From NCBI RefSeq assembly GCF_003363015.1, contig NZ_QRAP01000002.1, positions 551,756 through 615,755 on the forward strand: a stretch of DNA of 64,000 bases, written 5' to 3'. A model generated the notes under the pieces. The model searched no databases and was not told where the DNA came from. It saw nothing but the letters and a program-made list of their open reading frames with translations. This DNA comes from Enterobacillus tribolii. Its GTDB lineage: Bacteria; Pseudomonadota; Gammaproteobacteria; Enterobacterales; Enterobacteriaceae. A program made the translations under genes and the position numbers. Below, piece by piece: positions 1 to 64,000 of this stretch. Positions within the stretch are counted from its first letter, which is position 1; each line of letters starts with the position of its first letter.

Positions 1-44
1 ATTAACGGGCCGCATGTCAAATTGCGGCTTTAACGGGAGCTTAT

Positions 45-827
45 ATGAACCGTTCACATTCCCCCCGCGTTGTACTGGTCACCGGCGCCAGCCAGGGCAT
101 CGGCCAGGCGATTGCCGACGTTTTCCTGCGTAACGGTGATATCGTGATTGGCTGCGCATTCTCAGCGTTTGAAAATGCCCGGCATGCGCAAAAAATGAAG
201 GCCGACTGGCCGGAGCATTTTTTTTATTATTCCGTTGATGTCACCCGGACTGAACAGATCAAGCAGTTCGTCAGCGAGGCAGAACAACTGTTCGGGCGCA
301 TTGATGTGGTGGTGTCGAACGCCGGTAAAAACGTGTTTAAGGGGATCGACTGCGAAGAGAGTGACTGGGCGCATAACTTTGACCTCAACCTGCGTTCGCA
401 CTGGTATCTGGCAAAATGCGCCCGTCCGGCGTTACAGAAAAGTCATGGCGTCATTCTGGTGATCACCTCTAACCATGCCTTTTCCACGATGCCGGGCTGC
501 GCGCCTTACAACATCAGCAAACGCGCCCTGTTGTCGCTGGTGCAGAGCCTGACCATTGAATGGGGGCCGGAGATCCGCACCGTCGGCATCGCGCCGGGCT
601 TTATTGATACAGATGGCAATCAGGCCTGGTTTGATGCCCATCCGGATGCGCGGATTGCCCGTGAAAGAACCGTGAAAAAGCACCCCGTCGGGCGCATTGG
701 CAGGCCGGATGAAGTGGGGGAACTGTGCCTGTTTCTTGCCAGCGATAACGCCGGGTTTATTGCCGGCACCACGATTGTGATGGATGGCGGACGCAGCGCC
801 ATTATGCAGGACGAGGACGATCTCTGA
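45..827 (+). CDS. SDR family oxidoreductase
   Basis: Classical short-chain dehydrogenase/reductase of 260 residues, the usual length. It has the nucleotide-binding TGASQGIG at residues 13-20, the NAG motif at 92-94, and a catalytic set of Ser142, Tyr155 and Lys159 (YNISK). The C-terminal part has the PVGRIGRPDEVG and FIAGTTIVMDGG segments typical of the family. It should be a cytosolic NAD(P)-dependent reductase acting on a ketone or alcohol; the substrate cannot be read from the sequence. The ATG at 45 is preceded by a GGGAG ribosome site. A zinc alcohol dehydrogenase follows on the same strand after 360 bases. Family is certain, substrate unknown. Confidence 0.93.
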   Translation: MNRSHSPRVVLVTGASQGIGQAIADVFLRNGDIVIGCAFSAFENARHAQKMKADWPEHFFYYSVDVTRTEQIKQFVSEAEQLFGRIDVVVSNAGKNVFKGIDCEESDWAHNFDLNLRSHWYLAKCARPALQKSHGVILVITSNHAFSTMPGCAPYNISKRALLSLVQSLTIEWGPEIRTVGIAPGFIDTDGNQAWFDAHPDARIARERTVKKHPVGRIGRPDEVGELCLFLASDNAGFIAGTTIVMDGGRSAIMQDEDDL

Positions 828-1187
828 GGATGCAGCGCCCCTCAGGGAGTGAGGGGCATCCGCCAACACCCGCCGTATAAAATTGCCATCGGGACGAGAT
901 GATCGTCTGCGATGGTCAAACATCGCCTATTATTTGAGTTACGCCTTTTGACGTGATTCCCGCAAATAGCGTTCGGCTCCGCCTTGTCTGAGTTTGGCCG
1001 GACAGGAACCGGCTGTCGCCGGCAATGTCCGCACCGAACCGTGAAATACCGCATCGTTGGGAACATGCGCACGGGAGCTTATGTCAACCAGCTGATCCTC
1101 ACGTTCTGAGCGGGATACTGATCCGTACCGTGATACCGGCATTGATGTCATCACGGGGAATGCATCACTTAAACGGGAGTTAATGTA
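828..1187. other. Intergenic region with repeated gene-leader motif
   Basis: No convincing gene in these 360 bases. The string ACGGGAGCTTAT found just before the SDR start (33-44) recurs at 1070-1081, where it precedes an ATG followed by only three codons and a stop. A looser copy, ACGGGAGTTAAT, stands before yahK at about 1174. The middle copy may mark the start of a gene that has been lost. Confidence 0.5.
838..856 (+). terminator. Hairpin after the SDR gene
   Basis: Perfect 7-bp stem CCCCTCA / TGAGGGG with a 5-base loop, starting 11 bases after the SDR stop codon. No T-run follows, so terminator function is only likely. Confidence 0.4.
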
Positions 1188-2237
1188 ATGAATATCAAAG
1201 CCATTGGCGCGTACTCCGCCGCACAACCGCTGGAACCGATGGAGATTTCCCGCCGGGAACCCGGCCCGCATGATGTGCAGATCGCCATCGCCTATTGCGG
1301 CATCTGTCATTCAGATCTCCATCAGGTCCGGGCTGAGTGGGCCGGAACGCTTTACCCGTGCGTACCCGGTCATGAAATCGTCGGGCGCGTGGTGGCGACG
1401 GGCAACCACGTTAAAAAATACGCGGTCGGCGATTTGGTTGGCGTAGGGTGCATCGTTGACAGTTGCAGGCAGTGCGGGGAGTGTCAGGACGGACTGGAAA
1501 ATTACTGTGACCGGATGGTCGGCACCTACAACGCGCCGACGCCGGACGCGCCGGGACATACCCTTGGCGGGTATTCACAGCAGATCGTGGTAGATGAACG
1601 TTATGTTCTGCGGATAACCCACCCGGAGGCGCAACTGGCCGCCGTCGCGCCGCTGCTTTGCGCGGGGATTACCACCTACTCGCCGCTGCGCCACTGGCAG
1701 GCCGGGCCGGGCAAAAAAGTCGGGGTCGTCGGTATCGGCGGGCTGGGGCATATGGGCATCAAACTGGCGCACGCCATGGGCGCGCACGTTGTTGCGTTTA
1801 CCACGTCGGAGTCCAAACGCGAAGCGGCGAGGGCGCTTGGCGCCGATGAGGTCGTGGTTTCGCGTAATGCGGATGAAATGAAGGCTCATCTGAAAAGCTT
1901 CGATTTCATCCTGAACACCGTGGCCGCGCCGCATAATCTGGATGATTTCATGGTGCTGCTGAAACGGGATGGAACGATGACGCTGGTCGGCGCGCCGGCT
2001 ACGCCGCACGCTCCGCCGGAGGTGTTCAACCTGATTCTGAAACGTCGTGCGATTGCCGGTTCAATGATCGGCGGCATCCCGGAAACCCAGGAGATGCTCG
2101 ACTTCTGTGCTGAGCACGGGATCGTCGCCGATATCGAAATGATCCGGGCCGACCAAATTGAGGATGCCTATGAACGGATGCTGCGGGGCGACGTGAAGTA
2201 CCGCTTTGTTATTGATAGCAGTACGCTGACAGGCTGA
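1188..2237 (+). CDS. yahK: YahK-type NADP-dependent zinc alcohol dehydrogenase/aldehyde reductase
   Basis: 349-residue medium-chain zinc dehydrogenase very close, along its whole length, to E. coli YahK as I remember it. The catalytic zinc region is visible as CGICHSD (37-43) and GHE (61-63). The structural zinc site is the four cysteines 93, 96, 99 and 107. The nucleotide-binding GIGGLGHMG follows at about 178-186. The family reduces a wide range of aldehydes with NADPH in the cytosol. The start at 1188 matches the YahK N-terminus and has a GGGAG site upstream. Length and motifs are intact. Confidence 0.95.
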   Translation: MNIKAIGAYSAAQPLEPMEISRREPGPHDVQIAIAYCGICHSDLHQVRAEWAGTLYPCVPGHEIVGRVVATGNHVKKYAVGDLVGVGCIVDSCRQCGECQDGLENYCDRMVGTYNAPTPDAPGHTLGGYSQQIVVDERYVLRITHPEAQLAAVAPLLCAGITTYSPLRHWQAGPGKKVGVVGIGGLGHMGIKLAHAMGAHVVAFTTSESKREAARALGADEVVVSRNADEMKAHLKSFDFILNTVAAPHNLDDFMVLLKRDGTMTLVGAPATPHAPPEVFNLILKRRAIAGSMIGGIPETQEMLDFCAEHGIVADIEMIRADQIEDAYERMLRGDVKYRFVIDSSTLTG

Positions 2238-2449
2238 AGTAATGCCCCGGTGATGCCCGCCTGATTACCTCAGGCGGCGCAGAGGGCGCTCAGGAGCGTA
2301 TGCTGCTGACTGTGCTAAACAATGGCGCGATCAAGAATTTCGGTGCGGAACCGCCGGTGGCGGAAGCCCGGGCTGAAGGTTCGTACCGGAAACCGTGCCG
2401 GACGCTTCTGCGCAGCATTCACTTGACTGATGAAAAAGGATGATGGGAG

Positions 2450-3370
2450 TCAACGGCGTTTTATATCCGGCTCTCTGGCTATATCACCAAGCTGCCGCTG
2501 AAGGTGCCGGTATAATGAACGAACAACCGGGGAAAGCTGGCGGCGGTGAGGGCAAATAAAGTTCAGCGGAGCCGCTTCCCCCCGGACTTCCGGCAGCACA
2601 ATTTCCAGGTTTCCCGCGCTCACATCGGGATAGAGATCGAACCACGATTTGTACACAATGCCTTTGTGTATCAACGCCCAGCGGCGCGCAACGTCGGCGT
2701 CGTCACACAGCAGCCTGCTGCGTATCCTGACACCCCGCGGTTTCCCGTTTTCGATAAAATGCCAATAATCATGAGCATGGTCGTTGATACTAAACAGAAT
2801 GCAATGGTGGCGGGAGAGATCGTCCAGCGTCTCAGGGCGGCCATGCCGGTCTAAATACGTTTTCGAGGCGGCTAAAAACCGGCGGTTCTTATCAGCCAGC
2901 GGCAACGCAACATAGCTGCCCTGTTCCTGTACGCCATAGCGTATGGCGATGTCGACCGACGCCCGAAAAACATCACTGACCTGATCGGACAGAAAAAGCT
3001 GCAACGTCATCTGTGGATATTGCTCGCAAAATTCGGTAATCATCGGCAGCAGCAGGTTACGGCCGATATCGGAAGGGACGGTGATTTTTAACTCTCCGCG
3101 AAAGTCCTCATTTTCACCGCTGAGGATCTCTTCTCCCGCATGCATCACCTCAAGCATTTCCTGCGCATAGGGCAGGTATTTTTCGCCCTCCGATGTCAGG
3201 CGCAGGCTGCGCGTCGAGCGGGCGAACAAACGTTTGTCCAGCGTACGTTCCAGACGCTGTATGGCGGCGCTGACCTGCCCCGGCAACAGGCCAGACTCTC
3301 TGGCCGCGTTGGAAAAGCTGCCTAATGCGGCGGAGCGGACGAACAATTGGAGATCTTCCAGACGGATCAT
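2450..3370 (-). CDS. LysR-family transcriptional regulator
   Basis: 306-residue LysR-type regulator. The winged helix-turn-helix lies at residues 1-60 (LFVRSAALGSFSNAARESGL, then QVSAAIQRLERTL), followed by an effector-binding domain. An in-frame ATG 48 codons upstream exists, but the start at 3370 gives the canonical MIRLEDLQLFVR opening and has AGAGA just upstream. It is divergent from the reductase gene at 3575, the usual arrangement for a LysR protein and its target. The 204-base gap holds a strong inverted repeat (3445-3472). The effector is unknown. Confidence 0.92.
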   Translation of the reverse strand: MIRLEDLQLFVRSAALGSFSNAARESGLLPGQVSAAIQRLERTLDKRLFARSTRSLRLTSEGEKYLPYAQEMLEVMHAGEEILSGENEDFRGELKITVPSDIGRNLLLPMITEFCEQYPQMTLQLFLSDQVSDVFRASVDIAIRYGVQEQGSYVALPLADKNRRFLAASKTYLDRHGRPETLDDLSRHHCILFSINDHAHDYWHFIENGKPRGVRIRSRLLCDDADVARRWALIHKGIVYKSWFDLYPDVSAGNLEIVLPEVRGEAAPLNFICPHRRQLSPVVRSLYRHLQRQLGDIAREPDIKRR

Positions 3371-3444
3371 AATTTTGTTTTCTCTTGCATCATGATGAAA
3401 CGGGCGTTGCTTTCCCGCAGTAACTATTTTACTCATGTGCATCT

Positions 3445-3472
3445 TTTTATTGCGGCTATTTTCACAATAAAA
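3445..3472. promoter_or_regulatory. Inverted repeat between lysR gene and reductase gene, candidate operator
   Basis: Perfect 8-bp arms TTTTATTG and CAATAAAA separated by 12 bases, midway between the divergent genes. Position and symmetry fit a LysR-type binding site; the regulator match is an inference. Confidence 0.5.
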
Positions 3473-3574
3473 GTGAAACTCCTGACCTCCAACACCAATG
3501 TTTCTCATCCTCAACTGCTTTTAAGATGGCCGGAATGCTGGCTGACCGGCCATTGATCACTTGAGAGAGAAATT

Positions 3575-4576
3575 ATGAAAGCCATTGTTTATAGCCAAAA
3601 TGCGTTACCCATCGCAGATGAACATGCGCTGTACGAGCTGGATGTGCCGAAACCACACCCCGGCGCACACGATCTGTTAGTCAAAATCCGGGCGATTGCC
3701 GTTAACCCTGTCGACACCAAAGTGCGTATCGGTTCGCCAACGGAGACGCCGCGCATTCTCGGCTGGGATGCCGTAGGAACGGTCGAGGAGGTTGGCGAAC
3801 AGGTCAGCCTGTTTAAACCCGGCGATGAGGTCTTTTATGCGGGATCTATCACCCGCCCCGGTTCCTATGCGGAATATAGCCTGGTTGATGAACGCATCGC
3901 CGGCAAAAAACCGGTTTCCCTGGACGATGCGGCCGCCGCGGCCTTGCCGTTAACCTCGCTCACTGCCTGGGAGCTGCTTTTTGATCGCCTGGAAGTCAAA
4001 CCGGACGAAAAAGAGGCCATTCTGATTATCGGCGCCAGCGGTGGCGTGGGTTCCATTCTGACCCAGCTGGCGCGCAAGCTGACCAACCTGACCGTTATCG
4101 CCACGGCGTCGCGTCCGCAAACCCGTGAGTGGATTACTGAACTCGGCGCGCACCACGTTATCGATCATGCCCAGTCTTTGGCGGAGCAACTGAAAAACAT
4201 TGGCGTGGCGCAGGTGCGTTACGTCGCCAGCCTGACGCACACGGACATGCATTACGCCCAGATTGTTGAGGTGCTTAAACCGCAGGGGCGGCTGGCTGTG
4301 ATTGACGATCCGGATACGCTTGATGCGATGCCATTAAAACGTAAAGCCATCTCTTTACACTGGGAACTGATGTTCACCCGCTCAATGTTTCAAACGGAAG
4401 ATATGCAGCGCCAGCACGACATTCTGACGAAGGTCAGCGAACTGCTTGATGACGGTACGCTGCGTTCAACGCTGGGCGAGCATTTCGGGAAGATTAACGC
4501 GCAAAACCTGCGTAAGGCGCATGCGTTAATTGAGAGCGGTAAAGCACGCGGAAAAATTGTGCTGGAAGGATTTTAA
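3575..4576 (+). CDS. Zinc-binding-type MDR family alcohol dehydrogenase/quinone reductase
   Basis: 333-residue medium-chain reductase. The GroES-like N-terminal half contains RILGWDAVGTVEEVG; the Rossmann part has GASGGVGSILTQLA at about 151-164. The cysteine zinc ligands of classical alcohol dehydrogenases are absent, so this belongs to the zinc-free quinone-oxidoreductase-like branch despite the family name. It should use NADPH to reduce a quinone or enone in the cytosol. It starts after GAGAGAAATT, and the divergent LysR gene probably controls it. An exported beta-propeller gene follows after 57 bases and may be cotranscribed. Confidence 0.9.
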   Translation: MKAIVYSQNALPIADEHALYELDVPKPHPGAHDLLVKIRAIAVNPVDTKVRIGSPTETPRILGWDAVGTVEEVGEQVSLFKPGDEVFYAGSITRPGSYAEYSLVDERIAGKKPVSLDDAAAAALPLTSLTAWELLFDRLEVKPDEKEAILIIGASGGVGSILTQLARKLTNLTVIATASRPQTREWITELGAHHVIDHAQSLAEQLKNIGVAQVRYVASLTHTDMHYAQIVEVLKPQGRLAVIDDPDTLDAMPLKRKAISLHWELMFTRSMFQTEDMQRQHDILTKVSELLDDGTLRSTLGEHFGKINAQNLRKAHALIESGKARGKIVLEGF

Positions 4577-4633
4577 TCCTGACGGAATTTGCTGCTGATT
4601 GATTTTCTTCTTCTATTTTTAGGTGGTTTCTTT

Positions 4634-5833
4634 ATGACGCACTCTGACTTCTTTAAAACAGCCCTCGCCGCAGCGATGTCGCTCTCGTTAGCGGGAACAG
4701 CTTTGGCGGCACAGAAAATTACCCCGCTGAGCAATATTGCATTGGCGCAGTTGGCCAGCGATAAGCCGATTGGTAAAACGGACGTGGTTGCGACATTCAC
4801 CGGTGCTATGCCGACTGGGGTGACGGTGACCGACAACGGACGCATTTTCGTCAACTTTCCCCGCTGGGGAGATGATGTTCCTTTTACGGTCGGTGAAGTA
4901 AAAGCGGGAAAGGTCGTGGCTTATCCGAATACCGAGGTTAATCAGCCCGATAATTCCCGCCCGGCGGATCGCTTTTTAAGCGTGCAGAGCGTTGTTTTTG
5001 ACGGACAAGGCTATTTGTGGGTGTTGGATACCGCCGCGCCGAAATTTTCCACGCCGGTGCCTGGCGGCGCCAAGCTGGTGGCGATTGATTTAAAAACCAA
5101 CCGCATTGCCAAAACGATCGTATTCCCGGCCAGCGTGATTTTACCGGCCACCTACGTTAACGACGTTCGTTTTGATTTCCGCGCCGGAAAAGCCGGGGTT
5201 GCCTATGTAACCGACTCCTCGCTGTCCGGAACGGGGGGTATCATCGTGGTCGATCTCGCCACAGGGGACGCCGTCAGACGCCTGACCGGGGATCGTTCTA
5301 CATCGCCGGAACAGGGCTTTGTTCCCGTCGTTGAGGGAGAAACACTGCTGCAACGTCATCCGGACGGAACGACGGCGCCTTTCAGCGTTGCTTCGGACGG
5401 CATTGCGCTGTCTGCTGACGGTAAGACGCTTTACTACAGCCCGCTTTCGGGGCGTCATCTTTATGCGGTTTCCACCGCGTCATTGCGCTCACCCGACGTG
5501 AGCGAAGCGCAACTGGCGCAACAGGTGCGCGATTTAGGGGAGAAAGGCGCGTCGGACGGCCTGGAGTCGGATGCGAATGGGGCGGTGTATGCCGGTGATT
5601 ACGAGCGCAACGCCATCCGCCGCATGACGCCGGACGGCAAATGGACCACCATTGCCCACGGACCGCAGATCCTGTGGCCTGATACGCTTTCCGTCGGGCC
5701 GGACGGGTACCTCTATTTCACGGTGAACCAACTTCACCGTCAGCCGGGGTTCCATGGCGGAAAAGACTTACGGCAGAAGCCTTACAGCTTGATGCGTGTC
5801 CGTATTGACGCCGCGCCGGCGCCGACCCGCTGA
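4634..5833 (+). CDS. Exported MRJP/yellow-like (L-dopachrome tautomerase-related) beta-propeller protein
   Basis: 399 residues with an N-terminal signal peptide ending near LAGTALAAQ. The body resembles the major royal jelly/yellow family: the strings FDGQGYLWVLDTAAP, YVNDVRFDF and VTDSS are characteristic, and repeated DG(x)LYF/YLWV blades suggest a six-bladed propeller. Bacterial members are periplasmic and mostly uncharacterised; some relatives are lactonases. The ATG at 4634 was preferred over one 45 bases upstream because AGGTGG lies at 4621-4626 with good spacing and the peptide then opens with a normal signal sequence. A strong terminator follows. Confidence 0.85.
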   Translation: MTHSDFFKTALAAAMSLSLAGTALAAQKITPLSNIALAQLASDKPIGKTDVVATFTGAMPTGVTVTDNGRIFVNFPRWGDDVPFTVGEVKAGKVVAYPNTEVNQPDNSRPADRFLSVQSVVFDGQGYLWVLDTAAPKFSTPVPGGAKLVAIDLKTNRIAKTIVFPASVILPATYVNDVRFDFRAGKAGVAYVTDSSLSGTGGIIVVDLATGDAVRRLTGDRSTSPEQGFVPVVEGETLLQRHPDGTTAPFSVASDGIALSADGKTLYYSPLSGRHLYAVSTASLRSPDVSEAQLAQQVRDLGEKGASDGLESDANGAVYAGDYERNAIRRMTPDGKWTTIAHGPQILWPDTLSVGPDGYLYFTVNQLHRQPGFHGGKDLRQKPYSLMRVRIDAAPAPTR

Positions 5834-5847
5834 TTTTGCCCGTGATT

Positions 5848-5878
5848 ATCCGTGGCGGTTCTGTCGCCACGGATTTTT
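5848..5878 (+). terminator. Rho-independent terminator
   Basis: Perfect 10-bp stem ATCCGTGGCG / CGCCACGGAT, 7-base loop, then a run of T. It lies 15 bases after the propeller gene. Confidence 0.9.
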
Positions 5879-5919
5879 GGTGTGAAGAATTCCAGGTTGT
5901 TCATCAGATTTGAGTTGAT

Positions 5920-6213
5920 ATGACATCCCTTCAGCTATCTCTAGAAAATACGCTGTTAGCACTCAGCCGTCATGAAGAAAGCCGTCAATACCGGCAAATT
6001 ACCGCGATGTTAAAGCAGGAACCGCTGTTCAAATATACGCTAGCGAATCATCTGTTTTCCCTGCGTGATTTGGGAATGATCACGATAGGAGAAGGGGTTG
6101 TGGTGGATTTCTGGGGATGTGACGTTAATTTGGCGGCGGTTTGCCTTACCGGGGAAGGCCGGCGGCGGCTTTTTGAACGCCCGGTTATATCCGCAGACAG
6201 GGTTTTGGTTTAA
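5920..6213 (+). CDS. Small protein of unknown function
   Basis: 97 residues, soluble, no signal peptide or membrane segment. The N-terminal half is helix-forming and charged (SRHEESRQYRQI); the C-terminal half has GEGVVVDFWGCDVNLAAVCL, likely beta, then GEGRRRLFERP. I do not recognise the family. The general look is of a small winged-helix-like protein, but this is a guess. The ribosome site is weak (GAG about 6 bases before ATG). It stands alone between a terminator and a convergent membrane-protein gene. Codon use matches its neighbours, so it is probably real. Confidence 0.6.
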   Translation: MTSLQLSLENTLLALSRHEESRQYRQITAMLKQEPLFKYTLANHLFSLRDLGMITIGEGVVVDFWGCDVNLAAVCLTGEGRRRLFERPVISADRVLV

Positions 6214-6293
6214 TGATTATGTGAACGCGCTATCCGGAAGAAAGGGAGCGGAATAGCGCGTTCGCGTTTTATTATTATCGTGCTCTGTTGTAC

Positions 6294-7013
6294 TTACTTG
6301 CGGTGACTGCTCACTTCCGCCATTTCCGATCTTCTTTTCTCTATCGTACGCACCCGTTTCGTTTCCTGTACTGCATTCCTGTGCTGAAACTGCAATAACG
6401 CCAACAGCGCGAGCGCAGGCAGCCAAAGCTCGAGAAACTCTTCCTGAGACGTTTGCAGGGCGACGACCCAGTCGGGCGGGATGAAGCCGGTCCATTTTTT
6501 TATGACGCTGACGGAGCGGTCGATAATATTGGTAATGATGATCAGCAGAATGAACATCCCGGCGCTGATGGCGTAATTGCGCCGCCCGCGGATTGCGTCA
6601 CGCAGCGAACGCCAGCAGGTCACTATCAGGTAGAGGCAGGCGGCGGTGATGGGCAGCAGGATTAACAGGGCGCTGACCTTGGCTTCCCAGGGTAAAGAGC
6701 CGCTCCAGAAGCGCAACTTCAGCATGCTCATCTGGGCGATGGATTTGTGCAGATCGGCCTCTCTGGCCATCATATACAGCAGGATCACGGCGACGGCGAA
6801 GCGAATGCTTTTTTTCAGGCCGGGTACGGGCAAAATACAGAAGCAAAGGATCGTGATGCCATAAAGATAAAGCGTCAGCGTCTCTACGATATTCCCTTCC
6901 CCCACTAAATCAATCAGCGGGCGTGAGGGCATCAAACACCAGAGAATAAAAATGGAAAGAGAGATCAGCAGGGTGATCCAAACGGCGGACAGTGGGCGCG
7001 ATAATAGCGGCAT
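6294..7013 (-). CDS. Inner-membrane protein of unknown function
   Basis: 239 residues with about six predicted membrane segments (roughly 10-30, 43-63, 70-85, 111-133, 146-163 and 193-212) and a basic cytosolic tail. Two polar motifs next to membrane segments stand out: MAREADLHK after the third segment, and TSQEEFLELWLPALAL at the last. Conserved-looking acidic and histidine residues beside membrane helices suggest an integral-membrane enzyme or a metal/haem-binding protein, but I recognise no named family. It has no cotranscribed neighbour. Confident as a gene, function unknown. Confidence 0.8.
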   Translation of the reverse strand: MPLLSRPLSAVWITLLISLSIFILWCLMPSRPLIDLVGEGNIVETLTLYLYGITILCFCILPVPGLKKSIRFAVAVILLYMMAREADLHKSIAQMSMLKLRFWSGSLPWEAKVSALLILLPITAACLYLIVTCWRSLRDAIRGRRNYAISAGMFILLIIITNIIDRSVSVIKKWTGFIPPDWVVALQTSQEEFLELWLPALALLALLQFQHRNAVQETKRVRTIEKRRSEMAEVSSHRK

Positions 7014-7452
7014 AGGAATCCCGGTAAAAACTGATAAACGATATTACGTTAACATATTATGTTTTTCAGACCGTGAACATTGAATGCTGATATCGGAAAC
7101 GTGACACATAACGACAAAAAAACGTTATTGATTGTGAACTGCACTTATATTTTATGCAATATGAATAGTTTTGTTCCGGGACTAGAGAATTTTTCTGAAG
7201 GATATAAAAGGGAATTGTTTTTTATTTTAAATGCAACTATTAGAAAGTGTTTAATTAATAAATGCAGGCGCGGTGAATATACCTCACCCTAAGAAGAGCC
7301 ACAAACTAAACCAAAGAACTCAACTCTTGCTGAATAACATAAAAGATATTCAGTCATAACAGAGCGCGATAGATGCCCTGAAGCAGCTCCTCATTTATTA
7401 AGGGGGCCTCTCCCGCACGACACAGGAAATACAGGAGAGGCCGGCGCAGTGG
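7014..7452. other. AT-rich intergenic stretch with a terminal hairpin
   Basis: About 440 bases, clearly more AT-rich than the flanks over 7020-7340. An open frame of 70 codons (7080-7292) begins with TTG, has no ribosome site and matches nothing I know, so I do not call it. At 7405-7413 / 7434-7442 there is a perfect 9-bp inverted repeat GGCCTCTCC / GGAGAGGCC with a 20-base loop, just beyond the end of the SGNH-hydrolase gene on the minus strand; it may end that transcript. Confidence 0.5.
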
Positions 7453-8217
7453 TTAGTTGGCGCGGAACGTTGTGACGGTATCCCAAGCGACCTGCTGTAA
7501 CGCCCTGGCGGTTTGCTCAGTCATGTCGCTGTCGACGGGCAGCGCGCCGCCGACCGGCGAATGGTCATACAGAGTGGCGAACAGTACGCAGGCGGCCAGA
7601 TAGGTCCCCGCCAGCGAAGGGTGATTGCCATCGCTGTGATACAGGTTGATTTCCGGATGCGTCTTTATTGCGTTGCTGAAGGCCAGCCCGACCGGTGCGA
7701 CGTATCCTCCGGTTTTAGCGGCAATATCCAGATAGGCCTTTTCCAGCTTTTGTGTTTGCTCAGGTTTATCCTTGCTGGCCCAGGTCATGAAATACACCAC
7801 GCGGGAACCGGCTTTGTGGGCAATATCCGCCATTTTGGTCGCAGATTCGCTGAAATATTGGCGTGAATCCTCTTTGGCGGAAAAAGGCTCCGTGGAGTTT
7901 CCCTGCAAAACAACCACGTCCCATTTCTGCAACGTATTCTGGAACGCCAGATTAGGCAGATGCCACCCCAAACGACCGGAGGAGATGGTTATTCCGCGGA
8001 ACATATATCCTTTAGCCTCATTCGGCAGCAGCGAACGGCTGAGATCGCGCAGCCGGGTATTTACGTTATTGTTATAATGCGTATAAGAGTTTCCGTAGAG
8101 GGCTACGGCTTTATTTTCTCCGCTCAGTTTATCCTGCGGTTTGGCGGCGATAATCGTGTCGGCCTGCGCATTGACCATCAGAGCCAGCCCCGCCAGAAAT
8201 AACATGCACTTTTTCAT
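7453..8217 (-). CDS. Exported SGNH/GDSL-type hydrolase
   Basis: 254 residues with a signal peptide (hydrophobic MLFLAGLALMV, cleavage near AQA). The nucleophile block is LYGNSYTHYNNN, where Ser takes the GDSL serine position. The C-terminal DGNHPSLAGTYLAA supplies the Asp and His of the triad, and a VVLQGNS block supplies the oxyanion region. The enzyme should be a periplasmic or secreted esterase. It begins 10 bases after the porin stop codon, so the two are one operon: the porin may admit an esterified oligosaccharide or glycoside that this enzyme de-esterifies. The substrate is not readable. Confidence 0.82.
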   Translation of the reverse strand: MKKCMLFLAGLALMVNAQADTIIAAKPQDKLSGENKAVALYGNSYTHYNNNVNTRLRDLSRSLLPNEAKGYMFRGITISSGRLGWHLPNLAFQNTLQKWDVVVLQGNSTEPFSAKEDSRQYFSESATKMADIAHKAGSRVVYFMTWASKDKPEQTQKLEKAYLDIAAKTGGYVAPVGLAFSNAIKTHPEINLYHSDGNHPSLAGTYLAACVLFATLYDHSPVGGALPVDSDMTEQTARALQQVAWDTVTTFRAN

Positions 8218-8227
8218 TACTCACTCC

Positions 8228-9277
8228 TCAGAAATCGTAGCGTAATCCGACGATAACGGCATCATCGTTGATCTTCTCGTTTTTATTTGCCAGCGTTTTT
8301 AAGTAAGTTGCTGACAAATAAACACCTTTTGCCAGGGTGAGCTGCGACTCAACCCGCCAGCCTTCACGCTCGTATACATTCTGGCCGTCTTCATCCAGGA
8401 AGCTGTATCCGCCCAGCAGCTTAAATTCTTTGGTGAATTGGTAAGAGGCGATGGAATCGAAGCTTGTGTAATCATTGTCAGACTTTTTGTCCCTTTCAAT
8501 GGAGACTTTGCCGGCCGTTACGGCGAACGACAGATCGCTGTAATCGAGTTGTAACCCGCCCATCACCTGGCTGTGCTTCTTCCGGCCATCGGTGGTTTTG
8601 ACATTGTCCTGACGGTTATACTGGCTGGCAGCCAGCGCCGGGGTGATTTTTACGTCACCAATTTTGATCGTTTTGCGGTAGCTGGCCATCATGCCGTCAT
8701 CAAGCGCGTCATTGTCGCTGTTGCCGTTGCCGAAGACATACGCCAACTGCACCTGGTGCCCGCTAAAGTCGGCGTTCCATTGCAGGGTGCCGTCCTGACG
8801 GTTAAATTGGTAAGAGTCATCAATGGTGGTGATGCCGTAGTTATAGACGTTCGGCGTAAAGTTTTTATATTTGTCCGTCATACGCATAACCTGGTACAGC
8901 GGGTTTTTGGTACGACCGGCAATCAGTTCGCCATATTTGGCGTGGGAAAGCCCCAGATAAGCATAACGGGCGTCGAGATCCTTATCATTGGTTTTATTAT
9001 CGTCTTTTTCCGTACGAACCTGCCATTCCAGGCGGCCGACCAGCTTTGTGTCTTCCAGCAAAGGTAAATCGCGCGTTAAATAAATCCCCAAACGCCCCCC
9101 GATTTGGCTGCGGGAATCATCTTTTGCAAACGAGGCATCGCCATTCGCCAATTGCCATTCAATACGGCCGTAAATATCCAGCGTCGTGGCTTTATCTTTA
9201 TAGACGCTTATCGCCAGCGCTGACGTGCTTGCACCGGATAATGCAATGAATAATAGTGTGTTAGCCTTGATGTTCAT
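8228..9277 (-). CDS. Outer-membrane porin
   Basis: 349 residues: a 22-residue signal peptide ending ASTSALA, then a typical porin beta-barrel opening (LDIYGRIEWQL), alternating strands, and a C-terminal aromatic residue (IVGLRYDF), the BAM recognition signal. A constriction-loop-like PLYQVMRMTDKYKNF segment and GRTKNP resemble the general trimeric porin family rather than the shorter KdgM type. The start at 9277 was chosen over an ATG 72 bases upstream because AAGGA precedes it and it gives the signal peptide. The hydrolase gene follows 10 bases on. Confidence 0.88.
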   Translation of the reverse strand: MNIKANTLLFIALSGASTSALAISVYKDKATTLDIYGRIEWQLANGDASFAKDDSRSQIGGRLGIYLTRDLPLLEDTKLVGRLEWQVRTEKDDNKTNDKDLDARYAYLGLSHAKYGELIAGRTKNPLYQVMRMTDKYKNFTPNVYNYGITTIDDSYQFNRQDGTLQWNADFSGHQVQLAYVFGNGNSDNDALDDGMMASYRKTIKIGDVKITPALAASQYNRQDNVKTTDGRKKHSQVMGGLQLDYSDLSFAVTAGKVSIERDKKSDNDYTSFDSIASYQFTKEFKLLGGYSFLDEDGQNVYEREGWRVESQLTLAKGVYLSATYLKTLANKNEKINDDAVIVGLRYDF

Positions 9278-9697
9278 GCTTTCCTTCCCCCTGGAAATAA
9301 AATCGCTCAACCCTTTTGGCAGGGTTAAATAGATGTCACCGGACGCCATTAATTTTTAGTTACACTTGTGGGGGACGGATACGGGAATTGGTTTTTCTCA
9401 TATTGAACTGTGATGTTACGCGCATAAAATAGCTTAATGGTAGGTGGCTTTATTATTTAATGGTTTTTCTTTCATTAAATAAAAATAACGCTTTAATTAC
9501 TCTTTTCTGAATGGGGCCGTAAATCATCCGTTTATGTTAAACCCATCACGTTTTTAATGCCGTACCCCCCATGACATACGGGAAATGCATATTCCCCTAT
9601 TTATGCAAAAAGAATTGCTCCAGAATTCGGGCTATACAGATAAAATAGACGTGAATGATGCGCTGGTTATCGGCGACATACGTTACAGGAGTTCATA
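9278..9697. other. Divergent promoter region between porin and lyase genes
   Basis: About 420 bases, AT-rich around 9400-9520, without a plausible gene. It must hold promoters for the porin (minus) and the lyase (plus). I looked for CRP and KdgR boxes and found only poor matches. Confidence 0.5.
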
Positions 9698-11074
9698 ATG
9701 CAAGGCAGTCAAAGTTCGGTATTTGATTCAGAACTGTATTCATCTCTGTTTACGCAGCCGGAAATGAAAGAAATCTGGTCCGATGAAAACCTTCTTCGTT
9801 GCTGGCTGACCTTTGAATCAACCATCGCGCATGTGCAGGCTGAGTTAGCCATTATTCCCCGGGAGGCCGCCGCGGAAATCGCTGCCGCCTGCCAAACGCT
9901 GGATATCGACTGGCCGCGTCTGGCCGCGGAAACGCGCTCCGTCGGTATGGCGATTAAACCGCTGGTCGATCAAATTGCCGACGCCGGTTCTCCGCTGGTG
10001 AAAAAGTTTCTGCACTGGGGCTGTACGACCCAGGATCTGCTGGATACCGCGCTGGCTATGCGTATGAAGCAGACCCTGCAACTGCTGCGCAGTCAGCTGG
10101 TGCAACTGGGGGTAACGCTGAAAGCCATGGCGCTGGAGCACAAGCATACGGTGATGGTGGCCCGCACCAACTCCGTTGACGCGTCCGCCACAACATGGGG
10201 GCTGCATGTCAGCAGCTACCTGTCTGAACTGACCCGCCACCTTCAGCGCCTGGATCGCCTCTATCCGGCGGCGACCACCGGCCTCTTCGGCGGCGCGGTC
10301 GGCAACCTGGCGTCCGTCGGCGGTCAGGGAATGGAGACCCGCAAACGGCTGATGGATGCGCTGGGGCTGTCGTGCCCTGTCGGCATGAACAATGCCAGTC
10401 AGGATCACGTGGTTGAGGTGGTGCAGTTTTTCGCCCTGGTACACGGCACGCTGTGCCGCATGGCTAACGACGTTGAAACCCAGGGGCGTACGTCCGTGGC
10501 CGAACTGCGTGAAGGCGAGGGCGGCGGCGGTTCCAGCACCATGCCGCACAAAACCAATCCCCGCGCCAGCAATATGATTCAGACGCTTTCCCGCATGGGC
10601 TGGACCTACGCTTCCGGCGCGACCAGCCTGCTTGACCAGTGCGATGTGCGCGCTGCCTCCGCGCGCGTGCTTAACTGGACGCTGGTACCGGAGTCGGCGC
10701 TGACCCTGTCGGCCAGCCTTGAACGCGCCGTCCGGCTGTTTTCCCATCTGGTGGTGGATACAGAGAAGATGCGCAGCAACTTCGCCGCGTCGAAGAACTT
10801 CATTATGTCGGAATCCGTCTCCATGGTGCTGGCAGAGAAAATCGGGCGTGGCGCGGCTTATGACCTGATGAAGGCATTGTTGAAAGACGCTGATGGGTCA
10901 AAGGATCTGCTGCAGTGCGTGCTGGAAAGCCAGCCCGTACGTGCCGCGCTGACGGAGGATGAAATTGTCGCCGCCTGCGATCCGCTGTCTTATCTGGGCT
11001 GTAATGATGCGTTGATTGCTGAAACCGTCGCCGCTTTCGATGCTTACCCGCAAACCGCGGCGGCGCTGCGTTAA
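9698..11074 (+). CDS. Fumarase/aspartase-superfamily lyase (adenylosuccinate lyase / carboxymuconate cycloisomerase-like)
   Basis: 458 residues. The superfamily signature GGSSTMPHKTNP lies at about 278-289, with the catalytic serine in its flexible loop. The earlier conserved blocks are GCTTQD (about 108-113) and TGLFGGAVGN. Members cleave a C-N or C-C bond beta to a carboxylate, usually releasing fumarate. The opening FDSELYSSLFT resembles PcaB-type cycloisomerases, but no other protocatechuate genes are nearby. The neighbours are a C4-dicarboxylate carrier and malic enzyme, which favours a fumarate-releasing lyase on an N-substituted aspartate or similar. It ends in a strong bidirectional hairpin shared with the convergent RpiR gene. 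Confidence 0.9.
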   Translation: MQGSQSSVFDSELYSSLFTQPEMKEIWSDENLLRCWLTFESTIAHVQAELAIIPREAAAEIAAACQTLDIDWPRLAAETRSVGMAIKPLVDQIADAGSPLVKKFLHWGCTTQDLLDTALAMRMKQTLQLLRSQLVQLGVTLKAMALEHKHTVMVARTNSVDASATTWGLHVSSYLSELTRHLQRLDRLYPAATTGLFGGAVGNLASVGGQGMETRKRLMDALGLSCPVGMNNASQDHVVEVVQFFALVHGTLCRMANDVETQGRTSVAELREGEGGGGSSTMPHKTNPRASNMIQTLSRMGWTYASGATSLLDQCDVRAASARVLNWTLVPESALTLSASLERAVRLFSHLVVDTEKMRSNFAASKNFIMSESVSMVLAEKIGRGAAYDLMKALLKDADGSKDLLQCVLESQPVRAALTEDEIVAACDPLSYLGCNDALIAETVAAFDAYPQTAAALR

Positions 11075-11083
11075 GCCTTTCGG

Positions 11084-11115
11084 TTCCCGCCGGCAAACGG
11101 ATTTGCCGGCGGGAA
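11084..11115. terminator. Bidirectional hairpin terminator
   Basis: Perfect 14-bp stem TTCCCGCCGGCAAA / TTTGCCGGCGGGAA with a 4-base loop, in the 48-base gap between two convergent genes. No long T-run on either side. Confidence 0.75.
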
Positions 11116-11122
11116 TGAACGA

Positions 11123-12010
11123 CTAACCAGGAAGGGGAGAAAAGGTTTCAAAGAAGACAAACAGCTCCTCCAACTGCTCGAAATTTCCCTCGCCTTCGCC
11201 TTTCTCATAGGCCAGATGCAGCACCAACTCGATAAAAAAGAAACCGACGATCCGGCTTTTAAACACGGACTGCGTGTCGCTGGGCAGCACGAATTGCAGG
11301 TTACAGAATTTGCCGTACGGATTGGATTCCGCGTTGGTGATCAGTACCACCGTCGCGCCTTTTTTACGGCACCATTCGGTAATGCGGATCACGACCCGGT
11401 TGAAGCGGTAATAGGAGAACACGATCAGCACGTCCTGCTCCGTGACGGTCAGCAACGACTTCGGCAATTCGCCGACGTCCATGGAAAGCAGCGTAACCCG
11501 ATCGCGGAAATATTTTATCAGCGTCGTGAAGTGTTTCGCCATGGCATGGGAAGACGCGGGTCCGATAACATATATATGCCGGTCGGTATTCAGGATAATT
11601 TCAATAAATTTATCGAGACTGTCGATATTGATGTTATTTTTAAAACTCTCAAACAAGGTCGTAACATTTTTATTGAATTCGGTGACAATTTGCGCCGTGG
11701 TAATCTTGTCTTTTACCTGAATGCGGGATGCCAGTTCAAACGGCGGCACCATTTTTTGCTGCGTCAGCGTATTTTCCAGCACGCGCCGGAAGTCAGCATA
11801 GCCGATAAATCCCAGTTTATTTAAAAAACGCCCCACCGTTGCTTTACTGACCATGGCATTACGGGCAATGTCAATGATGCCGTGAAAAGGCAGTTCGTTA
11901 AAATGCTCACGAATATAGGCATCAAGGCGGTGTTCTGACTCCGTTAGTGAAGATAAATGGGTCGTTTTTGAAATGTATTTCTCTAATGTTAAAGAGACGT
12001 TCTTTTCCAT
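11123..12010 (-). CDS. RpiR/MurR-family transcriptional regulator
   Basis: 295 residues: an N-terminal helix-turn-helix of the RpiR type (SKATVGRFLNKLGFIGYADFRR at about 54-75), then a SIS sugar-isomerase-like domain (HIYVIGPASSHAMAKHF at about 149-165; DVLIVFSYYR). SIS domains normally bind phosphosugars, but this regulator sits between a lyase and a DcuC-type carrier, so its effector may be a dicarboxylate or a pathway intermediate. It is convergent with the lyase and divergent from dcuC. A perfect palindrome at 12248-12261 in the shared upstream region is a candidate site. Confidence 0.9.
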   Translation of the reverse strand: MEKNVSLTLEKYISKTTHLSSLTESEHRLDAYIREHFNELPFHGIIDIARNAMVSKATVGRFLNKLGFIGYADFRRVLENTLTQQKMVPPFELASRIQVKDKITTAQIVTEFNKNVTTLFESFKNNINIDSLDKFIEIILNTDRHIYVIGPASSHAMAKHFTTLIKYFRDRVTLLSMDVGELPKSLLTVTEQDVLIVFSYYRFNRVVIRITEWCRKKGATVVLITNAESNPYGKFCNLQFVLPSDTQSVFKSRIVGFFFIELVLHLAYEKGEGEGNFEQLEELFVFFETFSPLPG

Positions 12011-12247
12011 AATAGTAATCCTTGTACATCAACGGATAAATAGATACTATATTTTTTAATAAGTGATGTCTAACCACATTAATAATGTTTGGGTTGTCCT
12101 TCAGTATAGCGATTGGCATATTTTCTGTTATGAGATCGTGCGCACAATCCCCGGCGGGAAACACATTTTCTCATAGCTCATATAGCCCGACTTCGATCAT
12201 GATTTCATTACGCCATCACCCTCTGATTTTATAGAACATTAGGCCCT

Positions 12248-12261
12248 CTAATTATAATTAG
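12248..12261. promoter_or_regulatory. Perfect palindrome upstream of dcuC-like gene, candidate operator
   Basis: CTAATTATAATTAG is a 14-bp perfect palindrome centred about 40 bases before the dcuC-like start codon. It would overlap or adjoin the core promoter. Binding by the neighbouring RpiR protein is an inference. Confidence 0.45.
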
Positions 12262-12293
12262 CCGCCTTAATAGAAAAATAAAAGGACGATCTC

Positions 12294-13670
12294 ATGACCG
12301 CATTTGTAATCGCAATCGTGATCACTATCATTGCAGCATGGTTAATCATCAAGAACTTTCAGCCTCAGACGGTGTTGCTGCTGGCTGGTTTGTCGTTGCT
12401 GACCATTACTGCCGTCTTCTACCCTGAAAAGAGCATACTCTACGGTAAAGCCGCCTCAACCGGTTCTACCTGGCTGGATATTTTTGCCTTTGCCAAAGGC
12501 TCGCTTTCCACGCAGATCGCCGGTATCGGTTTGATCATCATGGCGGCGGGCGGTTTCGCCAGCTACATGGATCACATTAAAGCGTCCAACGCGATGGTGA
12601 GTATTTGTATTCGCCCTCTGCAAATCATCAGGGCGCCCTATGTGATTCTGGCGCTGGGCTATATCTGCGCGCAGCTGCTGCACGTCGCGATTTCCAGCGC
12701 CGCCGGGCTGGCGATGATGTTATTGGTGACCTTCTTCCCGGTGCTGGTGCGCCTGGGCGTGAGTAAGGCGGCGGCGGCGGCGATGATCGGTCTTTGCGCC
12801 TTTATGGACTTAGGCCCTGCGGTCGGTACGGCCAACCTGGCGGCCAAACATGCCGGTATGGAAGCCGCCGTCTACTTTGCGCATTATCAGATGCCGGTGG
12901 CCGTTGCCGTTATGCTGGTCGTTTCGGTGCTGATTTTCTTCACCGCCAAATACTTTGACAAGAAAGATGGTCATGTCGTCACCAGCCAGACGATGAACGA
13001 CGCCGCGCCTGAGGACGAGAATGGGGAACGCACGCCGGGCCTGTATGCCTTCCTGCCCGTGTTCCCGGTGATCCTGGTGCTGGTCTTCAGCCCGCTGGTG
13101 ATTACGTCCATTAAAATCGACGTGGTTACCGCCATGATTATCGGTACGATGCTGGCGTTCGTGTGCGAACTGTTCGTTAAACGCGACTTCCGTGCCTGCT
13201 GTAAGGGCGTGCAGGTGTTCTTCAAAGGAATGGGCGGCATGTTTACCAGCGTTGTTTCGCTGCTGGTGTGTGCGGATATCTATGCGCAGGGCATGCAGAA
13301 AATCGGCGCGGTGGATTACCTGCTTGAGATGGTGCAAAACGCGGGCTTCGGCTTTGCCAGCATGACCGTCGTGATGACGCTGCTGGTTGGCGTCACCGCG
13401 CTGCTGACCGGCTCTGGCGTTGCGGCATTCTTCTCTTTCTCCGGCATGGCGCCGGCTATCGCGACCAAATTCGGCGAAAGCGCCGTGCACATGATTCTGC
13501 CGATGCAGCTGATGGCCGGGATGGGACGCTCCATTTCTCCTGTTGCCGGGATCATCATTGCGGTCAGCAAAGCCGGCGAATGTTCACCGTTCATGATCGT
13601 GCGCAGAACCTTAATTCCGGCGCTCGGCGGTATGCTCACCATGCTGCTGGCCAACTTCCTGTTGTTCTGA
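12294..13670 (+). CDS. dcuC: DcuC-family C4-dicarboxylate transporter
   Basis: 458 residues, strongly hydrophobic, with about 11-12 membrane segments. The family strings [33 protein letters not shown] and [21 protein letters not shown] are recognisable from DcuC of E. coli. Members exchange or export succinate, fumarate, malate or aspartate across the inner membrane. A hydrophilic loop at about 225-245 ([14 protein letters not shown]) is cytosolic or periplasmic. The start has AAAGGACG just upstream. NAD-malic enzyme follows after 88 bases in the same direction, so uptake and decarboxylation are probably co-ordinated. The symbol is by family; orthology to E. coli dcuC is not proved. Confidence 0.9.
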
Positions 13671-13758
13671 AAGGCGTGTCGATAGCGCGATGGCGTTAAA
13701 AACAGAGAGTCCCGATAAAAGTCTTTCACTTTCAACATCAGGTAGCCGGACGTACGTT

Positions 13759-15453
13759 ATGTTCAACGAAACAAGAGATAATTTGCTTTATATTCCGTAT
13801 TCAGGCCCGGTTTTACTGGAATCTCCGCTGCTGAATAAGGGCAGCGGATTTACTGAAGCCGAACGCGAAACATTTAACCTGAACGGCTTGCTGCCTGCGG
13901 CGGTTGAGACGATTGAAGAGCAGTCGCTGCGGGCCTACCAGCAGTTTTTGGATATCAGGTCGGACATTGCCCGTCATATCTACCTGCGTAATATTCAGGA
14001 CACCAACGAGACGCTGTTTTACCACCTGGTGAGCAAGCATCTGGTGGAAATGATGCCGATTATTTATACCCCGGTGGTCGGTCATGCCTGCGAACACTTT
14101 TCCGACATCTATCGCCGGGCCAGAGGATTATTCATCTCCTGGCCGGACCGGCATATGATCGACGATATTTTGCACAACGCCACCAAGCAGAATATTGCGG
14201 TGATTGTCGTGACCGACGGCGAGCGGATTCTCGGCCTGGGCGATCAGGGGATCGGCGGCATGGGTATCCCGATCGGCAAGCTGTCGCTGTACACCGCCTG
14301 CGGCGGGATCAACCCGTCGCATACCTTGCCGATACTGCTGGATGCGGGAACCAACAATTCCCAGTTGCTTAACGACCCGCTGTATATGGGCTGGCGTCAT
14401 CCGCGCATTACCGGCGCGGAGTATTTTGAATTCGTCGACATGTTTATCAGCGCGGTCAAGCGTCGCTGGCCGAATGTGTTATTGCAGTTTGAAGACTTCG
14501 CCCAACAGACGGCCATGCCGCTGCTGAACCGCTACCGGAATGAACTCTGCTGTTTCAATGATGATATCCAGGGAACGGCAGCGGTGACGCTGGGATGCCT
14601 GATCGCGGCCAGTCAGGCATCCGGCCGCCGGTTATGCGATCAAACCGTGGTCTTCCTGGGGGCAGGCTCGGCCGGATGCGGCATCGCCGAACATATCGTC
14701 ACGCAGATGGTGGCGGAGGGGCTGAGCGACGAACAGGCGCGTGCGCGCATTTACATGGTGGATCGCTTCGGCCTGCTCACCGATGACCAAACCAATCTGG
14801 CTGATTTCCAGACGCCGCTGGCGCAGCCGCGCTCGCGCCTGGCGGGGTGGGACGGCCAGCAGGAGGCTTTCTCGCTGATGGACGTGGTGCGTCAGGCGAA
14901 GCCGTCCGTGCTGGTTGGCGTCAGCGGGCAGCCGGGGTTGTTCAGCGAGGCGGTGATTCGGGAAATGTACTGTCACTGCCCGCAGCCAATCATCATGCCG
15001 CTTTCTAACCCGACATCGCGCGCCGAGGCCCGGCCGGAAGACATTCTGCGCTGGACCGACGGCAACGCGGTGATTGCCACCGGCAGTCCGTTCGAGCCGG
15101 TCAGCTATGAAGGGAAAATTTACCCTGTTGCTCAATGCAATAACGTGTATATCTTCCCCGGCGTGGGGTTGGGCGTATTGGTCAGCCGCGCCACACGCGT
15201 CACGGAAAATATGATGATGGCGGCCAGCCGCACGCTGGCAAGCTGTTCGCCGCTGGTACGCGACGGGCACGGCCCGCTGCTGCCCAGCGTGAATGATATC
15301 CGGCAGGTGACGCAGGCCATCGCCCTCAACGTTGCCCTGGCTGCCCAGCTTGATGGCGTTGCCGTCGAAATCCCGCCGGAAACGCTGCGCCACGATATCG
15401 CGGCCGGTTTCTGGCAGCCGCAGTATCTTCGGTATAAGCGGACATCGTTCTGA
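13759..15453 (+). CDS. maeA: NAD-dependent malic enzyme (oxaloacetate-decarboxylating)
   Basis: 564 residues, aligned by memory almost end to end with E. coli MaeA/SfcA (565 residues). Visible are [19 protein letters not shown] at the N-terminus, [16 protein letters not shown], the active-site segment [20 protein letters not shown], the divalent-metal region LLQFEDFAQ with [15 protein letters not shown], and the NAD-binding [13 protein letters not shown]. It converts malate to pyruvate and CO2 with NAD. An in-frame ATG 69 bases upstream (13690) would add 23 residues absent from MaeA, so 13759 is preferred although its ribosome site is weak. Placed after a dicarboxylate carrier, it would feed imported C4 acids to pyruvate. 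Confidence 0.93.
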
Positions 15454-15579
15454 TAATGCAGGGGCGCCTGCGTTTATGCCGCCGATAACGGCGTTGAATA
15501 TCCTCGAAAAAGCAGCAGGATATTTAGCGCTCCGGCTGTTAAAGTAGGCGCTCCCTCTCCAGATAACGATGGGCCGGTG

Positions 15580-16152
15580 ATGAGCGACGAGCCGCAGCAG
15601 GACAGATCAAAAAAGACGTGCATAAATATCGGTAACAACGTGAAACAGTTCCGGATAGCCAGGGGCCTGTCGTTAAATGAGTTATCCCGTTTATCCGGCG
15701 TTTCCAAGGCTGCACTGTCCAAACTGGAGTCGGGGAGTTCGAACCCCCGGGTTGACACGCTGGACGCCATCGCCGGCGCGTTGCGCCTTCCGCTGGGCGA
15801 CCTGCTTGGCAGCAATAATGAACGTTACCCTTATCTGGAAAAAAACACCGGCTATGACGGCGAATATTCCCAGACGATGAAGTTTCGTATTGGTCAGGGA
15901 AACACCAGCGAAATATGGCACCTGCAAATGAAACCCGGCGCCATCATTAGCAGTCCGGCCCATATTACGGGAACGTATGAACATATTATGGTTCATCTCG
16001 GTACGTTAATGCTGCGTATTTCCGACGATGAAAGCATTGTCCTGTACCCCGGCGATTTCTATGCGTTTCCCGGCGACGTTCCGCATGCCTATGTCAGCGC
16101 CGACACCGCCGTGAGCGCGACGGTAATAATGTCGTACGCTGCGCACGGTTAA
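15580..16152 (+). CDS. XRE-family regulator with C-terminal cupin domain
   Basis: 190 residues from the ATG at 15580; a GTG directly before it is also possible. The helix-turn-helix lies at about 25-75 (QFRIARGLSLNELSRLSGVSKAALSKLES). The C-terminal half is a small-molecule-binding cupin (LGTLMLRISDDESIVLYPGDFYAFPGDVPHAY). This architecture is typical of repressors of amine, amino-acid or polyamine genes. Its target is not obvious: it lies between maeA and a convergent AlaX-type gene. The effector is unknown. Confidence 0.9.
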   Translation: MSDEPQQDRSKKTCINIGNNVKQFRIARGLSLNELSRLSGVSKAALSKLESGSSNPRVDTLDAIAGALRLPLGDLLGSNNERYPYLEKNTGYDGEYSQTMKFRIGQGNTSEIWHLQMKPGAIISSPAHITGTYEHIMVHLGTLMLRISDDESIVLYPGDFYAFPGDVPHAYVSADTAVSATVIMSYAAHG

Positions 16153-16277
16153 AAAAGCGGGGGTGGCAACGCCCCGGTTTGCAAACATACATATTCTTGC
16201 CACCGTAAATGAGGATTCAGCGACTCCGTTTCTGAATGGCGCGGCGCGTAATTTCAACGACGCCGTGTGGCCAGCCC

Positions 16278-16958
16278 TCAAACAGGCTCATTCTCCAATG
16301 CGATATGTCCGGCGTCGTAACTGATGCGCAGCGTGCCCTTCTTAAACTTGATCGCTTTGATAGAAAATGTGCTGATTTTATTGAGATTGTCGGTGTGCGT
16401 GCCTGCGCAGGGCATCGGCTCGGCGCCTTCAATCTGACTCATGCGCGTCGTGCCTTCATACCAGGTGTCCACCCGGCCGCCGTTGCGTAAGCGCGTGCGG
16501 ATGACTTCTTCGATTTCCTCCGTTGGCAACTGTTCGGGTTGTACCGCCTGAGAGCCGGAGGCGGAAAACTCAACCCGCGACTCGCCCGGAAAATGATGGC
16601 CTCGCACGGCCATCCAGCCATAGCGGCGCATCTCCCAGTTCAGCAAGTGGCCCGCCGTATGCAATGCTGCATGACGGATGCGGTCGTCCGCAGAGAGCGC
16701 TGAAGTGACCTTTTCCTGTGCCGGAGCGGAAAACGGCGCCGCCGGATAGAGCGCTACCTGGCCTGACCCCAGTTTTCTGACGCTGACCGGGATACCGTTG
16801 ACCCAGCCGCGGTCAGCCGGTTGCCCGCCGCCCTGGGGATGAAAGATGTTCTCCCGCAGGACGATCCATTGCCCCCATTCATCGGCGCCGCTGGCAATAA
16901 CGTCGCTTAGTGCGCTGAAGCAATAAGTATCTTCGAGATAATGCTGGATTTGGTGCAT
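16278..16958 (-). CDS. AlaX-type alanyl-tRNA editing protein
   Basis: 226-residue stand-alone homologue of the editing domain of alanyl-tRNA synthetase. The glycine-rich GGGQPADRG is at 43-51. The zinc ligands are HTAGH (His100, His104) and CAGTH (Cys184, His188), all intact. Such proteins hydrolyse mischarged Ser-tRNA(Ala) or related tRNAs in the cytosol. The start at 16958 has AAGGAG 8 bases upstream; upstream in-frame codons are discarded because they look unlike the family. It is divergent from the deoR-like gene, so the paired 14-bp repeats between them could affect both. Confidence 0.9.
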   Translation of the reverse strand: MHQIQHYLEDTYCFSALSDVIASGADEWGQWIVLRENIFHPQGGGQPADRGWVNGIPVSVRKLGSGQVALYPAAPFSAPAQEKVTSALSADDRIRHAALHTAGHLLNWEMRRYGWMAVRGHHFPGESRVEFSASGSQAVQPEQLPTEEIEEVIRTRLRNGGRVDTWYEGTTRMSQIEGAEPMPCAGTHTDNLNKISTFSIKAIKFKKGTLRISYDAGHIALENEPV

Positions 16959-17086
16959 CGCAGGGCTCTCCTTGATTGTTCGTTTTAATATATCATTGGT
17001 ATTTAAAAGCGAACAAATGTTTTGTCTGTTCATTTTTGTGATGCGGCGGAAAGCAGGGGGCATTATCAGAAGCAGATCGGACTTTT

Positions 17087-17143
17087 TGCATTTATTTGCA
17101 TTGTTGTGCGGTTTATTTTGCCTTGATTTTGCAAATAAATGCA
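17087..17143. promoter_or_regulatory. Widely spaced 14-bp inverted repeats, candidate DeoR-type operator pair
   Basis: TGCATTTATTTGCA at 17087-17100 and its exact reverse complement at 17130-17143, spacer 29 bases, ending 35 bases before the deoR-like start. Each arm is itself bounded by TGCA. The geometry fits autoregulation by the adjacent DeoR-family protein; that link is inferred. Confidence 0.6.
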
Positions 17144-17178
17144 TGTGATGTTAGGCTTTGCGCATCAAGGAGAATGCC

Positions 17179-17940
17179 ATGCTGATTGAAGACCGTTTAA
17201 ATAAGATCAGAAAGATCATTCAGGAGCACAACAGCGTGTCCATCGAGTTTCTGGTGTCCCGGCTGGGCGTGTCGAAGGACACCGTGCGGCGCGATCTGAT
17301 TAAGCTGGAGCAGGACAACATCATCAGGCGCACCCACGGCGGTGCGGTCATCAACCGCCGCGATGCGCTGATTTTTGATTATGACCAGCGCTCGGAAACG
17401 CTGAGCCCGGTGAAGAAACACATTGCGCAGAAAGCGGCCGGGATTATCAAAAATAATGCCAGTGTGATCTTCGACGCATCCACAACGGTGGAGGCCGTCA
17501 TCCCGTATCTCAGCGATAAACACATCCTGGCGATTACCAACTCCTTAACTAACGCCAACCGGCTGGCAAAAAACAAAACCAGCGACGTGAAGCTACTGCC
17601 GGGCGATCTGCATAAAGAACAGCTGTTTTTGTACGGCAGCGAAACCATCCGGAAAATTGCGGACTACCGTGTCGATTACGTTCTGCTGGGGATTTTTGCC
17701 ATTTCAACTGAAGGCATCTTTATCCATACGGAAGAGGAAGGGCTGGTTAAACGGCAAATGGTCATGCAGGGAATGAAGGTTATTGCGCTTGCCGATCACA
17801 CGAAAATAAACACAACGGGATTTTTTAAGGTGTGCGATCTCTCGTCGGTCGACTGCCTGATTACCGATGTTCGCCCCGATGAAGATTTTTGCGCAGCGCT
17901 AAAAGAAAACGGCGTTGAGCTGATACTGTCTACCCGCTAA
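17179..17940 (+). CDS. DeoR-family transcriptional regulator
   Basis: 253 residues. The N-terminal DeoR helix-turn-helix is clear (SVSIEFLVSRLGVSKDTVRRDL, then RRTHGGAV at about 54-61), followed by the DeoRC sugar-phosphate-type effector domain with DASTTVEAVIPYL and LLGIFAISTEGIF. The start at 17179 has AAGGAG at good spacing; a TTG 21 bases earlier is less likely. The M24-family gene begins 17 bases after the stop, so the two form an operon and the M24 protein is the probable regulated product. The inverted repeats just upstream are its likely operator. The ligand is unknown. Confidence 0.92.
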   Translation: MLIEDRLNKIRKIIQEHNSVSIEFLVSRLGVSKDTVRRDLIKLEQDNIIRRTHGGAVINRRDALIFDYDQRSETLSPVKKHIAQKAAGIIKNNASVIFDASTTVEAVIPYLSDKHILAITNSLTNANRLAKNKTSDVKLLPGDLHKEQLFLYGSETIRKIADYRVDYVLLGIFAISTEGIFIHTEEEGLVKRQMVMQGMKVIALADHTKINTTGFFKVCDLSSVDCLITDVRPDEDFCAALKENGVELILSTR

Positions 17941-17957
17941 CGATGAGGTCAAGGAAC

Positions 17958-19343
17958 ATGAATGCCAAGGTGATTCAGCTGCGAACGACGGATGCGCCCC
18001 GGAAGTTTACCGACGTGGCGCCGGTGTTATTAACCGATCCGACGATGCAGGAGCGTAAGGAGAAAGTGCTGGAGCGGATGCGCGCTGAAGGTTTTGACGC
18101 GATCATTATTTATGCCGATAAAGAGCACGGAAGCAACTTTGAATATCTGACAGGCTTTATTCCCCGCTTTGAAGAGGGGCTTCTGCTTCTTGAAAAGAGC
18201 GGCGCGGCTACCGTAATTCTCGGCAATGAAAACCTGAAGATGGCAAAGTACTCACGCATCCCCGTTAACCTGAAGCATTGCCCTCATTTTTCATTACCGA
18301 ACCAGCCAATGAACCACGGGAAAGCGCTTGAAGTACTGTTCGAAGAAGCCGGCCTGGAGACGATGAATAAAATCGGCCTGGTGGGCTGGAAAATGTTCAC
18401 CTCGGCGCATGCCGACAACCGGAAGTATTTCGATTTGCCTTATTTCATCGTCGAGGCCGTGAAAAGCAGCGTGCCGGCTACGGCCGTGCTGGAGAATGCC
18501 ACCCATATTTTTATCCGCGGCGACGGCGCCAGGGCAACGAATAACGAGAATGAAATCGCCCATTATGAATATGGCGCAAACCTGGCGTCGAACTGCATTC
18601 TGGACGCCATGAACGCGGTTGAACCCGGCGTGCGTGAAACCGAGCTCGGCGGTTATCTGACGGCCGAAGGGCAGTACAACACCGTAGTAACCATCGCGGC
18701 GACGGGAGCGCGTTTTGAAAAAGCGAATCTGTACCCGACGTATAAAAAAGTTGAGCGGGGTTTTCCGCTGTCCATCACCACCGGGTTTAAAGGCGGGCTT
18801 TCCAGCCGGACGGGTTTTGTGATTTCAGAGGAAGGCGAACTCCCCGACGGCCAAAAAGACTACCTCGATCGCGTTGCCAAACCTTACTTTTCCGCCATCG
18901 CGACCTGGCTTGAGAACATCGCCGTCAACATGCCGGGCGGTGAACTTTACGATCTGATCGAAAGCGTGCTGCCGAAAGCAAAATATGGCTGGCACCTGAA
19001 TCCCGGCCATCTTGGCGCCGATGAAGAATGGATGTCATCACCCGTTTATCTCCATTCCGCCGAAACCCTGAAAAGCGGTATGATTCTGCAGATTGATATT
19101 ATTCCTTCCGTGCCGGGCTATGCCGGAACGGGGGCGGAAGAGTGTATCGCCCTTGCTGATGAGCCACTCCGGGAACGTATTAAGCAGGCATATCCGGCGC
19201 TGTGGGAGAGAATCACGGCACGCCGCCACTACATCACCAACGTACTCAATATCGCCCTGAGTAAAGACGTTTTACCACTCTCAAATACCGTGGCGTATTT
19301 ACGGCCGTTTTTCCTGGCTAAAGACAAATCTTTTACCTGTTAA
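17958..19343 (+). CDS. M24-fold (creatinase/aminopeptidase P-like) protein with altered metal site
   Basis: 461 residues: an N-terminal creatinase-type domain (RMRAEGFDAIIIYADKEHGS; LTGFIPRF) and a C-terminal pita-bread domain. Canonical M24 peptidases bind two metals through Asp, Asp, His, Glu, Glu. The block that normally reads IDxG...SD reads here SITTGFKGGLSSRTG, so both aspartates are lost. The segment QIDIIPS replaces the usual VEPG, while a glutamate remains in GAEECIAL. It may be a metal-independent hydrolase like creatinase, or a binding protein. GAGGT lies 8 bases before the chosen ATG; an ATG 15 bases upstream is possible. Cotranscribed with the DeoR-type gene. Confidence 0.82.
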   Translation: MNAKVIQLRTTDAPRKFTDVAPVLLTDPTMQERKEKVLERMRAEGFDAIIIYADKEHGSNFEYLTGFIPRFEEGLLLLEKSGAATVILGNENLKMAKYSRIPVNLKHCPHFSLPNQPMNHGKALEVLFEEAGLETMNKIGLVGWKMFTSAHADNRKYFDLPYFIVEAVKSSVPATAVLENATHIFIRGDGARATNNENEIAHYEYGANLASNCILDAMNAVEPGVRETELGGYLTAEGQYNTVVTIAATGARFEKANLYPTYKKVERGFPLSITTGFKGGLSSRTGFVISEEGELPDGQKDYLDRVAKPYFSAIATWLENIAVNMPGGELYDLIESVLPKAKYGWHLNPGHLGADEEWMSSPVYLHSAETLKSGMILQIDIIPSVPGYAGTGAEECIALADEPLRERIKQAYPALWERITARRHYITNVLNIALSKDVLPLSNTVAYLRPFFLAKDKSFTC

Positions 19344-19367
19344 CCGCACATACGCGAAAACGCTATG

Positions 19368-19391
19368 GAGCCGCCCTTGCCGGGGCGGCTC
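19368..19391 (+). terminator. Hairpin after the M24-family gene
   Basis: Perfect 9-bp stem GAGCCGCCC / GGGCGGCTC with a 6-base loop, 24 bases after the stop codon. No T-run, so termination is probable rather than certain. Confidence 0.65.
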
Positions 19392-19558
19392 TGCGCATGG
19401 CGATGGGATGTTTCTTATCGTGATAATAAGGCGCGGCGATAATCATTGGCTTCATCAACGGATGAAGAAGCGCGCTTCTTTTTTAATTCCCCGTAGTCAC
19501 CGTCTTTTGCCGGGGCTATGCTTACCTCTGAACTGATAACAACAACAGAGGCAATGTC

Positions 19559-19789
19559 ATGGATAAGGAACTACTGGAGGCGGGCTACCGCGTTTATACC
19601 GGTGAGAAAATCGATGTCTATTTCAACACGGCGATCTGCCAGCATTCGGGAAACTGTGTGCGCGGCAGCGCCAGGCTTTTCAACCTGAAGCGCAAACCGT
19701 GGATCATGCCGGACGAAGTGGATGTCGCAACGGTCGTGAAAGTCATTGATACCTGTCCGAGCGGTGCGCTGAAGTATCGCCATAACTAA
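19559..19789 (+). CDS. yjdI: YjdI, small divergent 4Fe-4S (Fer4_19) protein
   Basis: 76 residues, nearly identical to E. coli YjdI as I recall it ([40 protein letters not shown]). Cysteines in ICQHSGNC and TCPSG could hold an iron-sulfur cluster. The protein is cytosolic and its electron partner is unknown. yjdJ follows after 11 bases; the same pair occurs in E. coli, which supports a shared role. Confidence 0.95.
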
Positions 19790-19800
19790 GTGAGATAACG

Positions 19801-20073
19801 ATGGAAATATTGGAAGGCCACAACAAATTTTACGTTAACGACGCTCAGGGCACGCAGGTCGCTGAAATCGTTTTCGTACCGACCGGCGAGCATTTGAGCA
19901 TCATCGAGCATACGGACGTCGATCCCAGCCTGAAAGGGCAGGGCGTCGGTAAACAGCTGGTGGCGCGGGTGGTGGAGAAAATGCGCCGGGAGAACCGCAA
20001 GATTATTCCGCTGTGCCCGTTTGCGAAACACGAGTTTGACAACACGCGTGAGTATGACGATATTCGTGCGTAA
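19801..20073 (+). CDS. yjdJ: YjdJ, short GNAT-fold acetyltransferase
   Basis: 90 residues, like E. coli YjdJ. It carries the acetyl-CoA loop of mini-GNAT proteins, [19 protein letters not shown], and ends with the family's [12 protein letters not shown] block. It is about half the usual GNAT length, normal for this subgroup. The acceptor is unknown. A GAGATAACG stretch precedes the start and the gene is translationally close to yjdI. Confidence 0.94.
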
Positions 20074-20489
20074 AACGGCGGACGCTGCTCTGAATGTGTT
20101 GATACAGGGAAGTATTAACATTGCGGCTATAATCATTATGGTTTCCCCAATTAATCAGACGGCCTTTTTCCCGGTTATCGATAGCGTACAAAAATTACTC
20201 ACTAAATATTTAATATCTCCTTAAATAAAACCGCTGGCTTTTTATTTTTTGCGTGCGAAATATTTTTCGCCCTAATGATTTACGTTAAGTTAACCCGATG
20301 GCTAAATTAAATTTCAAAAAATACAGCTAAGTTAACCGCTTATCGATGGTCATAAATTATTAATGATGAAAAATTTGTATTCCTGTTTATGATCGTCTAA
20401 ATAATACAGTGCAGCTGCAATGTAATATGTTTTAACATTTATTTGTGTCTTGAGTTAATTTGTCTTTTCATGTTACTGGAGATATTCCA
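20074..20489. other. AT-rich leader region of the bacteriocin-like genes
   Basis: About 415 bases, markedly AT-rich, typical of a regulated promoter for a secreted peptide. I see no gene on either strand. ATGTT-TT-AACAT at about 20428-20439 is a short inverted repeat close to the first peptide gene. No SOS box or clear Fur box was found by eye. Confidence 0.45.
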
Positions 20490-20711
20490 ATGAAAGAACT
20501 TACACATAGCGAAATTGAAGCCGTGAGTGGCGCTGGTTTTGTCAGTGATTTGATCAACAATGCGCTGGACGGCCCTGCGCGTGCGATTGGTGCCGCTATC
20601 GGTGAGTCCCTGGGGAAAAAGGTCAATCAGGTTGTTGATGGCGTTACCGGCGCGATTAATAAGGTATTTGAAGATATTTCATCGTTTATCGGTGGGATTT
20701 TCGGGCGCTAA
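20490..20711 (+). CDS. Bacteriocin/microcin-like peptide 1 with double-glycine-type leader
   Basis: 73 residues. The leader MKELTHSEIEAVSGA (1-15) resembles the CvaC leader and should be cut after Gly-Ala by a C39 peptidase, leaving a 58-residue peptide. The mature part has no cysteine and is amphipathic and glycine-rich (AIGAAIGESLGKK; SSFIGGIFGR), with GxxxG-like spacings, as in membrane-active class II microcins. GGAG stands 8 bases before the ATG. A second peptide gene follows after 41 bases, and a matching exporter lies convergently just beyond it. Antibacterial activity is an inference; a signalling or toxin-accessory role is possible. Confidence 0.82.
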   Translation: MKELTHSEIEAVSGAGFVSDLINNALDGPARAIGAAIGESLGKKVNQVVDGVTGAINKVFEDISSFIGGIFGR

Positions 20712-20752
20712 TAATATAGCCAAAAGATTATCCATTCGCATTGGGGTGTGGT

Positions 20753-21013
20753 ATGAGAGAATTAACGGTATATGAAGTTGAAGATATTAGCGGCGCCGGC
20801 CCTATTCAGGATTTCCTGACGAAAGGGGCTTCCGATATTGGCGGAATGATTGGTAATATCCTGGGCTCCGGTATTCTGGAAAGTCTTGGCGCCGATAACG
20901 TCAGCGCCCTGGGCAAAGATATCGGTAGCGTGCTGGGCCATACCGCAGGTGCGGTTATTGAAGGTGGCGTTTCCGCTTTCTTTAAAGAGCTGGGTATTGA
21001 CGTCGGTTGGTAA
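20753..21013 (+). CDS. Bacteriocin/microcin-like peptide 2 with double-glycine-type leader
   Basis: 86 residues. The leader MRELTVYEVEDISGA (1-15) is clearly related to that of peptide 1; the mature 71 residues are different, without cysteine, and very glycine-rich (DIGGMIGNILGSGILESLG; GAVIEGGVSAFF). Two dissimilar glycine-rich peptides with related leaders and one exporter recall two-component (class IIb) bacteriocins. GGGG and GTG lie upstream of the chosen ATG; a TTG 12 bases before it was rejected because it would lengthen the conserved leader. A strong terminator follows. Confidence 0.82.
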   Translation: MRELTVYEVEDISGAGPIQDFLTKGASDIGGMIGNILGSGILESLGADNVSALGKDIGSVLGHTAGAVIEGGVSAFFKELGIDVGW

Positions 21014-21037
21014 GACAAAAACAGATACCAAACAGAA

Positions 21038-21075
21038 TGCCGCAACGTACCGAAATACGTTGCGGCACTTTTTTA
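21038..21075 (+). terminator. Rho-independent terminator of the peptide genes
   Basis: Perfect 12-bp stem TGCCGCAACGTA / TACGTTGCGGCA, 6-base loop, then CTTTTTTATT. It lies between the peptide genes and the convergent ABC-exporter gene and overlaps the latter's stop codon. Confidence 0.93.
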
Positions 21076-23178
21076 TTCTCCCAGTTGAATAATGCGATCT
21101 GCGCTGGCAATTGTTGAAGGGCGGTGTGCGATAAAAATGCGGGTGATCTGTAAGGCGGAGATGGCGTTATTGATGTGCGCCTCGTTCTCCAGATCCAGAT
21201 GGCTGGTCGCTTCATCCAAAAACAGAATGCTGGGCTGACGGTACAGCGCCCTAGCAATCAGCATGCGCTGTTTCTGACCGCCGGAAAGGCTCCCGCCCAG
21301 TTCGCTGATCAGGGTTTCATAGCCCATCGGCATCTGCATGATCTCCGCATGGATATTGCTGTGCTCCGCGCAGGCGATAATGCGTTCCTCATCTTTCTGC
21401 ACGTCAAAGCAGGCGATATTGTCCGCGATAGAGCCGGCGAACAGCTTGTCATCCTGCAACACGCAGGCGATGCAGCTGCGGTAGTTGTTCAGGCCCACCG
21501 TGGTGATGTCCAGGCCGTCGATCAGCACGCTGCCCTGTGAAGGGGTCAGCAACCCTGACATCACCTTCATCAGCGTCGTTTTACCGATGCCGGAAGGGCC
21601 GGTGATCGCCACGCTTTCGCCTGCGGCAACGGAGATGTTCAGGCCGGCGAAAATCGGTTTGGAGAGGTTGTCATAGCGAAACGCCACGTCGCGGGCTTCG
21701 AAGGCGACGCCCTGGTTCGGCAATATTAACTGCCGGGCCGGCAACTGCTGCTCCGCATCGGTGAAGACGATGTCGGCCACGCGATCGCTGTGCAGTGCCA
21801 GCATCCGCAGTTGAAGCGCCATGTTGATCAGGTTGGCGGCGCGCTCGGAAAACTGGCCGCGATAGGCATTGAAGGCGACGAACATCCCCAGCGTCATATT
21901 TCCGTCGATCACCATCGACGCGCCCAGCCACAGGATCACGATCTGATCCACGGTGCTGATCAGGGCGTTTACCCCGCTGAACAGCATATCCAGCTTGGTG
22001 AGGCGGATCCCGGCGTTGGTGGTGTCGATGTTCAGGTTCAGCCAGAACTGCGAGCGCGTGGCGGAAAGCCCCAGCGCCTTGAGCGTGCTGATGCCGTACA
22101 GCGTTTCCATAAAGTGCGAGTTGGCCTTGGCGCCTTTGACGATCTGCTCCTCCGTCGCCTCGCGGTAACGGTTGTAGGTGGCGAGGCGCAGAATCATATA
22201 CAGCGTGGTGAACCCGACCACCACCCACATCAGCCAGCCCCCGTAGAGCATCATCATTATCAGCAGGCCGATCGACATCAGGCTGTCGATGATGCCGTTG
22301 ACGATGTTGGTGGTCAGCGTGGTGCGAATGGTGTCGAGCGAGCCGAAGCGTGCCTGAATATCGCCCAGCCGGCGCTTTTCGAAATAGGCGAGGGGAAGCC
22401 TGAGCAGATGATCGAACAGCCCGGCCTTCCACTGCACGTCGATTAATGCGCCCATCACCAGCGAGGTCCAGGCGCGCAGCATGCTGATGAAGGTGCGGAA
22501 AAGGATAAAGGACAACAGCCCGATGCAGATGAGCGCCAGCAGATCGTGATCTTTTGCAAAGATGACGTGGTCCATGACCAACTGGGTGCCGATCGGCGTC
22601 AGCAGGTTGATGGCTTCGATCACCAGCGAGAAACAGAAGATCTTGATGAGGAATCCCGGCAGGCCGGTGACGTTACGCATCAGCTTCGTGAAGCTCAGGT
22701 TCGTGCGTTGCTTCACGCGGGAAAATTCGCTGTCGGGCCACAGTTCGAGGGCGACGCCGGTGAAGTGTTGCGACATCTCGCCCAGGCCGATCGTGCGCCG
22801 GCCAAAGGCCGGATCGTGAATGATAAAGCTGGAACGCCTCACCGCGACCAGCACCACAAAGTGGCTCATATCCCAGTGCAAAATGCAGGGCGTTTTCAGC
22901 TGGCGCAGCTCATCGAGCGACAGCGACAGCGCGCGGGTTTTCATACGCAACTGCGCTGCGATGTTTACCAGCAGCCCCAGCGTCGCGCCATGGGAGGAAA
23001 TGCCGAAGCGCTGGCGCAGGTTAAACAGATCGATATCCATGCCGTGGTAACGGCATACCATCGTCAGGCTTGCCAGGCCGCACTCCGAGGCTTCGGTCTG
23101 GATTACCTGCGGCACCTTGCGCCGGAAGCCGAAGTTCAGGCGGTTTCTGATTTCATTAAAGTGCGTTTGATTCATCAA
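21073..23178 (-). CDS. Peptidase-containing ABC exporter (CvaB-like, C39)
   Basis: 701 residues: an N-terminal C39 peptidase with Cys33 (QTEASECGL), His106 (DMSHFVVL) and Asp122 (HDPAFG); a membrane domain of about six segments; and an ATPase with Walker A GPSGIGKT (527-534), signature LSGGQ (631-635), Walker B LFLDEAT (652-658) and switch His685. It should cut double-glycine-type leaders and pump the mature peptides through the inner membrane with the HlyD-type adaptor and TolC. Its start overlaps the end of the adaptor gene by 23 bases, so the two are translationally coupled. The two peptide genes converge on it. Confidence 0.95.
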   Translation of the reverse strand: MMNQTHFNEIRNRLNFGFRRKVPQVIQTEASECGLASLTMVCRYHGMDIDLFNLRQRFGISSHGATLGLLVNIAAQLRMKTRALSLSLDELRQLKTPCILHWDMSHFVVLVAVRRSSFIIHDPAFGRRTIGLGEMSQHFTGVALELWPDSEFSRVKQRTNLSFTKLMRNVTGLPGFLIKIFCFSLVIEAINLLTPIGTQLVMDHVIFAKDHDLLALICIGLLSFILFRTFISMLRAWTSLVMGALIDVQWKAGLFDHLLRLPLAYFEKRRLGDIQARFGSLDTIRTTLTTNIVNGIIDSLMSIGLLIMMMLYGGWLMWVVVGFTTLYMILRLATYNRYREATEEQIVKGAKANSHFMETLYGISTLKALGLSATRSQFWLNLNIDTTNAGIRLTKLDMLFSGVNALISTVDQIVILWLGASMVIDGNMTLGMFVAFNAYRGQFSERAANLINMALQLRMLALHSDRVADIVFTDAEQQLPARQLILPNQGVAFEARDVAFRYDNLSKPIFAGLNISVAAGESVAITGPSGIGKTTLMKVMSGLLTPSQGSVLIDGLDITTVGLNNYRSCIACVLQDDKLFAGSIADNIACFDVQKDEERIIACAEHSNIHAEIMQMPMGYETLISELGGSLSGGQKQRMLIARALYRQPSILFLDEATSHLDLENEAHINNAISALQITRIFIAHRPSTIASADRIIQLGE

Positions 23179-24460
23179 TAGGCCCCATCACGCTTTTTCT
23201 GATGTCGTAGAAAGGAGAGAACATCCACTGGTACAGCGGACGTTTTTCGAGGAACAGCGTGACCTGTGCCTTCAGGCCGTTAGAGAGCGTCAGCGGCCCT
23301 CCCTGATAGCGGAAACTGTCGTTTTTCAGCGTGACCATCACCTTGTAATAAGGCTCGCTGATGCCGCCGGAGGCGGTTTGCGGAATGTTGTTGTAGAGCG
23401 CCATCTCCTGGGGCGAAGCCGGAACGTTGGAGATTGACGCGATCCGACCGGGAAACTGACCGAACTTCTCAAACGGGAACGCTTCGTAACGGATGTTGAC
23501 GCTGTCACCGGCGTGTACGTAGGGCAGGCTGCTGTTCGGCAGCCAGAGCAGCAGCATATAGTTGTGCTCGCCGGCGGGCGTGAGCTGGGCCAGGCTGTCG
23601 TTGGCTTTGACCATCTGCCCCTGGGTGACGCTCATGTTCTCGATCTTGCCGCTGCTGGGGGCGTTGATATACAACATTCCGCCGGCGTCGGCCTCCGCCA
23701 GCTGGCGCTGCAGGTCGCTGCGCTGGTAGAGGTACTGCGAGATCTGGTTATCGAAGTCGGCCGAGCGTGTAGAGAGCTCGCTTTCCAGCGTCGCCATCTG
23801 CAACCCTTCCTGAATAACCTGGGTATTCAGGCTTTGGTAGATGCTTTGCTGCTGGTAATAGAGGTAGCGCTGATTATTAAGCTGGTCTTTGTTGATCAAT
23901 CCCTTCCGTTGGTAGTCGGTGTAGTTGGTCATGGTATTGCGCATCTCTTCCATGCCCGTAGCGGCATTCGCAACCAGAGTCTGCGATTTCTGATGATTGG
24001 CGCGGTATTTTTCCAGCTGACGCCGGAGATTATCCAACGTGACGGCTTTATTCTCCTGAAGCTTAATAATAATTCCGTCAATTTGCGTCAGCTGATTATT
24101 TATTGCTTTCAGCGCGGTCGCACTGACGTTTCCGGAGCTGGTGGTCCGGCTGACGTCTATTTGATAAAGCGGTTGTCCTTTGGCTACGCTGTCGCCGGCG
24201 TTAACCCATTTTTTAATAATGAATCCTTGTTGCGGAGAAAAAACGGTTATGGGATGCGGTTGAGAGAGCACTTCGCCATTGACATTAATTCTGCGGGTAT
24301 AATTTCCGAAGATAATAATAGCCAGCAACAGAATAAAAAACATCAGCGACAGCGCGGCTACGCTGCGTGATGAGTACCCGGAAATCAGCAGTGCCTTTCC
24401 CAACCATTTTGCTTTAGCGTATTCAACCGCTTCCTGACGGAATAGTTGATTTCTGCTCAT
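23156..24460 (-). CDS. HlyD-family membrane fusion adaptor (CvaA-like)
   Basis: 434 residues: a single N-terminal membrane anchor (about 34-52, VAALSLMFFILLLAIIIFG), a lipoyl half-motif, a long coiled coil (about 115-260), the second lipoyl half (GGMLYINAPSSGKIENMSVTQGQMV) and a beta-barrel domain. It bridges the ABC exporter to TolC in the periplasm. It is the first gene of the adaptor-exporter pair. No tolC homologue is in the window; the chromosomal TolC would serve. Confidence 0.93.
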   Translation of the reverse strand: MSRNQLFRQEAVEYAKAKWLGKALLISGYSSRSVAALSLMFFILLLAIIIFGNYTRRINVNGEVLSQPHPITVFSPQQGFIIKKWVNAGDSVAKGQPLYQIDVSRTTSSGNVSATALKAINNQLTQIDGIIIKLQENKAVTLDNLRRQLEKYRANHQKSQTLVANAATGMEEMRNTMTNYTDYQRKGLINKDQLNNQRYLYYQQQSIYQSLNTQVIQEGLQMATLESELSTRSADFDNQISQYLYQRSDLQRQLAEADAGGMLYINAPSSGKIENMSVTQGQMVKANDSLAQLTPAGEHNYMLLLWLPNSSLPYVHAGDSVNIRYEAFPFEKFGQFPGRIASISNVPASPQEMALYNNIPQTASGGISEPYYKVMVTLKNDSFRYQGGPLTLSNGLKAQVTLFLEKRPLYQWMFSPFYDIRKSVMGPIDESNAL

Positions 24461-24777
24461 ATCTGTTTCGCTCCATATAATTATGAATTATGGTGCTAAC
24501 GTAAATTTTTGGACTTATAACGTGCGTGTGGTTAATGAATAAACTGAAGAGTGACGGCAATATATTTCATTTATATTGCAGTCATCTTTTTTCGGCTCTA
24601 TAGATAAATGCGATGTCAATAAATTTGCGTTAGTGTCGCCCTGTTGCTGTGTCGGTTAATTACACCATAGTCGTATTTTTTATCAGGTACAAACGCTGCT
24701 GGGAATAAGTTTATTAAAATAGATTTATACGGATTTAAAACGGATGGGTTCAGGCTGGGCGACGAGGGGGAAATGTT
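24461..24777. other. Intergenic region upstream of the adaptor gene
   Basis: AT-rich stretch without a recognisable gene on either strand. It should carry the promoter of the adaptor-exporter operon on the minus strand. No immunity-like reading frame was found. Confidence 0.45.
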
Positions 24778-24809
24778 GGCAGCGCACCGCCGTCCTGCGG
24801 CGCGCTGCC
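24778..24809 (-). terminator. Hairpin at the end of gss
   Basis: GGCAGCGCACCGC / GCGGCGCGCTGCC form a 13-bp stem with one mismatch and a 6-base loop, 8 bases beyond the gss stop codon. No strong T-run follows on the minus strand. Confidence 0.6.
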
Positions 24810-24816
24810 TGAGCGG

Positions 24817-26691
24817 TTACTGCATAAAGTCTTTATCCTTTACGACGATCAACGGCTCAATATCACTCTCTTTCTTTATCACCAACGATTCATCGCCGCG
24901 CAGGCAGGTGCCGCCGTAGCTGCCGCCGACGGTGAAAGTGCAAACCTGGATGTATTTCCCGCTTACGTTTGGCAAGCACCACAGCTGCTGGTAGATATTT
25001 TTGCGGTCGGAGAAATTGCCGCTGGTTTTGTCCAGCAGCTCGTCGTGGTGGCTGATGAGATCGATATTACTGCCGCAGCGGCCCGAAATGGGCTTGACAG
25101 CATAACCGGTTTTCGACAGTTCGTCGTTGACGCTGAAGTCGGTGTCCAGCAAATACCGGTGATGCGGGAACAGCGACCACAATACCGGGAGAATAGCTTT
25201 GTTGCCGGGGACTACCGTCCACAGCGGTTCGAAGACCATCACTTCCGGGCGCAGCAGAACGTCGATCAGGCGCACCTCGTTCTCCGGATGCCCGGTGCGG
25301 ATCGGGACGGCGGCGTATTCCGTTTCACTGACTTCGCGAACCTGCTCAATGGCCGTCTCCCAGGCCCAGGTTTTCCATACGCAGTTGACTAACCGCCCGT
25401 CGGCATCGATCAGTTGCCCGGTGGCGTCCCAGCGCAGCTCATCCAGGCCGTAAAGGATTTTGCTTTCAAACCCGGCCTGCGTCAGCGCGCGCTGCATAAA
25501 CAGCGCGTGATAGTTCTCCTCCAGATCCTTGTCCTGCATGATATGCACGAACGGACGGGCGCGGCTGTGTTTCCAGGCATCGGCCAGTTCGCTGAGCAAG
25601 TCTTCCGCCGGGTTGTGGCCCGTGCCGGTGTAGCCCTGTTTGGCCCACTGCTCAAGGATGATGCCGCCTTCCGTATGGCAGGAGGCCGAGTCGGCATTGT
25701 ATTCGTAGACCTTCAGCCCCCGTTCGTCCATACAAAAATCCATGCGGCCGGTGATCATATGGTGACGCCGGCGCTGCCATGAAAGCCGCAGACGGGGCCA
25801 GAGGATTTTGGGGATGTCGAACAGCGCCAGCAGGTTGTCGTCCTTCATGACCTTATCGGTGGCGTGCAGGTACATCAGATGCAGCTCGTTGGTCGCTTTG
25901 ATCAGCTCCTGCTCGGCGCTTTTCGAGATGGTGAAATACTGGCACGGGTCCTGATTGATGACGTGGCCGTTGGCGCGTACGTAGGCGAGTTGCAACGGAT
26001 CCTGCTCATTAAGCCATTTCCCGTCGAATTGCCCTTTGTCCTCCAGGCGCGCGCCGTGGATCGCCATCGCTTTTTCCGGCAGGACGGGCTGCGGCAGGCT
26101 GTAGCGCGTATCCCCGTGCTGATTCATCCAGCCGAGAATCGTCGTGTCGTCAAAGGTATCTTCGATCGTGTAGTTTCCGTCGCTGACTACCAGGTTAAGT
26201 TCGCGCGTCCACTGCTGCCCCTGCGGCAACGGTTGGTGGATGACGTTTTGCTCTGCGATGCGAACCTTGTTGCCCGCCAGTTGCGTGATCACCGCGACGT
26301 GGCCGGTGTCCTTAAACTCGCCGCCTTTCTGCCAGATCAGCAGCGAACCGACGAGCGGAGGCTGCCGGGAACCGTTGGCGAAAGCATGCAAAGGATGAAT
26401 GTTGTCGTTGACGACCTCGCGCAGGAAGCGCAGCGAAAATATCTCGTAGGCCATGCCCACGTCGGTGAAAACATAACCGTAGGTGAGGAAGAGAAAGCGG
26501 CGGGCGAACTCAACGCACTGCCATTTGTGCCCCATGTATTCGTTGCCGATGTAGCTGTAAAAAGAGGCGTCATCGGGATAGTTTTGGGGATCTAAACTGC
26601 TGTAATTCGATGAATAAATTGCCACGCCGCCGGGGGCGTACCCTAACAGCGTGCCGAAAGGGGCATCGCTGCCCGTTGTACCTTTGCTCAT
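24817..26691 (-). CDS. gss: Bifunctional glutathionylspermidine synthetase/amidase
   Basis: 624 residues, collinear with E. coli Gss (Gsp). The N-terminal CHAP-type amidase keeps the catalytic Cys59 (HKWQCVEFARR), His131 (DTGHVAVI) and Glu147 region. The C-terminal ATP-grasp synthetase shows MITGRMDFCMDERGLKVYEYN, RCGSNIDL and TFTVGGSYGG. The enzyme joins glutathione to spermidine with ATP and also hydrolyses the conjugate. Full length and motifs are intact. It lies upstream of the bacteriocin exporter on the same strand, but a hairpin and a gap separate them, so the neighbourhood is probably coincidental. Confidence 0.96.
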   Translation of the reverse strand: MSKGTTGSDAPFGTLLGYAPGGVAIYSSNYSSLDPQNYPDDASFYSYIGNEYMGHKWQCVEFARRFLFLTYGYVFTDVGMAYEIFSLRFLREVVNDNIHPLHAFANGSRQPPLVGSLLIWQKGGEFKDTGHVAVITQLAGNKVRIAEQNVIHQPLPQGQQWTRELNLVVSDGNYTIEDTFDDTTILGWMNQHGDTRYSLPQPVLPEKAMAIHGARLEDKGQFDGKWLNEQDPLQLAYVRANGHVINQDPCQYFTISKSAEQELIKATNELHLMYLHATDKVMKDDNLLALFDIPKILWPRLRLSWQRRRHHMITGRMDFCMDERGLKVYEYNADSASCHTEGGIILEQWAKQGYTGTGHNPAEDLLSELADAWKHSRARPFVHIMQDKDLEENYHALFMQRALTQAGFESKILYGLDELRWDATGQLIDADGRLVNCVWKTWAWETAIEQVREVSETEYAAVPIRTGHPENEVRLIDVLLRPEVMVFEPLWTVVPGNKAILPVLWSLFPHHRYLLDTDFSVNDELSKTGYAVKPISGRCGSNIDLISHHDELLDKTSGNFSDRKNIYQQLWCLPNVSGKYIQVCTFTVGGSYGGTCLRGDESLVIKKESDIEPLIVVKDKDFMQ

Positions 26692-27084
26692 GAAACTGAC
26701 CTCGAAATAATGCCGCCTGAGCAGGTGGATAGGGAGAGTTCCTCTTAGAATTCTGCTCCAGGCAATGACCTGCCAGAGGTGGCTTTATGATAGCACTCCT
26801 GTTTCCGGCGCAGCGGAAATTTACACCTGCGGCGCCGGGCGATCGCACTTAATTCATTGGTTATGGCTATTCAGTATGGAGGGCTATGTGGCGGATCCGG
26901 CACAGCCGTCCGGCGGGATGAATCTGGTATGAACCGGGACCGTCACCGGAAGGCGAGTTCCGGAAAGGCTGAATAAATCATAGCGGCAGGATGCGCCGGC
27001 GCTGTATCGGCACCGATGACCCGGCAGCGCCTGAATACGTCATAAACAGACGGACTTATCGCTTTTACCTATCAGTTTTACCTA
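26692..27084. other. Intergenic region between gss and the sigma-54 activator
   Basis: About 390 bases. It contains GC-rich short inverted segments around 26890-27040 but no structure I can name and no gene. A tandem 13-bp duplication (TTTTACCTATCAG at 27063-27075 and 27076-27088) runs into the end of the regulator gene. Confidence 0.45.
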
Positions 27085-27088
27085 TCAG
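27063..27088. repeat. Tandem 13-bp duplication
   Basis: Two exact head-to-tail copies of TTTTACCTATCAG. The second copy includes the stop codon of the minus-strand regulator gene. Confidence 0.9.
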
Positions 27089-28539
27089 TCCCGTTTTTCC
27101 TCCAGGTTGAACATGATGTTGTGTTTTTTCACTTTGTACTGCAACGCCCCGCGGGAAACGCCTAACGCCCTTGCCGCTTTCGCCACACAGCCTTGTGACG
27201 CCTTCAACGCTTCGATTAAAAGCTGGTGTTCATATTCTTCAAGTTTATCGGTTAACGTAGCTCCCTGGCTGAATGAACTTTCACGACCGGTTTCTTTTTG
27301 GGGCTGGCTTTGCGGTTGGGTTTCGGCAGAAAAATGAGGGATGATGTCGGTTTCATTGTTAAAAATGAGTTCATTCAATGGACCTGGTTTTTTCTGCAGA
27401 ATCAGACTCCGTATAATGACGTTCTCCAGCATCCTTACGTTGCCCGGCCAGTCATACTCCAGTAATTGCTGTTCAACCGATGCCGGGAAAGGATATACCT
27501 GCATGTTGCTGCTGGCCTGGTGTTTGACCATAAAGTGGCGCGCCAGCGGAATGATTTCATCTTTTCTGTCCCTGAGGGGAGGGATCACAACCATACCGAT
27601 TTCCAGCCGGTAGAACAGATCGTTACGTAATCTCTTCTGCCTGATCATTTCATAAGGGGATTCGTTCATTGCAACGATAATGCGGATATCCGCCTTCAGC
27701 TCTTTACTCCCCCCGACTTTCCAGAACGTTTTTTCCTGAAGAAAACGCAGAATCTTCCCCTGAACATCGATGGGCAGCGCATTCAGCTCATCCAGAAATA
27801 AGGTTCCGCCATTGGCCAGTTCGAGGTAGCCACGGGTATTTTCTGCACCGGTAAACCCTCCTTTCACCGTACCAAAAAGCGTACTTTCGATTAAGGTTAC
27901 GGGCAATGCGCCGCAGTTAAGCGCAATAAAGGGCTTATGGCGACGGGGGCTGTGATTGTGAACGAAATTGGCCAGTAATTCTTTCCCGGTCCCTGTTTCA
28001 CCAATCACCATAACCGGTACATTACTCGCCGCCAGTCGGGCGGCGCGATCGAGCACCTGCTGCATTGCATCTGAATTATGAATGATTTCGGGCTGCTCGC
28101 CTTTCTCCTTACTAAATAACTTTTCATTCAATACGGACAAATGACGCTGTAATTTACGGAAACGGGAAAGATCCTGGCCTGACTCGATGACTCCCATGAC
28201 CTCGCCCGCGGAATTGAAAAGGGGAACCGTGGTGTGTTGGTAATCAATCAGTTTACCGCTGGGTGTGAAATAGCTTTTCTGATGATTGATTGATTCCTCT
28301 CCATACTTCAATGCCTTGAGCATTTCATTATCTTCGGCGCGAATGGAAGGGAAAACATTCAGCATATGTTTGCCCAAGACGTCTTTACGCTGACATTCGT
28401 CCAGATCCGCGTTTTCCTGATTGTAATAAATATGTTGCCCTGCGGTATTTAAAACAGAAAAAGGTTGCCCAAGAACATCGAAGAAATGACCAAATATTTT
28501 AATTGCCGCCTGTAATTCAGGATCAATTTCAACGTCCAT
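27085..28539 (-). CDS. PAS-domain sigma-54-dependent activator
   Basis: 484 residues: a PAS sensor (about 15-130; FSVLNTAGQHIYYNQ, then GVIESGQDLSRFRKLQR), an AAA+ domain with Walker A GETGTGKE (180-187), Walker B GTLFLDE (245-251), and a Fis-type helix-turn-helix at about 450-475 (AKAARALGVSRGALQYKVKK). The sigma-54 contact loop reads GGFTGA (227-232) rather than GAFTGA. RocR-like activators also vary at the second position (GSFTGA in those I remember). It is divergent from an APC permease gene that carries a -24/-12 promoter, so it should switch on that operon in response to an amino-acid-like or redox signal. Confidence 0.93.
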   Translation of the reverse strand: MDVEIDPELQAAIKIFGHFFDVLGQPFSVLNTAGQHIYYNQENADLDECQRKDVLGKHMLNVFPSIRAEDNEMLKALKYGEESINHQKSYFTPSGKLIDYQHTTVPLFNSAGEVMGVIESGQDLSRFRKLQRHLSVLNEKLFSKEKGEQPEIIHNSDAMQQVLDRAARLAASNVPVMVIGETGTGKELLANFVHNHSPRRHKPFIALNCGALPVTLIESTLFGTVKGGFTGAENTRGYLELANGGTLFLDELNALPIDVQGKILRFLQEKTFWKVGGSKELKADIRIIVAMNESPYEMIRQKRLRNDLFYRLEIGMVVIPPLRDRKDEIIPLARHFMVKHQASSNMQVYPFPASVEQQLLEYDWPGNVRMLENVIIRSLILQKKPGPLNELIFNNETDIIPHFSAETQPQSQPQKETGRESSFSQGATLTDKLEEYEHQLLIEALKASQGCVAKAARALGVSRGALQYKVKKHNIMFNLEEKRD

Positions 28540-28575
28540 TTTCTTTTCCTTCTGTTCGATGAAAATCTGGCGCCA

Positions 28576-28591
28576 TGCTTAAATTTAAGCA
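28576..28591. promoter_or_regulatory. 16-bp perfect palindrome, candidate enhancer site
   Basis: TGCTTAAATTTAAGCA, perfectly symmetric, about 75-90 bases upstream of the -24/-12 promoter. Distance and symmetry fit the upstream activator sequence of the adjacent Fis-type activator. Confidence 0.65.
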
Positions 28592-28664
28592 CATCGATGA
28601 TTTTTAGTCATGCGCTATTTCATTTGTTGTTAATTAATTCAATAAGTTAAGTTCAAAAAAATTA

Positions 28665-28680
28665 TGGCACAAGCTTTGCT
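28665..28680 (+). promoter_or_regulatory. Sigma-54 (-24/-12) promoter
   Basis: TGGCAC-N5-TTGCT, matching the TGGCAC/TTGCW consensus with exact spacing, about 105 bases before the permease start. A sigma-54 activator gene is divergent to it. An ACACCA-A-TGGTGT inverted repeat lies downstream at 28728-28740 in the untranslated leader. Confidence 0.88.
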
Positions 28681-28783
28681 AAATAAACCGTAGTGTTCAA
28701 GAGGATAAACGACAATGCATTAATGGCACACCAATGGTGTACCGGGAAAATCATAAACCGTCAATTATTACAGGAAGCCCGTT

Positions 28784-30181
28784 ATGGACTCTCAAATCAA
28801 TAAGGGAAAGATGGGAATATCACAAATCGCACTGTTTTGTATGTGCGCGGTGATTGTCCTTGAAACGCTTACCGCTTCAGCATCAATAGGCCCCAGTGGT
28901 TTGTTTTGGTGGGGGATAACATTAATATTCTTTATTGTACCTTACTCCCTGATCACTTCAGAGCTTGGCACAGCTTACCCGGCGGAAGGGGGTATTTATG
29001 ACTGGATCCGCCGGGCATTTGGCGCGCGGATGTCTACCCGGGCTGTTTATTTATACTGGTTAGCCGGTGGTTTGTGGATGCCCGCGGGATATATTCTTTT
29101 CGCAGGGATGTTCGCCCGTGTTTTTATGCCGGAATTATCCCTGATGGGGCAGGTGGGGATTGTTTTGGTGATGAGTTGGTTAACCATTGCCTTTATTAAC
29201 TTTAAAACCAGTGTTGGTATCTGGCTGACAGTATCCGGCGCTATTTTTAAAATTACGGTTATTATGATCCTCGGCATCGCCGGTTTTTACCATCTGTTTG
29301 TGCATGGCCCCGCGAACGAGTTTTCGTTTGAGACAATGCTTCCTTCCGCTTCATCAGGCATCGGATTTCTGGCTGTTATCGTTTATAACCTGGTCGGGCT
29401 TGAACTGGTTGCCTGTATGGGGAAAGAGCTGCGCAACCCGGTAAGGGATATGCCGCGGGCGATTCTTCTCGCCTCACTGGCTATCGCTTTCCTTTATGTG
29501 TTTGGCTCCATGGGGATTCTGATGGCGATTCCGCTGGAAAACCTGAACCTGGTTTCCGGTATTGTTGATGCGCTTGGTCCGTTGCTTGGCGAAGGTAGCC
29601 CGTTAATTATTCTGGTCTGTGTCTTCTTTATGCTTTCTATTGTGGGGAACCAGGTGACCTGGGCCATGGCTCCCAGCCGTGCAGCCGCGGAAGCGGCAAG
29701 GGAAGGGGAGCTCCCCGCGTTCATCGGTCGCTGGCACCCCAAAAATAACACGCCTTATTGGGCCAACCGTATTCTCGGTATCGTATCGACCGTAATTACA
29801 TTGGTTTATGCCTGGTTTGCTCAGGGCGATAACGCCAATATGTTCTGGTCAATATTCTCTTTCTCCAGCGCCTGTATCATCATCAGTTATCTGTTGTTCT
29901 TCGCCTCGTTTATTAAATTACGGATTTCTGATAAATCAACGCCCCGTCCATTTAAAGTTCCGGGGGGAATGCCCGTCGCTATCAGTTGCTCACTGTTGTG
30001 TATGGCATTCATTTTCATGTGCGCCATGCTGTTTATTTTCCCGGATATTCCCAAAGGCATGATCGACTGGAATCACAGTGGCCCGATCCTGGCCGGCGTC
30101 ATTATTGTACTGACGGTGGGTGACATTATTATCCGCCGGGCTGAGAAAGCGCACTTAAAACTCAGCCATGCGGTGCAATAA
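28784..30181 (+). CDS. APC-family amino acid permease
   Basis: 465 residues with about 12 membrane segments. The family opening (ISQIALFCMCAVIVLETL, then a GPSGLFWWG break in the first segment) and ELGTAYPAEGGIYDWIRRAFG are diagnostic. It should import an amino acid or amine with a cation. It starts after ACAGGAAGCCC, in an operon with a 49-codon gene and an amidase. The sigma-54 promoter upstream ties uptake to nitrogen supply or to a specific inducer. The likely logic is that the permease imports an amide-bearing compound and the amidase releases ammonia or an amine. Confidence 0.92.
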   Translation: MDSQINKGKMGISQIALFCMCAVIVLETLTASASIGPSGLFWWGITLIFFIVPYSLITSELGTAYPAEGGIYDWIRRAFGARMSTRAVYLYWLAGGLWMPAGYILFAGMFARVFMPELSLMGQVGIVLVMSWLTIAFINFKTSVGIWLTVSGAIFKITVIMILGIAGFYHLFVHGPANEFSFETMLPSASSGIGFLAVIVYNLVGLELVACMGKELRNPVRDMPRAILLASLAIAFLYVFGSMGILMAIPLENLNLVSGIVDALGPLLGEGSPLIILVCVFFMLSIVGNQVTWAMAPSRAAAEAAREGELPAFIGRWHPKNNTPYWANRILGIVSTVITLVYAWFAQGDNANMFWSIFSFSSACIIISYLLFFASFIKLRISDKSTPRPFKVPGGMPVAISCSLLCMAFIFMCAMLFIFPDIPKGMIDWNHSGPILAGVIIVLTVGDIIIRRAEKAHLKLSHAVQ

Positions 30182-30270
30182 CAAATTCATACGCGGTGAA
30201 CCTATAAATCAGACAGTAAACCCATTACCTGAATAAATAAACGTGAAAAGTACCAACCAAGGAGACCATA

Positions 30271-30420
30271 ATGACCAGAAATGGCGCTATTGCTGCAATA
30301 CGATTAGCCTGTCGTTGGGATTTACAGGCTAATATCAGAAACAATAAAAATTACGATGCATCCGTCCCGCGTGGTGGAGACAATCAACCCTTTATCTCCC
30401 GGCAGGAGGTGGCAGCATGA
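30271..30420 (+). CDS. Small 49-residue protein coupled to the amidase gene
   Basis: The reading frame has a strong AAGGAG site 6 bases before its ATG and ends in ATGA, where its stop overlaps the amidase start. The product begins MTRNGAIAAIRLACRW and is basic at first, polar later, with one cysteine and no clear membrane helix. It could be a real small protein or a leader peptide that drives coupled translation of the amidase, whose own GGAGG site lies inside it. I recognise no family. Confidence 0.6.
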   Translation: MTRNGAIAAIRLACRWDLQANIRNNKNYDASVPRGGDNQPFISRQEVAA

Positions 30421-32120
30421 TCGAAGTTACCGAGGTTTCTATTGCCGAGCTGCGTGACGCGCTCGAATCCGGTCGCACTACGTCGGTTGAACTGGTTAAG
30501 TCCTATCTCGCCCGTATCGATGCCTATGACGGCCCTGACACGCAGACCCGGCTGAATGCGGTCGTGGTGCGCAATCCTGACGCGCTCAGGGAAGCCGAAG
30601 CTTCCGACGCACGTCGTGCCCGTGGTGAAACGCTTGGCCCGCTGGACGGCATTCCCTATACCGCCAAAGACAGCTATCTGGTGAAGGGGCTCACCGCCGC
30701 TGCCGGCAGCCCGGCCTTTAAGGATCTGATCGCCTATCGCGATGCGTTCGCCGTTGAGCGCCTGCGCGCCGCCGGCGCTATCTGCCTGGGCAAGACCAAC
30801 ATGCCGCCGATGGCGAATGGCGGGATGCAGCGCGGCGTCTATGGCCGTGCCGAGAGCCCGTACAACGCCAACTACCTCACCGCGCCGTTCGCCTCGGGTT
30901 CCTCCAACGGGGCAGGCACCGCCACCGCTGCTAGCTTCTGCGCCTTCGGGCTGGCTGAAGAAACGTGGTCGAGCGGTCGCGGCCCGGCTTCGAATAACGG
31001 CCTGTGCGCCTACACCCCGTCGCGCGGCGTGATTTCCGTGCGCGGCAACTGGCCGTTGACGCCGACCATGGACGTGGTGGTGCCGTACGCCCGAACCATG
31101 AGAGACCTGCTCGAAGTGCTTGACGTTGTGGTCGCGGACGATCCGGACACACGTGGCGACCTGTGGCGTCTGCAACCCTGGGTGAAGATTCCCAAGGCGT
31201 CGACGGTACGCCCGGCGTCCTACCCGGACCTCGCCGTTCAGGCCGACACGTTCAAGGGCAAGCGCCTTGGCGTACCACGGATGTTCATCAATAAGGATGA
31301 ACTGGCCGGCACCAGCGAAAACCCCGGCATCGGTGGCCCGACCGGCCAGCGCATCAACACCCGTGCTTCGGTCATTGACCTCTGGGAAGCCGCGCGCAAG
31401 GCGCTGGAAGCGGCCGGCGCCGAAGTGATCGAAGTGGATTTCCCGCTGGTTTCCAACTGTGAGGGCGACCGCCCCGGCGCGCCGACCGTGTTCAACCGCG
31501 GTATAGTCTCGCCGGAGTACCTCAATGATGAGTTGTGGGAACTGTCTGGCTGGGCCTTCGATGACTTCCTGCGTGCCAACGGCGACCCGAAACTGAACAA
31601 ACTGGCCGACGCCAACGGGCCGCTGATTTTCCCGCACGATCCGGGCACGTTGCCGAACCGGGAGGGCGACCTGGCCGCCGGCATGGACGAGTATGTCAAT
31701 ATGGCCAAGCGCGGCATCAAACCGTACGACCAGATTGCCTCCGTGCCGGACGGTCTGCGCGGCCTGGAGAAAACCCGCAAGCTGGATCTGGAAGACTGGA
31801 TGGACGCGCTCAAGCTCGACGCCGTATTATTCCCCACCGTGGCCGACGTTGGCCCGGCGGATGCGGACGTCAACCCGGTTTCGGCTGATATCGCCTGGAG
31901 CAACGGTATCTGGGTTGCGAACGGCAATCTCGCCATTCGTCACCTGGGGGTGCCGACCGTGACCGTACCGATGGGCGTGATGGCCGACATCGGCATGCCG
32001 GTGGGCCTGACCTTCGCGGGCCGAGCCTATGACGACAACAACCTGCTGCGCTTTGCGGCTGCCTATGAGGCCACCGGCAGCAAGCGCCTGGTGCCGCCGC
32101 GTACGCCGCCGCTCGCTTGA
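30417..32120 (+). CDS. Amidase-signature family hydrolase
   Basis: 567 residues. The Ser-cisSer-Lys triad is traceable: Lys in GIPYTAKDSY (about residue 81), the cis-Ser in FASGSSNGAG (about 162), and the nucleophile in ETWSSGRGPAS (about 186), where the usual DTGGSIRxPA has become ETWSSGRGPA. It should hydrolyse a carboxamide in the cytosol; the substrate is unknown. The coding sequence is GC-rich and rich in GC-ending codons compared with the permease gene before it, perhaps a different origin. It starts at ATGA overlapping a 49-codon gene and has GGAGG upstream. A terminator follows. Confidence 0.9.
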   Translation: MIEVTEVSIAELRDALESGRTTSVELVKSYLARIDAYDGPDTQTRLNAVVVRNPDALREAEASDARRARGETLGPLDGIPYTAKDSYLVKGLTAAAGSPAFKDLIAYRDAFAVERLRAAGAICLGKTNMPPMANGGMQRGVYGRAESPYNANYLTAPFASGSSNGAGTATAASFCAFGLAEETWSSGRGPASNNGLCAYTPSRGVISVRGNWPLTPTMDVVVPYARTMRDLLEVLDVVVADDPDTRGDLWRLQPWVKIPKASTVRPASYPDLAVQADTFKGKRLGVPRMFINKDELAGTSENPGIGGPTGQRINTRASVIDLWEAARKALEAAGAEVIEVDFPLVSNCEGDRPGAPTVFNRGIVSPEYLNDELWELSGWAFDDFLRANGDPKLNKLADANGPLIFPHDPGTLPNREGDLAAGMDEYVNMAKRGIKPYDQIASVPDGLRGLEKTRKLDLEDWMDALKLDAVLFPTVADVGPADADVNPVSADIAWSNGIWVANGNLAIRHLGVPTVTVPMGVMADIGMPVGLTFAGRAYDDNNLLRFAAAYEATGSKRLVPPRTPPLA

Positions 32121-32174
32121 TGTGCGTGGGCTGAACGGGGCGTTATTTTTAGTACGCCCGGTTAAGAGGTTATC

Positions 32175-32207
32175 AAAGCCATCTGTTTGCAGGTGGCTTT
32201 TTGCTTT
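32175..32207 (+). terminator. Rho-independent terminator of the permease-amidase operon
   Basis: AAAGCCATCTG / CAGGTGGCTTT, 11-bp stem with one G-T pair, 4-base loop, then TTGCTTT. Confidence 0.8.
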
Positions 32208-32647
32208 ATATGCCGGGTACGCTTGCCGTTATCTGATGCTTATGAAAAGGGGGATTTATTTCTTACAGAAACAACAGGTTACTCTCGCGATGCCTATCGC
32301 TGTATAGGGCAGGCGCTGGGTTACAGCGTACAGGGGAGTGATGGTGGGCTATGGGGTGTTGCGGCGGTCTGTATGATTCTGGATGTCAAATCAGCGGAGG
32401 GCTATAAATAATGGATGATGTGACGATCGTAGCTCTCTTTGCCTTCATTATCTGCTGGTAGCGGGGGGCAATTATTTTACGCATTGCACTTTCCTCTTAT
32501 GCATGGTTTACCCGCTATTGGTTTGGTATTAAAAAGCTTCTCGTTTCTCACTGCTATTTTTAGTAATGTTTTTTCTATTGGGAATCAGGTAATTCTGCCT
32601 GTTTTCTGCACGGAAAAGCAGGGCGGCAGAGTGTTTGCGACCGATTA
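32208..32647. other. Region with only fragmentary reading frames
   Basis: Short open frames exist (for example 32187-32411) but none has a ribosome site, family resemblance or good codon use. The stretch after 32460 is AT-rich. It could be decayed sequence at the edge of the T6SS island. Confidence 0.4.
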
Positions 32648-33026
32648 TCATTGTTGCTGAATGGCAGCAACATCACGTTTCCCTTTCTGTGTGAGAGGAA
32701 CCTGTTTGGTGGCCACCATTGTCACGAACACATACGGTTGTTCACCACATTCATTAACCCCCATCTTCATCCAGAATAACGGGTATCCCCAGAAACCGTC
32801 CCACGCGCCCGACGTCATTGATAGCAATCTGGATTGCGGTATAGCGGTTGGGACGATAAACCAGTGAAGCCTGTTCGTTTCCCTTGCTGTTATGTTCGCC
32901 CGCATACTGGCGCAGTTCCCACTCGACGGTATTAACGACGATGCTGAACTGGTGGCAACTCACCAGAATATGATTTTCGCTGAGTTTATCAAACAGCAGA
33001 TTATTACTCGTCTCTAAATGATCCAT
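32648..33026 (-). pseudogene. Frameshifted gene of unknown function, broken at a G5 run
   Basis: An ATG at 33026 with GGAGAT upstream opens a frame that reads well (VYRPNRYTAIQIAINDVGR) and stops at 32754 right after a run of five G (minus strand; CCCCC at 32758-32762). Removing one G joins it to a second frame, which continues VNECGEQPYVFVTMVATKQ and ends at 32648, giving about 125 residues. Either the gene is inactivated, or the run is phase-variable, or the base call is wrong. I recognise no family. It lies just past the end of the left T6SS operon, next to a DUF1795-type gene, so an effector-immunity relic is conceivable. Confidence 0.55.
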
Positions 33027-33118
33027 GACAATATCTCCATGTTGTCCGATTTTTTCATTCCTTAAAATCTGAGCTGGCTGCAACCATGATGTCTGCGGTT
33101 ATTATTATAAAAATGAGC

Positions 33119-33140
33119 TAGGGGGGAGAGGCCCCCCCTA
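33119..33140. other. G/C-tract hairpin
   Basis: A run of six G and a run of seven C separated by AGAGG, preceded by A and followed by T, forming a 7-bp stem. It lies between the T6SS left-arm terminator and the frameshifted gene. No function assigned. Confidence 0.4.
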
Positions 33141-33170
33141 TCCCCTTTCAAACGGCCCCATAAGGAAAGC

Positions 33171-33230
33171 ATAAAAAAATGGCCGGAAAGAAAGCGTGTT
33201 ATGGCCCATTGCGCCGGGCCATTTTTATAA
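33171..33230 (-). terminator. Terminator at the end of the left T6SS arm
   Basis: On the minus strand AAAAATGGCCCGG pairs (one bulged base) with CCGGCCATTTTTTT, which ends in a T-run. An alternative inner hairpin ATGGCCC / GGGCCAT (33201-33207, 33216-33222) is followed by T on the plus strand, so the element may work both ways. Confidence 0.7.
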
Positions 33231-33258
33231 GGTTATTTTGCTGTGTATTTTCTTGTCA

Positions 33259-33756
33259 TTATCCGTTGGCTTTTACCGCCGCCTCATCCTCAAAGGGAAC
33301 AAAGCTGTTGATTATTTTAACGTAATGCTTTCTTTGCGACTCCGTGAAGTCTTCGTCCACCGCCAGCGTGAAGATAATCAGGTTACGCTTGGCCGGGTTA
33401 ATGCGCGGATGGTAGGGCAGCGTGATAACGGAGATAACCTGCTTAACCCATTTTCCGTCTTCCAGATATTTGTTCGCCATCTGGATAAGCGGTAATTTTG
33501 CCGGCCCGATTTCGTGCGTCAGGCGTTTACCTTCTTCTGAGAAACCGGGCACGAAGCGCTGCATCCGCTCCACCTGATCGTCGCAAAACTCTTCCGGTGT
33601 TTTTCCTTCCAGCAGCGTTACGCGGTTGATCAGGATGTTATACGGGTTTTGTTCTTCATCGCGGAAGCGGAGAATATTAATAGACTGATCCACCACAGGG
33701 GCGACGGTCATAAAGTGCCCCTCATAAATGGGGAAATTAATTTGTTTATTGTTCAT
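33259..33756 (-). CDS. DUF1795/DcrB-like protein, possible T6SS effector chaperone
   Basis: 165 residues without a signal peptide. The pattern INILRFRD, then NILINRVTLLEGKTPEEFCDDQV, then a C-terminal QRKHYVKIINSF is that of the DcrB/DUF1795 fold, which includes EagR-type chaperones that load membrane-segment-bearing PAAR/Rhs effectors. It is the last gene of the left T6SS operon, 20 bases after the OmpA-domain gene. No Rhs or PAAR effector is next to it in this window, so its client, if any, is elsewhere. Family fairly sure, role inferred. Confidence 0.78.
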   Translation of the reverse strand: MNNKQINFPIYEGHFMTVAPVVDQSINILRFRDEEQNPYNILINRVTLLEGKTPEEFCDDQVERMQRFVPGFSEEGKRLTHEIGPAKLPLIQMANKYLEDGKWVKQVISVITLPYHPRINPAKRNLIIFTLAVDEDFTESQRKHYVKIINSFVPFEDEAAVKANG

Positions 33757-33776
33757 AGCAAATAGTCTCTCTGTTG

Positions 33777-35666
33777 TTATTGGTCTGCTCTTTCCTTGGA
33801 TAACGGAATAATTTCAACACGGCGGTTTTGGCTTCGCCCTTGTTCTGTGTCATTGCTGGCTATCGGCCGGGAACTGCCGGCGCCTTCGGCTTTGAAACGG
33901 TCCAGAGGCAGTCCGCTTTGCGCCATGAGCCAATCCCGGACAACCAAGGCCCGCTGCGTGGAGAGCTTGAGATTGATCTCCGCCGAGCCGGTGTTGTCGG
34001 AATGACCGATAATCAAAATGTCAGTTTCGGGGTGATTGATAATTACCGGCAGTATTTCCTCAAGGGCTTTTTCACTGCCGGGAATTAACGTGATGCTGCC
34101 GTGTTCAAATAACGGAGTTACGCTGGACAAAATAAAGTCGTACGAAGGCTGCGCCTCTTCCGCGAGGTTTGGGTTTCCTTCGGCCGTGCCGTCAGCGCTT
34201 TGAAGATCTTTGGCATTAACATCCCAGTGCTGGATGATGCCCGGCGTCGTAAATTCCGGATAACGAACTTCCGTCCGGTTGACATAAAGGTAAGCTGCTG
34301 CGGCAATAGCTGCTGCGACGGCAGCGGCGAGGATGCAGGGCCATATTCTGCGCGCCGGCTTCGCTTCGTCGTGATGAACCGGCGCAGCCGCGGTTTCTGC
34401 CGTCTCCTCCTCTTCCGGGGGATATTGATAAACCACCGGCAACGGCGGCAGCGGAATCGATGAGGCTAATCCCGGCAGAATGCCGTATTTCTCTCCCAGC
34501 CAGGCGGACCAGGCGCCGTGGCGGACAAAGCCGTTGCTGTAGTCTGACAAGGCGACGCCGGCGAAGCTCAGCGGCGTAGCGTCAAACAGCTTCTGCAATA
34601 GCGAAGTGACCTTGTTTTCCGTCAGCCAGGCGAAAAGCGTGCTGGCTAACGCATGGCGCTGGGTGACGTAAAAATCCCGGCCATGATCGCGTGCGGCCAG
34701 CCCGGCGATCAGGGACTCCAGCGTCCGCTCGAGTTTTTCCCGCGGCTCATCACGGGTGCTGAACTGGCCGGTCCATACCGCGCGGTCCTGATCGTGGGAG
34801 AAGCGCTCCTGGCTGAGGCGCGCATAAAAGGCCACCATGCAGGGAATGCGTTGCGGCAGGGCGATGGCCGACAGCGAATGCTGCCAGTCGGCGATTTGTC
34901 CCATCAGGATTGATACGTTTTCAAACCCTTCGGGAATAATCGGGAAATAGGCCATGACCGTGATGCCAGGATCGTTTCCGCGCACGCTCTCCAGGCGTTT
35001 TTCCAGCGTTTTGGCGTCGGACGCCAAAAGCCACAGCGTGCCGTTGCCGCCGTGAACTTCGGAAGAGCCGTCGTTTTGTTTAAACCACCTGGTGGCGAAC
35101 GGACCGATGATAAATACCACCAGCTGCGGTTTTACGGCGGGCTGCGGCGCGGCGTCTTCCTCATCCGGCTCAGGTTCCTGAGCGGCGGCGATGACGTCGG
35201 CGCGTTCCCCGGCCGGGCGCCACTGATAATAGCGCTCGCCGTAGGTGGTTTGCAGTTCGGCCAGTTCGGCGCTCTTGCCGTCCAGGCGAATCAGCAGGGA
35301 AAGCAGCTTATAGGCATAGGCGAAAATCGTTTCGCTCCGGGTGTCCATCAACTGCTCAAGCTGTTGCTCGGGCGAATCTTCTTTGCCGGTATAGCCGTAA
35401 AAATAGTGCATTAACGAATAGCGCTGGCCGAAAGCCTGGCTATCGCCGTAGCGTGCGTTGATATGCCGATCGAAGTAGCCGCAGATGATTTTGCACAGCC
35501 CTTCGCACTCATCAAACGGTTTGTCTTCGGCAACCAGCTCATTGCCGAACTGTTCAATCAGCGTGGTGAGCTTCAGGTGGAATTCAGCCAGAGACGGGAT
35601 CACGCCGTCAAAGGTCAGTAATGTATCAATGCTGATGATTCGGTTAAATATTTTGGTACTTTTCAC
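33777..35666 (-). CDS. T6SS-associated protein with DotU-like N-terminus and C-terminal OmpA domain
   Basis: 629 residues. The N-terminal 160 or so look DotU-like (FDECEGLCKIICGYFDRHIN; YGERYYQW). A central soluble region is followed by an Ala-rich single membrane helix (about 454-476) and an OmpA/MotB-type peptidoglycan-binding domain (IIGHSDNTGSAEINLKLSTQ, SQNRRVEI). This is a second TssL-like wall anchor besides the tssL at 55377. I chose the GTG at 35666: its stop-start overlap with the glycosyltransferase gene reads GTGA and GGAG lies upstream. An ATG at 35717 would overlap that gene by 55 bases. Confidence 0.8.
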   Translation of the reverse strand: MKSTKIFNRIISIDTLLTFDGVIPSLAEFHLKLTTLIEQFGNELVAEDKPFDECEGLCKIICGYFDRHINARYGDSQAFGQRYSLMHYFYGYTGKEDSPEQQLEQLMDTRSETIFAYAYKLLSLLIRLDGKSAELAELQTTYGERYYQWRPAGERADVIAAAQEPEPDEEDAAPQPAVKPQLVVFIIGPFATRWFKQNDGSSEVHGGNGTLWLLASDAKTLEKRLESVRGNDPGITVMAYFPIIPEGFENVSILMGQIADWQHSLSAIALPQRIPCMVAFYARLSQERFSHDQDRAVWTGQFSTRDEPREKLERTLESLIAGLAARDHGRDFYVTQRHALASTLFAWLTENKVTSLLQKLFDATPLSFAGVALSDYSNGFVRHGAWSAWLGEKYGILPGLASSIPLPPLPVVYQYPPEEEETAETAAAPVHHDEAKPARRIWPCILAAAVAAAIAAAAYLYVNRTEVRYPEFTTPGIIQHWDVNAKDLQSADGTAEGNPNLAEEAQPSYDFILSSVTPLFEHGSITLIPGSEKALEEILPVIINHPETDILIIGHSDNTGSAEINLKLSTQRALVVRDWLMAQSGLPLDRFKAEGAGSSRPIASNDTEQGRSQNRRVEIIPLSKERADQ

Positions 35667-37003
35667 CACGCCTTCTCCGTTACGCTTCCCCATCCGGAAT
35701 CGTTCAGCCAGGGGCACAAACGTACGCTGACGGGGCGAACCTGCGGCGCTGTATGAAATTCGATATCAACGGAGAACTCGCCGTTTCCTTCGTTGGCGGC
35801 GCGCAGTTTTTTAATTTCTTCCAGCGTGACCGTTTTTTTATACAGCAGCGCATTCTGCGAACCGTAAATGCCGATATGCAGGTGATCGAGATCGGGTGCG
35901 GTATCGTCAAAGTCCGTCTTGCCGATCTTCAGCATTTTCTTGTTGTAGGTAATCTGCTTATTCAGCCACGCAGCCTCATCTTCCGGCGGAGTAGCGAAGT
36001 AGCAGACATGAGCCGGCCCGACGACCTCCGGCAGCACCGTTTTTGCCGCGAGGCAAATTCCGGCCCGGTATTCGAACTGCCTGATGCTGCGCTGCGTACC
36101 GCAAGCGTAGCGTCCCAGATCGGCCGGTGTTTCCTCTATGCCCAGAACCGTGCGGACCCGCGTTTTGGAAATCTTGTCGCGCTCCCACCAGGCCTGTTCG
36201 ATGGCGCCTTCTTTTTTCGCGTCGTTGTTATGATCGCCCCATACCTTGTTGCACTCCTTACGTTGGTAGTAGTGCCACACCAGCGGCTTATGGGGGTGAT
36301 AAATGTCGTAGCCGTGGGTGAAGGCGCGCACCGCCATGGCGATCTCTTCGCCGGAAAAGAAGATCTGCGGATCGTTGGGCACGTCTTGCAGGAATGAGGC
36401 CGCAGCGAAAATAAACCCGCCGGCCAGGTAGCTGCCGCGCAACGGCGCGTCTTCTTTTATCGGCGCGGAGGTCAGCATCGGAAAACCGTCCGCGACGAAC
36501 TCGCGAAACAGCATACGGCTGACGTAGAACTGGCGGTTTTCTTCCTCGCCGGGCGTATACGGCGGCGGGTAGGCGCTGAGGATTGGTTTATCGCTTTGCG
36601 TAAGAAGCTGCCGCCACATCGCGATGAGTTCCCGATCCCAATCTTCGGCAAAGCGACAGTGCGAGTCGATTTGCAGAAAATAGTCTTCCCCGTCGTACAG
36701 GGTTTCCGCCAGGTGGCGCGCCCAGCAGGCGCCCTGACTGGCGTAATAGTGAACGCTGATAACGTCTATCCGCGCCCCGTTGTAGTGATAAAACGAGGTC
36801 GCCCGCCCATCGGTGTGCGTAGTTTGTGTATGGGTGAAACCCGCGTCCGTGAAGACCGAGAGATCTTCGTCATCCTGCCAGCAAACGGCAATGTGCAGTC
36901 GCTGCGGATCGGACGCGCTTTCCGCCATATTTTTTAGCGTGGGGATCAATTCCGGATCACGGTAACTGGCCACGCTGATAAAAATACCCGATCTGTTATC
37001 CAT
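35663..37003 (-). CDS. GT60-like GlcNAc-transferase family glycosyltransferase
   Basis: 446 residues. The opening IFISVASYRDPELIPTL, the nucleotide-sugar/metal motif FLQIDSHCRF (Asp113-Ser-His115) and LAGGFIFAAASFL match the GlcNAc-transferase family related to Skp1 hydroxyproline GlcNAc-transferases. The last 110 residues (from about 335) form a separate, beta-rich domain I do not recognise. There is no signal peptide, so it acts in the cytosol. It is embedded in the left T6SS operon, between a pilus adhesin gene and an OmpA-domain gene, and is overlapped by the latter by 4 bases. A glycosylated pilin, adhesin or VgrG is the natural guess for its target. Confidence 0.85.
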   Translation of the reverse strand: MDNRSGIFISVASYRDPELIPTLKNMAESASDPQRLHIAVCWQDDEDLSVFTDAGFTHTQTTHTDGRATSFYHYNGARIDVISVHYYASQGACWARHLAETLYDGEDYFLQIDSHCRFAEDWDRELIAMWRQLLTQSDKPILSAYPPPYTPGEEENRQFYVSRMLFREFVADGFPMLTSAPIKEDAPLRGSYLAGGFIFAAASFLQDVPNDPQIFFSGEEIAMAVRAFTHGYDIYHPHKPLVWHYYQRKECNKVWGDHNNDAKKEGAIEQAWWERDKISKTRVRTVLGIEETPADLGRYACGTQRSIRQFEYRAGICLAAKTVLPEVVGPAHVCYFATPPEDEAAWLNKQITYNKKMLKIGKTDFDDTAPDLDHLHIGIYGSQNALLYKKTVTLEEIKKLRAANEGNGEFSVDIEFHTAPQVRPVSVRLCPWLNDSGWGSVTEKAW

Positions 37004-37053
37004 ACATTCCCTTGGATTTTTCCTTGTTATCTGTTTCTTTCCGGCCCAGGGCG

Positions 37054-38040
37054 CTAATCAATGTTGAAGACAATTTCCGCCTTGGCATTGAACGGGCCGG
37101 GCTGCGGCGCTTCGGTGCTGGTGGAAAACAGCGTGGCCTTCCACTGATATTGCGCGTTGCTGCCGCTGGCGACGTTATACAACTGCTCGCTGCTGGTGCT
37201 GTCGTTCATCCTGATCGTCTGGGTTTTTCCGTCGGTGATCCGGATGCCGAGACGATCCTTATTGCCGCTTGCGTCGGTAACCTTGATGTAGGTGGAGTCC
37301 GCGGATGCGTCTGCGGCGGTCATCATGGCCTTGGCGGAATAAGTGCCATAATCGGTCCGGCAGTTCACGAAGAAGTTAAGCGGTTTTTCGACGCCGCTTT
37401 TTAAGGCGCCGGCCGTAACCTGAGTGAAGTCGATAACCTTGGATTGATCAACGGTACATACCGGCGTGCTGATGATGGTGATGTTGCCGATATTCAAACG
37501 CGCATAGGCTTCACCCACGGCATCGGTGTTGAAGTAGTTAAAGGCGCGCAGCGCGGAAGGCAGCACGAGATCGCCGGCCTTATTGCTGAGCACCAGATTG
37601 TCGGTCAGCTTGAAAAACTGCGCCCGGAAGTAGGAACCGGCGGCGATTTTCATGATGCCGCGGTTGGTCGGTAGCTTAACGGTGGTAACGGAAGGGAAGT
37701 TCCCCGTAGCGCCCAGGCCGTTATTCCACAGCAGCTTGACGCCGATGCCCGGAACATTGGTTTCATAAATATACGTAGCCGGATTTTGGCCGTTCAGTCC
37801 TACGGTGGATTTACCGTAAGGCGTCCCGTTGTCGCAGCCGTATTCGAGCTGAACGCCCAGCGCATCGCTGTCATAGGATGCAATGGGGTTTGATGCATCG
37901 GCCGGGGCGTCAGCGGCAACCCGGATAATCTGGCTGCCGATGGCTTGATCCCGCAGCGCGCCAGACTCTAACAGACAGAGAGCCGCCGCTTCAGGGATCG
38001 CTATGGCGCCGAGAGCCAGAACAATCAGATTCCTTATCAT
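37054..38040 (-). CDS. Fimbrial tip adhesin-type protein
   Basis: 328 residues: a signal peptide ending near PEAAA; an N-terminal domain (about 22-205) with a Cys pair (ALCLLES, YGCDNG); and a C-terminal pilin domain beginning VCTVDQSKVIDFTQV, with its second Cys in VNCRTDYG and the alternating C-terminal strand AKAEIVFNID used for chaperone/usher donor-strand pairing. This is the two-domain plan of FimH-type adhesins. It follows tssA by 3 bases in the left T6SS operon, whereas the pilin, chaperone and usher genes are on the right arm. The ligand is unknown. Confidence 0.85.
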   Translation of the reverse strand: MIRNLIVLALGAIAIPEAAALCLLESGALRDQAIGSQIIRVAADAPADASNPIASYDSDALGVQLEYGCDNGTPYGKSTVGLNGQNPATYIYETNVPGIGVKLLWNNGLGATGNFPSVTTVKLPTNRGIMKIAAGSYFRAQFFKLTDNLVLSNKAGDLVLPSALRAFNYFNTDAVGEAYARLNIGNITIISTPVCTVDQSKVIDFTQVTAGALKSGVEKPLNFFVNCRTDYGTYSAKAMMTAADASADSTYIKVTDASGNKDRLGIRITDGKTQTIRMNDSTSSEQLYNVASGSNAQYQWKATLFSTSTEAPQPGPFNAKAEIVFNID

Positions 38041-38043
38041 CTC

Positions 38044-39159
38044 TTACTCCTTTTCGCTCTTTTCCCCATCCAGCATGGTGATGATTTCAGGGGGGTACAT
38101 TTTCAGCAAATCGGCAAAATTCTTACCGATGCTCTCCTCTGCATATTTCAGCATCAACACTACGGGGCTGCTGGGTTCGGTCATCGCAAACCAGCTGCGT
38201 ACTTCCTGCAGACGGCGCAGTGCATCCGTCCGGTTTTCAATACCGCGTCGCGCTTGTTGTTTGGCGGGGCGGGGAATAGAGGGTGCGGCGGCGGCCTCTT
38301 CGGCGACGTCATCGTCGCCATGCTCCGCCCCGGGGGCTTCCGTCTCTTCGACCGGCTCCGCATAGTCCGCGTCATCGGTATAGGCTTGTTCGGCCGGCAC
38401 GGCTGCTTCTTCCGCTTCCGAGGTGTCGGCGAATTCGTTGGAGAAGAGGCGCAGTATGCCGTCAATCAGGCCAAGCAACGGGGCCTCGAAGGCGAGCGAC
38501 TCATCCAGTATTTTTTTGATGTCGAGCAGATAGCGCCGGGCGCGTGTCAGCACGGCGATTTCCTGCGCCGCGTTGGTATGCCAGTCGTGGATCAGGGCGG
38601 CGACGGTGGTGTCCGCCAGCGCGCCTTCTTCACGCGGGATGACGTGAGCTTTTTCAAAATCTTTAATGGAGATTTGCAGCCCGGCGGCCTTAGGCAGCGG
38701 CTGGTTACGCAAATCGGCCAGCAGGCCGTTGGTATCTTCCAGCTCGGCGAACGCATTGGCGCGCATGAACGGTTCGAATTCGCCTTCGTCCATGGTTTGC
38801 GGATGGAGGTCGTCGGGCCACCGGCGCAGTAATTCCCGCAGCGCTTCCAGACCTTCGCTCAGCGCCACGAGGCCTTTCTGGCGGATACGGCAACGCATCA
38901 GGATGATGATCAGGCGCACGTCTTTACTTTTTTGCAGCAGCGATAAACATTCCCGTTCAACTTCCGACCAGTTGACCGGTTCCGCCGCTTCGAAAAACGT
39001 GCCGTATTCCGCGCCCAGCTTGGGCTGGAGTTTACCCAGCAGCATGATAAATGCAGGGTCGTATTCCAGGCTTTCCCCGCATGGATGCTCGCCGGGGATC
39101 GGCTGCATCACGCTCTGGTAGTAACCCGTAATTTCTGTCGTCATTGTCTCGTTCATCAT
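38044..39159 (-). CDS. tssA: T6SS baseplate/sheath-cap protein TssA
   Basis: 371 residues with an N-terminal ImpA_N domain (GEHPCGESLEYDPAF; MRCRIRQKGLVALSEGLEAL), an acidic low-complexity linker (about 265-320) rich in Glu, Ala and Asp, and a short C-terminal domain (PSSPVVLMLKYAEESIG). TssA primes baseplate-to-sheath assembly in the cytosol. Lengths and linker fit the shorter TssA class. The fimbrial adhesin begins 3 bases after its stop, so the pair must be cotranscribed. Confidence 0.93.
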   Translation of the reverse strand: MMNETMTTEITGYYQSVMQPIPGEHPCGESLEYDPAFIMLLGKLQPKLGAEYGTFFEAAEPVNWSEVERECLSLLQKSKDVRLIIILMRCRIRQKGLVALSEGLEALRELLRRWPDDLHPQTMDEGEFEPFMRANAFAELEDTNGLLADLRNQPLPKAAGLQISIKDFEKAHVIPREEGALADTTVAALIHDWHTNAAQEIAVLTRARRYLLDIKKILDESLAFEAPLLGLIDGILRLFSNEFADTSEAEEAAVPAEQAYTDDADYAEPVEETEAPGAEHGDDDVAEEAAAAPSIPRPAKQQARRGIENRTDALRRLQEVRSWFAMTEPSSPVVLMLKYAEESIGKNFADLLKMYPPEIITMLDGEKSEKE

Positions 39160-39237
39160 GAATCGCTTCTTGTTATTATTCCTGCCCGGCGCATATCTGC
39201 GCGGAACACGGCGAACACGTCGCCGTGCGTTAATGCG

Positions 39238-40263
39238 TTAATACTGATAGGTTTCCGGTTCAAAGCTCATGCCCGACACGGGCGTTTCGCGCTCCTCGCG
39301 ATCCAGCCAGCTGGTGTAGCCCAGTTGATGACTGCCATCCAGATTCGCCGTGGGAACTTCCTCGCCCGCCAGCACCAGCTGAACGTCCCAGGCATACTCA
39401 AAACCGACGAAGTTACGTACCCACTCCCGCAGTACCGGCAGGTCGTTGCCCCAGGGGCTGAAACGCACGTACTGGTCGAGGTTGAGCGGCCCCAGAATCA
39501 GTTTGAATTTATGCTGACGGTCCTGCACCGTATTGCCGAGGATCGCGCCGTCGCCCAGCAGCATGGCGCACTGGTCATTGCCTAAAATGGTTTGTTCTTT
39601 CGGCTCAAGGAAAATCCATTGCAGTTCGTACTCTTCCATCTGCACCGGCAGTTGGAAGTAGTAGTGCAGCGCGCCCAGCAAGCCCGCCGGGTTACGCGCT
39701 TCGCGCACCAGATGGGCGGAAGAGGCCAGGCGGGCATGGATCGGCAGGCACGATGAGGTCAGTTCGGCAGGGTCGATCCCCGAGAGGCTGCCGATGTAAA
39801 ACGAAAAACGTTCGTCGTCTTTTCTGTCCAGCGAGGCGGTATCCTGCGACACGAACCAGGCCCGGTAAAACAGGGAAAGCGCCCGGTGATGGAAGATGTC
39901 GAGGAAGTTGGTCAGCGTGTGGTCGTGCTGCTCATGGCGCGAGTAGGCCTGCTCGGAAAAGTGCAGCGGCATGGCGCCCTGCGCGCCCCAGACGCCCAGG
40001 CTGTACAGCTGCAGCTTGAGCTTATCGCCCTGCCAGCTGAGCCGGGAGATTTCACGCGGCGAAAAAGCCATATGCGCGGTTTGACCCAGGCGGAAAGGCT
40101 CCTGGGAAGGCAACTCAGCCTTGCCCGGCGCCGGCATATCGGGAAGTCGCGCGGCGATGGCACGCATGATGCTGAGGAACCCGGAATTCCACGGCGCGTC
40201 TTCGTCGTACCAGGCATCCAGATTCAGGGACAAATCGCCGCTCTGCATTGCGTTCCGTTCCAT
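39238..40263 (-). CDS. tssG: T6SS baseplate protein TssG
   Basis: 341 residues. The TssG/ImpH features are present: FRLGQTAHMAFSPREIS near the N-terminus, NFLDIFHHRALSLFYRAW, and the C-terminal LILGPLNLDQYVRFSP. It pairs with TssF in the baseplate wedge. The start at 40263 overlaps the tssF stop by one base (TAATG); the much longer upstream frame is a non-coding extension full of arginine and was rejected. Confidence 0.94.
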   Translation of the reverse strand: MERNAMQSGDLSLNLDAWYDEDAPWNSGFLSIMRAIAARLPDMPAPGKAELPSQEPFRLGQTAHMAFSPREISRLSWQGDKLKLQLYSLGVWGAQGAMPLHFSEQAYSRHEQHDHTLTNFLDIFHHRALSLFYRAWFVSQDTASLDRKDDERFSFYIGSLSGIDPAELTSSCLPIHARLASSAHLVREARNPAGLLGALHYYFQLPVQMEEYELQWIFLEPKEQTILGNDQCAMLLGDGAILGNTVQDRQHKFKLILGPLNLDQYVRFSPWGNDLPVLREWVRNFVGFEYAWDVQLVLAGEEVPTANLDGSHQLGYTSWLDREERETPVSGMSFEPETYQY

Positions 40264-42143
40264 TATAGCGCTCCCCGCCTCCCGGTCCGGGCGCCCCAGC
40301 GCGCGATGAATCCGCGTTGCATGGAGTGCAGCTCCGTCTCGGTGAAGATGTTGATGGCGGCGTGGCGGGAGAAGTAGTTCTCCATAATGAGGCCGAACAA
40401 ATAGGGGCTGATGCCGGAGAAGCCGTCCTCGTCTACGGTCAGGATGCAGCGTACGCCGCGGCCGTAGACCAACAGGCCATCGCCGGGAAGGCGGCGTACT
40501 ACCGGTTCGGTTTTGCATCCGACGATGCTGTTGATTTGGGTAATGGACTCCATATCGGCGCTGTCGGTAAAGAGCTTAAGCATGTTGCGTAAGGATTCGC
40601 CGCCGACGGAATGTTCCATGTCCGACAGCGGCAGGTAGTTAAAGCTCAGCTGACGGATCAAACGCCAGGCAGCTTCGCCGGTGGCGAACGGCGGGCGCGG
40701 TACGCTCGGCGGCGTGACGAAGGTAGCGCCTTCAATCGGCACCGCGTCGGTCATCGTCAGGTCAAAACTGCCGCTGCGGGTGATCAGCCGGGGCAGGTCG
40801 CGGTTGGTGACCATTGCCTCAACCAGCAGGTAGCGGATGTGGTCGCCGTACGGCGCTTCAAGCTGATCGACCAGGGAGATGAACACTTCCGTGCCGAGGT
40901 AGGATGTCCGGGTATCGTATTTTCGTTCCGTATTGCCCTTGGTGCGCGGGTCCCTTCTGACGGAGAAATAGCGGCTGAAGTTGCCGGCGTCGCTGTGCCG
41001 CGTCTGATACAGGGGGTTAAACACCACCTCTTCGCTTTTTTCCGCCTGCTGGCCCAGGACCTTATCGACGGAAAACACCTCGTAGTCCAGCGGCCGGCTG
41101 CGGTCGGGAACGATGTGGAAGTTATTCAGCGCGCGGTTCACTTCGATGCGGTCTACGCGTTTGGGGAACAGGTTAATTACCGGCGTACAAAACAGCATGA
41201 AGCGTGAGGCATCAATGTGGCCAATCAGATCCTGTGGCAGCTTATCCAGCAGAATGATGATTTCGGCTTCATTGGTCTGATTGTTTTTCAAACCTTCAGC
41301 CAGTTGGGTCAGCGTGAAGAAGTAGAAACGCTCGCGACAGCAGATGTATTCATGGATCAGGGTATGCCCGTGGAACATGTTCCATGCCAGCGGCAGCAGG
41401 GTCTGATCGGGGTCAAGGCCTTCGAACTTCAGGGGCTGGTTGTTGACGATCCGGTACTGCGAATCGTCGCCGCTGCCGGAGCGAACCACAACGGCGACAT
41501 GGCTGTTATGCAGGAGTTCGAACGTATGCGAGACGATACGCTCGTCGCCCTGGATATAGAAAGGCAACTGATCCAAACCATTCAGTTCGGAGAAAACGGT
41601 TTCCCCCTGAATACGCAGCTTAATACGCAGCGCGCCCTTCAGGCGGTTGTGCGCAATGCGGTATCCTTCCAGGTTCGGCAGGTCCGGCGGCACGGAAGTC
41701 AGACGCGCGTCGGCGATTTCCAGCGGCCACAGGGTAACGCTCTGGCTGTTGCGGAACTCGCAGCGCGTCATCTCACCGGGCAGGATACGGCTGAAAAAGG
41801 CGCTGTCCTTGGGAATACGATACCCCTGGGTCAGGTCGCCTTCTTTCTGATTGGGTTTGAGCTGCACCACGCCCATGGAAGGGGTCGGCGCATTGTAGTT
41901 TGGGTAAACGATATCCAGCAGACGCTGGGTGAATTTAGGAAATTCGGCATCCAGCTTTATCTGCGTACGGGCGGATAAAAAACAGAATGCTTCGATCAGG
42001 CGCTCTACATAAGGGTCGGCGACATCGATACCGTGCATTCCTAACCGGCCGGCTATCTTCGGGTGTTTCTCGGCGAACTCACGCGACATTTCCCTGATAA
42101 ACGTCAGTTCCCGGTTGTAATAATCAAGAAAATTGTGATCCAC
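40263..42143 (-). CDS. tssF: T6SS baseplate protein TssF
   Basis: 626 residues with the classical TssF opening (YYNRELTFIREMSREFAEKHPKIAGRLG), the block DPYVERLIEAFCFLSARTQ, and TLLPLAWNMFHGHTLIHEYICCRERFYFFTL in the middle. Starts with GTG after AGGACA. It is the first gene of the left T6SS arm, expressed from the 660-base divergent region it shares with clpV. Confidence 0.95.
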   Translation of the reverse strand: MDHNFLDYYNRELTFIREMSREFAEKHPKIAGRLGMHGIDVADPYVERLIEAFCFLSARTQIKLDAEFPKFTQRLLDIVYPNYNAPTPSMGVVQLKPNQKEGDLTQGYRIPKDSAFFSRILPGEMTRCEFRNSQSVTLWPLEIADARLTSVPPDLPNLEGYRIAHNRLKGALRIKLRIQGETVFSELNGLDQLPFYIQGDERIVSHTFELLHNSHVAVVVRSGSGDDSQYRIVNNQPLKFEGLDPDQTLLPLAWNMFHGHTLIHEYICCRERFYFFTLTQLAEGLKNNQTNEAEIIILLDKLPQDLIGHIDASRFMLFCTPVINLFPKRVDRIEVNRALNNFHIVPDRSRPLDYEVFSVDKVLGQQAEKSEEVVFNPLYQTRHSDAGNFSRYFSVRRDPRTKGNTERKYDTRTSYLGTEVFISLVDQLEAPYGDHIRYLLVEAMVTNRDLPRLITRSGSFDLTMTDAVPIEGATFVTPPSVPRPPFATGEAAWRLIRQLSFNYLPLSDMEHSVGGESLRNMLKLFTDSADMESITQINSIVGCKTEPVVRRLPGDGLLVYGRGVRCILTVDEDGFSGISPYLFGLIMENYFSRHAAINIFTETELHSMQRGFIARWGARTGRRGAL

Positions 42144-42239
42144 TTATCTGTCCTGTAAATTCCATTTCGATTACACGCTATTCATTTTGGTTTTCATCGT
42201 GTGAAAGACTGCTGTGTAGTCGCACACGTTAAACTAAGG

Positions 42240-42264
42240 CAGGTCAGAATATTAAAGTGACCTG
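42240..42264. promoter_or_regulatory. Inverted repeat CAGGTCA-N11-TGACCTG
   Basis: Perfect 7-bp arms, 11-base spacer, about 100 bases upstream of tssF. Symmetry about one helical turn apart suits a dimeric regulator; which one is unknown. Confidence 0.5.
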
Positions 42265-42267
42265 AAT

Positions 42268-42297
42268 GTTAATTTCGGGCTTAATTCCGAAATTAAC
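42268..42297. promoter_or_regulatory. Inverted repeat GTTAATTTCGG-N8-CCGAAATTAAC
   Basis: Perfect 11-bp arms with an 8-base loop and no T-run, immediately beside the previous inverted repeat. Could be an operator or a transcript hairpin. Confidence 0.5.
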
Positions 42298-42803
42298 GCA
42301 CATGTATTGATATAGGTAATTACCACGTTCTCCAGAGTCCGAATTGGAAATAACCATTCTAATACTTGCTAAAACGCGGCGAATAGCCGTTGCTGGATAT
42401 TTGCATCTCGTAAAAATCTGACGATTGCAGTGATGTTTCTTATCATGTAATGTGAAGCAGGTTCACTTTCCTCCATTTTTTGGAATATATCATGACGAAA
42501 TCAGTGACTCAACGTCATTATAAAATGGTTGTGTTTGTGGATCATTGTTGTATGTATTTTAATTGTGATAATGCCATTAAAAACAATGGCTTAAATTCAA
42601 TTAAATTATCTATTTAAGAATGATGTCCGGCTGTTATTCCTAAAAAGCCAGAGTTGAAACAGTTAGTGTTTTATTTTTCTGATTATTTTAATTAGCATGC
42701 CAAAAGTAAAAGGACATTTAGTCGTTCTGGAATTATTGTAATTAAGGTATTAGCAAGCTTCGCAATATTCAGAATGATCCAAACCACAAGGGCGAGAAGC
42801 ATC

Positions 42804-45488
42804 GTGGCGATAACAAGACAAAACTTATTTGGGAAACTTGACACTTCCCTTTTTAAAAGCATTGAAAGTGCAACTACACTTTGCAAGTTACGCGGCAATC
42901 CTTATGTCGAAATGGCGCACTGGCTGAATCAATTGTTTCAGCAAGAAGATAATGATATCCGACATATTTTACGCCATTTTGAAGTTGATGCGGAATTGCT
43001 GGAGCGTGACTTCTCACAGGCGCTGGCGCGTTTACCCGCCGGTGCGAGTTCTATTTCCGACTTTTCCTATCACATTGAGCTGGCCATTGAGCGCGCGTGG
43101 ATCTTCGCCAGCCTGGAATGCCAGGACAGCCGTATCCGCAGCGGTCATTTGCTGATCGCAATATTGACGACGATGGAACTTCGTCGCGCGCTGTTTTCCA
43201 TCTCTTCGACCTTCGAGCGTATTTCGTTGGAGCATCTGACCAAAGACTTCGGCTATATCACGCGCGAATCGCCGGAAGCGGAAGAGAGCGCCAATGACGG
43301 CTCCCTGCCGGGCGGCGCCGGCGTTCCCGGCGAAGCCAGTAATGCCATCGGTTCCCCGAAGGCGGGCGGCGGTCTGGCGCAATATTCTACCGATCTCACC
43401 GCTCTGGCGCGTGAAGGCAAGATCGACCCGGTATTGGGTCGCGACAAAGAAATCAACACGATGGTGGATATCCTGCTGCGCCGCCGCCAGAACAACCCGT
43501 TGCTGACGGGCGAGGCGGGCGTAGGGAAGACTGCCGTGGTGGAAGGGTTGGCGCAGGCCATCGTCGCGGGAGAAGTTCCGCCGGCGTTGTCCCGGGTGCG
43601 TTTGCTGACGCTGGACGTCGTGGCGCTTTCCGCCGGCGCCAGCATGAAAGGCGAGTTTGAAGCGCGCCTGAAAGCGGTGCTGGAAGAAGCCGTGGCTTCT
43701 CCGGACCCGGTAATTCTGTTTATTGATGAAATTCACACCCTGGTAGGCGCCGGTGGTGCCGCAGGGACCGGCGATGCCGCGAACCTGATGAAACCGATGC
43801 TGGCGCGCGGTCAACTGCGCACTATCGGCGCAACTACCTGGAGTGAATTTAAACGTCATATTGAGAAAGATCCTGCGCTGACGCGCCGCTTCCAGGTATT
43901 GCAGGTGGAAGAGCCGGACGAAGGCACGGCGATTTCCATGCTGCGCGGTTTGCTGCCGGTACTGGAGAAGCACCACGGCGTGTGGATCATGGACGAAGCG
44001 TTGCGCGCAGCGGTACGCCTGTCGCATCGTTATATTCCGTCCCGCCAGCTGCCGGACAAAGCCATCAGTCTGCTGGATACCGCCTGCGCCCGCGTTGCGG
44101 TTGCCCAGCACGCGGCGCCGGATGAGTTACAGATACTGCGTTTTCATACCAAAACCGCCCGTACTGAGCTGGCGCTGGTAGAAAAAGCGGTCAACTTCGG
44201 TAAAGAAGACGGCGAACGCGCGCAGGGTATTCAGAGCGCTATCGCAGAACATGAAGCCGAGGCGGAGCGCCTCGATCAGCGCTGGTCGCAGGAGCGCGAT
44301 TTGGTCGCCGCTATCGTTGAAATTCGTCAGGCTTTGCAGGAGGCGGTAGCGCAGGAAGAGCGGGATGAAGAAGAAATCAGCCGCCTGCAGGCGCAGCTGA
44401 ACGAGCAGGAAACTGCGCTCAGCGCCGCCCGTAAGGAGCAGCCGCTGGTACAGGCGGAAGTTAACGCCGGCGTTGTGGCCTCTATCGTTGCGAAGTGGAC
44501 CGGCATTCCGGTAGGTCAGGTGCTGAAAGACGATCGTAACGCCGTGCTGGAACTGCCGCAGCGTCTGGCTGCCCGGGTTATTGGTCAGCGTCATGCGCTC
44601 GACCGCGTATGCGAAAGCATTCAGACCGCGCGTGCCGGTTTGGCCGACCCGCGTAAGCCGTCCGGCGTATTTATGCTGGTGGGGCCGTCCGGGGTAGGGA
44701 AAACGGAAACCGCGCTGGCGATTGCCGAGCAGTTATATGGCGGCGAACAGAACCTGATCACCATCAACATGAGTGAATATCAGGAAGCGCACACCGTTTC
44801 TTCGCTGAAAGGTTCCCCGCCGGGGTACGTCGGTTATGGCGAAGGCGGCGTGCTGACCGAAGCGGTGCGTCGTAAGCCGTACAGCGTGGTTTTGCTGGAT
44901 GAAATCGAAAAGGCGCATCCGGATGTTCATGAGTTGTTCTTCCAGGTATTCGATAAAGGTTCGATGGAAGACGGCGAAGGGCGCCAGATTGATTTTAAAA
45001 ATACAATAATATTATTAACCAGCAACGTTGGCAGTGACGTATTAACCAACGTATGTGCCGATCCGGACACCATGCCGGAGGAAGACGGTCTGCTGGCTTT
45101 ATTGCAGCCGGAATTATTGAAAGTTTTCCCGGCGGCATTTTTGGGACGGGTTAGCATTGTTCCTTATTTACCTCTGGAGCAAAGCTCACTGCAATACATT
45201 GTTCGTCTGCATTTGAACCGTGTGGTGAGCCGCGTAAAAGAGCAACATGAAATATCACTTAAATACAGTGATGAGCTGGTGCAACACATCGTTGACCAAT
45301 GCCCGGTTGCAGAAACAGGGGCAAGGATGCTGATTCGTTTTATTGAGCAGAATATTTTGCCCAAGATTGGAAGCATCATATTGAATCAGGAAGGTTCATT
45401 GTCTAACCACGAGATGAATATGACGTTCTCGGCGGAGAAGGGGTTAGATATTTTCATGCAACGGGAGGAGGAATTACTCGCAAGTTAG
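42804..45488 (+). CDS. clpV: T6SS sheath-recycling AAA+ ATPase ClpV (TssH)
   Basis: 894 residues from a GTG at 42804, which gives an N-terminus aligned with Pseudomonas ClpV1 (FGKL, then CKLRGNPYVEMAHW). An ATG 30 bases upstream is in frame but less likely. Two AAA+ modules: Walker A GEAGVGKT and Walker B ILFIDEIHTL in the first; GPSGVGKT and VVLLDEIEKAHPD in the second; a coiled middle domain between. It disassembles contracted TssB/TssC sheaths in the cytosol. It leads the right arm, with the pilin gene 68 bases downstream. Confidence 0.96.
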   Translation: MAITRQNLFGKLDTSLFKSIESATTLCKLRGNPYVEMAHWLNQLFQQEDNDIRHILRHFEVDAELLERDFSQALARLPAGASSISDFSYHIELAIERAWIFASLECQDSRIRSGHLLIAILTTMELRRALFSISSTFERISLEHLTKDFGYITRESPEAEESANDGSLPGGAGVPGEASNAIGSPKAGGGLAQYSTDLTALAREGKIDPVLGRDKEINTMVDILLRRRQNNPLLTGEAGVGKTAVVEGLAQAIVAGEVPPALSRVRLLTLDVVALSAGASMKGEFEARLKAVLEEAVASPDPVILFIDEIHTLVGAGGAAGTGDAANLMKPMLARGQLRTIGATTWSEFKRHIEKDPALTRRFQVLQVEEPDEGTAISMLRGLLPVLEKHHGVWIMDEALRAAVRLSHRYIPSRQLPDKAISLLDTACARVAVAQHAAPDELQILRFHTKTARTELALVEKAVNFGKEDGERAQGIQSAIAEHEAEAERLDQRWSQERDLVAAIVEIRQALQEAVAQEERDEEEISRLQAQLNEQETALSAARKEQPLVQAEVNAGVVASIVAKWTGIPVGQVLKDDRNAVLELPQRLAARVIGQRHALDRVCESIQTARAGLADPRKPSGVFMLVGPSGVGKTETALAIAEQLYGGEQNLITINMSEYQEAHTVSSLKGSPPGYVGYGEGGVLTEAVRRKPYSVVLLDEIEKAHPDVHELFFQVFDKGSMEDGEGRQIDFKNTIILLTSNVGSDVLTNVCADPDTMPEEDGLLALLQPELLKVFPAAFLGRVSIVPYLPLEQSSLQYIVRLHLNRVVSRVKEQHEISLKYSDELVQHIVDQCPVAETGARMLIRFIEQNILPKIGSIILNQEGSLSNHEMNMTFSAEKGLDIFMQREEELLAS

Positions 45489-45556
45489 TTTAGGAAGTAG
45501 GAATAACAGGATTTAACTGGATTTTTTATAGTAGGAAACTAGAGGATTTATTAAAC

Positions 45557-46090
45557 ATGCGTAATTTTAAACTTGCTATTTGTGCACTGGCTATGTCTGC
45601 TGTATCTACCGCTGCTTTCGCTGAAGGTCAGGGTCAGGTTCGTTTCGAAGGTGAGCTGATCAACGAAACCTGCAAACTGGCTGACGACAGCAAAGACATC
45701 CTGGTAACCCTGCCGAAGCTGTCTACCAAGACGCTGGACGCAGAAGGCAAAGAAGCCGGTTCTAAAGGTTTTGACATCAACGTTATCGACTGCCCGAGCA
45801 GCATCACCAAAGTGGCCGCTCACTTTGAAGCTATCGGCAGCTCCGGTGTGAACTCTGCAACCGGTAACCTGAAGAACGCCTACACCGCCGCTGATAAAGC
45901 CGGCAACGTAGAAGTTCGTCTGTATGACGCTGATGAGTCTCACCTGAAGCTGGGCGACACCGGCCAGTCTTTCACCGTTAAATCTGACGGTACTTCTACC
46001 CTGCGTTACTACGGTGGCTACTATGCAACCGCAGCGACCACTGCAGGTAAAGTAGAAGCTAAAGCTCTGTTTACTCTGGCTTACGAGTAA
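45557..46090 (+). CDS. Major fimbrial subunit (type 1-like pilin)
   Basis: 177 residues: a signal peptide ending STAAFA, the pilin domain with Cys pair (INETCKL and VIDCPSS), and the aromatic C-terminal strand ALFTLAYE. Codon choice is extremely biased to optimal codons (CTG, AAA, GAA, GGT), as in hcp, which marks it as abundant: the shaft subunit. GAGGA lies 9 bases upstream. It is inserted between clpV and tssB, followed by chaperone, usher and a minor pilin. Confidence 0.92.
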   Translation: MRNFKLAICALAMSAVSTAAFAEGQGQVRFEGELINETCKLADDSKDILVTLPKLSTKTLDAEGKEAGSKGFDINVIDCPSSITKVAAHFEAIGSSGVNSATGNLKNAYTAADKAGNVEVRLYDADESHLKLGDTGQSFTVKSDGTSTLRYYGGYYATAATTAGKVEAKALFTLAYE

Positions 46091-46092
46091 TA

Positions 46093-46143
46093 AATCAGTC
46101 GTAGTTTGACTGATTCCGGAGCAAATAATTATTTTTGCTCCGG
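46093..46143 (+). terminator. Two tandem hairpins after the major pilin gene
   Basis: AATCAGTC / GACTGATT (8-bp stem, 7-base loop) is followed at once by CCGGAGCAAA / TTTGCTCCGG (10-bp stem, 8-base loop), both perfect, without a T-run. Such pairs protect the pilin message and reduce read-through to the chaperone and usher genes. Confidence 0.7.
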
Positions 46144-46216
46144 TTAAAGGACATTACCTGCAGCCCTGAATGGGTTGCAGGTAATTAAATACGCTATCGC
46201 GTTCAGGTTATTGGGA

Positions 46217-46996
46217 ATGGAAATCGGTAATCTAATGTTTTCTAAAATAACAGGTATATTTTTCACGTTCGCGCTGTTGACGAATGTTGCATCCGCCGGA
46301 ATGACAATTACCGGAACGCGCATAATTTTCCCCAGCGACGAGCGTGAAGTCACCGTAAGAACGAATAACCGCGGGGCGTCGCCTTCACTGGTCCAGGTAT
46401 GGGTGGATGACGGGAAAGTTGGCGGAGATATTAATAAGGTTAATACGCCTTTCGTCGTAACGCCGCCGGTTTATCGTGTAGAACCGGGTAAAGGGCAGAG
46501 CGTACGTCTGGTCTATAATGGCATGTCATTGCCTCAGGATCGCGAATCCGTCTTTTGGTTTAATATGCTGGAAGTTCCGCCGGTAGACAAAAAAGCAAAA
46601 AATGCCGACGTGCTGGAACTGGCATTCAGAACGAGAATTAAGATTTTTTACCGTCCTTCTTCATTGAAAAGCAGCAGCATAAATGATTTAGATAAACTCA
46701 CCTGGCAACAAGTGAATACTAATAAAGGGCGTGGGATTAAAGTTTCCAACCCAACGCCTTATTACGTCTCCTTTGAGTCCGCCTCCATTGAAGCGGGTAA
46801 CCGAAAGTATGCCTTAGAGACCGAAATGGTCGAGCCGTTCGGAAGCAAAACGTTCAGCGTATCGGGCAATCAATCGGTAAGCACAGCAATCAACAGTATT
46901 GATATTAATATACTGAACGATTATGGCGCGACGGTAAATCAAAAGCTTGTTGCACAAGGGGGCGGGTTTATTCATCGCAACGCCATAAAAGGTTGA
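46217..46996 (+). CDS. Periplasmic pilus chaperone (PapD-like)
   Basis: About 259 residues: a signal peptide (ITGIFFTFALLTNVASA), then a two-domain immunoglobulin fold. TRIIFPSDEREVTV and the conserved VYRVEPGKGQSVRLVY are typical, as is ESVFWFNMLEVPP; the C-terminal half has the KLTWQQV and NPTPYYVSF blocks. It holds pilin subunits by donor-strand complementation and delivers them to the usher. The start may instead be the ATG at 46235; both give a signal peptide. Confidence 0.92.
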   Translation: MEIGNLMFSKITGIFFTFALLTNVASAGMTITGTRIIFPSDEREVTVRTNNRGASPSLVQVWVDDGKVGGDINKVNTPFVVTPPVYRVEPGKGQSVRLVYNGMSLPQDRESVFWFNMLEVPPVDKKAKNADVLELAFRTRIKIFYRPSSLKSSSINDLDKLTWQQVNTNKGRGIKVSNPTPYYVSFESASIEAGNRKYALETEMVEPFGSKTFSVSGNQSVSTAINSIDINILNDYGATVNQKLVAQGGGFIHRNAIKG

Positions 46997-47090
46997 GTTC
47001 CGTATACGTAATATCTCTTGTTTCAGGTATAGGGTAAATGCCTGGGTGCGTTATGAGAAATAATGTATCCGTGTGAAAGGAGTCTGGGAA

Positions 47091-49754
47091 TTGAGATCTT
47101 TAGGAATCAGTAAACGTAGACGGTCAAAAAAAGCTGAAGCGCTATTTTCATCTGCGATGAAAAAACTGCTTATTGCTTCATTGGGCGTATGCAGCCCGAT
47201 GGCAATTGCCCAGGAAAGCGAATCGGTTTTGGCTAATAACGCTGGCGAGGATGCCGGTGTTCCGACCATCGAATTTAACGCCGGGTTTTTACGCGGCGAT
47301 AACGTGGATGTGTCCAGATATTCCGAGGGTAACCCGGCTCCCGCAGGGACTTTTTCGGTAACGCTGAGCCTGAACGGAGAATACCGTGGGCAGCGCAGTA
47401 TTTTGTTCGTGCCGGTATCCGGTAACAGCAGCGCACAGCCGTGTTTTACACGTGATGAACTGATGGCGCTGGGGATTATTATCCCGGCGGAGAAAGGACA
47501 AAGCATTGCATTCGGTGAAGGGCGCCAGTGCGCCACGGTCGATAAATGGGTTGCAGGCAGTACCGCGAATTACGCGGTGGGCGATCTGCACCTTGATCTG
47601 GTGGTGCCGCAGGCCTTCCTGACCAAGCGTCCGCGCGGTTATACCGATCCAAACTCCTGGAACGAAGGCGTGACGGCAGCATTGCTGGACTATAACAGCA
47701 ACTTTTACACCCAGCGCAATCAGGGGAAAGACCTTAACAGCGCAAACCTGGGGGTAACGGCCGGCTTTAACTTCCAGGGATGGCGTCTGCGTAAACGCAT
47801 CAATACCTCCTGGACCAACGAATCCCACCGCCATACCGAGAGCCTGTACGGCTACGTCCAGCGGGACATTACGGCGCTGAAAAGCCAGCTGACGCTGGGC
47901 GACAGCGTCACCAGCGGCGATCTGTTCGACAGCCTCAGCCTGCGCGGCGTGCAGTTGCAGTCTGACGACCGGATGTTGCCGGAAGGGCTGAGAAACTACA
48001 TTCCCGTTCTGCGCGGTACGGCGGACACCAACGCCCGCATACGTGTCACCCAGCGCGGACAGACAGTCTATGAAACCGTCGTTCCTCCGGGACCGTTTGA
48101 AATTTCTGACGTGGGCGCCCTGGGATACGGCGGCGATCTGGAAATGACCATCACGGAATCGGATGGCCGCGAACGTACTCAGGTAATCCCGTTCTCGGCG
48201 CCGCCGATGCTGTTGCATGCCGGCGTATCGCGCTTCGGCTTTGCCGCCGGTGAGTTGCGTGACGAGATGATCAAAAAACGTCCGAAAATGGTGCAGGGCT
48301 TCTATCAGTACGGCATCGGCAACATGTACACCCTGTACGGGGGCGGGCAGTGGAGCGAGGACTATCATGCTCTGGCGATCGGCCATGCCTTTAACACGCC
48401 GATCGGCGGGATCTCAATGGACGTAACGCGCGCGCACACCAAGCTCAAAGACGGTAAAACGTCGGAAGGCAACAGCGTGAACGTCGGCTTCAGTAAGTAT
48501 CTGGCGCCGACCGATACGGATGTGACGCTGGCCGCCTATCGTTACTCATCCAGCGGTTTCTACTCTTTCCGTGACGCCGCGATTGAGCGTTATGGTTCCA
48601 AGAACAACTATACCAGCACCGACTACCGGACCAAGCAGCGTCTGACGCTGACTATGGGACAAAATCTGGGCGATATCGGTCGTTTAACGTTCTCGGGCAG
48701 CCTCTATAACTATTGGGACGATCGTTCGACGACGAAACAGTACACGATGACCTTCAACCGTTCAGAGCGTTACTTTGCCTGGGCGCTGTCGGCTTCGCGT
48801 TCTTCCAGCAGCGACGGCCGCAGTTCCAATGATTTCATGCTGTCTTTCAACGTTCCGCTGGGACGTTACAACAATGCGCAGCGGCCGGCATTCAGCTCGC
48901 TTTACACCAACATGGGCTTTGATAACCAGGGCAACATGTCGATGCAGAGCAGCGTGGTCGGCAGTCAGGGCGAGAACAGTGAACTGACGTACAGCGTTGG
49001 GGGAAGCCTCAACAGAACGAAACGGGTTTCCGAGCAGAGCGCCGACGTTAACTTTGCCCAGCGTAAGAACAAGCATTCTGATCTGAATGAATCGCTTAAC
49101 GGCAGCGTTAACTACAACACCGGATTCGGGCAACTCGGCTCCACGGCGTCGGTCAGCAACAAATCCAAGCAGTTGTCCCTGTCCGCCAGCGGCAGCGTCG
49201 TGGCGCACCGTGGCGGCGTAACGCTGGGGCCGCGTCTTGGCGACAACACGCCGTTCGCGCTGGTTCATGCGCCGGGCGCCGGTGGGGCGAAATTGCTCAA
49301 CGGTTATGGCTCCCGGATTGATGGCAATGGTTATGCAATCATGCCGTCGCTGACGCCATACCGTGAAAACACGGTTGCCGTGAGCACGCGCGGATTGCCG
49401 GATACCGTTGACCTGATGGAAAACGAAACCATCATTATTCCGCGCGTAGGGGCGGCGGTGCCGGTGAAAGTGAAAACGATCGTCGGTGCGCCGGTGGTAT
49501 TAATCGTGCGTGATGAAAACAATGATTATTTGCCGATTGGTACTGAATTGTTTGATTCAAATAACGTTAGCATGGGAATTATTGGGCAGGGCGGTATGGC
49601 GTTTATCCGCGGATGGAATGCTGCGGAAGACTATTTATATGTTAAAGGCACCTCTGGCTCACAATGCCGGATTTATCCTGACAAAGCCCTGGCGCAAAGA
49701 ATTAACAATGCTACTGGTAATATGATTAGAGTGGAGGTCGCATGTCGTCGTTAA
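47091..49754 (+). CDS. Outer-membrane fimbrial usher
   Basis: About 887 residues. A TTG at 47091, 9 bases after AAGGAG, is the best start; ATG at 47157 (MKKLLIASLG) is the fallback. The N-terminal chaperone-binding domain (IEFNAGFLRGDNVDVSRYSEG) is followed by the 24-strand barrel with plug (TDTNARIRVTQRGQTVYETVVPPGPFEISD) and two C-terminal domains (RGLPDTVDLMENETIIIPR; GQGGMAFIRGW). The protein threads pilin subunits through the outer membrane. Its last 13 bases overlap the next pilin gene. Confidence 0.94.
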   Translation: MRSLGISKRRRSKKAEALFSSAMKKLLIASLGVCSPMAIAQESESVLANNAGEDAGVPTIEFNAGFLRGDNVDVSRYSEGNPAPAGTFSVTLSLNGEYRGQRSILFVPVSGNSSAQPCFTRDELMALGIIIPAEKGQSIAFGEGRQCATVDKWVAGSTANYAVGDLHLDLVVPQAFLTKRPRGYTDPNSWNEGVTAALLDYNSNFYTQRNQGKDLNSANLGVTAGFNFQGWRLRKRINTSWTNESHRHTESLYGYVQRDITALKSQLTLGDSVTSGDLFDSLSLRGVQLQSDDRMLPEGLRNYIPVLRGTADTNARIRVTQRGQTVYETVVPPGPFEISDVGALGYGGDLEMTITESDGRERTQVIPFSAPPMLLHAGVSRFGFAAGELRDEMIKKRPKMVQGFYQYGIGNMYTLYGGGQWSEDYHALAIGHAFNTPIGGISMDVTRAHTKLKDGKTSEGNSVNVGFSKYLAPTDTDVTLAAYRYSSSGFYSFRDAAIERYGSKNNYTSTDYRTKQRLTLTMGQNLGDIGRLTFSGSLYNYWDDRSTTKQYTMTFNRSERYFAWALSASRSSSSDGRSSNDFMLSFNVPLGRYNNAQRPAFSSLYTNMGFDNQGNMSMQSSVVGSQGENSELTYSVGGSLNRTKRVSEQSADVNFAQRKNKHSDLNESLNGSVNYNTGFGQLGSTASVSNKSKQLSLSASGSVVAHRGGVTLGPRLGDNTPFALVHAPGAGGAKLLNGYGSRIDGNGYAIMPSLTPYRENTVAVSTRGLPDTVDLMENETIIIPRVGAAVPVKVKTIVGAPVVLIVRDENNDYLPIGTELFDSNNVSMGIIGQGGMAFIRGWNAAEDYLYVKGTSGSQCRIYPDKALAQRINNATGNMIRVEVACRR

Positions 49755-50329
49755 TTAAGAAAGTGATTAGCGCTAATTTTATTGCGGCGCCTCTGTGTGC
49801 TTTCGGTATATTATTATCGCAGGCGGCATTGGCTACCTGCTCAAATACCGATTGTTCTATTGATGTTTTTTTTAAGGGTGTTTATACTGACGAAACTTGC
49901 AATATAAGCATTAATGGGGCGAGTGCCAATGAAACGGTCACTTTACCCACTTTGTCTACAGCAACCCTGAAAAAAGACGGTACTGAAGCCGGCTCCAAAT
50001 TGTTTGATATTACGTTAAAGGATTGCCCGGTCAGTCGCACGGTGACGTTATTCTTTAACAGTGATTTCTCCTCGGCGGATTCGGCAACAGGAAACTTAAT
50101 TAATAGCGTAGGTTCCGATCACAGCCAGAATGCACAAGTCCGGCTGCGGAAAGAGGATGGTGCATTAATTAAGATTGATGATGCGACAACGGGACAGGAT
50201 TATGTCATATCTCCGACAGGGGATGCTGTGACGCATCATTATACGGCGAGTTATTATGCCAAAGGCGATTCGGCCGTTACTGCAGGGAAAGTACGCGCAG
50301 CAGCGGGCGTGGAACTTGTTTATAAATGA
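49742..50329 (+). CDS. Minor fimbrial subunit
   Basis: 195 residues: a signal peptide, a CSNTDCSID segment after the cleavage site, then a pilin domain with Cys pair (DETCNIS, KDCPVS) and an aromatic terminal strand (AAGVELVYK). It resembles the major subunit (TLPTLSTATLKKDGTEAGSK is close to that protein's TLPKLSTKTLDAEGKEAGSK), a likely duplication. It has a GGAGG site inside the usher gene end. It may act as an adaptor between shaft and tip adhesin. tssB follows after 138 bases. Confidence 0.88.
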   Translation: MSSLIKKVISANFIAAPLCAFGILLSQAALATCSNTDCSIDVFFKGVYTDETCNISINGASANETVTLPTLSTATLKKDGTEAGSKLFDITLKDCPVSRTVTLFFNSDFSSADSATGNLINSVGSDHSQNAQVRLRKEDGALIKIDDATTGQDYVISPTGDAVTHHYTASYYAKGDSAVTAGKVRAAAGVELVYK

Positions 50330-50467
50330 CAAGGAGGTAAATATTAATTCGTCATACGGCGTAATAATCTTTAATGTTTAAACGTACCGGGTTTAATAAA
50401 ATTTAATTTTACACACAACAAATTTTATTTTATACATAATAGTGCCTGTGAAAGAGTAATCATAAAT

Positions 50468-50989
50468 ATGAGCAAAAGTAACTCTCAAAAATTTATTGCG
50501 CGAAATCGTGCGCCCCGCGTTCAAATTGAATATGACGTAGAGATTTATGGTAGTGAAAAGAAAGTTGAGCTGCCATTTATCATGGGCGTATTAGCCGATC
50601 TGTCTGGTAAGCCGCTTGAGCCGCTGCCGCCCGTCGCTGACAGAAAGTTCCTTAACATCGACATCGATAATTTCGATGAGCGTATGAAGGCAATGAAACC
50701 GCGTGTTGCATTCGCCGTTCCGAATACGCTGACCGGTGAAGGGCAACTGATGGTGGATATGACTTTTGAAAGCATGGACGACTTCTCTCCTGACGCCATT
50801 GCCAGAAAAGTGGATTCGCTGTCGCAACTGTTGGATGCGCGTACGCAACTCGCCAACCTGCAAACCTATATGGATGGTAAGGCGGGCGCGGAAAGCCTGG
50901 TCATGAAGGTACTGAACGATAAGTCGCTCCTGAATACGCTGGCTTCCGCTCCGAAACCGAAGCAGGCGGATAACGCCGACAACAAATGA
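50468..50989 (+). CDS. tssB: T6SS sheath small subunit TssB (VipA)
   Basis: 173 residues with the diagnostic ARNRAPRVQIEYDVE near the start, ELPFIMGVLADLSGKP, and DFSPDAIARKVDSLSQLLDAR. It forms the contractile sheath with TssC in the cytosol. Slightly longer than the typical 160-170. tssC follows after 36 bases. Confidence 0.96.
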   Translation: MSKSNSQKFIARNRAPRVQIEYDVEIYGSEKKVELPFIMGVLADLSGKPLEPLPPVADRKFLNIDIDNFDERMKAMKPRVAFAVPNTLTGEGQLMVDMTFESMDDFSPDAIARKVDSLSQLLDARTQLANLQTYMDGKAGAESLVMKVLNDKSLLNTLASAPKPKQADNADNK

Positions 50990-51025
50990 CGCCGCGCGTC
51001 CAGAGTGATTTAAAGAGGGATTAAG

Positions 51026-52540
51026 ATGGCCACTCACCACCACAACGCAAATAAAAACAGACAACAAGCCGCCACAGAGACGGTAGAAACTCAGAATGAT
51101 TTTAACGCGCTGTTGACCAAAGAATTCAAGCCGAAGTCCGAGCAGGCGAAAACGGCGGTTGAAACGGCGGTAAAAACGCTGGCAGAGCAGGCGCTCGCCA
51201 GTTCGGTAACCATTGCGGATGATGCCTACAAGAATATCGCCGTCTATATTGCCGAAATCGACCGTAAACTGTCTGAGCAGATCAACCTGATCCTGCATCA
51301 TCAGGAATTCCAGGCGCTGGAAAGCGCATGGCGCGGCCTGCATTATCTCGTGTATAACACCGAGACCGACGAGAAGCTGAAGCTGCGCTTTATGGATTTG
51401 TCCAAAGAAGAGCTGCGCCGCAACATGCGTCGCTTCAAAGGCATCGCCTGGGATCAGAGCCCGCTGTTCAAACAGGTTTATGAAGAAGAATATGGTCAGT
51501 TGGGCGGCGAGCCGTATGGCTGCCTGGTTGCCGACTATTTCTTTGACCACAGCGCGCCGGACGTTGACCTGCTGTCTTCCATCGGTAAGGTTGCCGCTTC
51601 TGCCCACGTACCGTTTATTACCGGCGCTTCCCCGGCCGTTATGCAGATGGATTCCTGGCAGGAACTGGCGAACCCGCGCGACCTGACCAAGATCTTCACG
51701 CAGAACCTGGAATATGCAGCATGGAACTCGCTGCGTCAGTCTGAAGATTCACGTTATATCGGCCTGGCGATGCCGCGCTTCCTGGCGCGTCTGCCTTACG
51801 GCATCAAAACCAACCCGGTTGACGACTTCAACTTTGAAGAAACCACCGACGGCGCCGATCACAGCAAATACGTTTGGTCCAACGCGGCTTACGCGATGGC
51901 CGTTAACATCAACCGTTCGTTCAAACACTACGGCTGGTGTACCCAGATCCGCGGCGTAGAAAGCGGCGGCGTGGTGGAAAACCTGCCGTGCCACACCTTC
52001 CCGACCGATGACGGCGGCGTGGACATGAAGTGCCCGACCGAAATCGCGATCTCCGATCGCCGTGAAGCGGAACTGGCCAAAAACGGTTTCATTCCGTTGA
52101 TTCACCGTAAGAATACCGACTATGCGGCGTTTATCGGCGCGCAGTCCCTGCAGAAACCGGCTGAATACTACGATCCGGACGCTACCGCGAACGCCAACCT
52201 GTCTGCGCGTCTGCCGTACATGTTCGCGTGTTCCCGTTTCGCGCATTACCTGAAGTGCATTGTGCGCGACAAGATCGGTTCTTTCAAAGAGCGCGAAGAC
52301 ATGCAGCGCTGGTTGAATGACTGGGTCATGAACTACGTGGACGGCGATCCGGCGAACTCCTCTCAGGAAATTAAAGCGCGTCGCCCGCTGGCTGCCGCTG
52401 AAGTTGTGGTTGAGGACGTGGAAGGAAATCCGGGTTACTACCAGGCGAAGTTCTTCCTGCGCCCGCACTTCCAGCTGGAAGGCCTGACCGTGTCGCTGCG
52501 TATGGTTGCAAAACTGCCGTCGCTGAAAGGCGCTGCGTAA
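51026..52540 (+). CDS. tssC: T6SS sheath large subunit TssC (VipB)
   Basis: 504 residues with family blocks LIDRKLS-like IAEIDRKLSEQINLILHH, EFQALESAWRGLHYLVYNTE, GEPYGCLVADYFFDHSAPDV and FLARLPYG. It has optimal codons throughout, in line with high expression. Followed by a 228-base gap with a large hairpin before hcp. Confidence 0.97.
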   Translation: MATHHHNANKNRQQAATETVETQNDFNALLTKEFKPKSEQAKTAVETAVKTLAEQALASSVTIADDAYKNIAVYIAEIDRKLSEQINLILHHQEFQALESAWRGLHYLVYNTETDEKLKLRFMDLSKEELRRNMRRFKGIAWDQSPLFKQVYEEEYGQLGGEPYGCLVADYFFDHSAPDVDLLSSIGKVAASAHVPFITGASPAVMQMDSWQELANPRDLTKIFTQNLEYAAWNSLRQSEDSRYIGLAMPRFLARLPYGIKTNPVDDFNFEETTDGADHSKYVWSNAAYAMAVNINRSFKHYGWCTQIRGVESGGVVENLPCHTFPTDDGGVDMKCPTEIAISDRREAELAKNGFIPLIHRKNTDYAAFIGAQSLQKPAEYYDPDATANANLSARLPYMFACSRFAHYLKCIVRDKIGSFKEREDMQRWLNDWVMNYVDGDPANSSQEIKARRPLAAAEVVVEDVEGNPGYYQAKFFLRPHFQLEGLTVSLRMVAKLPSLKGAA

Positions 52541-52618
52541 TCAGGATAGTCGCTTAATTACCGGATTAATGTCGTTAATATAAGCGATAAACCTAATCTG
52601 TGTTTTTTAAAAGGAATT

Positions 52619-52651
52619 ACGATAATTATTGCGTTCCTCAGTAATTATCGT
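52619..52651. promoter_or_regulatory. Large inverted repeat between tssC and hcp
   Basis: ACGATAATTA (52619-52628) and TAATTATCGT (52642-52651) are perfect arms, and three more inner pairs are possible (one T-G). It lies about 120 bases before hcp. It may stabilise or cut the transcript, allowing separate hcp expression. Confidence 0.6.
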
Positions 52652-52768
52652 GGATGAAAGCCAGGGTGTAGATTTATTTCAGTTTATAGGGAACTGAGAC
52701 TCTGTCTTTATTTTTGGTTGTTGCACATTGTGTAACTTTATTTAAAAGAGCTTAAGAAGGGAAATATC

Positions 52769-53254
52769 ATGGCTCAAGATATGTTTATCAAAATCGACGG
52801 CATCGAAGGTGAATCACTGGATGCTATTCATAAGAATGAGATCGAAGTTCTTTCCTGGCGCTGGGCCGGCTCACAGCACTCTAACATGCACAGCGGTTCT
52901 GGCGGTGGTGCCGGTAAAGCAACGGTTGAAGATTTCATGTTCACCCACTACACCGATAAGGCTAGCCCGAACCTGCTGAGCTACTGCCTGACCGGTAAGC
53001 ACATCAAAAACATCGTATTCGTTATCCGTAAAGCCGGTGGCGATCCGCTGGAGTACATGACCATCAAATTTACCGACGTCATCATCACCCGCGTTGGTAT
53101 GGCTGGTTCTGTTGAAGACGAGTCCCGTCCGCGTGAAGAAGTTACCTTCTCCTTCACCAAAGTTACTCAGGACTACGTTATGCAGAATGCTGAAGGTAGC
53201 AAGTCTGGCGTTGTTTCTGCTAGCTACGACGTTAAAGCTAACCTGCACGGCTAA
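52769..53254 (+). CDS. hcp: T6SS inner-tube protein Hcp
   Basis: 161 residues with the signature MFIKIDGIEGESLD, the loop DFMFTHYTDKASP and KFTDVIITRVGMAGS. It forms hexameric rings stacked inside the sheath and is secreted. Codon use is strongly optimised. A long leader with a hairpin upstream and a hairpin downstream (53277-53307) suggest its own high-level transcript. Confidence 0.97.
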   Translation: MAQDMFIKIDGIEGESLDAIHKNEIEVLSWRWAGSQHSNMHSGSGGGAGKATVEDFMFTHYTDKASPNLLSYCLTGKHIKNIVFVIRKAGGDPLEYMTIKFTDVIITRVGMAGSVEDESRPREEVTFSFTKVTQDYVMQNAEGSKSGVVSASYDVKANLHG

Positions 53255-53276
53255 TTTGGCCCGTGGTTAGTTAATT

Positions 53277-53307
53277 AAGGTTTGCCGCCGTTATGGCGGC
53301 AGACCTT
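53277..53307 (+). terminator. Hairpin after hcp
   Basis: AAGGTTTGCCGCC / GGCGGCAGACCTT, 13-bp stem with one G-T pair, 5-base loop, 22 bases after the hcp stop; no T-run. Probably a partial terminator or mRNA stabiliser. Confidence 0.65.
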
Positions 53308-53457
53308 CCTTCGCCGCGTCATTAAAAAAGATTAAAAGAGGATGCTGCGAAACTTAATAACAATAACCAAAGGATGCTAATCGCATCATTTTTGCGCTCC
53401 GTGCGGCGTAAATATTGACGTTATGTCTGCTTCAACTGGTATGACTACGGTGGCTAT

Positions 53458-54027
53458 ATGCTTCACGCTAATAAATATAAAAACATGAATGGTCGGGGCA
53501 GAACGTTACGTTGTTTTCTCGTTGTCTTTATCGCAGTGCTTTTGGTTGCCTGTAGCAGAGGGAAGTCTGAGCCAAAGAAAGCCGTTAAGGCGGAGAAGGC
53601 TGACGCGGTGCAGATGACGCTGGCGGCGGAAAAGGACATTAACCCGAACGAGCGCGGGAATCCGGCGCCGTTAAACGTCTTTGTCTACGGGATTAAGTCG
53701 GTTGACGCTTTTGAGAACAGCGACTACTTCACGATTACCGAAGGCAACAGCGCCCAGATGCAGACAGCGGCCTCCAAGATATATGAAGCCATCCTGCAAC
53801 CCGGCGAGTCGCGCGTCATCATGATCAATCCGGGTTCCGACGTCAAAGCGTTCGGCATCATCGGCGCATACCGGAACATCAGCCATGTCGTCTGGAATCA
53901 GGTCTGGGAGATACCGGACAAACCCAAACTCACGTGGTGGCAGTGGCTTATTGGCTCGGAACCCGATCCGGTTGAAGTGAATGTGGGTTTACGAAAAACG
54001 TCAATTACAATTAATAAAATGGATTAA
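53458..54027 (+). CDS. tssJ: T6SS outer-membrane lipoprotein TssJ
   Basis: 189 residues with a lipobox LLVAC (Cys32) after a hydrophobic segment, then a transthyretin-like domain (NPNERGNPAPLNVFVYGIKSV; PGESRVIMINPG). It anchors the membrane complex by contacting TssM in the periplasm. GGTGG lies upstream of the chosen ATG. tssK begins 3 bases after the stop. Confidence 0.94.
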   Translation: MLHANKYKNMNGRGRTLRCFLVVFIAVLLVACSRGKSEPKKAVKAEKADAVQMTLAAEKDINPNERGNPAPLNVFVYGIKSVDAFENSDYFTITEGNSAQMQTAASKIYEAILQPGESRVIMINPGSDVKAFGIIGAYRNISHVVWNQVWEIPDKPKLTWWQWLIGSEPDPVEVNVGLRKTSITINKMD

Positions 54028-54030
54028 TCT

Positions 54031-55377
54031 GTGAAAACAAATAAAGTCGTATGGAGTGAAGGACTGTTTTTGCGCCCGCAGCTTTTTCAACAGCAGGAGC
54101 GCTATTTAGAATACTACGCACATAAAAGAGCTTCGACGAGCAATCCGTTTTTTTGGGGTTTTTCCCAATACGAGATTGACCGGGAGGCCCTCTCTTACGG
54201 GAAGCTGGTACTGCGCACCGCGCGGGGCGTCCTGCCCGACGGTACGCCGTTCGACATTCCCGATCATGCCGATCTTCCGGAACCGCTGACCATTCAACCT
54301 GAGCACTTGGGCAAGATGATTTATCTTGCGGTGCCGCTGCGTCTTGATAACAGCGATGAAACCGTTTTTAGCGCGCACGACACCGGTTCGCTGGCGCGTT
54401 TCCAGGCTGCGGAAGAGATCCTGTGTGACACCAACGCCATCCGCCAGGGGCCAAAGCCGGTACAGCTGGCTAAACTGCGTTTGCGCCTGGTGTCTGAAAC
54501 GGAGATGACCGAGTCATGGATCGGTCTGCCGCTGATGCGGGTTAAGGCTATTCAGCCGGACGGCAGCGTGCTGTTGCATCTGGAAGACTATATCCCGCCG
54601 GTGACGGGCTACGCCGCGAACCCGCTGTTGAGCGAATGGCTGACCCACCTTAACGGCCTGGTGAAAATGCGTGCCGAAATGCTGGCGAACCGTCTGTCGT
54701 CAACCGATGGCAAGGCCAGCGCCAGTGCGGAAGTGGTCGACTATCTGCTGCTGCAGATTTTCAACAAGTATGAGCCGATCCTGGACCATCTGCGTCACCT
54801 GCCGGAGCTGCCGCCCATCGCGCTGTATGAAGAGCTGGCGAAGCTGTCCGGTGAGCTTTCGACGTTCGTGCGCACCAAAACGCGCCGGCCGAAGCCTGCG
54901 CCGGGGTACGATCACGCCCGTCTTTATCCTTCTATCCGCCCGTTGGTGGATGACGTTCATGACCTGCTGAACCAGATTCTGGTCAGGGCCGGTCAGCTCA
55001 TCGATCTCCAGGCCAAGGGCAACGGTATCTGGTCGGCGTCTGTTCTGCCGAGCGAACTGCGTTCCTTCTCCAACCTGGTGCTGGCGGTTCATGCCCAGCT
55101 GCCGATGGACGTGCTGTCGCAGCAGTTCCACGCCCAGGCCAAGATCAGCGCCCCGCAGCAGTTGCACGAACTGGTACGTTCGCACCTGCCGGGCCTGATC
55201 CTGCAGGGTCTGCCCGTGCCGCCGCGTCAGATCCCGTACAGCTCGGGCTACGTCTACTTCGAATTGCAGAAAAACGGACCTTTCTGGGAGAAAATTTCCG
55301 GCACGGGCGCGGTTGCGCTGCACGTGGCGGGGGATTTCCCAGGCTTAAAAATGGAACTCTGGGGCATTAGGAACTGA
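54031..55377 (+). CDS. tssK: T6SS baseplate connector TssK
   Basis: 448 residues starting with GTG. The opening VVWSEGLFLRPQLFQQQERYLE is the TssK hallmark; SSGYVYFELQKNGPFWEKISGTGAVALHVAGDFP is near the C-terminus. It links the baseplate to TssL/TssM. Its stop codon overlaps the tssL start (TGATG). Confidence 0.96.
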   Translation: MKTNKVVWSEGLFLRPQLFQQQERYLEYYAHKRASTSNPFFWGFSQYEIDREALSYGKLVLRTARGVLPDGTPFDIPDHADLPEPLTIQPEHLGKMIYLAVPLRLDNSDETVFSAHDTGSLARFQAAEEILCDTNAIRQGPKPVQLAKLRLRLVSETEMTESWIGLPLMRVKAIQPDGSVLLHLEDYIPPVTGYAANPLLSEWLTHLNGLVKMRAEMLANRLSSTDGKASASAEVVDYLLLQIFNKYEPILDHLRHLPELPPIALYEELAKLSGELSTFVRTKTRRPKPAPGYDHARLYPSIRPLVDDVHDLLNQILVRAGQLIDLQAKGNGIWSASVLPSELRSFSNLVLAVHAQLPMDVLSQQFHAQAKISAPQQLHELVRSHLPGLILQGLPVPPRQIPYSSGYVYFELQKNGPFWEKISGTGAVALHVAGDFPGLKMELWGIRN

Positions 55378-56759
55378 TGAAAGATGAATTCGATCAGGAC
55401 GGTGCCGTTGAGTTAAACGACGAGCCGATCCTTCCCGAACCAACGGAAGACACCAATCCCCAGGCGATGGGGATGTTCCTGCTTGATGAGCAGGGGGAAT
55501 GGGCGCAGGAGCCGGATAACCGCAGCCCTGCGTTGGATCCGTTCTTTCCGTACCGGCAAAACAAAAACGATGTCCGGCTGAAAAGCGAAGGCGTTCAGCA
55601 ACGGGTGCAAAAGGTGAAGGCAGCGGACAATCCGCTGCTGGAGGCCGTTCAGCCGCTGCTGCGCGCGCTGAGCGATATGCCTGCTCAGATCATTGACGTT
55701 TCACACACGCTGACGCTGAAGAACAGCCTGAAGAACGAAGTTAACCAGTTCAGCATCGTGTGCGATGAGGTGGACATTCCCTGGAAGAAGATGGCCATCG
55801 TGCGTTACTGCATCTGTACCGCGCTGGATGAAGCCGCGCACGCCACGCCCTGGGGGCTGGCTTCCGGCTGGTCGCAGGACAACCTGTTGAACCACTTCGA
55901 AGGCGACAACGACGGCGGTAATAAATTCTTCCTGTTGGTGGGACGTCTGTCGATGAACCCCCAGGAATTTGCGGACGTGCTGGAAGTGCTGCTGCGTATT
56001 CTGGGGCTGGGCTTCGAAGGGCGTTACAGCATCATTGAAGACGGCGAACGGCACCTGACGAAAATCCGCCAGCGTTTGCTGACCATTCTTCAGAGCACGC
56101 GCGAAACCACGGCGCCGATCCTTTCGCCGCACGGCCTGGTGACGCGCGGCCCGAGAAAGCGCGAGCGCCTGGTCATTCCGGTACGTATCTCCGTCATGCT
56201 CGTCACTCTGCTGGTCGGCTCATTGTTCATCTGGAGCAAATATTGGCTCTCTATGTACAAAGACGGCATCGAGCGACGCATTTTCGCCATGCAACGGGTG
56301 AATACGCCGCCGCCGCCGCCGGTCAAGATCCGGCTCCGTCTTGCCGTTCTGCTGAAAGAAGAAATCCGCAAGCAGTTGGTCAGCGTGGATGAAACCCAGA
56401 GCGAGAGCAAGGTCATCCTGAGAGGCGACTCCCTGTTCATGCCGGGTTCCGTCGTGGTACGTCCGGAAATGATCCCGGTAATTGAGCGGGTGGCGAAGGA
56501 AGTGCATCGCGTGGACGGCCATATCGTCATTGTGGGTCATACCGATTCTCAGCCGATCAATAAACCGGGTCTGCCCAATAACGTTGTGCTTTCCGAGAAA
56601 CGCGCGCTGGAAGTGGCGAGATATTTCCTCGATGCAGGTACGCCTTATAACCAAGTGAAAATCAAAGGCGTCGGGGACACTCAGCCAGTGGCCGGCAATA
56701 ACACTCCGCAAGGACGCGCACAGAACCGTCGCGTGGAGTTTTTCGTAACGTATCAATGA
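55377..56759 (+). CDS. tssL: T6SS membrane protein TssL with C-terminal OmpA domain
   Basis: 460 residues: a DotU cytosolic domain (about 75-250; LDEAAHATPWGLASGWSQ), one membrane helix near 265-288, then an OmpA-like peptidoglycan-binding domain (IVGHTDSQPINKPGLPNN, GRAQNRRVEFFV). This extended TssL anchors the membrane complex to the cell wall. It overlaps tssM by 4 bases (ATGA). Confidence 0.96.
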   Translation: MKDEFDQDGAVELNDEPILPEPTEDTNPQAMGMFLLDEQGEWAQEPDNRSPALDPFFPYRQNKNDVRLKSEGVQQRVQKVKAADNPLLEAVQPLLRALSDMPAQIIDVSHTLTLKNSLKNEVNQFSIVCDEVDIPWKKMAIVRYCICTALDEAAHATPWGLASGWSQDNLLNHFEGDNDGGNKFFLLVGRLSMNPQEFADVLEVLLRILGLGFEGRYSIIEDGERHLTKIRQRLLTILQSTRETTAPILSPHGLVTRGPRKRERLVIPVRISVMLVTLLVGSLFIWSKYWLSMYKDGIERRIFAMQRVNTPPPPPVKIRLRLAVLLKEEIRKQLVSVDETQSESKVILRGDSLFMPGSVVVRPEMIPVIERVAKEVHRVDGHIVIVGHTDSQPINKPGLPNNVVLSEKRALEVARYFLDAGTPYNQVKIKGVGDTQPVAGNNTPQGRAQNRRVEFFVTYQ

Positions 56760-59700
56760 GTTTGCCAATGTATTATTTGAATAGACTCTTTTCATCCAGA
56801 TTTTTAAAGGTGTTGCTGATCATAGCCTGTATTGCGCTGTTGATGGCCGCCATCTGGTACCTGGGGCCGATGTTCGGCTTCGGGGAGACGCGCCCGCTGG
56901 AAAGCGTGGAATCGCGCATCATCCTGATCGTACTGGCGACGTTCTGCCTGCTGTGTTTCTGGCTCAGACTACCGCTGTTTATCGTCACCGTTGCCGCCCT
57001 GTGCGTGCTTGTCTGGGTAATCGGCCCCTTTATTCTGATCGGGGAGAGTTACCCGCTGGCCGGCGTCACCGCCCGTTTGGTGGTGATCGGGGTGATTTTG
57101 TTCGTTGCCCTGCTGTACGGCATCTGGCGTTTGTTGCTGGCGTTGCGCCACAACCCGACGCTGCTGGATTTGTTCATCAAAAAACGGGACGTTAAGCAGG
57201 AAACCGACGTCTCCGAAGTCAGCATGGTTATCCGCAAAGCGGTTAACTACGTAAAAAAAACGCGTAAGAACACCTCGTTCTTCCAGCGTGTATTCCTGGC
57301 GCGCAAATCGCTGGATGTGCTGCCGTGGTACATGATGATTGGCACCGCCGGTGCGGGGAAAACCTCGGCGATCCTCGCGTCCAGCCAGGACTTCCCGATG
57401 CCGGAGCAGTTGAACCAGGTAGGTAAAGAGTGCCCGGCGACGCGTAACTGCGAATGCTGGTTCGCCAATGACGCGGTTTACATTGATACCTCCGGTAAGT
57501 ACGTCAATGAGCCGAAGGAGAGTCAGGACGAGTGGCGCGGCATTCTGAAGGCGCTGAAGCGTTACCGTCCGGTCAAGGCGATTAACGGCACCATCGTAAC
57601 CCTGGCCGCTGCGGACATCATGGGGCGCAGCAAAGCTGAGCTGTTCGAGCTTTCCGCCACCCTGCGCGGACGTCTGGAAGAATTGCGCCAGACGCTGGGC
57701 GTACGCTTCCCGGTGTACGTCATGATCACCAAACTCGATCAGTTGCCCGGTTTCGCTGAGTATTTCCGTATCCTGACCGAGCAGGAGCGCGAGCAAATCT
57801 GGGGAACGACGTTCCCGTACGGCGATGAAATGAAAGCCGGCGCCGCGGAACTGCACGAACACATCAAGAACGAGTTTGCGCTGCTGGAGCACCGTATCGA
57901 TCGCGACATGACCGTGCGCCATCAGGAAGAGTACGACGTTGACGATCGTAAAAGAATGTACTCCCTGCCGCAGGACTTTAACTTGCTGACCGCGGCCGTC
58001 GCCGATGTGGTACAGAACATCTTCTTCGCTTCGCGCTACGACGATACGCAGAGCTACACCACGCTGCGCGGCGTGTACTTCTGCAGCAGCCGCCAGCCCA
58101 TCGACTTTACGGTGCTGAACAACGGCACGGTGATTCAGCGCTGGTCCAACTATGTTTCCAACAAGGCGCCGGAAACCATCGTCCCTGCTTCTCGCCGCGA
58201 CAGCGACGTTGATTACCTGGTCACCGATGTGGCGTTCGGGCGTCAGTATTTCCTCAAACAGTTGTTCAGCGAAATCATCGTGAAGGATGACGACCTTGCG
58301 CGCCACAACTTAACCAATGAGTCGAAATACCGTTTCCAGCGCTTCATCGGCCATACGCTGTGCATTCTGCTGGCCGTCTTTTTGCTGAACGGCATTTATA
58401 ACAGCTACCACAACAACAGCGACTATCTGGTTGAGGTTGAGCAGAAAGCGACGCACCTGGAAGGTGAGGTGGACAGCTTTGTTAAAACCACCAACGACAC
58501 TCTGTTACCGACGTTGCTGAGCCTGACGCAATACCTGCCTGAGACGCGGTTAGTGAACGTTTACGATCCCGATATGTCCTGGCGTTACGGGCTGTATACC
58601 GGCAACGACGTCATCAGGGCTTCCGACGGTCTGTACGCCTACTTCCTGCAACGGCTGCTGTTGCCGCAGATGGAGCATCAGGTCGCCAAATCGCTGCAGG
58701 AAGCGGTGTACCAGAACAGTACGGACAAGGTCTATTCCTGGCTGAAACTTTACCTGGTCATTACAGGGCAGGGGAAATTTGACAAGGATTACCTGATCAG
58801 CAGCCTTACCCAGCTGTGGGAAGACAACGGCAACCTGAGGCTGTATGCGGATCGTCGTGACTTCGTTTCCCATCTGAACAACCTGTTCAGCCGTCAGGAC
58901 TGGCGCCGCTACGGGCAGGAGCCTGACGAGCAGCTGATCAAACATGCGCGCACCATGCTGGAGCGCAGGGACATGGCGGATCGTCTTTACGATCGCATTA
59001 AGGGGCTGGCCGAGGCGGAAGCGCCGCCGGACCTCACCCTGAATGAGATGACAAAGTCGCAGGCGGGCGAAATCTTCACCGTCGCCGGCTCCGAACAGAC
59101 GATTCCAGGCTTGTACACCTACGCCGGTTACCACCAGGTGTTCAAAAAAAAAATGAGCGACGTCCTGGCGCCTTTGAGCAGTGAAGACGCCTGGGTGATG
59201 GGAAAAAAGGAAGCGACCGGGGAAATCCCCGATCTGCTTCAGACCGGAGTGGCAAAGGGCGGCGCGGGCAGCCTGGCCAATCCGGTGCAGGAAAAAATTC
59301 TGACGCGTTACCTCAGCGAGTACACCCGCCATTGGCAGAACTATCTGCGCAATATCCGGGTTAAGGGCAACATGCTGGGCGCGTATTCCGGGGACTCCGG
59401 GCTGACGTCGGACGTTTACATGCTGCGCACCCTGGTGTCGGCGGATTCACCGCTGACTAACCTGGTCAGGCGCGCCGTGAAGGAAACAACGCTGTCGGAA
59501 AAAGAGAAGTCAGTGGTGGCGGATGCGCTGAAAAACAGCAATGTCACCCACGGGCTGGGCATGAGCGGCCGCAGCCACATGCTTGACGTCGCGGCGCGGC
59601 TTAATCAGGCGTTCAAAGAGCTGGAAAAGCGCGTGCTCTGGGACAGCGTCGATCGCCATTTCGCGCCGTTGCGTGAGTTTGTCGTCGGCGACGCGCGGGC

Positions 59701-60634
59701 CAGCAGCGGGGATTTACCCCCGGGCAGCGCGGCGAATTCCCCGTACAGCAAGCTGATGGGGGTGCTGAACGACCAATATACGCTGTTCGTGATTTACGAC
59801 GATGCGATTAAAAACGGCAACACGCCGCCGGTGTCGGAGTCCGCACAGAAGTTGAGCGCGGAGTCCCGTACCTGGCCCGATCCGCTGCGGGATCTGATTG
59901 GACCGTTGCTGGACGGCGCGCGCAAGCGGGCAAGCCAGAAGGTGATTGAAAAGACCAACGAAACCATTGATGAGAGCCTGGGATCAATATGTCGTCGCAC
60001 GCTGAAGGGGCGCTATCCCTTCGCTAACGTACAGCAGGAAGTGAAGGTTGCCGATTTTGAGCGCTTCTTCGCCGCCGGTGGGGTGGTGGATGAGTACTTC
60101 AAAAAGAACCTGGCGGACAAAGTGGACACCTCGACCCGTCCGTGGCGTTACAAAGGCAGCGCAGACGCCATCGGCGGCGCCAGGCTGGACATCTTCGAGC
60201 ACGTTGAAGATATCCGCAGCGCGTTCTTCCAGGGCGACAGCGGTAAACGCATGGAGCTGAATTTCGCCGTCTCGGTTCCCTACATGGACCCGTCGGTGAC
60301 GCAACTGAACATGAATGTGGACGGTACGAAGATTAACTATGCGCACGGACCGGTGATGCCCACCTGGCTGAAGTGGCCCGGTTCGCGCTCCGGCTCGATG
60401 ATCACCATTAATGCGACGCTGCGTTCGCAGTCGCCGGGTGCAGGACTGGTGTTAACCGGACCATGGGCGCTGTTCCGCTGGCTGGAAAGCGCGAAAAAGG
60501 TGGTTTCCACCGACTCAGGCAATACGGTTCTGGTTTATGCGCTGAACCAGCAAAACGCCAACATTGAGGTGGCGGGGCTGACGCATAACGACGAGCTGAT
60601 CGTGGATTTGCTGAGAGGGTTCCGCTGTCCGTAA
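56756..60634 (+). CDS. tssM: T6SS membrane protein TssM (IcmF)
   Basis: 1292 residues. Two membrane helices near the N-terminus, with further hydrophobic segments to about 125; a cytosolic GTPase/ATPase-like domain with Walker A GTAGAGKT (about 197-204) and DTSGKY; a third main helix at about 523-545 (LCILLAVFLLNGIY); then a large periplasmic part that binds TssJ. Walker A is intact. The gene closes the tssJ-K-L-M block. Confidence 0.96.
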   Translation: MSLPMYYLNRLFSSRFLKVLLIIACIALLMAAIWYLGPMFGFGETRPLESVESRIILIVLATFCLLCFWLRLPLFIVTVAALCVLVWVIGPFILIGESYPLAGVTARLVVIGVILFVALLYGIWRLLLALRHNPTLLDLFIKKRDVKQETDVSEVSMVIRKAVNYVKKTRKNTSFFQRVFLARKSLDVLPWYMMIGTAGAGKTSAILASSQDFPMPEQLNQVGKECPATRNCECWFANDAVYIDTSGKYVNEPKESQDEWRGILKALKRYRPVKAINGTIVTLAAADIMGRSKAELFELSATLRGRLEELRQTLGVRFPVYVMITKLDQLPGFAEYFRILTEQEREQIWGTTFPYGDEMKAGAAELHEHIKNEFALLEHRIDRDMTVRHQEEYDVDDRKRMYSLPQDFNLLTAAVADVVQNIFFASRYDDTQSYTTLRGVYFCSSRQPIDFTVLNNGTVIQRWSNYVSNKAPETIVPASRRDSDVDYLVTDVAFGRQYFLKQLFSEIIVKDDDLARHNLTNESKYRFQRFIGHTLCILLAVFLLNGIYNSYHNNSDYLVEVEQKATHLEGEVDSFVKTTNDTLLPTLLSLTQYLPETRLVNVYDPDMSWRYGLYTGNDVIRASDGLYAYFLQRLLLPQMEHQVAKSLQEAVYQNSTDKVYSWLKLYLVITGQGKFDKDYLISSLTQLWEDNGNLRLYADRRDFVSHLNNLFSRQDWRRYGQEPDEQLIKHARTMLERRDMADRLYDRIKGLAEAEAPPDLTLNEMTKSQAGEIFTVAGSEQTIPGLYTYAGYHQVFKKKMSDVLAPLSSEDAWVMGKKEATGEIPDLLQTGVAKGGAGSLANPVQEKILTRYLSEYTRHWQNYLRNIRVKGNMLGAYSGDSGLTSDVYMLRTLVSADSPLTNLVRRAVKETTLSEKEKSVVADALKNSNVTHGLGMSGRSHMLDVAARLNQAFKELEKRVLWDSVDRHFAPLREFVVGDARASSGDLPPGSAANSPYSKLMGVLNDQYTLFVIYDDAIKNGNTPPVSESAQKLSAESRTWPDPLRDLIGPLLDGARKRASQKVIEKTNETIDESLGSICRRTLKGRYPFANVQQEVKVADFERFFAAGGVVDEYFKKNLADKVDTSTRPWRYKGSADAIGGARLDIFEHVEDIRSAFFQGDSGKRMELNFAVSVPYMDPSVTQLNMNVDGTKINYAHGPVMPTWLKWPGSRSGSMITINATLRSQSPGAGLVLTGPWALFRWLESAKKVVSTDSGNTVLVYALNQQNANIEVAGLTHNDELIVDLLRGFRCP

Positions 60635-60682
60635 CCCCGGCCGGGATTGTGATTCATCCGCCATTGCTACAGGGAGGCGAAT

Positions 60683-61363
60683 ATGGCGATACGTATCTTA
60701 CTACTGAAGGATAACGCCGGTTCCGGGCTTTTTCGCCTGGGTGGGTTACGTGGCCGGCGTATCCGTACGTTTATCAAAAACAGGGTATTGCCCGGCATGC
60801 ATGATGCGCTGCCAGGCAAAAGCCTACCTAAAAACTATCCCTGGTGTTTTATCTTGCCCCCGGCGTCCCTGCGCCGGAAAACGTATTACATCGGTGCGTT
60901 TGTTCCTTTTGATAATGCGCGCGGCGAGAGAAGCTTTATCGCGCTTTATTCTGCCGTTTCTTATAAATGGCTGCAGAGTAATCTTGCGTTGGAATTTCCT
61001 GCCGCGTTCTGGATGGCACGCATTTTAGCAGGCATGAAACATGAGGAGATAACCAGCGGGAATTATGTCTATGTACGCCCATGGATAAAGGCGTTACAGA
61101 GATCATTTTCCTGGTTCTGGGAATCTATCGCATTGACCGAAAATTTCAGATTCAGGAATCGTTCTAAGTTCCTTCTCCGTGAATGTACCGATTTAGACTA
61201 TGAAATTTGTGGTGATGATGGCGTCGATATAATGCCATGGAAGAACTGGCCTGAATGTATTCAGGCCGGAGATTGCGTATGGCTCTGGCGACAAAGTAGG
61301 CATAACCGGCTTATTGAGTCTCAGAGAATTTTATTAAAGCACGATGAGGGCCGTGAGGTCTGA
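60683..61363 (+). CDS. Divergent TagF-like T6SS accessory protein (tentative)
   Basis: 226 residues without signal peptide or membrane helix. The arrangement GLFRLGG...NYPWCFILPPASLRR...YYIGAFVPFDNARGERSFIALY recalls TagF/ImpM (xGFFGKLPxxGDF, then WRFxLxPG, then GVLxPSxDxxGRxFPL), but key residues such as GDF are lost. TagF represses T6SS firing; whether this one does is unknown. Very basic N-terminal 40 residues. It lies between tssM and vgrG with a GGAGG site. It could also be a dedicated VgrG adaptor. Confidence 0.6.
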   Translation: MAIRILLLKDNAGSGLFRLGGLRGRRIRTFIKNRVLPGMHDALPGKSLPKNYPWCFILPPASLRRKTYYIGAFVPFDNARGERSFIALYSAVSYKWLQSNLALEFPAAFWMARILAGMKHEEITSGNYVYVRPWIKALQRSFSWFWESIALTENFRFRNRSKFLLRECTDLDYEICGDDGVDIMPWKNWPECIQAGDCVWLWRQSRHNRLIESQRILLKHDEGREV

Positions 61364-61403
61364 TTCGTCATTTTAGGATATTAACCACGCATTAGGTGAT
61401 AAC

Positions 61404-64000
61404 ATGTCGCGTACTATCAAATTAAGCAGTCCGGCGATGCCGCTTCTGTTGGGGGAACCGGCGCTGGTAATATCGGGTTTGGACGGCGAAGAATCGTTTT
61501 CTTCGTTGTATACTTACACGATAGTCGCCAAAACGCCGGCTAACCCTATGATTCCGTGGCAGTCCGCCTCGAATGTCGATTTAAAATCGCTTATCGGTAA
61601 AGATATGACGGTTGAAATCGAGTTGGATGGCAACGGGCTGGAGGAGTTAACTAACGTTGGCAAAGGAACTCGTGAGATTTCTGGTCTGGTGGAAAAGGCC
61701 CGATATATCGGGCGCGACGCCAATCAGGCTATGTATGAAATTATCATTCGTCCCTGGCTTTATCTAAGTACGCTAACGAATGACTACAAAATATTTCAGC
61801 AAAAAAGTGCTCTTCAAATTATTGAAGACGTGCTCGGTGACTATAATTTCTCATTCGAAAAACGTCTTGCCGGCAGCTATCCTATTCTTGACTACCAGGT
61901 ACAGTATGGCGAAACCGACTTCGACTTTATCCAGCGTTTAATGGAAGAGTGGGGAATTTATTGGTTCTTTGAGCACAATGGCCAAAAACACACCCTGATT
62001 TTGGTTGACCATGTGGGGGCGCATAAGCGTTTCCCCAGCGAAGCGTATCACGTTATTAAATATTCTCCGGACGATCCTAAACTGGACGAAGAATATATTC
62101 ATACGTTCCATTTCCAGGAGAAAATTACCTCCGGCCGGTGGGTCACGAACGATTATGACTTTACCAAGTCTCGTGCCGATATTATGGCGCTGGACAGCAA
62201 GCCGAGGAAAACCAGCTTCAACCAGATGGAAGTCTTCCAGTGGCCCGGCGACTATGAGCAACCTCAGATCGGTGAGCAGCTGGCCCGCGTCCGTATGGAA
62301 GAGCGCGGTGCCGAAGGCTCGCGTTGTTCCGGTTCCGGTTCATTGCGCGGTATTGCCTGCGGTTCGAACTTCGAACTGAAAGGGTATCCGGTTGATAAAG
62401 TTAACCGCGAATACATGATACTGAGCAGCCACCTGAACGTTACCGAAGTTGAGCAATCTTCCGGCGGCGTGGAGTTTGAGTATCACTGTGACTTCAGCGT
62501 TCAGCCGACGACCAAGATCTACCGCCATCCGATGACCATTCAGCGGCCGAAAACCAGCGGCCCGCAGACGGCGATCGTGGTTGGCCCGCCGGGTGAAGAA
62601 GTGTGGACCGACGAATATGGCCGGATCAAGGTTCGTTTCCAGTGGGACCGCTACGGCAAAAACCGTGAATCAGACTCCTGCTGGATCCGCGTCAGCCAGG
62701 CGTGGGCGGGAAATAACTTCGGCGGCATTCAGATCCCCCGCGTGGGTCATGAGGTCATCGTTGACTTCCTGAACGGCGACCCGGACCGTCCGCTGGTTAC
62801 CGGCAGCCTTTATAACAACGTGACGATGCCGCCGTGGGATCTTCCCATGAACGGTACGCAAAGCGGTATGGTCACCCGTACCATCGGCGGTGGCCGCAAC
62901 AACTACAACGGCGTACGTTTTGAAGATAAACCCGGCCTGGAACAGTATTGGGAACAGGCCGAACGTGATATGTCGCGTTTAACCAAGCGTAATGAATCGC
63001 AGGTTATCGGCGTTAACTCCGATCTTACCGTCGGTGTGTCGCGTACTGAGTTTGTGGGCGCTAACTTTACGTCCGACGTTATCGGCAACAGTTCCAACAT
63101 GGTCGGCGCGACCTACGGCCTGCAGGTTGGCGGTTATGCCGCGTTTACCGTGGGTGGGGCGATGGCGTTTAACGTTGTCGGGCCTGTGTTAACGAACTAC
63201 TCCGCAAACTACGGCTTCACCATCGGCGGCGCGCACAGCGAAAACGTCGGCGGGGTGAAGGGCGTAAACGTTGGCGGCGCCTATATGACGACCGTTGGCG
63301 GATATTACTCGCTGGCCGTTGGCGGTGCGCACCATACCGTTGTCGGTGGGGCGATGAGTTCAGTCGCTGGTGGCTATATGTCAATGACTGCCGGTGGCGA
63401 AATGGTTCTTTCCGCCGGTAAAATCCGCATCATTGGTAAGCATGTCGTCATTCAGGGCGACCAGGTGGACATCAACCCCGGCGATGGCTGCTGCGATTGC
63501 GGCGGTGGCGGCGGTGGCGGCGGTGGCGGTGCTGGTGCGGGCGCATTTGTCGGCCTGCCTGGCCTGCCGCCGATGCCTGGCTTGATCGGCTACGTATTGC
63601 CGCTGCCGTGCTTGCCGATCTTCGTTCCGCCAATTCCGATTCCGACGCCGGCTCCGCCGCCGACGCCAAGCCCGACGATGCCGCCGCTCCCGACGGATAC
63701 ACCGTTCCCGACGGATACTCCGTTCCCGACGACGACACCGCCAGTAACCGAGACGCCGACACCGACGACGACACCGCCGGTAACGGAGACACCGACGCCT
63801 CCGGTAACACCGACGACGACACCGCCGGTAACCCAGACGCCGACGCCGCCGGTAACGGAAACACCGACGCCGCCGGTAACGGAAACGCCGACGCCGCCGG
63901 TAACAGAAACGCCGACGCCGCCGGTAACAGAAACGCCGACGCCGCCGGTAACAGAAACGCCGACGCCGCCGGTAACAGAAACGCCGACGCCGCCGGTAAC
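61404..64000 (+). CDS. vgrG: VgrG spike (TssI) with Cys/Gly linker and Pro/Thr octapeptide array; runs off the window
   Basis: At least 865 residues, open to the window edge. Order: gp27-like hub (1 to about 390; YQVQYGETDFDFIQRLMEEWG), gp5-like OB fold (about 395-470; TDEYGRIKVRFQWDRYG, WAGNNFGG), a beta-helix needle of VGG-type repeats (about 530-680), then VDINPGDGCCDC, ten glycines, a proline-rich hydrophobic stretch (PMPGLIGYVLPLPCLP) and, from about residue 750, Pro/Thr sequence that resolves into exact PPVTETPT repeats. The end and any toxin domain lie beyond the window. It follows the TagF-like gene by 40 bases. Confidence 0.96.
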   Translation, partial: MSRTIKLSSPAMPLLLGEPALVISGLDGEESFSSLYTYTIVAKTPANPMIPWQSASNVDLKSLIGKDMTVEIELDGNGLEELTNVGKGTREISGLVEKARYIGRDANQAMYEIIIRPWLYLSTLTNDYKIFQQKSALQIIEDVLGDYNFSFEKRLAGSYPILDYQVQYGETDFDFIQRLMEEWGIYWFFEHNGQKHTLILVDHVGAHKRFPSEAYHVIKYSPDDPKLDEEYIHTFHFQEKITSGRWVTNDYDFTKSRADIMALDSKPRKTSFNQMEVFQWPGDYEQPQIGEQLARVRMEERGAEGSRCSGSGSLRGIACGSNFELKGYPVDKVNREYMILSSHLNVTEVEQSSGGVEFEYHCDFSVQPTTKIYRHPMTIQRPKTSGPQTAIVVGPPGEEVWTDEYGRIKVRFQWDRYGKNRESDSCWIRVSQAWAGNNFGGIQIPRVGHEVIVDFLNGDPDRPLVTGSLYNNVTMPPWDLPMNGTQSGMVTRTIGGGRNNYNGVRFEDKPGLEQYWEQAERDMSRLTKRNESQVIGVNSDLTVGVSRTEFVGANFTSDVIGNSSNMVGATYGLQVGGYAAFTVGGAMAFNVVGPVLTNYSANYGFTIGGAHSENVGGVKGVNVGGAYMTTVGGYYSLAVGGAHHTVVGGAMSSVAGGYMSMTAGGEMVLSAGKIRIIGKHVVIQGDQVDINPGDGCCDCGGGGGGGGGGAGAGAFVGLPGLPPMPGLIGYVLPLPCLPIFVPPIPIPTPAPPPTPSPTMPPLPTDTPFPTDTPFPTTTPPVTETPTPTTTPPVTETPTPPVTPTTTPPVTQTPTPPVTETPTPPVTETPTPPVTETPTPPVTETPTPPVTETPTPPVTETPTPPV
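63822..64000 (+). repeat. 24-bp tandem repeat within vgrG
   Basis: Unit starts at 63822 and every 24 bases to 63990, coding PPVTETPT or PPVTQTPT. Units from 63894 on are identical at the DNA level, while the earlier ones differ at a few positions; degenerate relatives occur from about 63730. The array continues past the window. Confidence 0.95.

Follow-up and report, generated by a model that had tools for sequence, protein, structure and literature searches.

How a T6SS that requires contact obtains contact with another cell is, to our knowledge, open for most systems. In the locus described here, the genes of a chaperone-usher pilus lie inside the T6SS cluster. The window (the whole stretch of DNA that was analysed, 64,000 nt) contains two divergent arms, which leave one 630-bp intergenic region. 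The minus arm reads tssF, tssG, tssA, tip adhesin, PF11397 glycosyltransferase, OmpA-domain protein and DcrB-family protein; the plus arm reads clpV, major pilin, chaperone, usher, minor pilin, tssB, tssC, hcp, tssJ, tssK, tssL, tssM, a 226-aa ORF and vgrG. All genes named in the initial annotation were identified by Pfam/NCBIfam profiles. Its placement of major pilin, chaperone, usher and minor pilin between clpV and tssB proved correct, as did that of the tip adhesin on the divergent arm, 3 bases after tssA; the adhesin ATG begins 3 nt past the tssA stop. The features are the following.

33259-33756, minus strand: DcrB-family protein, last of the divergent arm (PF08786, E=4e-19); relatives have a homologue in the equivalent position
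33777-35717, minus strand: OmpA-domain protein (PF00691), a single 646-aa ORF in the window
35663-37003, minus strand: PF11397 'GlcNAc' glycosyltransferase (246 bits, cut-off 21), predicted GT-A fold
37054-38040, minus strand: two-domain tip adhesin (PF00419; AF2 model)
38044-39159, minus strand: tssA (PF06812), 3 nt upstream of the adhesin
39238-40260, minus strand: tssG (PF06996), likely start inside the listed ORF 39238-40518
40263-42143, minus strand: tssF (PF05947)
42144-42773, no strand: divergent intergenic region, by its position the likely site of the promoters of both arms
42774-45488, plus strand: clpV (tssH; TIGR03345, 1257 bits)
45557-46090, plus strand: major pilin (PF00419; Fop 0.82)
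46093-46185, plus strand: three hairpins 3' of the major pilin (gap fold z -8.4)
46235-46996, plus strand: PapD-type chaperone (PF00345, PF02753); listed ORF from 46175, likely ATG at 46235
47157-49754, plus strand: outer-membrane usher (PF00577, 493 bits); listed ORF from 47073, likely ATG at 47157
49742-50329, plus strand: minor pilin (PF00419), 13-nt overlap with the usher
50468-50989, plus strand: tssB (PF05591)
51026-52540, plus strand: tssC (PF05943)
52769-53254, plus strand: hcp (PF05638)
53458-54027, plus strand: tssJ (PF12790)
54031-55377, plus strand: tssK (PF05936)
55377-56759, plus strand: tssL with OmpA domain (PF09850, PF00691)
56756-60634, plus strand: tssM (PF06761, PF14331, PF06744)
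59144-59153, plus strand: A10 tract inside tssM, where CTS1 has its transcriptional slippage site
61404-64000, plus strand: vgrG, truncated (TIGR03361, 532 bits)

The genes tssA, B, C, F, G, H, J, K, L and M, hcp and vgrG lie in a single cluster. The contig ends at window position 64000, so that the T6SS is interrupted inside vgrG; in locus L049, PAAR and TssE lie after vgrG. PF04965 matches at five places in the window genome, every one on other contigs. The predicted pilus comprises a PapD-type chaperone, a PapC-type usher, pilins with the Fimbrial domain and the two-domain tip adhesin; the genome has 14 PF00577 (usher) matches overall. The window TssB shares 96% identity with its Kosakonia oryziphila counterpart. 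In L005 and L007 two ORFs are found where the window has one OmpA-domain ORF, the N-terminal part being a separate ORF; in a Paraburkholderia annotation this separate ORF is called DotU family and its partner OmpA. The ORF at 33777-35717 is possibly a second TssL-like pair besides tssL. Elsewhere in the window (21073-24460) a C39-peptidase ABC exporter and a HlyD-type protein resemble a bacteriocin-export pair. An autotransporter gene is found downstream of the T6SS cluster in L049 (10932-13841, after tssE) and in L059 (11986-14937).

The layout is real and is inherited as a unit. With the adhesin profile (E<=1e-15) 33 of 392 family genomes matched, in 20 of 154 genera and at 34 loci. The 34 best matches of the usher profile (690-1657 bits, next match 658 bits), scored on at most two candidates per genome with weaker ushers left unmapped, were the 34 T6SS loci of the same genomes; on this basis, the idea that pilus genes from this clade of ushers also stand alone in the family was rejected. 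The order pilin-chaperone-usher-minor pilin-tssB is kept in 34/34 family loci, the window and 33 others, and the adhesin follows tssA in 33/34 (32/33 apart from the window), which is the conservation of exact order that the initial annotation had proposed to check. When 33 loci were scored by script, the pilus-tssB order was found in 33, tssA-adhesin in 33, adhesin-glycosyltransferase in 32 and clpV-pilin in 31. The gap between tssA and adhesin has a median of 4 nt (n=33 loci). In the one exception, G092 (L174, L175), the adhesin is on a different contig, next to a weakly matching usher in divergent orientation, with pilus, clpV and enzyme still in place. L031 and L032 (genus g177) have kept the pilus, but clpV is missing from its place between tssF and pilin; ClpV-like genes do occur at other sites in both genomes.

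The TssK profile (E<=1e-100) matched 37 genomes, namely the 33 pilus carriers and G163, G206, G257 and G283, and these four (540-549 bits) had no pilus match in the fetched stretches. Close relatives with the same T6SS and no pilus, which the initial annotation had named as evidence against its reading, were not among the top 32 loci by TssK score (693-989 bits): all 32 carry the pilus, the next four are those without it, and two divergent loci (452-457), L031 and L032, carry it at scores below the four pilus-less systems. Among the best 80 of 592 confirmed TssB stretches, pilus carriers included 13 enterobacterial ones, several of them on the same contigs as loci already counted, so that the two lists are not additive: Kosakonia oryziphila, Enterobacter sp. 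Cy-643, Dryocola, Intestinirhabdus, Yersinia aldovae, Lelliottia and Pluralibacter, and further Atlantibacter, two Erwinia, Siccibacter, Ewingella and Morganella psychrotolerans. Five more carriers among these 80 were Burkholderiales, and the remaining 62 had no usher match within the stretch examined. A contig search with the window usher alone gave 13 pattern matches, none confirmed; plasmid and PDB sequence searches with the adhesin gave no match.

The Burkholderiales carriers are two Trinickia, two Paraburkholderia and Cupriavidus campinensis. All five retain tssF-tssG-tssA-adhesin-glycosyltransferase and a pilin-chaperone-usher-pilin block ahead of tssB, in four with an OmpA gene between; the wider gene order is rearranged relative to the family. 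In Cupriavidus a single strand carries the adhesin, the enzyme, clpV and the pilus genes. A split between two transcripts is therefore frequent, but it is not what keeps the parts linked. The earlier claim that completion of the pilus needs both T6SS transcripts thus stands in part: the layout fits it in 33/34 family loci, but not in collinear Cupriavidus, and in G092 the adhesin is elsewhere. Independent annotation places pilus, T6SS and a GlcNAc-transferase family protein on a megaplasmid of Paraburkholderia sprentiae, and the annotation description of the Burkholderia ambifaria conjugative plasmid pBMC401 (L183) gives pilus and T6SS; on the latter a short tssF CDS adjoins a transposase. In a phylum-wide sample the adhesin profile (E<=1e-18) matched 4 of 349 genomes, a count that may understate the Burkholderiales, whose adhesins matched an earlier profile weakly, at 45-78 bits. 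The four are the window genome, G031, G510 and G582; the matches of the last two lie in ordinary, free pilin-chaperone-usher-adhesin operons with no T6SS gene match in the fetched stretches.

The phylogenetic analyses agree with a common inheritance. T6SS-linked ushers fell on one side of a branch and other ushers on the other in two trees (support 93 and 95), the first with 43 linked and 20 other ushers and the second with 28 of the 43, 14 of the 20 and three more. In the TssK tree one branch (support 99) separated 42 pilus units from 11 pilus-less units; the tree is unrooted, and therefore one gain or one loss of the pilus are both possible. The TssC tree requires two changes of pilus state where the TssK tree requires one. 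In a Mantel test on the 36 of 43 pilus units that had all eight required genes, distances of usher, chaperone, pilin, adhesin and glycosyltransferase correlated with those of TssK (Spearman 0.67-0.82; usher 0.79, glycosyltransferase 0.82), and linkage and shared ancestry contribute to these values, as they inflate the co-occurrence counts. The median usher identity between loci is 0.44.

A frozen linkage, in which a T6SS island took up a fimbrial operon a single time in an ancestor and the block has since been inherited and transferred with no functional dependence, would fit the usher branch and the conjugative plasmid of Burkholderia ambifaria. It is highly improbable given pilus genes retained in 34/34 loci despite deep usher divergence, through the Burkholderiales rearrangement and through the absence of clpV in L031 and L032, though the unrooted TssK tree also allows a pilus loss in the ancestor of the pilus-less systems.

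The median gap is 77 nt between clpV and pilin (n=31) and 93 nt between minor pilin and tssB (n=34). Terminator-like sites were found in 0/31 and 1/31 loci, respectively, and promoter-like sites in 16/31 against 17.0 expected and in 11/31 against 16.4 expected. Promoter-like sites are not in excess and terminators are nearly absent, which led us to reject an inserted block that brought its own control signals; independent control of the pilus, also named beforehand as evidence against the arrangement, likewise left no sign at these junctions. The 3' side of the major pilin differs: terminator-like hairpins occur in 13/33 loci against 0.3 expected and perfect stems in 23/33 against 0.45 expected, all expected counts being from single-base shuffles. 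The major pilin of the window has the highest optimal-codon use of 15 cluster genes tested (Fop 0.82), and the major pilin ranks first among the five pilus genes in 30/33 loci. The three hairpins after it likely serve mRNA protection or attenuation. Judged from sequence, the signals would fit a single transcript with raised pilin output; equally, tssB expression could be reduced by a terminator-like hairpin.

The glycosyltransferase was overlooked in the initial annotation, although its distribution is identical to that of the adhesin. PF11397 was found in exactly the 33 adhesin-bearing genomes of the 392 and in 0 of the 359 others, with one conserved copy per locus in 34/34 family loci. The enzyme is directly behind the adhesin in 32/33 family layouts, the remaining one meeting a contig end, and in 5/5 Burkholderiales, with two copies in Trinickia terrae; large Rhs-like ORFs adjoin it in the Burkholderiales loci L146, L148 and L149, and the P. 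sprentiae annotation there reads RHS protein. It was not found in the 12 pilus-less T6SS units examined, 8 of which include the tssA arm. A PDB sequence search gave no match. The predicted fold is GT-A, closest to polypeptide GalNAc-transferases and protein O-glycosyltransferases. The enzyme has no evident signal peptide; it is likely cytoplasmic and likely pilus-modifying. It might instead be an injected T6SS effector or a modifier of a T6SS part. This we consider quite unlikely. In its favour, the enzyme gene belongs to a T6SS cluster and keeps its position behind tssA at the G092 locus, from which the adhesin has gone; its single conserved copy, its place behind the adhesin, the correlation of its distances with TssK and the failure to find it in the pilus-less units tell against such a role.

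The adhesin consists of a receptor domain (about residues 22-185) and a pilin domain (about 187-328). The Fimbrial C-terminal domain (PF00419) was identified, and the N-terminal MrkD-like match is weak, under the Pfam cut-off. The AF2 model has pLDDT 92.8. The receptor domain is less conserved than the pilin domain in 407 of 435 pairs, with 3 of 33 rows omitted (L026, L029, L040). By comparison of the predicted structure, the tip domain is closest among solved folds to those of Abp1D/Abp2D, LpfD and MrkD, adhesins that bind host ligands or proteins.

Embedding of chaperone-usher genes in a T6SS is not new, and the prior reports escaped the initial annotation. The relevant text of PMC5813230, citing Gueguen and Cascales 2013, describes a chaperone-usher cluster embedded in the C. 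rodentium T6SS operon (CTS1) and suggests co-production. T6SS-C of E. cancerogenus likewise embeds fimbrial genes and has a poly-A tract in tssM, as described in PMC10797944, where it is found only in E. cancerogenus among 49 Enterobacter strains, the other carrier named being C. rodentium; the words 'adhesin' and 'glycosyltransferase' do not occur in the main text of that paper. Induced CTS1 outcompetes E. coli, and its tssM is read via transcriptional slippage, according to the portion of PMC4256274 on this system. The window tssM has its A10 tract at codon about 796, the place of the CTS1 site, and slippage here is putative. Of 24 other records examined (two repeat a contig), 21 have an A8-A11 tract close to this position, and L056, L063 and L064 do not; tssM is a single open frame in the window but is divided into separate frames about the tract in L008, L049 and L053. 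Fimbrial embedding and the tssM poly-A together make the window locus one of the CTS1 kind, a likeness drawn from the published descriptions. No report was found in the literature searched of the fixed place of the adhesin, the breadth of distribution or PF11397 as a third partner.

Other known associations are looser. In the sections of PMC2907695 on SPI-6 of Salmonella, fimbrial operon and T6SS come apart between serovars and are judged independently acquired. The saf/tcf and T6SS genes share one island there, but are separable and not interleaved; the window pilus is complete and more tightly embedded, as first noted, and a mere SPI-6-like adjacency was rejected, the pilus core being directly before tssB in 34/34 loci. 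The passages of PMC12469244 on Klebsiella report chaperone-usher proteins enriched genome-wide in T6SS-positive strains and describe no genes inside the T6SS cluster, unlike the window. PMC9978198 mentions T6SS cluster 3 of Erwinia sorbitola, for which the portion concerned states no function. The T6SS and fimbriae text of PMC3310003, PMC3771936, PMC10587679, PMC7545074 and PMC6153362 has no fimbrial genes inside a T6SS cluster. TasL of Vibrio fischeri is described in PMC9040878 as a T6SS-associated adhesion factor required for contact and selective killing; it is alike by description in its association with a T6SS, but is a putative lipoprotein with no chaperone-usher pilus. For the enzyme, the HMW1C part of PMC3983070 gives a cytoplasmic glycosyltransferase of Haemophilus that partners the HMW1 adhesin and acts before Sec export. 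HMW1 is however a two-partner secretion adhesin with sugars on asparagine, whereas the predicted fold of the window enzyme is nearest polypeptide GalNAc-transferases.

The locus is read here as a conserved composite of a T6SS, its own chaperone-usher pilus with tip adhesin and a PF11397 enzyme, in which the pilus would bring the firing cell to the target cell. We are nearly evenly divided on this reading, leaning slightly to doubt; it is based on layout, conservation, co-occurrence and predicted folds, from which we infer the holding of prey. The plus arm would be read as one transcript, the hairpins after the major pilin gene raising the pilin dose, and the adhesin would be translated together with TssA from the other arm. 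Before Sec export the enzyme would glycosylate the adhesin or a pilin. The pilus would be assembled by usher and chaperone, and the variable tip domain would choose the ligand. Bacterial prey, a host surface and sister cells are candidate targets of the tip, and the proposal commits to target-cell contact. Several observations tell against it: the terminator-like hairpins after the pilin (13/33 loci) would cut read-through into tssB; the pilus lacks clpV beside it in L031 and L032, whose TssK scores fall below those of four pilus-less systems; the adhesin is gone from the G092 locus while the enzyme stayed; the TssC tree needs two changes of pilus state; fimbriae can protect prey from a T6SS; and the nearest solved folds of the adhesin belong to adhesins known for host ligands. 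A stricter form, which makes a widespread T6SS subtype an obligate weapon of three parts with a grappling pilus, O-glycosylated at tip adhesin or rod in the cytoplasm by the dedicated enzyme, that selects and holds prey for the T6SS, seems unlikely.

The host-binding folds would also fit a pilus that attaches the bacterium to host or matrix surfaces, with the T6SS removing competitors at that site and both co-regulated for one niche. We find this rather doubtful. By itself it leaves unexplained that this adhesin and usher were found only with the T6SS in 392 genomes (the moved adhesin of G092 apart) and that the adhesin lies so close behind tssA.

Clustering of sister cells by the pilus, so that producers fight as a microcolony shielded from counter-attack, is very unlikely. 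According to the portion of PMC11005336 on this point, type 1 fimbriae shield E. coli from a T6SS via microcolony formation; fimbriae can thus protect prey by clustering, and a pilus need not promote killing. The E. coli of that case is the prey, however, not an attacker with its own T6SS-linked pilus, and the variability of the receptor domain fits changing foreign ligands at least as well.

Recurrence of the composite in about twenty genera of the family and, rearranged, in distant bacteria makes it likely that the pilus helps the T6SS reach its target. If the enzyme modifies the pilus, chaperone-usher pili would have a route of glycosylation in the cytoplasm, of which no description was found in the literature searched. 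The probable function of the locus is that of a T6SS equipped with a dedicated contact pilus and an enzyme that modifies protein. A whole T6SS clade whose cluster itself includes genes for an adhesive organelle and a glycosyltransferase makes prey capture testable by single gene removals.
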